Source of the DNA: a virus | Direction: 5' to 3' (one strand) | Virus record (IMG/VR): IMGVR_UViG_3300035698_002586 | Coordinates: 1 to 34,096 of that record | Length of the DNA stretch: 34,096 nucleotides | Part shown: positions 1-34,096 of the stretch, piece by piece | Position numbering within the stretch: position 1 is the stretch's first letter | Layout of the letters: each line of letters begins with the position of its first letter | Notes under the pieces: model-generated | The model's input: the letters and a program-made list of their open reading frames with translations, nothing else | What the model was told of the DNA's origin: nothing | Databases searched by the model: none | Position numbers and translations under genes: made by a program

Positions 1-1281
1 CCACGGAGAGTAGTTGACAGACGCACTACCAAGTGTAGGAATCGCATAGCCCAAACTACCTGGAGGGGAAGATCCAGATATGGTTGGCGCAGCAGACAAA
101 TCCCACAGACGTATTCGCTTAGTTTGGTACTCGAACATGGCCAGAGTGTGATCAGCAAAACCAACAAAGCTCCCATAGTTCTCGAATTTACCGTAGTTAC
201 CCGTGCCTGCGACTATAGTTTCCCAAGCTACCCCATTCCACTTATAGGCACTGAAGTAAATATTCCCCGCTTTTCCTCCCCCAATGCAATAAATTGCATC
301 ATTGGCCATCGCGTAGTAACTGATCCTCGAACTTCGAGTAGCAAATTGACCATGCCAAGTCCATGCTGAACCATCCCACGAGGCCAAACTGGGGTAAGAG
401 GAACTACTTCCTAGGCTTGAATTGTATGCCAACCAAACCTTACCGTCAGGGCTAATTGGCATAGACACAGAGTACGGGCTTATACAGGGGCTTACCCAGT
501 CCGCCGGAGGAAGGATTTCTGTCTCCCACCCATAGCCAGGACCCGCCTCATTGTTCCAGATTTGGATGCGGCCTGTAGCGCGATCCATGAAAGCTATCCG
601 TTGTCCGATATAGCCTAAAAACTTCGCTAGCCGCCCAGAGTGCGGAGGGGACAACGTAAATCCAGATTGCGTTGCTAGATTTGTGGCGGATGTTTTCGAA
701 TCCAGACGCCACAAATTAGTACCGTATCCGAATCCTACCGCCCCGTATTCCGTCCCCCCTAATGGACCTTCACAACCCCAGCAATTACCACCGGCACCCC
801 CAGGGCCGGCAGGACCGTCATAGTCGGAAAGGTTGGCTAGCGTTCGTATGTCATTCTCAAGGAAAACATCAGTAGCAGGATCGTAGAAAGTGTAGATTGG
901 CTTTGTTGTGCTCCACTGGCTAGTTGCCATGAAGATGGCGGGTTCTGATGAACTCTCTACGTATACCTTAAAACCCACGACAACCGCCTTCGCCCACGCA
1001 ACATCCGGGGTCACTTGACACCGGAAGCCGCTAGGAACGACGTTGTCTAGTTCGGGCGTACCGACGAAAGCCACCGTCCATCCCGCATTTGCAGAACCAG
1101 CGAATCCCTGTCCCGTAGGCCAGATCTCTTCCCACGCGCCGCCGTCCACATTCGCCCATATGACCAGTGATTCGATCGCAACGATGTCAACGAGATCCAC
1201 CACGTCAAATTCGACGGTAACAGTCTTAGAAACGTCCGCTTCTCCGTCTAGTGGGTCTCTTTGGGTAACGACTAGCGCCAT
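1..1281 (-). CDS. Putative tail fibre / receptor-binding protein, C-terminus cut off by the window edge
   Basis: An open frame of 427 codons begins with MALVVTQRDPLDGE and runs off the left edge without a stop. The ATG at 1281 follows the stop of the baseplate J gene by 10 bases, and that stop overlaps a TAGGGG ribosome-binding sequence. Residues about 1-110 look like an Ig-type beta domain (DG..DVS, VTVEFDVVD, WANVDGGAWEEI). A Gly-rich stretch with two Cys follows (GGNCWGC). Repeated Trp/Gly segments come next (RIQIWNNE, ASWDGSAWTWHG, YKWNGVAWETI), suggesting a beta-propeller or kelch-like adhesin. Its place last in the baseplate block fits receptor binding. Base composition is near 50% GC, clearly lower than all neighbours, and it uses codons such as ATA, TTA and AGG, which suggests separate acquisition. 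The gene is certain; the function is inferred. Confidence 0.75.
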   Translation of the reverse strand, partial: MALVVTQRDPLDGEADVSKTVTVEFDVVDLVDIVAIESLVIWANVDGGAWEEIWPTGQGFAGSANAGWTVAFVGTPELDNVVPSGFRCQVTPDVAWAKAVVVGFKVYVESSSEPAIFMATSQWSTTKPIYTFYDPATDVFLENDIRTLANLSDYDGPAGPGGAGGNCWGCEGPLGGTEYGAVGFGYGTNLWRLDSKTSATNLATQSGFTLSPPHSGRLAKFLGYIGQRIAFMDRATGRIQIWNNEAGPGYGWETEILPPADWVSPCISPYSVSMPISPDGKVWLAYNSSLGSSSSYPSLASWDGSAWTWHGQFATRSSRISYYAMANDAIYCIGGGKAGNIYFSAYKWNGVAWETIVAGTGNYGKFENYGSFVGFADHTLAMFEYQTKRIRLWDLSAAPTISGSSPPGSLGYAIPTLGSASVNYSPW

Positions 1282-1291
1282 AGCGGTGCCC

Positions 1292-2662
1292 CTAGCTGAT
1301 CGAGCTATTGCCCGCGATGATCCGGGCGATCTGGTTGTCGAGGATCACTCGATTCGCCATTGGTGCCGTGATGGCTATGTCGTACATGCCGGGCACGGCC
1401 ATCGCTCGCTCTTTGATTTCGTTGAGCACAACGTCTTCGCTGATCCCAAGCGAGTTGATATAGCTCGAGACAGCGGCCTCGACCTTGGTGGCCACGTCCG
1501 TTTGCGACCACCCCTGCAAGACCACGATGTTGGCCGTCAGAACCATCTGCACGACTTGAGGCGCCATCACGCGAACCAGCACGCCTGCGGCGCGGTAGCC
1601 GCGGCAGTTTTCTCTGTCGGCGGCGTCCCCATCTATCACCTTTTGAACCTCTTGGATCAGTCCATCCCAGTAGGTGTAGTCGGCTTTGACCAGGTCGAAC
1701 GTAGTCAACGGCGTCAAGAACTTGAGTTGGCCGTTGGCCGGGTTGAGCGTGTAGTCGGTCCCCTCTGTCTGGGGCGCCGCGTTGAGCGAGATCACGTAGC
1801 CGGCCTCGCGCTTGATCGGTTTGTTTGCGAGGTACAGATCAACCTCGCCGCCGAGCGCGGACGCCAATACGGTTTCCGTCGCTGGCGTGATCGGCGTTCC
1901 CTCGGCGGTTCCAGACCCGTCGTCGATGTAGATGATCACGTTTCCGAGGTTGACCATGTCCTCGACTACCGCAGCGTAGACGACGGTTTTTCCCCCCGCT
2001 TCTACGCCCAGACTGGCAGACACGAGCGCCCAGGTGGTCGCCCTGCTCAAGCTCTTGAGGTAGAGCTTTATGCGGGTTCGGAAGGCATCGTCCTTCTCGG
2101 TGTCGCGGCCGTTCGTCGCTGCGCTCGGGTTGGTCACCGAGTTGACGCCGCTGGGCTTGCCGGACGCGAATCCCGTGATGGTGTTCAGATTCACGTTGTA
2201 GGCTGAGCCAGCCGTGTCAGCCGTGACCGCGATGGCAGCCGACGTGCTGAACGTGTCGAGGATGGCGCCAGCGGCGGTCGTGATGAACCGGAGCGCCGCC
2301 GCCGAGCCGGACGCCGGAACCTGCACGACAGTCCCTTGCGGGATAGCCAGGTCCCCCGTGATCCCCGCGCGAGAAAAGGTCACCGACGTAGTCGCCGACC
2401 TAGCTCCCAGCCTAGACAGCCGGTCGGGATTGACCACCGCGGCCGCCTCGTCGAGATCGTCACCCGTTGCCTTGTCCAGATCGAACAAGTCGAGCAGGTT
2501 TGCCATTTGGAAATATTGCTCATCGTCCTCGCGAGCTGCGGCGGCGAGCACTTGATTGACCGCTCCGGTCTCGATCATGTCGGTCAGATCGGTGCGAGCA
2601 ACGACTCGGTTCCGCATGCGGGTGAGAATTTGGGAGAATCGGCGCAACTGTAGCTGGCCCAT
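1292..2662 (-). CDS. Baseplate J-like protein (gp47/T4 gp6 family)
   Basis: 456 residues. This is a wedge protein of the contractile-tail baseplate, linking the hub to the outer ring. Family features visible are a beta-rich N-terminal part with ITGDLAIPQGTVVQVPASG (about 100-120) and the stretch NTITGFASGKPSGVNSVTNP. Then comes the hallmark GRDTEKDDAFRTRIKLYLKS (about 187-206), and a C-terminal part ending in a predicted helix plus AVPGMYDIAITAP. Length is normal for phage J proteins. The start follows TAGGAGG, where the upstream gene's TAG is part of the ribosome-binding site. A gpI-type tail protein normally follows J, but here a fibre gene follows directly. Confidence 0.9.
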   Translation of the reverse strand: MGQLQLRRFSQILTRMRNRVVARTDLTDMIETGAVNQVLAAAAREDDEQYFQMANLLDLFDLDKATGDDLDEAAAVVNPDRLSRLGARSATTSVTFSRAGITGDLAIPQGTVVQVPASGSAAALRFITTAAGAILDTFSTSAAIAVTADTAGSAYNVNLNTITGFASGKPSGVNSVTNPSAATNGRDTEKDDAFRTRIKLYLKSLSRATTWALVSASLGVEAGGKTVVYAAVVEDMVNLGNVIIYIDDGSGTAEGTPITPATETVLASALGGEVDLYLANKPIKREAGYVISLNAAPQTEGTDYTLNPANGQLKFLTPLTTFDLVKADYTYWDGLIQEVQKVIDGDAADRENCRGYRAAGVLVRVMAPQVVQMVLTANIVVLQGWSQTDVATKVEAAVSSYINSLGISEDVVLNEIKERAMAVPGMYDIAITAPMANRVILDNQIARIIAGNSSIS

Positions 2663-2671
2663 CAGGCCCTC

Positions 2672-4522
2672 CTAGAGCGTTCGGCTGATAGCCCGAGGAA
2701 CCTGAGATCCGACGAGCTGCACCGACGCCTCGAGCGTCAAAGCGTCCTGCACGAGAGAGAATCGCAGCCCCAGGATTTTTTGCACCCGTGGGTCCGATGC
2801 GATCTGCTGTCGGAGGGCCAGGATGGCCTCTCCGGCACCAAAGGATTTCAGACCGACTTGGCGCGGAAGGCCAACCGAAGGGTAGATCACATTTTGGCCG
2901 CGCTCGGTGCGAAGTCGCACACCGATCGCCTGGCTCACGTTGTCGACGCCGCGCACGAGCTGGGCGTCGACGGCCCCGTGCGCCGTGTCGATCCGCCAGC
3001 CGTAGCGGCCGCTGGATAGCGCCTCGAGCTCTACGTCTACGCCGAACAGGCTTTCGTCCGTGTCGGCGGTGCCCGACATCACGCGCGACACCGGAGAAGA
3101 CTTGAGCCTGGGGATCGAGATCTTCGAGCCGATCTGCAACGTGTTCGGGATCTTCGCTCGCGTTGTGATGTAGGGCGCTCGGAGACCGTTCACCGCAGCT
3201 AGGTCGATCCAGCGCGCGGGGTCGAGGAGGTATTTCGCCGCCAACGATTGGAGCGTGTCTCCCTGGCCCACGACGCGCTCGTCAAAGCCGCTGTAGCCCT
3301 TCTGGCTCATGCGGTCGCCGTCCTTCGCGGCGAGTTGGCGAGCCTTGTCACCGGGCTTGAATCCGCCACCAAACACCTGGTCGAGCGTCAGCCCGCCATC
3401 AGACGCATCGTCTGCCGCCTTGTCGATCAAACTCTGCTGGTGCGAGCTGATGTTCTCGGGCGGAAACCTGTTCGAGTTGGATAGCTGGTTGTACCGCTCC
3501 GAGACTGATTCCTCGGTCTGTCGGAACTTGTTTCGGACGGCGACCTTCATGGCGTCAACCTCGTCGTTGATCCGCAGAAAGGACTCCGCCACATCTGCGG
3601 GCCACTCCGCGACATTCTCAGCAAGCACTGCGACCGACTCGAGCAAGGATTGCAGGTTTGCGATCATGGCAGAGGGGAAGTCCAAAAACGATTTCGTTCC
3701 CTCAACGAGTGCCGTCGCAGCGTCGATGATGGAACCAAGATCGCTCAAGATCGACGGTATCGAAGAGATGAACCGCGCTATTTCTCCCACGGCAGACGTG
3801 ATGTCCTGTATCAGCGCGGCGATGGACTGCACGGCGGCGCGGAGTTTTGCCAAGCCATCTTTCAGGTCGTCAAAGAATGACTTGGTGCTCGGCGACTCGT
3901 AGTAGATCGGCGCAGCCGCGCCCAGCACGGTCAGCTTGATTTCGTAGCCGTAGGTTACGCGGTGGTTTCCGCCTCGGACTAGGCGGAAGCTGACGGGCAT
4001 CACCTCGAGGTGCAGATTCTCTTTCAGGATGTGCAGCTCCATCCGAGTTTTCGAGGCAAGCGCGGGGTTCTTTTTCAGCTCCGAGTAGCCCTCGAAACAC
4101 CGGTTGGCGAGGAGCCAAAAGTGGTACTGACCGCTCACCGCCGCGCCTACGCCGTTTGATGCCAGATCTGACGTGAATACCGGATCGGCTTGCGCAAAGG
4201 TGAGCGTGTCGACGCCGCGCAGCTTGAATCCCGTGGTCCCGCTCATCGAGATCGAGCCCAACACGATCCCAGCTTCCTCGGCCACCACGCCCCCCTCTTG
4301 CTGCGGGGTGGCTTGGCCGGCGAAGGGCAGGTCATAGTCGAATTTCTCCGGCGCCATCGGAAGCGGAAACAGGGCGGTACCGTCCGCGCCCGTAGGACCG
4401 ACAAACGACTCGCCCTCGACCGCCAGCTTGAAAACCCACGGCAAGCTCTTGTTGTAGTTGGTGTCCCCTGTGAGCCCCTGGCGGACTTCCTCGGCCAGAA
4501 CTTTCAGGATCGATGCCGCCAT
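2672..4522 (-). CDS. Baseplate protein combining a LysM domain and a gp25-like wedge domain
   Basis: 616 residues. Residues about 1-205 resemble the N-terminal domain of phage LysM tail proteins (FPLPMAPEKFDYDLPF, GGVVAEEAG, ISMSGTTGFKLRG). Residues about 205-345 are helical and hydrophobic, a likely coiled-coil or spacer. A LysM repeat occupies about 415-472 (VVGQGDTLQSLAAKYLLDPARW, then NTLQIGSKISIP). Residues about 490-612 look like gp25/gpW-type wedge proteins (GRYGWRIDTAHGA, RLRTERGQNVIYPSVG, ASDPRVQKI). In T4 and P2 these functions are usually separate genes (gp53 and gp25), so this is probably a natural fusion. It lies between the spike and J, where gp25/gpW normally sits. LysM and family assignment are fairly firm; the N-terminal role is inferred. 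Confidence 0.8.
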   Translation of the reverse strand: MAASILKVLAEEVRQGLTGDTNYNKSLPWVFKLAVEGESFVGPTGADGTALFPLPMAPEKFDYDLPFAGQATPQQEGGVVAEEAGIVLGSISMSGTTGFKLRGVDTLTFAQADPVFTSDLASNGVGAAVSGQYHFWLLANRCFEGYSELKKNPALASKTRMELHILKENLHLEVMPVSFRLVRGGNHRVTYGYEIKLTVLGAAAPIYYESPSTKSFFDDLKDGLAKLRAAVQSIAALIQDITSAVGEIARFISSIPSILSDLGSIIDAATALVEGTKSFLDFPSAMIANLQSLLESVAVLAENVAEWPADVAESFLRINDEVDAMKVAVRNKFRQTEESVSERYNQLSNSNRFPPENISSHQQSLIDKAADDASDGGLTLDQVFGGGFKPGDKARQLAAKDGDRMSQKGYSGFDERVVGQGDTLQSLAAKYLLDPARWIDLAAVNGLRAPYITTRAKIPNTLQIGSKISIPRLKSSPVSRVMSGTADTDESLFGVDVELEALSSGRYGWRIDTAHGAVDAQLVRGVDNVSQAIGVRLRTERGQNVIYPSVGLPRQVGLKSFGAGEAILALRQQIASDPRVQKILGLRFSLVQDALTLEASVQLVGSQVPRAISRTL

Positions 4523-4523
4523 G

Positions 4524-5582
4524 TTATCCCGCCTTCACTTTGGTGCTGGTCCAGCTCGCCGCCGCCCCCGTAAACGCGACGATCCCGCCAACCGCTAGGC
4601 CGAGATCCTTGGTTGCATCCGCGAGGGGCGTTGCAGCCGGAGACAGCAAGGGGATCGCCGCGAGGGCCGTGAAGGCCGCAGCGGACTTGACCAGCGCCTG
4701 GCTGATCAAGACGAGCAGCGCGGACTCGGCGGTGTTGTAGGTCACCCCTTTGATCGTCGGCTCGAGCGGCGCCGTTGAAAGCTCGACCAGGGGCGCGTCG
4801 ACGACGGCCTTGGTCGCGGCGGCGAGGGTCGCCTCGGCGTCCTTGAGCAGCTCGAGCTTGGTGATGGCGGCGGACTCGACCCTGGCGGCGCCGAGCTGGT
4901 CGAGCTCTACTTTGCTGACCGCCCCCGTCGCGTCGGCCGTTTTGATTGTGATCTTGCCAGCGGTGCCGCTGTTGCTGACTTCCACGCCGCCGGCGCCGAG
5001 GTCCGGCTTGGCCGATCCAGTGGCGTCGATCAGCAGGTTGCCCTCGGCATCCCACTCGAGCAGCACGCCGTTGTGGCGAATGCGCCGCACTCGACCATCG
5101 GCCTCGGCGTAGTCGTGCTTCTGCGCAGGGTGGGGCAGCGCGAATGGGAAGACGAACGGCTGGAAAGGATCGTTCTCGAGGAATCCCACGAGCACGCTGT
5201 CGCCGTCCATCGATTGCGCCATCGTCGGCGCCGTGGTCTGTGACCCATCCGAAACGAGCGCGCCGCCGTCGAGGTTGAGGGCAGCGGCCCTCGGCACATA
5301 GGTGTCCTCGTCGAACACGCCGCCGGCGCCCTGGCAAACTGGCACCCTCGTGAGTACGCGCGACCGCTTCCCGAACACGCGAACGTCGCAGAACACCCCA
5401 CGAGCGCCAGACCAAAGTTGATCCGCCCAGCCCTCATCGTCTGCGTAGTAGGTCTGGAGCACAATCCCTCGAACGACCATCCCGAACGTGAATCGCGACG
5501 AGGGCGGCGGTGCGTCGACATCCGGAGATGGTATCCCCGATTGAAGGACAGAACCGTCGTCTAACTCGTGGGGCTCGTACAT
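4524..5582 (-). CDS. Baseplate spike protein, gpV-type (OB fold)
   Basis: 352 residues. The central spike that caps the tail tube and pierces the cell envelope. The OB-fold region (about 30-150) shows GMVVRGIVLQTYYADDEGWADQ and ends with the signature DGDSVLVGFLENDPFQPFV (126-144). Repetitive beta strands follow (about 160-235: HNGVLLEWDAEGNLLID, GKITIKTADATG), fitting the triple beta-helix. The C-terminal 80 residues are Ala-rich, helical-looking and hydrophobic, ending STKVKAG, an ending I associate with phage gpV-like proteins, rather than a metal-binding tip. The start codon overlaps the hub gene stop (TAATG), indicating coupled translation. Confidence 0.85.
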   Translation of the reverse strand: MYEPHELDDGSVLQSGIPSPDVDAPPPSSRFTFGMVVRGIVLQTYYADDEGWADQLWSGARGVFCDVRVFGKRSRVLTRVPVCQGAGGVFDEDTYVPRAAALNLDGGALVSDGSQTTAPTMAQSMDGDSVLVGFLENDPFQPFVFPFALPHPAQKHDYAEADGRVRRIRHNGVLLEWDAEGNLLIDATGSAKPDLGAGGVEVSNSGTAGKITIKTADATGAVSKVELDQLGAARVESAAITKLELLKDAEATLAAATKAVVDAPLVELSTAPLEPTIKGVTYNTAESALLVLISQALVKSAAAFTALAAIPLLSPAATPLADATKDLGLAVGGIVAFTGAAASWTSTKVKAG

Positions 5583-7033
5583 TAGAAGTTGTCCTGGTAC
5601 TGCGCAGAAACCGCCTGGACCATCCTCAGATAGTCGTCGTCAGACCCATGCCACCCGCGCGTCACCGTCACGTTGGTCGCCGTGTCGGGCGGCCCAGACG
5701 GCCCAGCCCACCGAAACGAGTGCTCGACGGCCTCGACATAGGCGGTTAGGTCGCGTGCTGTCTCTCCGGTGTCCACTCGCAATCTCTTCCCTAATTGGAC
5801 TTCAGGGATCATCGCACCGATTGAAGCCGTACCGGATAGCAAATAGGGATTCGGCCCGTACCAGTCGACGAGCAGGCGTTGCCAGTCCTTTCGTTCGAGC
5901 TCCCAGCTCCCATCCCCGCCGGCGGCGATATACTTGGTGTTCTCTGTATAGGGCTTCAATCCGTGGCGCTTCACCGATTCCATCGCGTAGATCGGCGGCG
6001 TCATACCGGTCTGCTCCTGGCCCTTCATGTAGCCCAGGTCCGCCATTACTTCGAAGATGTTGAACCGTTCATGCCCAGCTCGTACAAGGTCATCTTCGGT
6101 GAACATCCAATCGGGAATGGTCAGCGTGTCCAGGTTAAACCAGGGCGAGTTTCGGCCGTTGACCGTCGAGACAAACGGCTTCTCGCGGATCCGTGCCTCC
6201 ATTTCTTTGCCCACGGGTGCGACGGGATTGAAGTCGTAGATGATCTCGTTGAGCAGCGGGTTGCACCAGTTCTGGAGCGTCTGGTGGAGCGTCTGACCTG
6301 GCCCAGTCCATAGCTGGTCTTGGTTCATGAAAAAACCACGGGTGTCGCCGGTGATGATGGAGAGCTCGTCGATGAAGCTCGATTCGCTCGTTTTCGCGAT
6401 GCTCGGCGGGAAGTGCCACGCTGACCGGTTTTTCTCTGTCCCACGGGCGAAGGTGGCCTCAATTAGCCGCCGGAACATTCCTCCGGGGCTGTCACCGGGC
6501 GCACCGCCAACGCGGTCCGTGTAGAGCCCCACCGACACCTCTGTGAGCGTGCGGACGTAGATATTCTGCCAGGCGGTTAGGCCGTCGAACGGCGCCCCGT
6601 GGTCGCGCCCTGTAAGCGTGAGCGTGCGGATCGTGGCGCCGATCGAACCTGATTTGTGCAGGCGAACGCTATCGACCACGCCGCGGCAGATCTGGAAAAT
6701 GTAACCGTTTCGGTTGACTTCGATGTCTACCCAGTCGCCGTCAAGGATGTCTCCGCGAGCCGCCGGATCTATGTCCGTGTCTCGGGCGAGCTTGATCGTG
6801 GCCGACCAGGTGCCAGCGCTGGCCCCGAGCCGCTTCGACCAGTTGAACCCGACAACGCTCCCCTCGGTGTCACCCTTGATCCAGTTGAATCGCCGCGCTC
6901 GAGACTTTCGCTCGGTGAAAACAGGGTCGTTGTCGTGCGGGTAAACCGTGATGCCGATCCGGACCGACGCCTTGGCGAGCCGCTTCCCATCAGTCTCGAA
7001 ACCGAGCAGGTTTAGGATTGGTGCGAAAGTCAT
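5582..7033 (-). CDS. Baseplate hub protein (gp27/gpD/XkdQ-like)
   Basis: 483 residues. It forms the ring that joins tail tube and spike. It has the size and beta-rich, Trp-rich composition of hub proteins. The N-terminal part shows an FNWSKRLGASAGTWSATIKL segment (about 64-83). Then come DILDGDWVDIEVNRNGYIFQICRGVVDSV, typical of the tube-like domain of XkdQ/gpD proteins, and TLTGRDHGAPFDG. The C-terminal end (LTAYVEAVEHSFRWAG, TNVTVTRGWHG) matches the usual final strand layout. Its position between tape measure and spike supports the call. It overlaps the tape measure stop by 4 bases (ATGA) and the spike start by 1. No lysozyme domain is visible. Confidence 0.8.
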   Translation of the reverse strand: MTFAPILNLLGFETDGKRLAKASVRIGITVYPHDNDPVFTERKSRARRFNWIKGDTEGSVVGFNWSKRLGASAGTWSATIKLARDTDIDPAARGDILDGDWVDIEVNRNGYIFQICRGVVDSVRLHKSGSIGATIRTLTLTGRDHGAPFDGLTAWQNIYVRTLTEVSVGLYTDRVGGAPGDSPGGMFRRLIEATFARGTEKNRSAWHFPPSIAKTSESSFIDELSIITGDTRGFFMNQDQLWTGPGQTLHQTLQNWCNPLLNEIIYDFNPVAPVGKEMEARIREKPFVSTVNGRNSPWFNLDTLTIPDWMFTEDDLVRAGHERFNIFEVMADLGYMKGQEQTGMTPPIYAMESVKRHGLKPYTENTKYIAAGGDGSWELERKDWQRLLVDWYGPNPYLLSGTASIGAMIPEVQLGKRLRVDTGETARDLTAYVEAVEHSFRWAGPSGPPDTATNVTVTRGWHGSDDDYLRMVQAVSAQYQDNF

Positions 7034-9195
7034 CCACCTGGCCTCGACTTCCTCTTTTTTCCACCACCGGGGCTGGATGAACTAGTCCACTTGTCGAGAT
7101 GCTTGAGCCACTTGCCCATGGTGCCAACGACCTTTTCGATCGACCCGTTGAAGTTCGACAGAACCCCCACCGACCTGATCCCAACCTGCTCGAGTTGGAC
7201 CATGATCCCCGACATCTTGCCGCCCATCGCGATCCGCTGCTGCGCAAGGTTGGCCGCAGCGACGGTCCCTGGCGCGCCCTTCCGGTTTAGTCCTCGAGCG
7301 GCCCCCATCAGATCGCCTTGCTCGCGACCGCCCGCCCCGGAGATCCCGTATTCCTCTGACAACTCGATGAGTCTCGCCTTGGCATTGGGACCGCTTGCCG
7401 CGTTGAAAAGCTTTTCTCCCATAGCTGGAGAGATGTTCATTCCATGCTCCGCTGCCCAACTCACCATGTGCATCTTGCGGATCTCGTTTGTTCCGTAGGG
7501 TGTCTTTCCACCTTTCACCCCACCGATACCTTTTGCGGCCATCGTGAACAGGTTGGCCATGCCCTCGTTGGTCATGCCGGCGTACATCTTGTTTTTTGTT
7601 TCGGCGTAGCTGACTCTCGCCCCCCGTGGGTCATTCGGATCGAATCCCATGGCCCTCATTTCCATCAAATCGGCTGGACCCTGGACGCCGCGAGCGCCAA
7701 CCTGTCTCGATTTGCGATTGAGCCCAGCGACCATCTGCCCACGTTGCAACTTCCCGATCCCCATCGCCTGAAACATCCCGCTCTGCCGTGTCAGTTCGGT
7801 CATGTTGATCTTGACGCCTTGCTTCTGAGCTTCTTGACCAAGCGAGACGAGCTGTTGCAGGTAGTCGGTAACCTCCGACCCTTCCATCCCCTGCGCGGCG
7901 GCCGCTTTCAGGACGCCAGCGAGCCCAGAACCCATCCCCGTTCCGCCGCCCCCCGCATGGCCGAGCTTTGCAAACTGGCCAGACGTGCCCATCGAGACGC
8001 CGTACATCATCTTGGCGGCCATGGCCTCGTTGAACTGCCCCTGCTCGAACCGGCCGCCGGCGGCGCCGAAGTGCTCGCCTTTCATCGCCTCTTGCTGCAT
8101 CGGGTCGTAGCCCAGTCTAATCCCGTAGCGGGAGCTTCCGAGACCTCCTACCCTTGTCGTGTGTGATCTGGCATTCTCTTTGGCGGTTTCTAAGTCTTCC
8201 CCGGATATTTTTCGGTCCTCTCGCCACGCTTGTCCTACTGCTATCCGAGCCGCCGTGATCTGCGATCTCAGTTGCTTGTCCGATACGTGACCCGTATGAC
8301 GCTTCGCGGCTGTGGCAAGCCCCTCCTTTGTCATGACCCGTTGGAATGACTGTTGGAATGACGCCCTTCTCTGTCCTGGTGACATGGCCGCGACTTCGCC
8401 CGCGCGGGTTTCTCTTCGGACTCCTTCATCCTCCAGGGCGGAAAGCTTTTTCTTAGCTTCTACCGCCCGCTCTCCCTTTCCTTCTCCTGCTTCTCGGGCA
8501 TAGGAAGCGGCGATATCCAACCATCTTCTAGAACCAGCGGACGCGCTATGCGTTCGAGTATCTCCGATGTTTTTCGTGGCGAAGTAGAGGTTTGCTTGCC
8601 TGGCTTTTTGGTGCCCAACGTAGGCTCCGTACATCCCTTGGCCAGCTTGCAAGGCGCCGGCGGCCGCAGGCCCGGCGAGGGGGATCGCCTGCATCATCGA
8701 CGACAGGCCGCCCATGCCGGGCATTGTGAAGGGAGCGGCTGCGGCCCCCGCGACACGCCGAGCCGCGCCGCCCACCACATTCCCCGCGGCGCGGCGCCAC
8801 ATGCCCTCGCCAGCGGGCATGTACTGCGCGAGCCCGGACCCCTGCATCGCGCCAGCGACGAACGATCTACGCTTGCGAGCGGCCGCGTCAGACCGCTCAT
8901 TCGCCTTGTTGAGCTTGTCGACGCCTTCGGTGGCCTTGTTGGCCTGCTCGGCGACCGACTTTAGCTGCCCCGCGAGCTTGTTCCAGGCATTCTGGCTTTT
9001 GGCCACGTCGCGCATGGCCTTGACCATGGCGCCCTGCTGGCTCGTGAGCCCCTTCAGATCTTTCGTGAGCCCGCGCGTGGCTGCGGTGAATGTCCCGACG
9101 ACCGAAGGATTAAACGCCTCACGCATCGCCTTGGCGACGTTCTTGAGGTCCTTTGCGTCTGCGCTGACTTTGACTTTCGCTTCGGTCTCGGCCAT
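7030..9195 (-). CDS. Tail tape measure protein
   Basis: 721 residues. It sets tail length and is ejected with the DNA. The N-terminal 110 residues are a predicted coiled coil rich in Lys/Ala/Glu (VKVSADAKDLKNVAKAMREA, LAGQLKSVAEQANKATEGVD). A glycine/alanine hydrophobic region follows (about 120-200), typical of membrane-active tape measure segments. Long helical and Gly/Met-rich stretches come next, and the end is basic (GGGKKRKSRPGG). At about 1.5 angstrom per residue, a known rule for this family, the tail would be roughly 100 nm. The middle (about 8150-8550) looks less GC-rich than its surroundings. It starts after TAGGAGCGCGCCC ATG, where the stop of the upstream chaperone gene forms part of the ribosome-binding site. 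Confidence 0.85.
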   Translation of the reverse strand: MAETEAKVKVSADAKDLKNVAKAMREAFNPSVVGTFTAATRGLTKDLKGLTSQQGAMVKAMRDVAKSQNAWNKLAGQLKSVAEQANKATEGVDKLNKANERSDAAARKRRSFVAGAMQGSGLAQYMPAGEGMWRRAAGNVVGGAARRVAGAAAAPFTMPGMGGLSSMMQAIPLAGPAAAGALQAGQGMYGAYVGHQKARQANLYFATKNIGDTRTHSASAGSRRWLDIAASYAREAGEGKGERAVEAKKKLSALEDEGVRRETRAGEVAAMSPGQRRASFQQSFQRVMTKEGLATAAKRHTGHVSDKQLRSQITAARIAVGQAWREDRKISGEDLETAKENARSHTTRVGGLGSSRYGIRLGYDPMQQEAMKGEHFGAAGGRFEQGQFNEAMAAKMMYGVSMGTSGQFAKLGHAGGGGTGMGSGLAGVLKAAAAQGMEGSEVTDYLQQLVSLGQEAQKQGVKINMTELTRQSGMFQAMGIGKLQRGQMVAGLNRKSRQVGARGVQGPADLMEMRAMGFDPNDPRGARVSYAETKNKMYAGMTNEGMANLFTMAAKGIGGVKGGKTPYGTNEIRKMHMVSWAAEHGMNISPAMGEKLFNAASGPNAKARLIELSEEYGISGAGGREQGDLMGAARGLNRKGAPGTVAAANLAQQRIAMGGKMSGIMVQLEQVGIRSVGVLSNFNGSIEKVVGTMGKWLKHLDKWTSSSSPGGGKKRKSRPGG

Positions 9196-9205
9196 GGGCG
9201 CGCTC

Positions 9206-9571
9206 CTACTCGTCGAGGTTCGGCGTTTCGCCTCGAGCTATCTGCTCCTCCCATCGGTCAACCTTCGCGTCGCCGGTCTTCCGCGGGACATACCAATTCT
9301 CGAGGGCCTCGTCGGCGTCCATCTCCCACAAGGGGGGCTGGTCGGAGAACAGTTGCTCTAGTTCACCGATCCTCTCCTCGAGCTCGAAATCACCGCCATC
9401 CGCGCGCCGCCTGGCCTTCAGCGCATTGAGCTCACCGGCTCTCTCTCGGTAGAAGTCTCGCAGCAAGCCGCCGAGAGACATCTGCTCGAACGGCGGCATA
9501 GGCGCGGCCCTGGCGCTCTGACTAGCCCACCTCCTCAGTTGCCCCTTGATCGTCTCCGTCTCCGCTAGCAC
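9206..9571 (-). CDS. Probable second tail assembly chaperone reading frame
   Basis: 121 residues, reading LAETETIKGQLRRWASQ to GETPNLDE, highly charged and probably helical. It lies between tube/chaperone and tape measure, the classical position of the gpG/GT or Mu gp41/42 chaperone pair. The frame begins inside the end of the upstream gene and overlaps it by 50 bases in a different register. The only start near the frame's beginning is GTG at 9571, with no clear ribosome-binding site before it. An ATG further in (MPPFEQMSLGG) lies too far from the strong GAGGAGGTG sequence near 9530. It may therefore be made mostly by ribosomal frameshift from the upstream gene. No similarity to a named family is evident; the role is inferred from position and overlap. 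Confidence 0.6.
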   Translation of the reverse strand: MLAETETIKGQLRRWASQSARAAPMPPFEQMSLGGLLRDFYRERAGELNALKARRRADGGDFELEERIGELEQLFSDQPPLWEMDADEALENWYVPRKTGDAKVDRWEEQIARGETPNLDE

Positions 9572-10010
9572 CTGTTTCTTCAGGCGCGAAACGTCCCGAA
9601 AACGTAGCCTCGTGCAAGGCCACCCCCTCGTAGATCAGATCGAGCAGTCGCGTGTAGCGGAGCGTGCCCAGTTCGTTTGCCCACTTCGGCCGCTTGACCA
9701 GGGAGAAGGTGCAGTGGGCGAGCTTCTCGGTGTGGCTTGCCATGTAGTCGGACAGCGACTCGATCGGCACGCCGCCCGACAGCCGGCTTTGCAGAGACCC
9801 CACGCGCGCAGTGGTCGTGAAGTCCAAGATCCGGTTGGTGAACGATCCCTTCCAGACGTGCCCTTTCGGATCGGTCCAAGAGATGTCGAAGGCGAAATCC
9901 TCCTCGAGTCGCGGATCGGAGTCGACCGCCGGTTTCTTATCGCGACCCTCGATCTCGGATTTCAGTTCCTCGGGCGATCTGATCTCGCCCATGTCTGCCA
10001 TGATACCCAT
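9522..10010 (-). CDS. Probable tail assembly chaperone (first frame)
   Basis: 162 residues starting MGIMADMGEIRSPEELKSE. The start has a good ribosome-binding site, GGAGAGCGGGAA ATG. It is a soluble, charged protein with a central beta-containing segment (DISWTDPKGHVWKGSFTNRI) and an acidic, glycine-rich end (ETGASGDGDDQGATEEVG). Such unstructured ends are common where tail chaperones join a second product by frameshift. It lies right after the tail tube gene and before the tape measure, as tail chaperones do in lambda, P2 and Mu. Such proteins bind the tape measure and are absent from the finished virion. The call rests on position and architecture. Confidence 0.6.
   Translation of the reverse strand: MGIMADMGEIRSPEELKSEIEGRDKKPAVDSDPRLEEDFAFDISWTDPKGHVWKGSFTNRILDFTTTARVGSLQSRLSGGVPIESLSDYMASHTEKLAHCTFSLVKRPKWANELGTLRYTRLLDLIYEGVALHEATFSGRFAPEETGASGDGDDQGATEEVG
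9542..9571 (-). other. Candidate +1/-2 frameshift region between the tail chaperone frames
   Basis: The second frame is displaced +1 (equivalently -2) relative to the first. Within the 50-base overlap the first frame reads GAT CAA GGG GCA ACT. A GGG codon followed by G at 9545-9542 would allow re-pairing after a +1 slip. A duplicated GGAGAC lies just upstream. Phage Mu is known to use a -2 shift at the equivalent junction. I see no classical -1 heptamer in the right register. The geometry is visible; the event itself is inference. Confidence 0.35.
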
Positions 10011-10037
10011 TTCCCGCTCTCCTTTTCCGAACGAGGT

Positions 10038-10481
10038 CTACACCTCGCTTTCGTCTTTCGCTCTGACGGCAACGAACGTTAGATGCTCGCCGACGACGCC
10101 TCGCGCGTTGATCTGGAAGTTCTTGCTGGCGACCTTGACCTGCTCGACCGTGGCGATCGGCACCTTGGTCTTATTGTCCATCACCACGGCCGTCATCTCG
10201 CCCTGGAGCAAGATATTCTTCAGGTGTTGCTCGGGCGACGTTCCCTGCGCGGGAAAGTAGCCGAGGCTCTTGACCGTCTCGCCCACGATGCGGACGAAAT
10301 CGGCCTCGAAGGACACGTCATAGTCGGTCGGAACGTGCTCCTCGGTTTGGATGTTGTCGAGGAGCTTGAGCGCCTCGTAGGTGATCGTCTCTCCGATCGA
10401 CACACTGGTCGCGTAGCCCACCTTGACGCCCTTGAGCATCAGCATGGCCCGCGCGCCCGTTAGGACTCTGCCCTTTTCCAT
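10038..10481 (-). CDS. Tail tube protein
   Basis: 147 residues. It forms the inner tube of the contractile tail. It starts MEKGRVLTGARAMLMLKGVKVGYATSVSIGE, matching the XkdM-type tube layout (short helix, then strands reading 'a.l.ldG..vg.a..v...e.'). DVSFEADFVRI and VEQVKVASKNFQINARGVVGEHLTFVAVRA follow, with alternating beta strands to the end. Length is typical of tube proteins, about 140-170 residues. It lies directly downstream of the sheath, the normal order. The sheath stop overlaps the ribosome-binding sequence (TAGGAG, 9 bases before ATG). Confidence 0.85.
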   Translation of the reverse strand: MEKGRVLTGARAMLMLKGVKVGYATSVSIGETITYEALKLLDNIQTEEHVPTDYDVSFEADFVRIVGETVKSLGYFPAQGTSPEQHLKNILLQGEMTAVVMDNKTKVPIATVEQVKVASKNFQINARGVVGEHLTFVAVRAKDESEV

Positions 10482-10492
10482 GGTTCAAACTC

Positions 10493-12823
10493 CTACGCTG
10501 CCGCAGACTGCGGGATCGCGACCAAGTGAACGGTCGATTTGACGAAGTTGACGGGCAAGACCGGCGCGATCTCGACCGCCTGGGCAATGACATCGAGCGT
10601 CAGGCTGGTCTGAAGGGACCGGTAGGCGACCAACGCCACGCCGACCAGCAACCCAAGGATGCCGATGGCCTCGCCGTGGGCGGCCGTGACGGTGCCAGCA
10701 AAGCCCTTGCGGCCCACCACGGTCTCCATCTGCGAGCGGTAGTTGTAGACCGAGTAGGACACGGCCTCGACCACCGATTGCTCGGTGTAGGCGATGTTCG
10801 CCGAGGTCAGATGCGTGGTGATACCGCGCACGACTCGGCGACCAATACCGTCGACCACCTCGCCAAAGCACAGACCGGCGGCGAGCATCTCCTCGGCGTC
10901 GTCGGTGGGGTTCCAGGTGGAGTCCTGCCCGATCGACAAGGTGTTGAGGTACTTGTGCGTGGTCGCCGTTCCAACGCTCGAACCCGCCTGCATGCCGGCG
11001 AGCATGCACGCACCATACATCGGCGGCAGCACTTCGCGCTCTCCGCTGGTGTTGTAGCGCTCGACGTTCTGCGCCCACGCCGCGCAGTATTTGTTGTTGA
11101 TGTTGACGACCTGGCTCTTGATCTCGGTCTTGGTTGGCAAGTCGGTCAGACCCGTATTCCACAGGCCGAGCTTGGCATCGCGCTCCGATCGACCGACGCC
11201 ACCCATGAGTTTACAGTGCGCCTTGACCAGCGAATGGATGTCCGGATCGTGGGTCATGACGACGATCGTGTTGACGCGCACCTGGGTCAGCAGCGCGATG
11301 GCCGCCGTCCAGTTGGCGTTGCTCGATGTGGGCACGCCCTCGTTGCCAGGCGTAGCGTCGCCCTCGTGGCCGCCGACCAGATAGGTAGCCGCGGCGGTAT
11401 TGTCCGGCGCGCCGGTGCCGCCAGTCGATCGGGCGGCCGAGACGAGCGAGCTCTCCGCGTTGATCTTGGCGACGATCGCGTAGAGGTCTGCCACGAAGTC
11501 TACCGAGGCTGGATCTTTGATGCTGGTCGGTCCGGCATAGTCCATGTTCTCCATCGCCAGCGAGCTCTCGCCTGTGACGATCGTGAACGTGAAACCGGGC
11601 GTGCCGTTGAATTTGTCGGCGGCCTTCTGGATCGTGTCGATGCCCGAGAAGGGCGCGTTGACGGCCACGGCGCTCGCCGTGACAGTGCCGGCCGCGGCGA
11701 CTTCGGCCAGAGCCAGGTAGGTCAGGCTCGACCACTTGCCCAGCGACAGGACCGGCACGGTTCCGGTCAGCGTGACCGTTTCCATCTGAGTCGCGCCGGC
11801 GGCGTTCTTGCCGACGATCGTAAACTTCTCTACGCCCGCGGCGCTTCGCACATTCGACAACACCACGCCAGCGACGGCAACATCGCTCATGGTGTAGAGA
11901 CCACGGGACAGGATCAGCGGGGTCAACGTCGTGATCGCGGCGGCGCCGGGCGCCGTCTTCATCGTGACCGTGCCAGCCGGCGCCGATGCGATCACCACGC
12001 CGTGGATCGAGTTCCAGACCTTGGTACCCGTAACCGTCGCCACGCCGAGCAAGGTGAGCGTCTCCGACTGTGCCGCGTCGAGCGCGTCAGTGCCGTAGAT
12101 CGTGACCGTCATGGTGTCGCCAGCGTCGCTCGAGGCAAACTCGACCGCTGCGCCTGGCGTAACCTGGGCACCAGTGATGTCCGTGTCCAGTCCGGCTCTG
12201 GCCAGCGTAAAGCTCGCGTACATCGCCGAGGCGTCGATGGTGGCCGTGATCGTGGTGTAGCCACCGGCTGGCGTCGTGGCCGCGAACGTGACCGAAAACA
12301 TCACGTCACCGCCAACGTCGTCGAACACCTCTTCGGTGTCCTCGAACGTGATCGTGATCATTTTGCCGAGGGTGTCCGTGCTCGTGCCAATCTCCACGTT
12401 GATCTGAGTCGTGAAGTATCCCCACTCGATCGAGGTCAGGTCGAGGGCGTCACCGGTGCCATTGCTGAACGTTGCAGCGCTCTGAACGGCCGGGTTGGTC
12501 TTGACATAGACGATCTCCTGGGCTCCGGCCGCGATCTGCTCGTCGTCGGCCGGCCCGAACAAGATCGGTCCGGCTTCGCGGAGGGCGCCACTGCGGAAGT
12601 AGTCGAAGGGTTTTTGCGGCGTGGTGGCGACCTGGAGCTGCGACTTCACGTCGCTGCCGCTGATCTCGGTGTAGGGCTTCCCGCCGATCGACTCTCCCAG
12701 GCATGCGACGATGCCGCTGGCCGTCAATCCGATGGTCTCGAGCCCACTCGCATCGACTTCCGAGTAGGCACCGGGGACGCTGATCATGCGCCCGTTGAAG
12801 TAGATCGTCGTGATGGCGCTCAT
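10493..12823 (-). CDS. Tail sheath protein with a large duplicated beta-domain insertion
   Basis: 776 residues, longer than most sheaths (about 390-660). It polymerises around the tube and contracts. The N-terminus has the sheath pattern MSAITTIYFNGRMISVPGAYSEVD and an early beta-core (about 35-110, IVYVKTNPA). The C-terminal sheath domain is clear from about 500 onward: NANWTAAIALLTQVRVNTIVV, HCKLMGGVGRSERDAKLG, GREVVRG-like GRRVVRGITTHLTSANIAYTEQSV, and the strand-forming end (VNFVKSTVHLVAIP). Between them, residues about 210-292 and 300-388 are two related beta segments (see separate repeat entry). The start follows GGGAGGTTTGATCC ATG, where TGA is the stop of the upstream gene. Confidence 0.9.
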   Translation of the reverse strand: MSAITTIYFNGRMISVPGAYSEVDASGLETIGLTASGIVACLGESIGGKPYTEISGSDVKSQLQVATTPQKPFDYFRSGALREAGPILFGPADDEQIAAGAQEIVYVKTNPAVQSAATFSNGTGDALDLTSIEWGYFTTQINVEIGTSTDTLGKMITITFEDTEEVFDDVGGDVMFSVTFAATTPAGGYTTITATIDASAMYASFTLARAGLDTDITGAQVTPGAAVEFASSDAGDTMTVTIYGTDALDAAQSETLTLLGVATVTGTKVWNSIHGVVIASAPAGTVTMKTAPGAAAITTLTPLILSRGLYTMSDVAVAGVVLSNVRSAAGVEKFTIVGKNAAGATQMETVTLTGTVPVLSLGKWSSLTYLALAEVAAAGTVTASAVAVNAPFSGIDTIQKAADKFNGTPGFTFTIVTGESSLAMENMDYAGPTSIKDPASVDFVADLYAIVAKINAESSLVSAARSTGGTGAPDNTAAATYLVGGHEGDATPGNEGVPTSSNANWTAAIALLTQVRVNTIVVMTHDPDIHSLVKAHCKLMGGVGRSERDAKLGLWNTGLTDLPTKTEIKSQVVNINNKYCAAWAQNVERYNTSGEREVLPPMYGACMLAGMQAGSSVGTATTHKYLNTLSIGQDSTWNPTDDAEEMLAAGLCFGEVVDGIGRRVVRGITTHLTSANIAYTEQSVVEAVSYSVYNYRSQMETVVGRKGFAGTVTAAHGEAIGILGLLVGVALVAYRSLQTSLTLDVIAQAVEIAPVLPVNFVKSTVHLVAIPQSAAA
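11660..12196 (-). repeat. Tandem related beta-domains inside the sheath gene
   Basis: Two segments of about 85 residues align by eye. The first contains VTIYGTDALDAAQSETLTL, then GTKVWNSIHGVVIASAPAGTV. The second contains FTIVGKNAAGATQMETVTL, then LGKWSSLTYLALAEVAAAGTV. Shared positions include TI-G, ETLTL/ETVTL, a Trp after G-K, and AxAGTVT. This looks like an old duplication of a surface-exposed domain, diverged at protein level. Confidence 0.65.
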
Positions 12824-12826
12824 GGA

Positions 12827-13159
12827 TCAAACCTCCCTTTTGCCAGCCGGTCGAGCCAGCCAGGCGTCGTAAAGCTGTTGCCACTCGGATACCGTGAGGC
12901 GATGGCGCGCCCCTAGCTCTCGGTTGGCGTAGGACTCGAAACCAGCCATGCGCTCCCAGCGCAAACCGGCGGCTTTTTGGTACTGCGTAACGGTGATCTC
13001 GAGACCACGGGGCGGCGCCGGGACTGCCTTGCGCACTAGCGCCGAGTTGGAGGGTGCCGCGGTCTTGGTTGCGAAACGTCCCTCGAGGTATTCCGCCTCG
13101 ATCTCAGCGGTCTCCGCAGCGGCCTCGGGGAACGGCCCCGTCTTTGGTTTCCTGGCCAT
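12827..13159 (-). CDS. Small conserved-position protein between tail completion and sheath genes, function unknown
   Basis: 110 residues. I do not recognise the family. The first 50 residues are Ala/Pro/Glu-rich and probably disordered (FPEAAAETAEIEAEYLEG). The second half is helical and contains Trp-rich segments: ITVTQYQKAAGLRWERMAGF and HRLTVSEWQQLYDAWLARPAG. A short protein commonly precedes the sheath in contractile phages. The ribosome-binding site is GAGGAGTGAGCA ATG, with the TGA of the preceding gene inside it. The gene is well supported by tight packing; the role is unknown. Confidence 0.7.
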   Translation of the reverse strand: MARKPKTGPFPEAAAETAEIEAEYLEGRFATKTAAPSNSALVRKAVPAPPRGLEITVTQYQKAAGLRWERMAGFESYANRELGARHRLTVSEWQQLYDAWLARPAGKREV

Positions 13160-13162
13160 TGC

Positions 13163-13873
13163 TCACTCCTCCGTGTAGGTCGTAACGCCAAAGTTCGCCG
13201 CGGCGAGCTCGGCCTGTTCTTCTTCGGTCAACTCGGTCGGGATTGATCCGTCGTCGTTTACGGCGAGCCCGGTGATCGAGCTTCCCAAGCCAACATCCGG
13301 CTTGAAATCCTCGACGTAGGGCTCATCGGCGCGACAAGTGATCGAAAATCGCCGGGTGAAAACATCGCTGGGCATGTACCGCGGGTCCGGCGCCAACTCG
13401 GCGCCAGAGTAGGTGATCTCGTCGAGGTCCTCAGCTTGAAGTCTCGACCGCAGACCGACCATGATGTGGCGCAGCAGGTAGTAGTAGTAGAGCGTCAAAT
13501 CGGGATGGCCAGCGTAGATGTACCAGTCAAAGCGATGCTCCCAGCGCCGCAAATGGCAGTCGACCGGCTCGCCGGTGTGCTGGTCGACGTAGACATCACC
13601 GTCGATGTCCATCATCCCCATAGACTCGCCGAGATAGTCGGCGGCCGTATTCTCTGCCCCCAGCACGAGCGCCAGACACGGGAAAGGCCCGCCCTGGCGC
13701 GCGTAGGCATGCACCGTCGTCGGAGGGTGCTCGACAAACGCCTTGCGAGCCTCGAGCGCCTCATCCTCGTTGAGCCCCCCGTCGAGCAGGAATTGCTCAT
13801 ACCTGGCAGGGTCCTCGACGTACCAGGCGAGGCGCTCTTTGACGTGCTTGAAGATCAAACGCTCGACGAACAT
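13163..13873 (-). CDS. Putative tail terminator / sheath-completion (neck) protein
   Basis: 236 residues. It starts MFVERLIFKHVKERLAWYVE and contains a central, aromatic-rich part (HRFDWYIYAGHPDLTLYYYY, about 113-132). Beta strands follow, including VFTRRFSITCRADEPYVED. An acidic C-terminal tail (LTEEEQAELAA) ends the protein. The layout and its place just upstream of the sheath, after an HK97-gp10-like gene, match tail terminators that cap tube and sheath. No diagnostic motif is seen, so the name rests mainly on synteny. The ribosome-binding site is weak (AAGTAGGGC ATG), with the upstream stop only 3 bases before ATG, suggesting translational coupling. Confidence 0.55.
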   Translation of the reverse strand: MFVERLIFKHVKERLAWYVEDPARYEQFLLDGGLNEDEALEARKAFVEHPPTTVHAYARQGGPFPCLALVLGAENTAADYLGESMGMMDIDGDVYVDQHTGEPVDCHLRRWEHRFDWYIYAGHPDLTLYYYYLLRHIMVGLRSRLQAEDLDEITYSGAELAPDPRYMPSDVFTRRFSITCRADEPYVEDFKPDVGLGSSITGLAVNDDGSIPTELTEEEQAELAAANFGVTTYTEE

Positions 13874-13876
13874 GCC

Positions 13877-14689
13877 CTACTTGCCCTTCAGTGCGGCCGC
13901 GACGGCCGTTTTGACCACGCGGTTTGCTACCCCTGCCACGTACTCTACGACCTTTTGGGCCATATTGTGAGGCTCGATTCCGGGGTGCATCCAACCGGTA
14001 CCGCCAACGGTCGAGATCCGTCGAAATGTCGTGTACTGGCTTTGGGTTGTCGTTTTGCCCGTCCGCGCGTTGACGTAGGGCTTTCGCTCGCGAACCATCC
14101 CCGTGTAGATCGAGGTCGAGTGATGCTCGCGGAGCTTGTCGCCGGCCTGGTACGACGGGAGCGAAGTCGGGTTTCGTCCGCGACTCCCGCGAGCCCGCAA
14201 GCTCTTTGCGGCCGCGTAGACGCTCTGTCCGAAGGCACGCGCCATCGGGGCCGACATGGCCCCCTCCTTTGCGTATGCGCTCCCCATCGGCGCACCGGCC
14301 AAGCCAGAGCTGCCAGGCGACCCGTGGCGGAATGGGATGTTCGCGTACCAGCCGATCTGCCGGCCAGACTTGTCGCGCACCGGTTTCCGCACGCGCGAGT
14401 TAGGCCCCAGCAGCGTTTCCCGCATGTCGAACCCATCGATCCCGTTCTCGATGGCGTTCGGCAGCCAACCGACCAACGTGATCACGCGCCCGCCCTCGGC
14501 GACTACGGGCGTCTGGATCCCCTCCACGTAGGTCTGCCTCGAGCTGTGAAGCTCGCGCACCGCCAGGTTGCGCCACTTCAACCACGCCATCTCGGCCAAG
14601 TCGTCGAGCACCGCCTCGGAGAGCCCCTCGCCGTCCATCAGCAAGATCAGGTTGGCCGGCATGGCCTCGGTGATGTCGACGTTGATCAT
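13877..14689 (-). CDS. Tail completion / HK97 gp10-like neck protein
   Basis: 270 residues. The N-terminal helix pair (AVLDDLAEMAWLKWRNLAVREL) and the C-terminal FRRISTVGGTGWMHPGIEPHNMAQKV (about 222-247) are the usual ends of HK97-gp10-like proteins. These join head and tail; the G-W-x-H-P-G-I-E motif is characteristic. Most family members are 120-200 residues. The middle here (about 90-190) is an extra Gly/Ser/Arg-rich stretch with many positive charges (RARGSRGRNP). It overlaps the preceding gene by 4 bases (ATGA). Confidence in the family is moderate to good. Confidence 0.65.
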   Translation of the reverse strand: MINVDITEAMPANLILLMDGEGLSEAVLDDLAEMAWLKWRNLAVRELHSSRQTYVEGIQTPVVAEGGRVITLVGWLPNAIENGIDGFDMRETLLGPNSRVRKPVRDKSGRQIGWYANIPFRHGSPGSSGLAGAPMGSAYAKEGAMSAPMARAFGQSVYAAAKSLRARGSRGRNPTSLPSYQAGDKLREHHSTSIYTGMVRERKPYVNARTGKTTTQSQYTTFRRISTVGGTGWMHPGIEPHNMAQKVVEYVAGVANRVVKTAVAAALKGK

Positions 14690-15525
14690 TCCGAGTCCAT
14701 CAAGAAGTCGAGCTTGACCATCGCGTGGATCGGCATCTTCTTGTGCTGATCGGCCTTGGTCAGCGCTTTGGTCTTCTTGGCGACCAGGGTGTCGCGAAAG
14801 GCATAGACGTGATCGAGCACGCGGAAGGTCGGGTGCATCTGGTAGGAGACGAAAAGCGTGCCCGGGTCCGGTGGCGTGCCCAGCCAGACGATCTCACCAT
14901 CGGTCAACAGGTAGTCTGACCCCTCTCGGTAGTCGGTCCGCACGCCAGCCACAACGCTGCAAATCAAGAAGGTCTTTGTCGGCGTGTAGCGCAGGCCCGC
15001 ATTTGAGCGGCCGCCGACAACGAGGATCTTCTCGCTGCCGTCGTACTTGACGAGCTGCCCCCAAACCATCTCGCTGTCGCGCACGATCAGCCGGTCACGG
15101 TACCCCAACCGGTTGTAGGCTTGGGTCGACGCTTTCATGGTTCCGAAAACCCACTCGCCGAACCGCTCGTAGATCTGCGGGTCGAGGGTCGCCGAGGTCA
15201 TCAGCGCCATGATCCCCACCGCATCCCCAGACTCATTGATCTCGATCGGGTTTCCAAACGGGTCCTCGATGGCGCCATCAAGGTCCAAGTCTGGCAAGTA
15301 GTAGAACCAGCCGGTCCCGCCGCAGATCGCGCAATTTACCGCCGCCTGGCTGGTTTGGTCGTTGTTGCGGCAGGGGCATATCGCTGCCCGACTCCACCAC
15401 ACGCGGTAGCCCTTGGTCTGGATTGCGAGGTCGTACTGCTCGATCCGGAAGTCGACGCGCTGTCCAGCCTCCTTGATGCCAGTCGGAAGGCCCGTGATGA
15501 TCGAAGGGCGAAGGTCGTCGGACAT
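14686..15525 (-). CDS. Neck/head-closure protein with a Cys4 metal-binding motif
   Basis: 279 residues. Residues 50-73 hold C50-x-C52, then C65-x2-C68 followed by GGTGWFYY. This resembles a zinc-binding knuckle of DnaJ-like CxxCxGxG type. The rest is beta-rich (EKILVVGGRSNAGLRYTPTK, DYLLTDGEIVWLG, GTLFVSYQMHPTFRVLDHVY), with a helical, Lys-rich end. It lies between the probable adaptor and the gp10-like gene, the usual site of a head-closure protein. The Cys residues are seen; metal binding and structural role are inferred. Starts overlap the adaptor stop by 1 base (TGATG). Confidence 0.6.
   Translation of the reverse strand: MSDDLRPSIITGLPTGIKEAGQRVDFRIEQYDLAIQTKGYRVWWSRAAICPCRNNDQTSQAAVNCAICGGTGWFYYLPDLDLDGAIEDPFGNPIEINESGDAVGIMALMTSATLDPQIYERFGEWVFGTMKASTQAYNRLGYRDRLIVRDSEMVWGQLVKYDGSEKILVVGGRSNAGLRYTPTKTFLICSVVAGVRTDYREGSDYLLTDGEIVWLGTPPDPGTLFVSYQMHPTFRVLDHVYAFRDTLVAKKTKALTKADQHKKMPIHAMVKLDFLMDSE
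15307..15378 (-). other. Cys4 zinc-knuckle-like motif in the neck protein
   Basis: Encodes C-x-C-x12-C-x2-C followed by GGTGW (residues 50-73). The spacing and the following GGTG suggest one bound metal ion. Confidence 0.5.
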
Positions 15526-16544
15526 CAGGCGACCACCAACCGGATACCGCGGTAGTAGCGCTTCAGCGTCTCCAGTTGCTCCTTTATCTCCTTTCCATAC
15601 TGAAGCAGCCGCGCCCCGTAACCGGCGTTGGTCGCGCTCGACGTGGTGTTGAACGACTGCGAGAGCCCGTCGATCCCGATCGACTGGCTCGCGATACCCG
15701 CCCCGCAGAGCAGGTCACCGGCGATGTTGAGCGGGCCGAAACTGGCCTTCTTCCCGATCAGTTCGCGGATGGTCATCGGAACCTTACCCGCCGCAAAACC
15801 CGCCGTGTACTCGACGTGGATCATGTTGGGAACAAAGGGTCTCCCTTGGGCGAGAAGGGGAAGGAAGCTACCGCCGCTGGTCATGACGAGCCCCGAGAAG
15901 CTTCCCGACGTGGGAACGATGTTGATCTGCCCTTCCTCGCCTCGCAGGCTGATCCATTCGGCCGGGAAAGTGAGGATGTCCGATCCCGCGGGCCATTGCA
16001 GCGAGACAGACTCGACCGAGATCACCGGAGCCTCGTGCAGCTTGAGAAACATGTAGCTGCCGAAGTCGAGGCGGTAGTAGTCGTACCGCTCATCCATCGC
16101 GGTCGGCAGGATCTTGATGTCGAGCTCTTTCTCGAGCCAGTCCGTCGCAAATGCGATGTTCCACTCGTATATCAGATCTGGGTAGGGCGTCCCCGAGTCG
16201 TCGGTGAGGTCAATGCCGAAAAGGTAGAGGTCTTTGAGCCCCTGGACGGAAAGGATCGACGAGTCTAGGTCGAACTCCTGTCCCTGCTGCGCATCGCTCA
16301 AGCTCGATTCTGAATCGCTCTCACTGTGGAAGTAAGAGGTCTTGTACCAGCTCGATTTAGACCCGCCGCTGTCAGAAAACAGGTAAATAATGGTGCCCTT
16401 GACCAGCCGCGGCCGAGAGTCCTCGCTCGTGATCTCCACAAAGTCGCCGTCGACCGCATCGGACCGGTAGATCTTCAAGCGATTATAGACCGCCAGCACT
16501 TCGTCGATATTCGAGATGTGCACCCGTAGGCTAATGCTTGCCAT
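15525..16544 (-). CDS. Head-tail adaptor (connector) protein with fn3-like N-terminal domain
   Basis: 339 residues. Residues about 1-90 read like a fibronectin-III/Ig-type strand pattern (YNRLKIYRSDAVDGDFVEIT, RPRLVKGTIIYLFSDSGG, SWYKTSYFHSESDSESS). From about 115 the protein resembles portal-adaptor/connector proteins: a helical part (DLIYEWNIAFATDWLEKELDI) and strands (GSYMFLKLHEAPVISVESVS). Then comes a C-terminal helix set with IRELIGKKASFGPLNIAGDL and LLQYGKEIKEQLETLKRYYRG, typical of proteins at this position in phages. It likely sits below the portal. It overlaps the upstream small gene by 14 bases. Confidence 0.6.
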   Translation of the reverse strand: MASISLRVHISNIDEVLAVYNRLKIYRSDAVDGDFVEITSEDSRPRLVKGTIIYLFSDSGGSKSSWYKTSYFHSESDSESSLSDAQQGQEFDLDSSILSVQGLKDLYLFGIDLTDDSGTPYPDLIYEWNIAFATDWLEKELDIKILPTAMDERYDYYRLDFGSYMFLKLHEAPVISVESVSLQWPAGSDILTFPAEWISLRGEEGQINIVPTSGSFSGLVMTSGGSFLPLLAQGRPFVPNMIHVEYTAGFAAGKVPMTIRELIGKKASFGPLNIAGDLLCGAGIASQSIGIDGLSQSFNTTSSATNAGYGARLLQYGKEIKEQLETLKRYYRGIRLVVA

Positions 16545-16803
16545 CTTTGTTGCCCTTCAGCGACGGAGCTGGATCGGTAGCCTGAATAACTGGGCTGTTC
16601 TCGGCCTTGGCGATCAACACGGGTGCGCCAAGCTCGGCGGATAGCTTGAGGTTGATAGCGCTAGCGACCACCTCAAGACTGGGTCGGAGTTGCTGTACGG
16701 CCTCGAGTTGCGGTTGATAGGGGCCCTCTGGAACCCCGAACGCGCCCCAACCCGATGTTGCCAGGCCGGCTGGCGATCCCCAACCCCATGTGGTGATGCT
16801 CAT
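16531..16803 (-). CDS. Small protein of unknown function
   Basis: 90 residues. It begins MSITTWGWGSPAGLATSGWG, a Gly/Trp-rich start, followed by a helical section (YQPQLEAVQQLRPSLEVV) and a charged end (LKGNKDGKH). It overlaps the preceding gene by 4 bases (ATGA) and the next by 14. That tight packing supports it as real rather than a chance frame. No function is visible. Confidence 0.6.
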   Translation of the reverse strand: MSITTWGWGSPAGLATSGWGAFGVPEGPYQPQLEAVQQLRPSLEVVASAINLKLSAELGAPVLIAKAENSPVIQATDPAPSLKGNKDGKH

Positions 16804-17423
16804 ACGCCCCTCGTGCGACGGCTGGGCGTCCTGATCTGTTGAGTGATAGGCCCATCGGTTTTATCCGTCACCGACCAGGTCAGCAAGGGCGTAACCGAGT
16901 CGTCATCGTATAGGACCCAATTTCCGGAGTCGCCGTCCTCGAGCTCCAATCTGTTGCGCCAGATCTTCTCGACCAGGCGAACGCGCGTATTGGAGTCGTC
17001 AATGTTCCCGGAACGGGCCGCAGTCAGTCGCGCGAGGAACTCGCCCGCCGAGCCGGAGATCGCGTGAGCGGTCAGCAGTTCATCCCAGACCTGATCCGCG
17101 ATGCTCGCGGGTAGCGTCGGGAGGCTGATTGCGCTGGCGATGATGGCGTCTGATTGCCACCGCTCCAGCTCGCGCGTGTAGAGCCCGCTCTCCACGGTGC
17201 GCGCCACGTCGACGCAGACGAGGAACAGAACGTCGTAGCTCAGCAGCGCGCCGGGCGTCCACGTCGCCGCGTACCGCCCCAGCCCGACGTGCACCAGGTC
17301 AACGGTGTCGACCACCGCGCCGCCGCCGAAGACAGAGGCGCGCGGGTAGAAGTCCATCGCGCCGTCGTCGAGGTTGAGCGACAGCGTCAGCGGGGTCGAC
17401 GGCGTGAAGAGGTTGCTGCTCAC
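16800..17423 (-). CDS. Putative head or neck structural protein with an Ig-like N-terminal half
   Basis: 207 residues starting at GTG (SSNLFTPSTPLTLSLNLDDG). The start has a poor ribosome-binding site 7 bases after the fibre gene stop, suggesting coupling. Residues about 1-90 have alternating strands (VDTVDLVHVGLGRYAATWTP, YDVLFLVCVDVARTVESG), Ig-like in pattern. Residues about 108-128 contain IADQVWDELLTAHAISGSAG, a motif often seen in phage virion proteins (VWDE..s.H...GsaG). A helix and charged beta segments follow. Structural by context; exact role unknown. Confidence 0.55.
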   Translation of the reverse strand: MSSNLFTPSTPLTLSLNLDDGAMDFYPRASVFGGGAVVDTVDLVHVGLGRYAATWTPGALLSYDVLFLVCVDVARTVESGLYTRELERWQSDAIIASAISLPTLPASIADQVWDELLTAHAISGSAGEFLARLTAARSGNIDDSNTRVRLVEKIWRNRLELEDGDSGNWVLYDDDSVTPLLTWSVTDKTDGPITQQIRTPSRRTRGV

Positions 17424-17430
17424 GTTACTT

Positions 17431-18972
17431 CTACAGCTTCCTCGCCCTGATGAAAATGTCCCTACATCTCATCGTGGTCCAGTTGTTATCCGGATGGAAC
17501 TCGACGCTGACAGTGTGCTGGGCCGCGCTCAGAGCCGAGAGCTGAAACATCCCACTAAAAGTCTTGGAACGGGAGGCAACCAGGAACGCGTTCCAGTCGC
17601 GTGTATAGATGGTTCCAGAATCGACATTGGCTTGAATGAAGCCATGCTCGTCGCTGTCGTCCATTGTTGCTTCAGCGCACCATTCGATCAGCCAGTCGTC
17701 TCCAGCATCATCTGGCGTAAATGTGAGCGTAAGTGCATCGGTGAACGTCGTGTCGTCTGTCGACGTATCCTCGGTGTCCTGCCAAGCGGTGTATTCCTCG
17801 ATGCTGGACCCACCACTCGCGTTGACCGTACAGTCGCCACTGCCGTCATTGACGACCGCGAGGCTGGTGCCGAAGTTGATCGTGTCCATCACGGTACCGA
17901 CCAAAACCGTGTCGTCTTTGACGATGATGTTGGCGCCCGCGCCGGTTGCCCCAGCAGCCCCAGCCGCACCATCCTCGCCATCTGCGCCAGCCGGCCCTTT
18001 CAAGCCAACGATCGTGAGTCTTGAGCCATCAGCCAGCAACCCCATCGCAGCATTGCCCGAGTTGCGCACAACCCACATGCGCAGTTTGTCATCGACGGCC
18101 AGATCCATGACGGCGGTGAATGCGCCGGTGGTTCCACCTTCGTTCGTCTCGCGATTGTACATGAGCGAGCGCGTACCCGGCACCTCGGCAAATCCAGATC
18201 CAGTGTCCAGCTCCAGCCACATAAGCGACGCAGAGCGGGCGGTACTCGACGCGATCTGAGTATTGGCCTGTCCACTGACATGATAGACACCGGCCGTCGA
18301 GATCGTCACCTCGCTGTTCAGAGTGACGAGAGAGTGAGTGAACTCAGCCGACTTCTCTCGCTCTGTGTCAAGCGGAACAACAACACCAGCGGAGATATCT
18401 GCGACACCAGTCGTGTCATAAGCGTCAAAGACGGGAGACGCAGCTAGTGGAGCTGCGGCCCACTTCAAGCCGAGCGCTTGCGCAGAGTCAGCAACCAGAA
18501 CTTGGTCGTTGCTCCCAACTGGAACGCGAGCATCAACGGTACTGAACCCGTGAACGTCTCCCTTAGTGGTCAGGGGGGATGACCCACCGGAAGCAGCGGC
18601 CCACTTCACGCCGAGGTCCTGTGCCGAATCGGCGGTCAGGACTTGATCGTTGCTCCCGACAGGGATGCGTGCAGCGGCAGAATCAAAACCGGACAAATCG
18701 CCCTTCGTGGTTGCCGGTGACGCACCGCCAGCAACCAACGCCGACAACGTAACCGGCGTGGTGTTGTTCCCATCCTTGAACCGCATGTCGTCGCCGCTGC
18801 GATCGACAAGCGTCGTCTCGTCGCGGGCCGCGGCGTCCTGGACGTACAGGCCCGCGGACTCCAGGGCGTCCTCCTGGGGCTCGATGGGCGCGGGGTACGG
18901 CGCCTCGTCGCCGGCGGTGCCTCCGAGCGCGGCGGTCTCCAGCTTTAGCACCTGTACGCGATCGGTCGCCAT
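17431..18972 (-). CDS. Capsid fibre-like protein with repeats, C1q/TNF-like domain and collagen-like segment
   Basis: 513 residues. Residues 85-127 and 131-173 are two closely similar repeats (TTKGDLSGFD, RIPVGSNDQVLTADSAQ, LGVKWAAA). Residues about 176-325 resemble a C1q/TNF-type jelly roll: VVVPLDTEREKSAEFTHS, VTISTAGVYHVSGQANTQ, MWLELDTGSGFAEVPGTR. Residues 325-346 form about seven Gly-X-Y collagen-like triplets beginning GPAGADGEDGAAG. The C-terminal region (about 390-513) is another beta domain. Such organisation implies a trimeric fibre. It lies well before the tail genes, among capsid-surface genes, so a head fibre is more likely than a tail fibre. The ribosome-binding site is TAGGAGCAGAAC ATG. 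Confidence 0.7.
   Translation of the reverse strand: MATDRVQVLKLETAALGGTAGDEAPYPAPIEPQEDALESAGLYVQDAAARDETTLVDRSGDDMRFKDGNNTTPVTLSALVAGGASPATTKGDLSGFDSAAARIPVGSNDQVLTADSAQDLGVKWAAASGGSSPLTTKGDVHGFSTVDARVPVGSNDQVLVADSAQALGLKWAAAPLAASPVFDAYDTTGVADISAGVVVPLDTEREKSAEFTHSLVTLNSEVTISTAGVYHVSGQANTQIASSTARSASLMWLELDTGSGFAEVPGTRSLMYNRETNEGGTTGAFTAVMDLAVDDKLRMWVVRNSGNAAMGLLADGSRLTIVGLKGPAGADGEDGAAGAAGATGAGANIIVKDDTVLVGTVMDTINFGTSLAVVNDGSGDCTVNASGGSSIEEYTAWQDTEDTSTDDTTFTDALTLTFTPDDAGDDWLIEWCAEATMDDSDEHGFIQANVDSGTIYTRDWNAFLVASRSKTFSGMFQLSALSAAQHTVSVEFHPDNNWTTMRCRDIFIRARKL
18454..18720 (-). repeat. Two 43-residue tandem repeats in the fibre-like protein
   Basis: Copy 1 is at residues 85-127 and copy 2 at 131-173. 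Both contain SP-TTKGD, ARIPVGSNDQVL or ARVPVGSNDQVL, ADSAQ and LGxKWAAA. The pattern (GD...G...R.PVG.N.QVL.ADS) is a common unit of phage fibre shafts. Confidence 0.8.
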
Positions 18973-19066
18973 GTTCTGCTCCTACCCATGGGGCAGGGCC
19001 CCTAGCGCGATGCCAGAGGCCCTGTGAACCAGCGCAACCCAGCGCTAGACCCTGGGGCCTGTGCTA
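18973..19066 (-). other. 94-base intergenic region holding RNA hairpins
   Basis: This is one of the longest gene-free stretches in the window. It follows tandem stops (TAG TAG) of the 414-residue fibre gene. It contains the 13-bp hairpin described separately and a small AGCGC/GCGCT hairpin at 19031-19046, then TAGGAG ahead of the next ATG. I see no promoter boxes that I would defend. Confidence 0.6.
18994..19024 (-). other. Strong hairpin without U-tract upstream of the fibre gene
   Basis: In the transcribed sense, CAGGGCCTCTGGC pairs with GCTAGGGGCCCTG over 13 positions (two G-U) around a 5-base loop, ATCGC. No run of U follows, so it is not a standard intrinsic terminator. It could stabilise or process the mRNA or tune expression of the downstream fibre gene. 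Structure is seen by base pairing; function is inferred. Confidence 0.6.
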
Positions 19067-20311
19067 CTACGCAGCCTTCTTGCCGAAGTCCTCGATTTTG
19101 ACGAAGAGGTCGGTCGCGTTGAGCGCGTACCCGAGCTGGATCACCCGGCTGCCCGCGGCCGGGAGCGCCGTCGCGAGCCCGCCTGCGTCCGCCAGATAGT
19201 AGGGCGTGTTGAACGTCGCGCCGACCAGCACGCCGACACACGGCCCGGCCGAGACGACCTCGCACGCGATCGGCGCGGCGCCGGCGCCCACCCGGTTCAC
19301 GCCGAGCACGCGCGCCTTGGCGTCGTCGTTCGCCAGGGACTTGCCGACGGTGTCGTTGGCGTTGGCGTAGACCGGATCGCCAACGGCGATCACGTCGGTC
19401 GCCGTGGTCAGCGGGCCCTCGACCTTCGGCGCCTCCGTGGCAGGCACGCCGGCGTGCGTGTGTAGCGCGGTCGCGCCCGCGCCGGTCAGCTCGTCCAGAT
19501 TTGCCTTCGTGACGTTCGCCGAAACCGCCGAGCCGTTGATCTCGAAGAGCGAAGGCAGCCCCTTCACGCTCGCACCGCCCGCCGCGAGCGCAAGCGTGGT
19601 GCCGCTCAGCTTGATCCCGGTGCCGGCGGCCAGCTTCTCCAACCCGCCGGAGCCGTTGAACTTGATCCCGACCTCGTCGGAAACGATCGCCAGGGAGGGG
19701 TTCGCGGCCTCGACATTGACGGCCATCGTGTTGCCCGTCTTGGTCAAGCCGTCGCCGGCCGTGACCAGGCCCAGTCCCGTGAACTGCACGAAAGTCAAAT
19801 CGTCGGTCCCAACCACGTCGCTGCCGTCGTCGTCGCTGCAGACCCAGCCCGTGTCCGCGTCAGTGCCCTCCTCGACCCAAACGTAGACGCCGCGCGCCTC
19901 GGCGGCGGCGGGGAGGTCGACGGCGCGCGTGGCCGGCGTGGCGGCGGCGGTCCAGACGTAGATCCCGTCTTCCGTGGGGGTGGTCTGCACCGCCGCGAGG
20001 AAGCGGTCGCCCGCGCCCATCGACACGCCGTCGATCGTGGCGCCGGGGGCGGCGATCGTGATGTCGCCCTGCGCGCGGGCCTTCACGCTCGGCTTCGGCG
20101 CGAGGCCGGCGGCCACCGCGTCGACGTACTCCTTCGACGCCGCGCAGGTTGAGCTGGGGGTGGCGGGGAGGCCAGACACCTCGCCGCCGCCGCTCAGCGT
20201 GATGTTGCCGGCCGCGCCGATGGTCAGCGCGCCCAGGGTCATCTCGTCGCTGACTGCCATCTCTTCAGCGTAGGGCTCTGTGCCCATGAACAACGGTTTA
20301 CGTGCGGCCAT
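19067..20311 (-). CDS. Fibre-like capsid surface protein with a tail-fibre module and DUF2190-like end
   Basis: 414 residues. The N-terminal part (about 55-180) has the recurrent phage fibre module: AASKEYVDAVAAGLAPKPSV, then TIDGVSMGAGDRFLAAVQTT, EDGIYVWTAAA and TRAVDLPAAAEARGVYVWV. A Gly/Thr-rich middle follows (GLTKTGNTMAVNVE). The last 110 residues (VGDPVYANANDTVGKSLAND, CEVVSAGPCVGVLVGATFNT, QLGYALNATDLFVKI) look like DUF2190-type capsid decoration proteins and resemble the 128-residue neighbour. Context between capsid and neck genes favours a head fibre. The ribosome-binding site AAGGAG is formed by the last codons of the upstream gene. Confidence 0.65.
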   Translation of the reverse strand: MAARKPLFMGTEPYAEEMAVSDEMTLGALTIGAAGNITLSGGGEVSGLPATPSSTCAASKEYVDAVAAGLAPKPSVKARAQGDITIAAPGATIDGVSMGAGDRFLAAVQTTPTEDGIYVWTAAATPATRAVDLPAAAEARGVYVWVEEGTDADTGWVCSDDDGSDVVGTDDLTFVQFTGLGLVTAGDGLTKTGNTMAVNVEAANPSLAIVSDEVGIKFNGSGGLEKLAAGTGIKLSGTTLALAAGGASVKGLPSLFEINGSAVSANVTKANLDELTGAGATALHTHAGVPATEAPKVEGPLTTATDVIAVGDPVYANANDTVGKSLANDDAKARVLGVNRVGAGAAPIACEVVSAGPCVGVLVGATFNTPYYLADAGGLATALPAAGSRVIQLGYALNATDLFVKIEDFGKKAA

Positions 20312-20316
20312 TTTCT

Positions 20317-20760
20317 CTACTCCTTGGAGCCCTTTTTGTGCTCCTGAATCACGCCAGTTACGTCGTCAATGCTGCATCTCATCGGATCGAAATCGTACTT
20401 TTGACCGAGTTGATCCAACAATATCCGCTGCGCCGCCCCTCGGCGCTTCATCTCCGCCTGCAACTCGACCGTCTGCGCGGCGCGCACGACCTCGAGCTGC
20501 GCGCGTTCGAGCAGGTCGAGGTGCCGCTCCTGCTCCAGCATCCGGATCGACTGACCCAGGTTTCGAATTACGGCGTCGGCCTCCAGAAAACGCAACTTCT
20601 CGAGCTCGCTCAGCCGCTTCACCGCCTCGATCGGGTTCGCGCTCTCGTGCGCGTGCTTCGCGCAGAGCGCGGCGCCGGCGACGGCCAGTCGGCGGCACTT
20701 GCTCGCCGCGCATCGCTTCCGCTTCGGGGAGCCCTTTGCAGTTTGCTTCGCGGACATCAT
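20317..20760 (-). CDS. Small Cys/His-motif, coiled-coil protein of unknown function
   Basis: 147 residues from ATG at 20760, which has a good ribosome-binding site (TAGGAGCGCA ATG). An upstream in-frame start would overlap the previous gene and is not needed. The first 25 residues are strongly basic. Residues about 17-36 hold C-x4-C, then C-x2-H (KRCAASKCRRL and LCAKHAHE), a possible zinc site. The rest is a long charged helix (VKRLSELEKLRFLEADAV, MLEQERHLDLLERAQLEVV), likely a coiled coil. It sits between decoration and fibre genes, so it may assist fibre assembly or attach to the capsid. This is a guess. Confidence 0.6.
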   Translation of the reverse strand: MMSAKQTAKGSPKRKRCAASKCRRLAVAGAALCAKHAHESANPIEAVKRLSELEKLRFLEADAVIRNLGQSIRMLEQERHLDLLERAQLEVVRAAQTVELQAEMKRRGAAQRILLDQLGQKYDFDPMRCSIDDVTGVIQEHKKGSKE

Positions 20761-20767
20761 TGCGCTC

Positions 20768-21154
20768 CTACGCCGGCTGCACACCGATTGGGTTTTGAAT
20801 GTTCAAGACTAGCTGATCGGGGGTGATTGCCAGCCCGACGTGCTGAATCCAGCGCACGCCCGCCGAGGGGCGGACGAAGGCGGCCGCCGGCGCGCCGGCG
20901 GCGCCGATCAACACGGGGCCAAGCGTCATGCCAACGAACACGCCAGCGACAACCCCTCGAGTTTGCACGACACACGCCGTCGTCGTCTCCTTCCGCACGA
21001 TCACGCCGAACGCGGGCATTTTGGCCGCGTCGTCAACGTCCACCTGGCGAACTTCCCCGATCGGGTCCTGGTAGACGAAGTGGCCCACCAACTCGGCGGC
21101 CGTGCAGCCGGCCGCGACGAGATCGAGAGAGGTCCTCCGCCGGCTCGTGGCCAT
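20768..21154 (-). CDS. Probable capsid decoration protein (DUF2190-like), related to the fibre C-terminus
   Basis: 128 residues, beta-rich. The segment from about residue 55 (GVIVRKETTTACVVQTRGVV, then GVFVGMTLGPVLIGAAGAP, WIQHVGLAITPDQLVLNI) matches the end of the 414-residue fibre gene position by position (ACEV, GVLVGATF, IQLGYALN, LFVKI). This resembles DUF2190-type small capsid proteins. The start follows two ribosome-binding sites generated by an 11-base tandem duplication. Confidence 0.6.
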   Translation of the reverse strand: MATSRRRTSLDLVAAGCTAAELVGHFVYQDPIGEVRQVDVDDAAKMPAFGVIVRKETTTACVVQTRGVVAGVFVGMTLGPVLIGAAGAPAAAFVRPSAGVRWIQHVGLAITPDQLVLNIQNPIGVQPA

Positions 21155-21160
21155 GTCTCA

Positions 21161-21182
21161 CTCCTACCGAACTCCTACCGAA
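21161..21182 (-). promoter_or_regulatory. Tandemly duplicated ribosome-binding site
   Basis: TTCGGTAGGAG occurs twice in direct succession in the transcribed sense. The nearer AGGAG lies 6 bases before the ATG at 21154, the other 11 bases further up. Both fall in the short gap after the previous gene. Confidence 0.7.
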
Positions 21183-21191
21183 CGGAGATCA

Positions 21192-21488
21192 TCATCCCCG
21201 GCGCAGGAAAACGACAGCCTCGAAAGCCTCGGCCGCTGCCGATTTCGTGAAAAACGAGCCGATCTCTGCGGGGAGAATCCTCTCGGCGCTCGCCGCTACT
21301 TCAATGCCAATCCCCTTGTCGGCATCCTCCTGAGTAAAACTCAGCTTGATCGCGCCCGTTCCGGCGTTGCGAAACCAGATCGAGTTGGCGATCCCCTCTC
21401 GCCAGCTCCACTCCTCCACCGCAGACGGATTGGCAGTGGTGGCATTGACGTGGCGCGGTATTCCACCGCGCAGATAGACTGCCGACAC
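21192..21488 (-). CDS. Small beta-rich protein, probable capsid decoration
   Basis: 98 residues from GTG at 21488 with TAGGAG placed 6 bases upstream; the TAG is the previous gene's stop. The sequence reads as strands (SAVYLRGGIPRHVNATT, NSIWFRNAGTGAIKLSFT, IGIEVAASAERILPAEIG, EAVVFLRRG), compatible with a single beta-sandwich. No named family recognised. It belongs to a run of short genes just after the major capsid gene, where cement or decoration proteins are usually found. Confidence 0.55.
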   Translation of the reverse strand: MSAVYLRGGIPRHVNATTANPSAVEEWSWREGIANSIWFRNAGTGAIKLSFTQEDADKGIGIEVAASAERILPAEIGSFFTKSAAAEAFEAVVFLRRG

Positions 21489-21497
21489 GCTGGGCTC

Positions 21498-21809
21498 CTA
21501 TTCGTCCACGTTCCCGTGGATCAGGATGTGGGCGACTTCGGCACCGGTGCCGCCGACGATGGAGAAGCCCGCCTTGGTGATCGTGCTCTCGTCGACATAG
21601 GCGGCGTCGCCGAGGCCAACGGCCATCTCGCCCTGGAGAAAAACGCGGTAGTCCGCGTCGAGCATGTCGGGCAGATCGTGTTCGGCGAACGTGATGGCCT
21701 CGGGGTCCGCCGCCAACGTGTGTTTGAAGCTCAAGAACTTCTCGCCCGCTTGCGCCTCCACGCCGTTGAGCACTTCGCCGGCGCGGGTGGTTTGTCTTCC
21801 TTGCTGCAT
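21498..21809 (-). CDS. Small virion-associated protein, function unknown
   Basis: 103 residues. It starts MQQGRQTTRAGEVLNGVEAQ and ends GGTGAEVAHILIHGNVDE, with strands in between (AITFAEHDLPDMLDADYRVFL, AVGLGDAAYVDESTITKAGF). The ribosome-binding site AAGGA precedes the ATG. The segment 'KAGFSIVGGTGAEVAHILIHG' recalls small phage head proteins, but I cannot name the family. The position supports a capsid-surface role. Confidence 0.55.
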   Translation of the reverse strand: MQQGRQTTRAGEVLNGVEAQAGEKFLSFKHTLAADPEAITFAEHDLPDMLDADYRVFLQGEMAVGLGDAAYVDESTITKAGFSIVGGTGAEVAHILIHGNVDE

Positions 21810-21812
21810 CGG

Positions 21813-22184
21813 TCAGTCCTTCTTTCGCGCAGCTCGGATGGCTGCGATCAGCTTGTTTTTCGAGCTGCGCCGGTCGACCTTGAGACCTAGAGCGCTGGCA
21901 ATCTCGACCAGATCACCGAACGATTGGGTCTCGAGCTCTGCCGTCAAAACATCGAAAGAGCCTTCCATCGGCTCGGGCTCGGGCTCGGGCAGCGGCTCGG
22001 GCTCCATCTCCGGCAGCGGCTCGGGCTCCGGCGCCGTGGCCACGACTGACCAGTTTTTGCCCTGAACAAGCAGCGCAGCATGCTCCGGAGTCACCTCTAC
22101 GATCCCTTGATCGTCGAGGTCGTACCTCGAGCTGCACACCGTGATTCCGCCCTCGCGTCTGATTCTGTGTCGTACCCGAGTCAT
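21813..22184 (-). CDS. Small protein with Glu-Pro repeats and a SAP/HeH-like C-terminus
   Basis: 123 residues. The N-terminal 50 residues look like a compact beta domain (GGITVCSSRYDLDDQGIVEV). Residues 52-75 are a Pro/Glu repeat linker. The last 45 residues (LETQSFGDLVEIASALGLKV, then SKNKLIAAIRAARKKD) resemble helix-extended-helix/SAP-type folds that bind DNA or protein. It is the first gene after the major capsid gene and its hairpin, with a strong AGGAGGAACG ATG start. Similar gene products occur next to capsid genes in Mu-like phages. Role not established. Confidence 0.6.
   Translation of the reverse strand: MTRVRHRIRREGGITVCSSRYDLDDQGIVEVTPEHAALLVQGKNWSVVATAPEPEPLPEMEPEPLPEPEPEPMEGSFDVLTAELETQSFGDLVEIASALGLKVDRRSSKNKLIAAIRAARKKD
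21960..22031 (-). repeat. Glu-Pro-coding repeat
   Basis: Repeats of GAGCC/GAGCCC units encode a run of Pro-Glu pairs with Leu and Met interruptions. It is a likely stiff linker and a possible length-variable tract. Confidence 0.7.
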
Positions 22185-22197
22185 CGTTCCTCCTGGT

Positions 22198-22230
22198 TGC
22201 CCCGGACCGAGTCTATCCCGGCCCGGGGCA
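22198..22230 (-). other. Strong hairpin without U-tract directly after the major capsid gene
   Basis: In the transcribed sense TGCCCCGGGCCGGG pairs with CTCGGTCCGGGGCA over 14 positions (two G-U) around the loop ATAGA. It starts 15 bases past the capsid stop. The next bases are ACCAGGAGGAACG and the next ATG, with no U-run. It could protect the capsid mRNA 3' end or lower read-through. Confidence 0.65.
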
Positions 22231-22245
22231 GAGAGTCACGCTCGC

Positions 22246-23706
22246 CTAGTGGGCCAGCGAGTTGAGCTCGGCGTTGTTCAGACCGACCGAACCGGGTGCG
22301 CGACCCACGTTCTTGAAGATCACCGCGCGGCCGGGGCTGTAGACCACCGGGGAGCCGTAGAGGAGTTGCATCCAGCGGACGGCCGTCGAAACGGTCGACA
22401 ACGGGATCTTGAGGAACGGACAGAGCTGCTTGAAGGCGAAGAACTGGAGGTTCTGCTGAAGCAAGGTGGCCTTGCTCGTGCCCGGCAGATCTTGGTTGAG
22501 GTCCGTCAGCACCGTGGTGGCGGCGCTGCGGGCTTGGGTCACGGTGTAGCGCTCCGTCCCCGTCGCGACATCCACGGCGGTGCGGTAGAGCTCGAACGCT
22601 GTGCCCGCGATCGAGCCATCGGCCACGGTCATCGAGACCTTCTGGCCAGCGGCGACGGTCAGGGCACCGGTCATGGCGACGGCCGCGCTGCGACCGTAGC
22701 GGTTGATGGCCGCCACCTTGTAGTAGTAGTCACCGGCGTCGGCCGCCGTGAACAGCGAGGTCTCTCCACCACCAACGGCGCCAGCGCTCGGTGCCGCATT
22801 CTCGGTGGGCGTGTCCGGCCGCTTGCCGCTCGGGCCAGCCGCGACGGACGGCGCAGCCGCGCCGAACTGGATGAAGGTGTCGGGGTTGAACTTGATCGGC
22901 CCGAACTGGCTGAAAAAGCCCTGGATGTTCATCCCAACCATGCCGTTGTTGAAACCGCTGGTCGGGATGTTGAAGCGCTCGGCCGGGTAGAACTGCTTGG
23001 CCAAGTCGCTGAACGCGCCATCGGCGCAGTACAGGTCGGTGGCCTTGCCGTAGTTCGGCTCGGTCTTGACGATCAGAGCGCCGTCGTTGAGGAAGTCCTC
23101 GGTCAGCGGCTTGCCGCGGAGATCGAGCACGTTGAGGTTGGGGTTGGGCGCGTTGTCGGTGATCAGCTTGATGATCCCGTCGAACTGGATCGGGATCAGC
23201 GAACTATCTCCGAAGAACAGCGCGCGTTCGAGCTGCCGTAGCAACCAGGCCGTCCCGTTGACGGTCTCCTGCGCGATCACATTGCCGTGCGACGGCTTGA
23301 TCAGGCTCATCACATGGGTGACCGAGCGGGTCGTGCCCATGTACTTGATCACGGTGTAGGCGCGCTCGAAAGTCGAGTCATCGGACTCGGGCAGATCTCC
23401 CTCGTCGATGAACGCGGCGACTCCGCTGCCGTACTCTTTCAGACGGTTGAACTCCTCGACGGTGTTGAACGCCGGGAGCTTCGTCAGGGCGGACCACAAG
23501 CGGACATCGTCCATCCTGTAGGTGACCGTCTTGAGCGTGTTCTCCAGGCTTTCGGTTCTCAGAGGGAAACCCTCTCCGGCCGAAGCGCCTGGCGAATTGA
23601 TGTCCTGGCCAGCGGCGAGGGCTTTCCTCAGATCGCTGACTTCCTCGGCGCTGGCATCTCCCTGGCCCAGGCCAGAGTAGTCCCGCCACGAGACGTTTCC
23701 TTGCAT
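22246..23706 (-). CDS. Major capsid protein with an fn3/Ig-like insertion
   Basis: 486 residues from ATG at 23706, chosen for GAGGAGAACACT before it; an in-frame start 12 codons upstream has less support. It follows scaffold and protease genes, the usual order. Residues 1-43 are acidic and probably removed at maturation. The motif GEGFPLRTESLE lies at 44-55 and recurs in the protease. The core follows with FDGIIKLIT and DDSTFERAYTVIKYMGTTR. Residues about 285-410 are an inserted domain containing DYYYKVAAINRYGRSAAV, typical of fibronectin-III/Ig strands. The C-terminal end resumes the capsid core (RWMQLLYGSPVVYSPGRAVIF). The HK97-like fold is inferred. Confidence 0.85.
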   Translation of the reverse strand: MQGNVSWRDYSGLGQGDASAEEVSDLRKALAAGQDINSPGASAGEGFPLRTESLENTLKTVTYRMDDVRLWSALTKLPAFNTVEEFNRLKEYGSGVAAFIDEGDLPESDDSTFERAYTVIKYMGTTRSVTHVMSLIKPSHGNVIAQETVNGTAWLLRQLERALFFGDSSLIPIQFDGIIKLITDNAPNPNLNVLDLRGKPLTEDFLNDGALIVKTEPNYGKATDLYCADGAFSDLAKQFYPAERFNIPTSGFNNGMVGMNIQGFFSQFGPIKFNPDTFIQFGAAAPSVAAGPSGKRPDTPTENAAPSAGAVGGGETSLFTAADAGDYYYKVAAINRYGRSAAVAMTGALTVAAGQKVSMTVADGSIAGTAFELYRTAVDVATGTERYTVTQARSAATTVLTDLNQDLPGTSKATLLQQNLQFFAFKQLCPFLKIPLSTVSTAVRWMQLLYGSPVVYSPGRAVIFKNVGRAPGSVGLNNAELNSLAH

Positions 23707-23745
23707 AGTGTTCTCCTCGCAGAGCCTAGCTCGGCGCTGCAAAAT

Positions 23746-23757
23746 GCCCGTCAGGGC
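23746..23757 (-). terminator. Weak terminator-like hairpin upstream of the capsid gene
   Basis: GCCC-TGAC-GGGC followed by ATTTTG in the transcribed sense, in the 59-base gap between scaffold and capsid genes. The stem is only 4-5 bp and the U-run is short, so any termination would be partial. Confidence 0.25.
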
Positions 23758-23765
23758 GGGTTCGA

Positions 23766-24713
23766 TCAGAGCTCGAGCTGGACGCCCATCTCGGTCGCCA
23801 CGTCGCCGAGCATTCGGCGGGTGATCTTGCGACTGCTCTCGTACAAGGCGACTGCGCGGTCGATCGGCTCGCCGCAGGGCGCCAGGAAATTGTTGTCGCG
23901 GGACTTGACCATCAACCGTCCGAGGCCGTCGTTGATCTGTTGCTCGGACAGACCACCGGCTGCCGGCTCGCCGCCCGCGAAAGACTTGCGGAGCGGCTGG
24001 GCGCTGCTCGTGCGAGCCTTGCGCAAGTTCGGCTTCTTTTCGACGATGCCCAGGCGCTCGGCGAGGGCCGTATTCTGCACGCTGAGCGACTTGATCATGT
24101 CGCCCTGCTCGGTGATCACGCCGCCGATGCCGCGGAAGCTCTTGGCCAACGCGCGGTTGAACATTTGCTGGTCGCCCATGCTCTTTGCGAGCGATTCACG
24201 CATTGAGTCGAGCGACTCGGCAACGAGCTGCGAATGTCGCTCGATGAACGGGGCAACCTCGTAGTCCTGCGCGAGTTGGTCGTCGGCCAAGAAAACGTTG
24301 GTGAAGCTCTTGGCGATCTGGTCGTCGTCGGCCTCCGGCGCTTCGGGCGCGCCCAGCAATTCGAAAAGCTCGGCTCGCTCGCTCTTGCTGATCGTGCCCA
24401 AGGCGACCTTCTCGCCCAACTCGGCGCGACGATCTGGCTCACCGCCGATGCCCTCGGACACGGCCTCGAGCGTGTCCATCGCTTTCATGAGATCGTCGCG
24501 AGAGAGGTTGAGAGACTTGTCGGTGTCGTCCGTGTCGTCCGTGTCGTCGTCCGTGTCGTCCGTGTCGTCGTCGTCGGACTTGGTCATGGGCTTGCCGGGG
24601 GCCTTGGGCGTGAGGCCCCCCTCGGCGCCAATCTGGCTCTCGGGAAGCGCGCCCTTGCCGAACTTCTCTTCGGCCGCTGCGCTGGCGGCTTCGTCCGCAC
24701 TCAAAGTCTTCAT
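23766..24713 (-). CDS. Scaffold-like head assembly protein
   Basis: 315 residues, highly charged and largely helical. The N-terminal 70 residues are disordered with an Asp/Thr repeat (residues 47-65). Helices follow (RDDLMKAMDTLEAVSEG, HSQLVAESLDSMRESLAKSM, MIKSLSVQNTALAERLGIVE). The C-terminal 45 residues are compact (PIDRAVALYESSRKITRRML). Its location between protease and capsid genes and its acidic, coiled-coil nature fit an internal scaffold that is degraded or ejected after assembly. No sequence match to a named scaffold family is claimed. It overlaps the protease stop by 4 bases (ATGA), with AAGGAG ahead of the start. Confidence 0.65.
   Translation of the reverse strand: MKTLSADEAASAAAEEKFGKGALPESQIGAEGGLTPKAPGKPMTKSDDDDTDDTDDDTDDTDDTDKSLNLSRDDLMKAMDTLEAVSEGIGGEPDRRAELGEKVALGTISKSERAELFELLGAPEAPEADDDQIAKSFTNVFLADDQLAQDYEVAPFIERHSQLVAESLDSMRESLAKSMGDQQMFNRALAKSFRGIGGVITEQGDMIKSLSVQNTALAERLGIVEKKPNLRKARTSSAQPLRKSFAGGEPAAGGLSEQQINDGLGRLMVKSRDNNFLAPCGEPIDRAVALYESSRKITRRMLGDVATEMGVQLEL
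24519..24575 (-). repeat. Asp-Asp-Thr microsatellite in the scaffold gene
   Basis: A 9-base unit, GTGTCGTCC on the plus strand, is repeated with GTC expansions and encodes Asp-Asp-Thr runs. Such tracts can change length by slippage without changing frame. Confidence 0.75.
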
Positions 24714-25498
24714 CTCGAACTCCTTGTTCTTTTTGCGAACATCAAGATCGCGTTTGCGGCCCGCTCACTCAGGCCAGGGTGGCGCCTTTGGATCAAGGCC
24801 AGACCCTCGGCCTTGGATAGCTTCTTTCGCTTTTTCTTTTTCTTTTTCGCCCGTCCAGCGGTGTCGGTGGGGGAGCGCTCCAGGGACTCGGTTCGCAAGG
24901 CAAACCCGTCGCCTGGTGTTGCCACTGCGGGCACCGAGATGGCCGAGCCAGCCTCGAGCGACTTGGCGCTGCTCTCGAGCGCCATCATGGACTTCGCCAC
25001 GATCTCGAGACCAGTGACGGTGTTTACCGGGCAGTTGGTGATAGCGACGTTCGAGACGTGCGCTGCGGCGATGGTTTTCCCATCGGCGCCGGTGCGCTCT
25101 TGGACCTTGCCCTCGATCGAGAAACCGAGGCGCCGGTTGGTCTTCTGGAGCGACTGGGCGAGGCGCCAGATCTCGTCGGACTTGTCGTATCCGGGGATCA
25201 GGTAGCCTTCCATGTAGGTCGCGGCCTTGCCGTTGTGGCGCCGATTCTCGACCTTGCTCGGGTAGCCGACTACGCCGGTCGTCTCGCGAGAATGGTTGTC
25301 GTTGAGCCAGCCGTTGCGCAGGAAGTCGGAGAAGTCCAGGCCGCGCTGTAGAACTACCTCGCCCTGCTTGTCCTTGTGCTCGGTCGAGATGATCCCGCCG
25401 ATACGACGCTCTTTGCCAGCCTCGGCGCCAGCCTTCTCCCAAACTTCGATGGGGAAGTCGATCTGGAAGGGGATTTCGCGAAGAGAGGCGGTCGACAC
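24710..25498 (-). CDS. Prohead (capsid maturation) protease
   Basis: 262 residues from GTG at 25498 with GGAGGAATCC before it. The catalytic part covers about 1-170. GGIISTEHKDKQGEVVLQRG opens the fold. H69 lies in GWLNDNHS, S127 in RRLGFSIEG and H147 in AAAHVSN, consistent with the Ser-His-His triad of herpesvirus assemblin/phage prohead proteases; CPVNTVTGLEI follows. The linker contains GDGFALRTESLE (196-207), repeated in the capsid N-terminus, so self-cleavage there is likely. The tail is very basic (AKKKKKKRKKLSK, 217-229), possibly to bind scaffold or DNA during assembly. It cleaves scaffold, itself and the capsid delta-domain in related phages. Confidence 0.85.
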   Translation of the reverse strand: MSTASLREIPFQIDFPIEVWEKAGAEAGKERRIGGIISTEHKDKQGEVVLQRGLDFSDFLRNGWLNDNHSRETTGVVGYPSKVENRRHNGKAATYMEGYLIPGYDKSDEIWRLAQSLQKTNRRLGFSIEGKVQERTGADGKTIAAAHVSNVAITNCPVNTVTGLEIVAKSMMALESSAKSLEAGSAISVPAVATPGDGFALRTESLERSPTDTAGRAKKKKKKRKKLSKAEGLALIQRRHPGLSERAANAILMFAKRTRSSR

Positions 25499-25562
25499 GG
25501 ATTCCTCCGGTGCCCCGCCTCTCTTTTAGGCCACTTGGGGTAGGTGCTGATCTGTCCTGACG

Positions 25563-25802
25563 TTACGAGCAAGGGACCTTTTGGTCAAGCGCCTTGCGGA
25601 TCACGAGCCGCGGGGGTTGGTCCTCGAGGGCCTTGAGCAACTTGTCGCCAATCGTGAGATCGAGGGGCACGTCTGCGCCGCAATGGCGGCAGACCACCTC
25701 GATTCTGCTCTTGGTGATCGCCAACATTCGCGTGCGGATCTTGAGCTTTCCATCGCCGGCGGCGTAGACGATCAGGGTGTTGCACTTGGGGCAGCGACTC
25801 AC
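25563..25802 (-). CDS. Small zinc-ribbon protein (Com-like)
   Basis: 79 residues from GTG at 25802, preferred over a longer start at 25883 that would overlap the upstream gene by 71 bases. GGTGG lies 4 bases before GTG, just after the upstream stop. The pairs are C-P-K-C (residues 4-7) and C-R-H-C-G (about 38-42), separated by an about 30-residue beta-rich stretch, a zinc ribbon. The layout resembles Com-type proteins of Mu-like phages, where Com controls translation of mom. No mom-like gene is seen in this window, so a regulatory role is only a possibility. The rest (IGDKLLKALEDQPPRLVI) is a short helix. Confidence 0.65.
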   Translation of the reverse strand: MSRCPKCNTLIVYAAGDGKLKIRTRMLAITKSRIEVVCRHCGADVPLDLTIGDKLLKALEDQPPRLVIRKALDQKVPCS

Positions 25803-25812
25803 TCGTCCACCT

Positions 25813-28365
25813 TTAGCGGTGCTTTCGGCGCTCGGCGCGCTGGTCTTGGAAGTCTGAAATCCAGGCCATGTTTCGCTCGGCATCCCGGTCTTTCCGACCG
25901 TGCTGCGTCAGATCGAGGATCGGCCGCGGCGCCCCATGGTACCGCGTATCCGCGTTGCGACCGATGGCATCCTTCTTTTCCTTGTTCTCCTTGTCACGCT
26001 TCTTTCGGCCCTTGCGCTTCCGTTTCTTCGCGCTGGCCGGATGGTCGTCTTGGAGCTGCGGCGCGGTCACGTTCTCGCCGGGCGTGCGAGCTGGGCCACC
26101 CCAGTTACCCATCGTTCCCACCGGTGGACGGTTGGGCGCGCGTCCGGAGATCGCCAGGCCGTCGATGCCGTACTCGCCAGCGGCCTTGGAGATGATCAGC
26201 CTTGGTCCGTAGGGGGATATACGGGCGGCGTATCGTCGAGGATCAGTGGTTGGCTTGTCGGCCGATCCCTCTCGTACTTCCGGCCCGTGGTGGAAGATTC
26301 GTGCTCCGGACGGGGCGAGGAATCGGTTGTATTGCTCGAGGTAGGATTCATTCAAGATCTCGATCCAGCGGTCGAAAGAAAACGCTGGCGATGTAGGATC
26401 GCCGGGAGTGCCGCCGGCGGCCCTGATTTCGGAGTCGATCGTATCGCAAGCAGCGTAGTGGGCGCGACTCCCGACGTGGTTGAGCGCTCGAGCAACCGTT
26501 CGGATGTTTGGGATATCCTCGAACGGCACATCCCATGTGGGTCCGGGGCGCTTGAGTGACCAGTGGCCACCGTTGGGCAACACGGCGCGAATTTCGGCAA
26601 TGTCGCAGTTGATCGCCAATGCGAGGTCGTCTGGACTGAACGGCGATCCGCTCGGGTGGTTGTGAGTAAAGACCGCCCCGCCGTCCCTCTTGATCTTGCT
26701 GGCAAGTTCGGCAGTCACGGGCACCGTGTGCTTTTTCCCCTTCACGCGATGGATCAGCCGTCCAGCCATGAACACCGCAGCGTGCTCGACCTTGAGACCG
26801 CGGATCGCATCCTCGGCGGCCTCAAGTGCCATGCCAGGCTTCAACGCAGTGCCGCGGTAGCCGTCGCTGAGCGTCTGCGGCTCCCAGTGGATGGTGTGCT
26901 GTGGATCGGCCCATTTTCCGCCCCGCGGGCCAATGAAGGGGCCGCCCCTCGAGACCTTCAGCCTTGGCTGCGGCTTGGCCTTGGCCGGCGCGGAGAAGTC
27001 GAATCCGATCTGCTCGGCCTTCTCGATCTTGGCCCCGTCCCGATACTCTCCGGCCTTCACGCGATCGACAAACTCAGCAGAGATGATGGCGGTCATGCCG
27101 CCAAACCCCTTCTCGTGGTCGAAGTGGTCGAGGTAGGCTCGCTTGGCTTCGGCCCTCGAGGGGAACCCGAGCATCACCTTGTCTTCGTCGTAGCTCTTGA
27201 ACTCGGGCGCCGCGAGCTGATGCACGACGTAGACGAACTTGGCCGCGTCGTCGGGGCCGACGTAGCAATCAACGTGCTCGCCGTCTGCGGCCTCCGTTCT
27301 CCGGATGTAGCCGTAGGGCCACTTCATCGTAGTGGTTCCCTCGCGCTTGGCCGCCACGTCGTACCAGTGCCGCGTGCTGCCCTTCCGATTCTCGATCGAG
27401 AGCTCTAGGCCGTTCCAGTTTCTGCGGCCGTGCAGCTTGCGAGACTTCGCCACGATCTGCTCGGCCTCGGGCTCCTCGAGCTCAACCTGAACGGGCGTTC
27501 GCGCAATGGCGTCGTCGGCCTCATCTTCGATCGGAACCAGATCCCAGCCCTCATCGAAGGTCATGCCGGCGGGCACGCGAACCAGTCTACATCGGCACCA
27601 AGGATGGACTGCGCCCAATACAGGTCGCCAGTCGGCGCGCTTGAGACCCACGTTTGAAACGCCGTTGCCCTCCCACCATGACGCCGGCATCACGATAGGT
27701 AGTCCATCAGGGCCGAGGTAGAGGCGCTTGCAGTCGTCGCACGCGCTTGGCTCGGGGACCTTCGCCATCATGACTTCGCGGCCGTGGCGCTCCATCGTTG
27801 CGACGAGTTTCCCGTGTTCGTGCGCGAACTGGCTCTCGGTCGAGGCGATCCGTCCCCAGTCGCGCGCCCAGTCCTCCGACATCTGCCGCAACCGGGTGGT
27901 CAGCCGACCGACGCCAGCACGGCTCGCGATGGCGCGGCCGGCCGCGGTCTCGATCCCCTCACGAAACTCCGCGGCCAGCTCGTCGCTGAGCTTGATCACT
28001 CGTTCGCCCACCTCGCCGGAGTACCGCGTACCGAGACCGACGCAGAACTGCCCCGCTCGCTCGACGGCCTGGTCATAGGCGAGCAACTCGCGCTCGGTCA
28101 GCTCGACGGGGTTATGCGCCAGGTGCGTCTTGAGCTGCGGATAGGTCATCTGCGCGGCGACGGGCAGCTCGGCCATGATCCGGCCAAACTCGAACGAATC
28201 CATGACCAGGTTTTCCAGCTCCTCGAGCTGGATGTAGCCCTCGTCGACCAGCCGGGCGAGCTCCTCCGGCGCGACTTCCATGCCTGCCGTACCGATGGCC
28301 ACCGCGGCCGAGGCGTCTCGGACGATCTTGCGAAGCTCATCGATCTGCTTGGCGGTCAGGAACAT
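25813..28365 (-). CDS. Mu-F-like minor head protein fused to InPase-like and JAB/RadC-like domains
   Basis: 850 residues. Residues about 1-135 are helical. Residues about 140-270 match the phage Mu gpF/SPP1 gp7 minor head domain: a helical part (IASTESQFAHEHGKL), C209-x2-C212 (ACDDCKRLY) and HPWCRCRL (254-261). Residues about 318-440 show the phage InPase-like domain: GLELSIENRKGSTR, MKWPYGYIRRTEAADGEHVD, CYVGPDD, DEDKVMLGFPSRAEAKRAYL. A linker with GGPFIGPRGGKWADPQHTIHW follows. Residues about 509-600 are JAB/MPN-like: THNHPSGSPFSPDD (567-580) carries His568, His570, Ser577 and Asp580, with Glu527 a possible acidic partner. The end is Lys/Arg-rich (780-798). Polyvalent fusions of MuF with enzymes are known; the substrate here is unknown. 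Confidence 0.8.
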   Translation of the reverse strand: MFLTAKQIDELRKIVRDASAAVAIGTAGMEVAPEELARLVDEGYIQLEELENLVMDSFEFGRIMAELPVAAQMTYPQLKTHLAHNPVELTERELLAYDQAVERAGQFCVGLGTRYSGEVGERVIKLSDELAAEFREGIETAAGRAIASRAGVGRLTTRLRQMSEDWARDWGRIASTESQFAHEHGKLVATMERHGREVMMAKVPEPSACDDCKRLYLGPDGLPIVMPASWWEGNGVSNVGLKRADWRPVLGAVHPWCRCRLVRVPAGMTFDEGWDLVPIEDEADDAIARTPVQVELEEPEAEQIVAKSRKLHGRRNWNGLELSIENRKGSTRHWYDVAAKREGTTTMKWPYGYIRRTEAADGEHVDCYVGPDDAAKFVYVVHQLAAPEFKSYDEDKVMLGFPSRAEAKRAYLDHFDHEKGFGGMTAIISAEFVDRVKAGEYRDGAKIEKAEQIGFDFSAPAKAKPQPRLKVSRGGPFIGPRGGKWADPQHTIHWEPQTLSDGYRGTALKPGMALEAAEDAIRGLKVEHAAVFMAGRLIHRVKGKKHTVPVTAELASKIKRDGGAVFTHNHPSGSPFSPDDLALAINCDIAEIRAVLPNGGHWSLKRPGPTWDVPFEDIPNIRTVARALNHVGSRAHYAACDTIDSEIRAAGGTPGDPTSPAFSFDRWIEILNESYLEQYNRFLAPSGARIFHHGPEVREGSADKPTTDPRRYAARISPYGPRLIISKAAGEYGIDGLAISGRAPNRPPVGTMGNWGGPARTPGENVTAPQLQDDHPASAKKRKRKGRKKRDKENKEKKDAIGRNADTRYHGAPRPILDLTQHGRKDRDAERNMAWISDFQDQRAERRKHR

Positions 28366-28599
28366 TCAGCCACCTTCGATCACGCGCTCGAGCTTCGCGA
28401 CCATTCGACGGCGAACGGCCTCGACCACCACCCTTGACCGGTCTATGGAGCCCTGGAGCGCTTCGAGGTCCATCTTGCGCGGCTCCCGATCTGATGCCTT
28501 GGCGGACGCCTTGCGCAAGCGTACACGGCTTGCGATCTCCGCAAGCTGCGCGCGACTGAGCGGCTCCTCGCCGGGCCGTAGCTCGATCGTTACTCGCAT
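28366..28599 (-). CDS. Short helical protein of unknown function
   Basis: 77 residues, MRVTIELRPGEEPLSRAQLA to AKLERVIEGG, rich in Arg, Lys and Glu, almost certainly helical. Its stop (TGA) is immediately followed by the ATG of the Mu-F-like gene. Its start overlaps the stop of the upstream gene (TGATG). The position between portal and minor head genes suggests a small head-assembly factor, but I recognise no family. Confidence 0.55.
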   Translation of the reverse strand: MRVTIELRPGEEPLSRAQLAEIASRVRLRKASAKASDREPRKMDLEALQGSIDRSRVVVEAVRRRMVAKLERVIEGG

Positions 28600-28994
28600 C
28601 AGACGCCGGCGACGAGATAGGTGATGTTCGCCTTGGTTGTCAGGGATACGTTGCTCACCGACAGCGCCGTGAACTCGCCTTCCCAGAACAACTTGGCGTT
28701 GTAGCCGGTCGTCGGCGACAGCTTGAACTCCTCGGTTCCGCCGTTGATCTTGATCAGAAGCTCTTGGTCGGTCTCGATGTAGAGAAGCGCAGCCGTCGTA
28801 ACGCCCCCCAGCTCGAGTGCCTCATCGACCGTCGACTCGTCGATCACGCGGGTGTCCGCCTTGCCAACCTCGAGGTCTTCTCGGATCGTCTGGATGATCG
28901 AGTCGCCAGCGCGCTGGAATCCGATCTTCTTTTCGGCGTCGTCGAGCGAAGCCAGGATACTAATGGAGTGCTTGACGCGAAACTTGCTCGCCAT
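28599..28994 (-). CDS. Beta-rich virion protein of unknown function
   Basis: 131 residues with strong alternating strands: ASKFRVKHSISILASLDDAE, TTAALLYIETDQELLIKING, KLFWEGEFTALSVSNVSLTT, and the final NITYLVAGV. The ribosome-binding site GAGGACTGATC precedes the ATG. The pattern fits a small sandwich-type virion protein, possibly a capsid or portal-associated decoration. It sits next to the portal, which is unusual for a decoration protein. Confidence 0.5.
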   Translation of the reverse strand: MASKFRVKHSISILASLDDAEKKIGFQRAGDSIIQTIREDLEVGKADTRVIDESTVDEALELGGVTTAALLYIETDQELLIKINGGTEEFKLSPTTGYNAKLFWEGEFTALSVSNVSLTTKANITYLVAGV

Positions 28995-28996
28995 GA

Positions 28997-30730
28997 TCAG
29001 TCCTCGATTTCGATGCTGTAGGTGATCGTGCCGTTGCGCCTGGTCTCGGTCACGAGGCCCTTGCGGAGCGACTTCTCTGCGGCGTCGTCTTTGTCTCGCG
29101 CCGTCTCGGGCAACTGGTCGAACTGGCTCATCAAGTCATCCCAGCCGCCTTTTTCCGGTGCGGCTTCCTGCTCTGGAGCTTGCTCGGGTTCCTGGTCGGG
29201 TGGTGGCATCTCTCCACCCTGGTCGCCGTACTGGTCGAATCCACCGCCCTCGGCTTGCTGCGCTTCCATATCCTTCGCCTGCGAGAATTGCAGCCACGTC
29301 GGGTCGAGGATCACCTCGCCCTTGCCATCTCTCATCGGAGCCATATCGTCTTCGGCGCGGATCTCGTCGACCGTCTTCAGATACGAAACCTGTTTTTTCT
29401 GGAGGTCGGCGATCTGGTCGCTTGAGCGCGGGTCCATCCCCGTGAACACGATCTCGAAATCCTCGTCGAGACGCCAGATCAAGTAGTGGTTCATCCAGTC
29501 GGATAGGCGCCGCAAGATCGGGCGAAGGCCCTTGTCCTTGCTCGACTTGATCCGCGACTCGGCGGGCGCCTGGAACATCTGCTGCGACTGCCCCTGGTTG
29601 CCGTAATCGATGCCGATCTCGCTCGGGTCGAATAGGCATGTCCCGCAGGTCAGCTTGATCAGGAAGTCATTCCACGCGCTGTACTCCATGTCCCGATTCG
29701 TGGAGTGCAGGTTGATGTATTGCAGTTCCTCGGCGTTGGTGATCGGCGTGCGCCAGGCGTTCGCTACGCCGGTCACGAGCTGGTACCAGTAGCGCCGAAA
29801 GGCGTCGAGCTGCTTGACAGGCATGCTGCCGCGGAAGTTCAAGATGCCCTTGGTGGTACTGCCCTGGCTGAAAAATCTCTTGTTGTACTCGAAGCTCCAC
29901 AGAAGCGCGGTGACTACGTTGAGCAGCATTTCTAGCTCGGAGTACCCATAGCCGTTCAAGCGGATCCCGGTGCGCGGGTTTCGGATGCCAAAACAGAGCT
30001 CGTGCGCGGCAAACTCGGCGATCACAACCTCGTCGTAGATCTGGACAAATCTGGCGCGCTCGGGATCGTCGTCGAGGTCGGCGTGCAAAGGAACGTCGGC
30101 GATCCGGATCGTGGCGGCGTCGATGGCGTAGAAGTCGGAGGGCTCGCCCTTGGCGTTGTCAACCACCTCGAACGTCGCTTGGTCGTAGATCAGGCTGTCG
30201 CGGATCAACTTGGTGAAAAACACTTCCAAGCTGTCTTTGCCGAACATGCGCGTCGAGCCGGTGTAGAGCATCCATTGCTCTAGCTCGTTGGCGCGTTTCT
30301 TCGACGCCTTTGTCGCGTTGGCTTCCTGTTCGCGCAGTTTCACCTGGAACCCAGGCTCGCGATCCTGCTGCTGCGGGATGGCGAAGTTGGCGACTTGCTG
30401 GATCCTGGTCTGTACGATCGCGTTGAAGACCGGGACGCGCCGCGCCATCTCGTCGAGAGTCTGATAGGTGATACCGCTCGGCCGGTCCTTGTAGCCGAGC
30501 TGGTCGATCACGCTGAACGGGTCGGTGAGTAGCGCCTTGGCGGCCTCGTCAGCCGGCTCGGGCAAACCAGGCGGGAGGTTTTGCTGCCCGTCTGCATTCA
30601 CGGGAAGACCAGCCGCGCCAGTCTCCCGTTTCGCCTTTTCAAAGCTCTGGGCGGCCATCTCGCCGACCATCGAAAGAGCCCCGCCAAGCGCGTCAGACGC
30701 ACGGCCGATCAATCTGTCACGCCACGCCAT
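28997..30730 (-). CDS. Portal protein
   Basis: 577 residues. It forms the ring for DNA entry at a capsid vertex. The N-terminal anchor (MAWRDRLIGRASDALGG) and strand-rich wing (ITYQTLDEMARRVPVFNAIV) are typical. Then come the clip/stem segments: LIYDQATFEVVDNAKGEPSD, YAIDAATIRIADVP, ELCFGIRNPRTGIRLNGYGY, SELEMLLNVVTALLWSFEYN, KGILNFRGSMPVKQLDAFRR. NLHSTNRDMEYSAWNDFLI and CGTCLFDPSEIGI follow. These match the portal stem/crown pattern of long portal proteins. Residues about 500-545 form a Pro/Gln/Glu-rich, disordered stretch, before an unusual short C-terminal beta end (RRNGTITYSIEIED). It starts 15 bases after the HD-domain gene, with GAGG in GAGGCCCACC ATG. Confidence 0.85.
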   Translation of the reverse strand: MAWRDRLIGRASDALGGALSMVGEMAAQSFEKAKRETGAAGLPVNADGQQNLPPGLPEPADEAAKALLTDPFSVIDQLGYKDRPSGITYQTLDEMARRVPVFNAIVQTRIQQVANFAIPQQQDREPGFQVKLREQEANATKASKKRANELEQWMLYTGSTRMFGKDSLEVFFTKLIRDSLIYDQATFEVVDNAKGEPSDFYAIDAATIRIADVPLHADLDDDPERARFVQIYDEVVIAEFAAHELCFGIRNPRTGIRLNGYGYSELEMLLNVVTALLWSFEYNKRFFSQGSTTKGILNFRGSMPVKQLDAFRRYWYQLVTGVANAWRTPITNAEELQYINLHSTNRDMEYSAWNDFLIKLTCGTCLFDPSEIGIDYGNQGQSQQMFQAPAESRIKSSKDKGLRPILRRLSDWMNHYLIWRLDEDFEIVFTGMDPRSSDQIADLQKKQVSYLKTVDEIRAEDDMAPMRDGKGEVILDPTWLQFSQAKDMEAQQAEGGGFDQYGDQGGEMPPPDQEPEQAPEQEAAPEKGGWDDLMSQFDQLPETARDKDDAAEKSLRKGLVTETRRNGTITYSIEIED

Positions 30731-30745
30731 GGTGGGCCTCGCTGG

Positions 30746-33700
30746 CTAGTAGTCGCGTTTGGTGAAAGCGGAGCGGACGATCGGATCGCTGTCGTCGATC
30801 ACTTCGGTTTCTCCGGGGTCCGACTTCACAACGTTGGGGCTTTGCGGAGGCTTCCAGACATCGCGCCACCACTCGGCCAGTCCGCCGTTGCCGCCGAAAC
30901 CGGCCGGGTCGTCTTCGATGATCTCGGCCTCAATCTCGGCGCGGCAATGGTTCGTCCGGTCGTCGCCCTGGTTCGGCTGGATCATCTCGCCCTGGTAGAT
31001 GGTCCCCTTAGAGATCGGGGGCCGCATGTTGGTCGGCTGCACGCCGATGTGCAGACCGTCACCGGCCTCGAGCGCCTTTGAGATTTCCTCGTCGGCACCG
31101 ATCTCGGCGTAGGCGTCTCCGATGCCGATGCGAGCCCGGATCGGGCGTTGCGATTTCTTTGCTTCCATGTCTGCCAGCTTTCGGTAGTAGTCCTTGTCCT
31201 CGGTCAGATGGTCTTGGGCGATCTCGGTCGCCACCTTCGGGTCCTTGGTGTGCTCGGCCTCGACCTTGCGGCCGGTTTCGAGGTCTTTGGGATCGAAGTC
31301 AGACGGCTTTTTCCCGTCGCCCTCACCGCCGACGAGCGCTTCTTTCTTGCGCAACTCGTCACCGTCGTCGCATCGTTCAGACTTTGAGATTGTCGCCTTC
31401 TGGTCTGACTTCGACAGCCAGTCCTCGAGCGGCGCTTGCGCGAGCAGGTAGGCCAGCGACTTGGCCACGTCGGTGCCAAAGAAGGCGCCGAGAGCCTTGT
31501 CGCGCTCGGTGCCGTCCGCCAGGCCCTTGATCTTGTCGAAGTCGCCTTTGACGGCGGCCATCTCGTCGGCGTGGCGGCGCTCTGCGTGTTGCTGGTTCGT
31601 CGGGGGCGTCCAGATGAACTCGATCCCCGCGCCCTCTTTGCCGATGTGGGCTCCGGGGGGTGGGGGCTTCTTGTCGAGCGCGGCCTTGGGCGTCACGCCG
31701 TAGTCCTCTAGCAGCTTGGTGAACTGCTTGTCTGCGTCGTCGTCGCCGAACACTTTCCCGATCGTGTTACGAACGTCGGACTGCTCGATCGTCACCTTCA
31801 TGTCGCTGCCGTCGAAGTTGAACTGAGGGTTCCGGCCAGCCAAGCGCCCGACCAAGAACTTGGGCGTCATCTCGCCCACCTCGCGCGCTGCTTTGAGCAG
31901 GGCGTGCTTGGTCTCGGCGGGCAGGTCTGTGCGCTTCTCGATCTGGGCCATGAGGGTTTGTTTTACGCCGCCGATCATGCTCTTGACCTTGGCTTTTTCC
32001 TCGGCGCTCCGGCGCAGCTTCTTTTCCTTCTCGCCGGTCTTCTTGTTCACCTCCTCGTATTCCTCGGTCGGCGGGACCAGGTCGAGGGCCATGCGGATCT
32101 TGACCATCGACTCGACGGCGATCTTGGAGTCGAACAACACCTCGGGCATCTTGTCGGCGAAAAGGTGCGTGTTGTCGGCGAGGCGAACGGCCGAACCAAA
32201 GAAATCACCCTTCCAGTCGACTTCCTGGCCAGAGTGATTTGCGACCGCGTTGATGTAGGTCTGGAACCCATCCTTGCCGAAAAGCTTTTCGTACTTGTCC
32301 CGCTGCTGGAACCCCATCACGGTCGACGCCTGCGGGTGGTAGTTGTCCTTGACCGCAAACCCACCCCTGGCGATGGCCGGGATCGTGTAGCCCATGTCGT
32401 GGTCGAGCCAGACTTGATAGGCCATGAAGTGGTCCATCGGCGTCACGTCGACCCCGCCCTTTTTCAGTTGCTCGAAAATCGCATCCGACTGCTTGGCGTT
32501 CACGCTGAGATGGCGAACGCCATGATCGCCTAGCGTCCGGCCGGCGGCCTCGATCTCTTGGTGAGCGAGCTTGCGGACGTTCTCTTCCATGAGCGCCGCG
32601 AGGGTCTTGCCCTTGACGCCAGCGGCCTCGGCGTGCGCGACCATGTCGTGCATCATTTTCTTCGCCGTGGCCACGTTGTTCGGGACGATCCAGCCATCCT
32701 TGCCGAGTTGGTCAAGGTGGGCGTCGATCGATCCGCCGAGGTCTTTCGCGTCGTAGCCCTTGGCTGCGCCGAACCGCGCTTCCATTTCTCCCGAGACAAC
32801 CTTGTAGTCTGCGGTCTTCACGGCGCGCTCTTTTTTCGAGAGCTTGTTGAAGTCGGGCGGCAGCTCGGCCGGATCGGTGATCACCTTCTCGTCGGGTTTC
32901 TCGAGCCCCGCGCTCGGCGCTTCTGGCTTGGCCTCTGCCTTGGGCTTGGCGCCTTTGAGCTCGTCCCGGAGCGCAAGCGCGTGAGCATTGGCGTCGGTCG
33001 GCGGTTTGTCCTTCGCTTGCTTTCCGGGCTGCGGCTTCTGATCTTTCGGGTGGCCAGCGTCGTCGGCGTGTGCGCCTCGAGTTACGCCGATGCCCGGGTA
33101 CCAGTAGATGTAGCCGGCGCCCTGCTTCTTGTGATACCCGCCCTTGGTCGAATGTGGGATCGGCGTAAAGCCGGCTGGCGGGCGCTGCGTGCTGCCTCCA
33201 CCGCTGGCGGCGGCGGGCTTGCTTTTGAGCTCCTTGCGAAGCGCAAGCGCGTGAGCGTTGCCAGTGGGGGCCGCTTTGGCGCCTTTGAGATCCTGGCGAA
33301 GCGCAAGCGCGTGAGCGTTTCCGGTGGGGGCCGCTTTGCAGAGGTCTCGAATGGCTTTGACCGATTTGTCGAGTTTCAAGTCATGCCCCGTTCTTGTGGC
33401 GACTACGTCCAGATACATAAGAGCTGCGGTGTTGGTCGGATTGACCTTCCGCGAAAGCCTTGTCAGTTTGGACTTAAAGGCACCCTGGCGACGTTTACCC
33501 ATGTTCCCGTAGCCGGCGTTGTGCTCCTCGTAGAGCGCCTTGGCCTGCGCTGTGATGGCGTCCTGCTCGGGATCGGATACCTTCTCCGGTGTTGGCGCGG
33601 GAGTCGGTGGCGCTGGCGCCGCTGCGCCCTCGTTGGCCCGGATCTCAGCTTCGGTCGGTCGGTCAGCCCTCTTCCCGTCGATCCAGTCTTTCTCTGGCTG

Positions 33701-34066
33701 CCAGAAGTCCCGCGGCGGGTTGTACTTCGGCGAGACGTGATCGAGGTATTTCGCTGACAGGTCGGACCACTTTTCCTGCTCTTTCTTGGTTCTCATGCCG
33801 AGTTGGACGGCCTTCGCCTTCAACTCCTTGACGCGTACCTTGACGCTCTCCGGGGCTCGGCTGAGCGTCCGTCCATATACCTGCTGAGCGTCGTCGAGAT
33901 AGCCCTCGAGGTCGAGGGCCAGCCTCATCTTCAGGCGCTCTGACGGTGTTGCAGGAGTTTCCGCAAAGGGCTTCGAGCCCCGAACGGGCTGGTAGCCGGC
34001 GGGGGGCTTCTGCTTGCCGCCCTTCGCGAGCCATTCATCGAGATCGTGCGTCAGCGAGTCATGCAT
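30746..34066 (-). CDS. Large HD-domain phosphohydrolase-type virion protein (polyvalent-like), unknown function
   Basis: 1106 residues. ATG at 34066 has GGAGG 5 bases upstream; the frame stays open to the right edge, so a longer start cannot be excluded. Residues about 515-631 form an HD superfamily domain: DHGVRH (H519), LDHDMGYT (H556, D557), NYHPQAST (H577), ANHSGQEVDW (H611) and RLADNTH (D631). The set resembles the HD-GYP ligand order, though the HHE/GYP motif is absent. Upstream are three NAHALALR-centred repeats (245-374), two PPAG-Y/F motifs (21-24 and 296-299) and KGGYHKKQGAGYIYWYPG (308-325). Residues 685-870 are helical and charged; the last 100 are acidic. Genes at this position, next to the portal, are often virion or head-morphogenesis proteins. 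Nucleotide or phosphoester substrate is unknown. Confidence 0.75.
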   Translation of the reverse strand: MHDSLTHDLDEWLAKGGKQKPPAGYQPVRGSKPFAETPATPSERLKMRLALDLEGYLDDAQQVYGRTLSRAPESVKVRVKELKAKAVQLGMRTKKEQEKWSDLSAKYLDHVSPKYNPPRDFWQPEKDWIDGKRADRPTEAEIRANEGAAAPAPPTPAPTPEKVSDPEQDAITAQAKALYEEHNAGYGNMGKRRQGAFKSKLTRLSRKVNPTNTAALMYLDVVATRTGHDLKLDKSVKAIRDLCKAAPTGNAHALALRQDLKGAKAAPTGNAHALALRKELKSKPAAASGGGSTQRPPAGFTPIPHSTKGGYHKKQGAGYIYWYPGIGVTRGAHADDAGHPKDQKPQPGKQAKDKPPTDANAHALALRDELKGAKPKAEAKPEAPSAGLEKPDEKVITDPAELPPDFNKLSKKERAVKTADYKVVSGEMEARFGAAKGYDAKDLGGSIDAHLDQLGKDGWIVPNNVATAKKMMHDMVAHAEAAGVKGKTLAALMEENVRKLAHQEIEAAGRTLGDHGVRHLSVNAKQSDAIFEQLKKGGVDVTPMDHFMAYQVWLDHDMGYTIPAIARGGFAVKDNYHPQASTVMGFQQRDKYEKLFGKDGFQTYINAVANHSGQEVDWKGDFFGSAVRLADNTHLFADKMPEVLFDSKIAVESMVKIRMALDLVPPTEEYEEVNKKTGEKEKKLRRSAEEKAKVKSMIGGVKQTLMAQIEKRTDLPAETKHALLKAAREVGEMTPKFLVGRLAGRNPQFNFDGSDMKVTIEQSDVRNTIGKVFGDDDADKQFTKLLEDYGVTPKAALDKKPPPPGAHIGKEGAGIEFIWTPPTNQQHAERRHADEMAAVKGDFDKIKGLADGTERDKALGAFFGTDVAKSLAYLLAQAPLEDWLSKSDQKATISKSERCDDGDELRKKEALVGGEGDGKKPSDFDPKDLETGRKVEAEHTKDPKVATEIAQDHLTEDKDYYRKLADMEAKKSQRPIRARIGIGDAYAEIGADEEISKALEAGDGLHIGVQPTNMRPPISKGTIYQGEMIQPNQGDDRTNHCRAEIEAEIIEDDPAGFGGNGGLAEWWRDVWKPPQSPNVVKSDPGETEVIDDSDPIVRSAFTKRDY
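32945..33334 (-). repeat. Three copies of a 20-residue NAHALALR repeat in the HD-domain protein
   Basis: Residues 245-264, 265-283 and 355-374. Each contains NAHALALR followed by QDLKGAK, KELKSK or DELKGAK. Copies 1 and 2 are tandem (33218-33334) and share long DNA identity, for example GCGCAAGCGCGTGAGC on the plus strand. Copy 3 (32945-33004) is separated by a GGYHKKQ linker. Confidence 0.85.
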
Positions 34067-34096
34067 GGGCGCCTCCGATTTCCCGAATCGTACCCC

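Follow-up and report, generated by a model that had tools for sequence, protein, structure and literature searches.

A conserved HD-type active site in a polyvalent-type head-cassette protein of an uncultured tailed phage

Among polyvalent modules, an InPase and a dyad of a DarB-like methylase and an SF2 helicase have been described as being delivered with the virion (Iyer et al. 2017, PMC5512222). In a survey of jumbo phages, HD-GYP and HD-alarmone phosphodiesterases were proposed to act as a counter-nucleotide defence, and the general idea of such a role for phage HD enzymes is already known (PMC7824862); our literature search for a virion HD counter-defence enzyme found nothing specific. 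The HD enzymes themselves can be told apart by their metal ligands: H...HD...H...H...D is the diagnostic dinuclear set of YqeK, MIOX and PhnZ, and H...HD...H...HH...D is the set of HD phosphodiesterases, HD-GYP proteins and Cas3 (PMC8177086). SidE-type PDE domains have been described as HD-like as well (PMC6941232).

The window analyzed here is the whole 34,096-nt stretch of the IMG/VR virus record IMGVR_UViG_3300035698_002586. It comes from an uncultured tailed phage whose tail region (sheath, baseplate) is that of a myophage, and it carries a minus-strand ORF, open across 1106 residues, that ends 15 bases before the portal gene (Table 1). The encoded protein possesses a conserved HD-type active site and combines several unrelated modules inside the portal-terminase head cassette, as polyvalent proteins do. 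The original prediction had recognised no other virion domain in it, yet a DUF5661 module and a conserved C-terminal stretch of ~130 residues are present. The position of DUF5661 varies among the proteins of the relatives. The C-terminal stretch is kept in those relatives that also possess the portal gene and is a candidate head-association part of the protein.

Between the modules lie short repeated elements. Three 58-nt direct repeats encoding 'NAHALALRxELK' linker units are found within positions 32951-33338. A 34-residue motif with the consensus '[KR]xPAGYxPVPxSxHGGYRKRHGAGYIYWYPGxGV', shared by the window, L001, L005, L007 and L008, marks module boundaries in HD proteins and in DarB-like proteins, and may serve as a signal for packaging or processing. 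A different motif between modules, GPYIGPRGGKWADPQHTI, is found in the window (residue ~473 of the MuF-like protein), L001, L002, L007 and L008; the proteins that bear it are MuF-like fusions, the HD protein of L001 and a PAPS-reductase-type protein of L008.

Table 1. Features of the head cassette and of the HD-carrying protein in the window (L001, L005 and L007, related phages).
Feature	Position	Strand	Remarks
Polyvalent-type multi-module protein with HD module, 1106 aa	30746..34066	(-)	same place in L001, L005, L007
Linker repeat 1, encodes 'NAHALALRxELK'	33281..33338	(-)	
Linker repeat 2	33221..33278	(-)	
34-residue inter-module motif RPPAGFTPIPHSTKGGYHKKQGAGYIYWYPGIGV	33083..33184	(-)	precedes HD module in 5/5 phage proteins
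Linker repeat 3	32951..33008	(-)	
HD core, residues 480-668	32063..32629	(-)	alignment, model, Foldseek, profile alignment
Invariant metal-ligand candidates H515, H519, H556-D557, H577, H611, D631	32174..32524	(-)	alignments
Accessory C-terminal part of HD module, residues 669-875	31442..32062	(-)	conserved in phages, weaker in CPR proteins
DUF5661 module, residues 930-970	31157..31279	(-)	Pfam PF18905, E 1.2e-7
Conserved C-terminal domain adjoining portal gene, residues 975-1106	30749..31144	(-)	comparison with relatives
Portal protein	28997..30730	(-)	
131-aa protein between portal and MuF-like genes	28599..28994	(-)	conserved in relatives
MuF-like head protein fused to InPase and further cargo	25813..28365	(-)	MuF assignment read from sequence
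InPase part of MuF-like protein, residues 312-435	about 27061-27432	(-)	
Head maturation protease	24710..25498	(-)	
Head scaffolding protein	23766..24713	(-)	
Major head protein, SPO1-like	22246..23742	(-)	

The predicted ligands H519, H556-D557, H577, H611 and D631 proved exact in numbering and coordinates, and they are invariant in 13/13 rows of an alignment of 5 phage sequences and 8 CPR homologues (the latter 21-26% identical to the window protein). H515 (DHGxxH), overlooked in the original prediction, is as invariant as these six residues and may be an additional ligand or catalytic residue; the codons extend from 32524-32522 (H515) to 32176-32174 (D631). As 28 of the 411 columns are invariant, the chance that a blind draw hits an invariant column for each of the six ligands is about 6e-8, a value that is optimistic because His and Asp are conserved above average. 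The CPR loci were fetched partly via the peptide pattern DHDMGYT, which biases their ascertainment at columns 555-561. Three further CPR sequences (L035, L062, L063) were retrieved by the profile HMM only; they vary at D555/M558/T561 and retain H515, H519, H556-D557, G559-Y560, H577, H611 and D631, and they are the cleanest evidence for a real motif. Furthermore, the HD core is 82, 76 and 72% identical to that of L001, L005 and L007, respectively, and the portal 74, 62 and 60%; since the core is conserved at least as well as the portal, it is under strong constraint.

A structure prediction, suggested at the outset as a check against the HD fold, came out in its favour. The AlphaFold2 model built from 13 sequences (pLDDT 77, pTM 0.76 over 411 residues; a model from two sequences with pLDDT 45.8 was set aside) is helical; the H...HD...D ligands follow each other in this order along a bundle of helices and are placed as in HD proteins: the HD pair ends one helix, H577 is in the next one, H611 lies just past a helix, and D631 is part of one. 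The high-probability Foldseek matches are HD-superfamily proteins, none of them significant by E-value (no match at E<=0.001, every E-value >0.05). They comprise SidE-type PDE domains (probability 0.98-0.99), exopolyphosphatases (PPX) and, in the viral library, phage HD hydrolases (0.89-0.98); a Pyrococcus HD protein follows at 0.51. The TM-scores against PDB entries are low because the query has 411 residues. When profiles of the module and of seven known HD domains (from Planctomycetota and CPR genomes) were aligned, the HD pair, H577, H611 and D631 came to lie in register; the score of 24.8 beats 100/100 column shuffles (maximum 22.3) and 59/60 block shuffles, and the reversed profile scores 9.95. 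None of the Pfam, NCBIfam, PHROG and PDB sequence models recognises the module, the Pfam HD models giving no match even at E<=1, and the matches of the protein in a PDB sequence search were discarded as being at chance level only. On the basis of ligand conservation, the helical model, the Foldseek matches and the profile alignment, the module is very likely a member of the HD superfamily and a divergent branch of it that is absent from Pfam.

The original prediction had placed the ligand order with both HD and HD-GYP enzymes. The former assignment stands and the latter does not, since the set is H...HD...H...H...D without the HH pair, i.e., the YqeK/MIOX/PhnZ type of dinuclear HD enzymes; position 610 holds N, T or D in 13/13 rows (NHSGQEVDW in the window). 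HD-GYP was rejected because both the HH pair (seventh ligand) and the GYP triad are missing, and a (p)ppGpp hydrolase of the SpoT/Mesh1 type because the window and 13/13 rows read HDMGYT and have no HDxxED. The signature of dNTPases (SAMHD1/EF1143 type) is HDxxH, in place of which HDMGYT is found as well. For a Cas3-type HD nuclease, the HH pair is missing, and a helicase fusion occurs only in L008, in the opposite order. As HH, GYP and HDxxED are absent, alarmone-hydrolase and HD-GYP readings are unsupported by sequence, and so are the host alarmone or cyclic signal first named as specific targets (the dNTPase signature being absent too). A nucleic acid beside a helicase, or another nucleotide, would fit equally well as the substrate.

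The module is rare. Besides the window and its near-identical fragment L002, it is present in three distinct IMG/VR phages and in L007; L007 and L010 (JALORE010000001.1) are one and the same phage. The L010 contig (98,765 bp) carries a direct terminal repeat of 99 bp and starts at a different point from the IMG/VR copy, and is therefore circular; this complete-looking phage genome was binned with a Planctomycetota MAG. Because the sole match in 392 Planctomycetota genomes is the phage contig itself, we claim no host assignment from this bin. No match was obtained by tblastn in isolated phages (HD modules of the window, L008 and L011) or in plasmids (HD module of the window). Distant homologues are encoded in the genomes of Peregrinibacteria/Peribacteria and other ultra-small CPR bacteria, in proteins of up to 3559 residues; as most of them are large chromosomal proteins, not virion proteins, the module is not inherently part of a phage effector. 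L035, L062 and L063 closely resemble the phage version around LGDHGxRH and ADNTxxFxxKxPE (one of them uses TGA as a sense codon and is readable with code 25), a resemblance that may hint that CPR lineages and phages have exchanged genes.

The position of the gene directly upstream of the portal, as originally predicted, holds in four phage lineages (the window, L001, L005 and L007). Identity to the counterparts in SPO1-like phages is 38% for the portal and 35% for the major head protein. In SPO1, the order is portal-protease-scaffold-head protein, and the portal gene is not directly preceded by a large one; in the clade with the HD protein, a gene for a MuF-like protein with cargo lies between portal and protease. 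In L001, L005 and L007, a gene for a DarB-like N6-methylase and SNF2 protein is located upstream of the HD-protein gene, with one or two small ORFs in between; the corresponding gene is not visible in the window because the record stops at 34096. As MuF-like cargo, the window and L002 have InPase and other parts, L007 has InPase and a Mom-like domain, and L005 has a C39 peptidase; the HD module is retained while this cargo changes. The Mom-family (DNA modification) match of the L007 MuF-like-InPase protein (8868-11855) is weak, slightly under the Pfam cut-off. In the MuF-like protein of the window, a JAB/RadC-like stretch (FTHNHPSGSPFSPDDLALA) was noticed by eye past the InPase (residues ~540-620), to which Pfam has no match. 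L008 differs in that a single protein of 2208 aa combines a strawberry-notch-like SF2 helicase with the HD module on its C-terminal side; a PAPS-reductase-type protein adjoins this fusion (2-4330 and 4330-10956), and the window portal has no match within the 81-kb L008 contig. PADLOC found no match to the HD protein, its matches being confined to the helicase/methylase parts of the relatives.

Most likely, the module is a dinuclear metallohydrolase of the HD type that is delivered by the virion and acts on a nucleotide or nucleic-acid phosphoester, where packaging and substrate are what we infer. Packaging is plausible from the gene context, and so is delivery, since the HD protein is portal-adjacent in four lineages and flanked by classic injected-effector modules. 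The virion would probably carry the protein next to the portal and eject it together with the DNA; in the host, the module would hydrolyse a phosphoester or pyrophosphate of the nucleotide type, more likely in a small nucleotide involved in signalling or stress than in a fixed polymer. Together with the co-delivered DarB-like methylase-helicase and InPase, it might thus let the phage pass early host responses. To this reading in full, i.e., a head protein of the polyvalent type whose dinuclear HD metallohydrolase module (~480-875) is intact and which would be packaged, ejected and active on a nucleotide-type substrate, we assign a probability of about 0.5; catalysis and injection are, like packaging and substrate, conditional parts of it.

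The fusion in L008 and the SNF2 gene just upstream in L001, L005 and L007 could also mean that the module is a nuclease or nucleic-acid phosphodiesterase working with an SF2/SNF2 helicase, Cas3-like, on host DNA or restriction intermediates. We consider this unlikely: Cas3 and other HD phosphodiesterases have the HH pair (PMC8177086) that is absent in the window family, Pfam finds no helicase domain in the CPR homologues examined, and polyvalent proteins routinely combine unrelated domains, so that a fusion is no proof of biochemical partnership. The head-cassette position, for its part, would suit a non-injected head-assembly or late cytoplasmic protein with an enzyme active in the producing cell, as a gene transcribed together with structural genes need not encode a packaged protein. 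This appears doubtful to much the same degree, because known injected-type modules flank the HD protein, the phages exchange cargo modules but keep the C-terminus next to the portal, and SPO1, without such a gene upstream of its portal, demonstrates that it is not needed for the assembly of an SPO1-type head. Finally, an HD-derived enzyme with other chemistry, either a di-iron oxygenase (the ligand set is common to YqeK and the HD oxygenases; PMC8177086) or a SidE-like phosphodiesterase on ADP-ribosylated protein (the top Foldseek PDB matches are SidE-type PDE domains; PMC6941232), is very improbable, the E-values of Foldseek being 0.24 or worse and MIOX/PhnZ being absent among the matches listed.

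Virion-delivered enzymes act ahead of phage gene expression, and no answer to nucleotide-based host immunity could come earlier than that of a packaged phosphohydrolase. The family is not represented in Pfam, no other cargo module of the cassette is as constant, and it has homologues in CPR bacteria; owing to these homologues, one biochemical screen of the ~400-residue domain would cover phage and CPR proteins alike. As a tentative and rather unlikely extension, it may be an undescribed HD family of CPR bacteria and a phage clade with SPO1-like heads, which in these phages would be the virion-delivered, constant enzymatic module of a variable polyvalent cassette and would destroy a host defence or stress nucleotide; it would then be a virion-borne HD counter-defence enzyme.

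Compared with the phage P1 DarB/DarA antirestriction system, the relatives have a DarB-like methylase-SNF2 protein in the head cassette as well, whereas the DarB gene itself falls beyond the end of the window; we know of no HD component in P1 Dar. An HD enzyme joined to an SF2 helicase is reminiscent of Cas3, but only in L008, where HD is C-terminal (N-terminal in Cas3), has no HH pair and gives no sequence match. The jumbo-phage HD enzymes are not described as part of virion head proteins (PMC7824862), and the window module, unlike them, has no GYP, HH or HDxxED. With YqeK, a dinuclear HD enzyme hydrolysing Ap4A, the module shares the six-ligand set H...HD...H...H...D (PMC8177086), but it has the additional invariant H515 and an accessory domain, no sequence match to YqeK is found, and YqeK is absent among the Foldseek matches listed. 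In contrast to the phage protein, the large Peregrinibacteria/Peribacteria proteins are chromosomal (988-3559 residues, with no virion genes noted in the flanks read), although their HD and accessory domains are homologous and the ligands identical. The polyvalent proteins differ in that the main text of their description names no HD domain and Pfam contains no such module; like them, however, the HD protein is large and multi-modular, belongs to a portal/MuF cassette, lies next to an InPase and a DarB-like methylase-SF2 dyad, and is predicted to be injected (PMC5512222).
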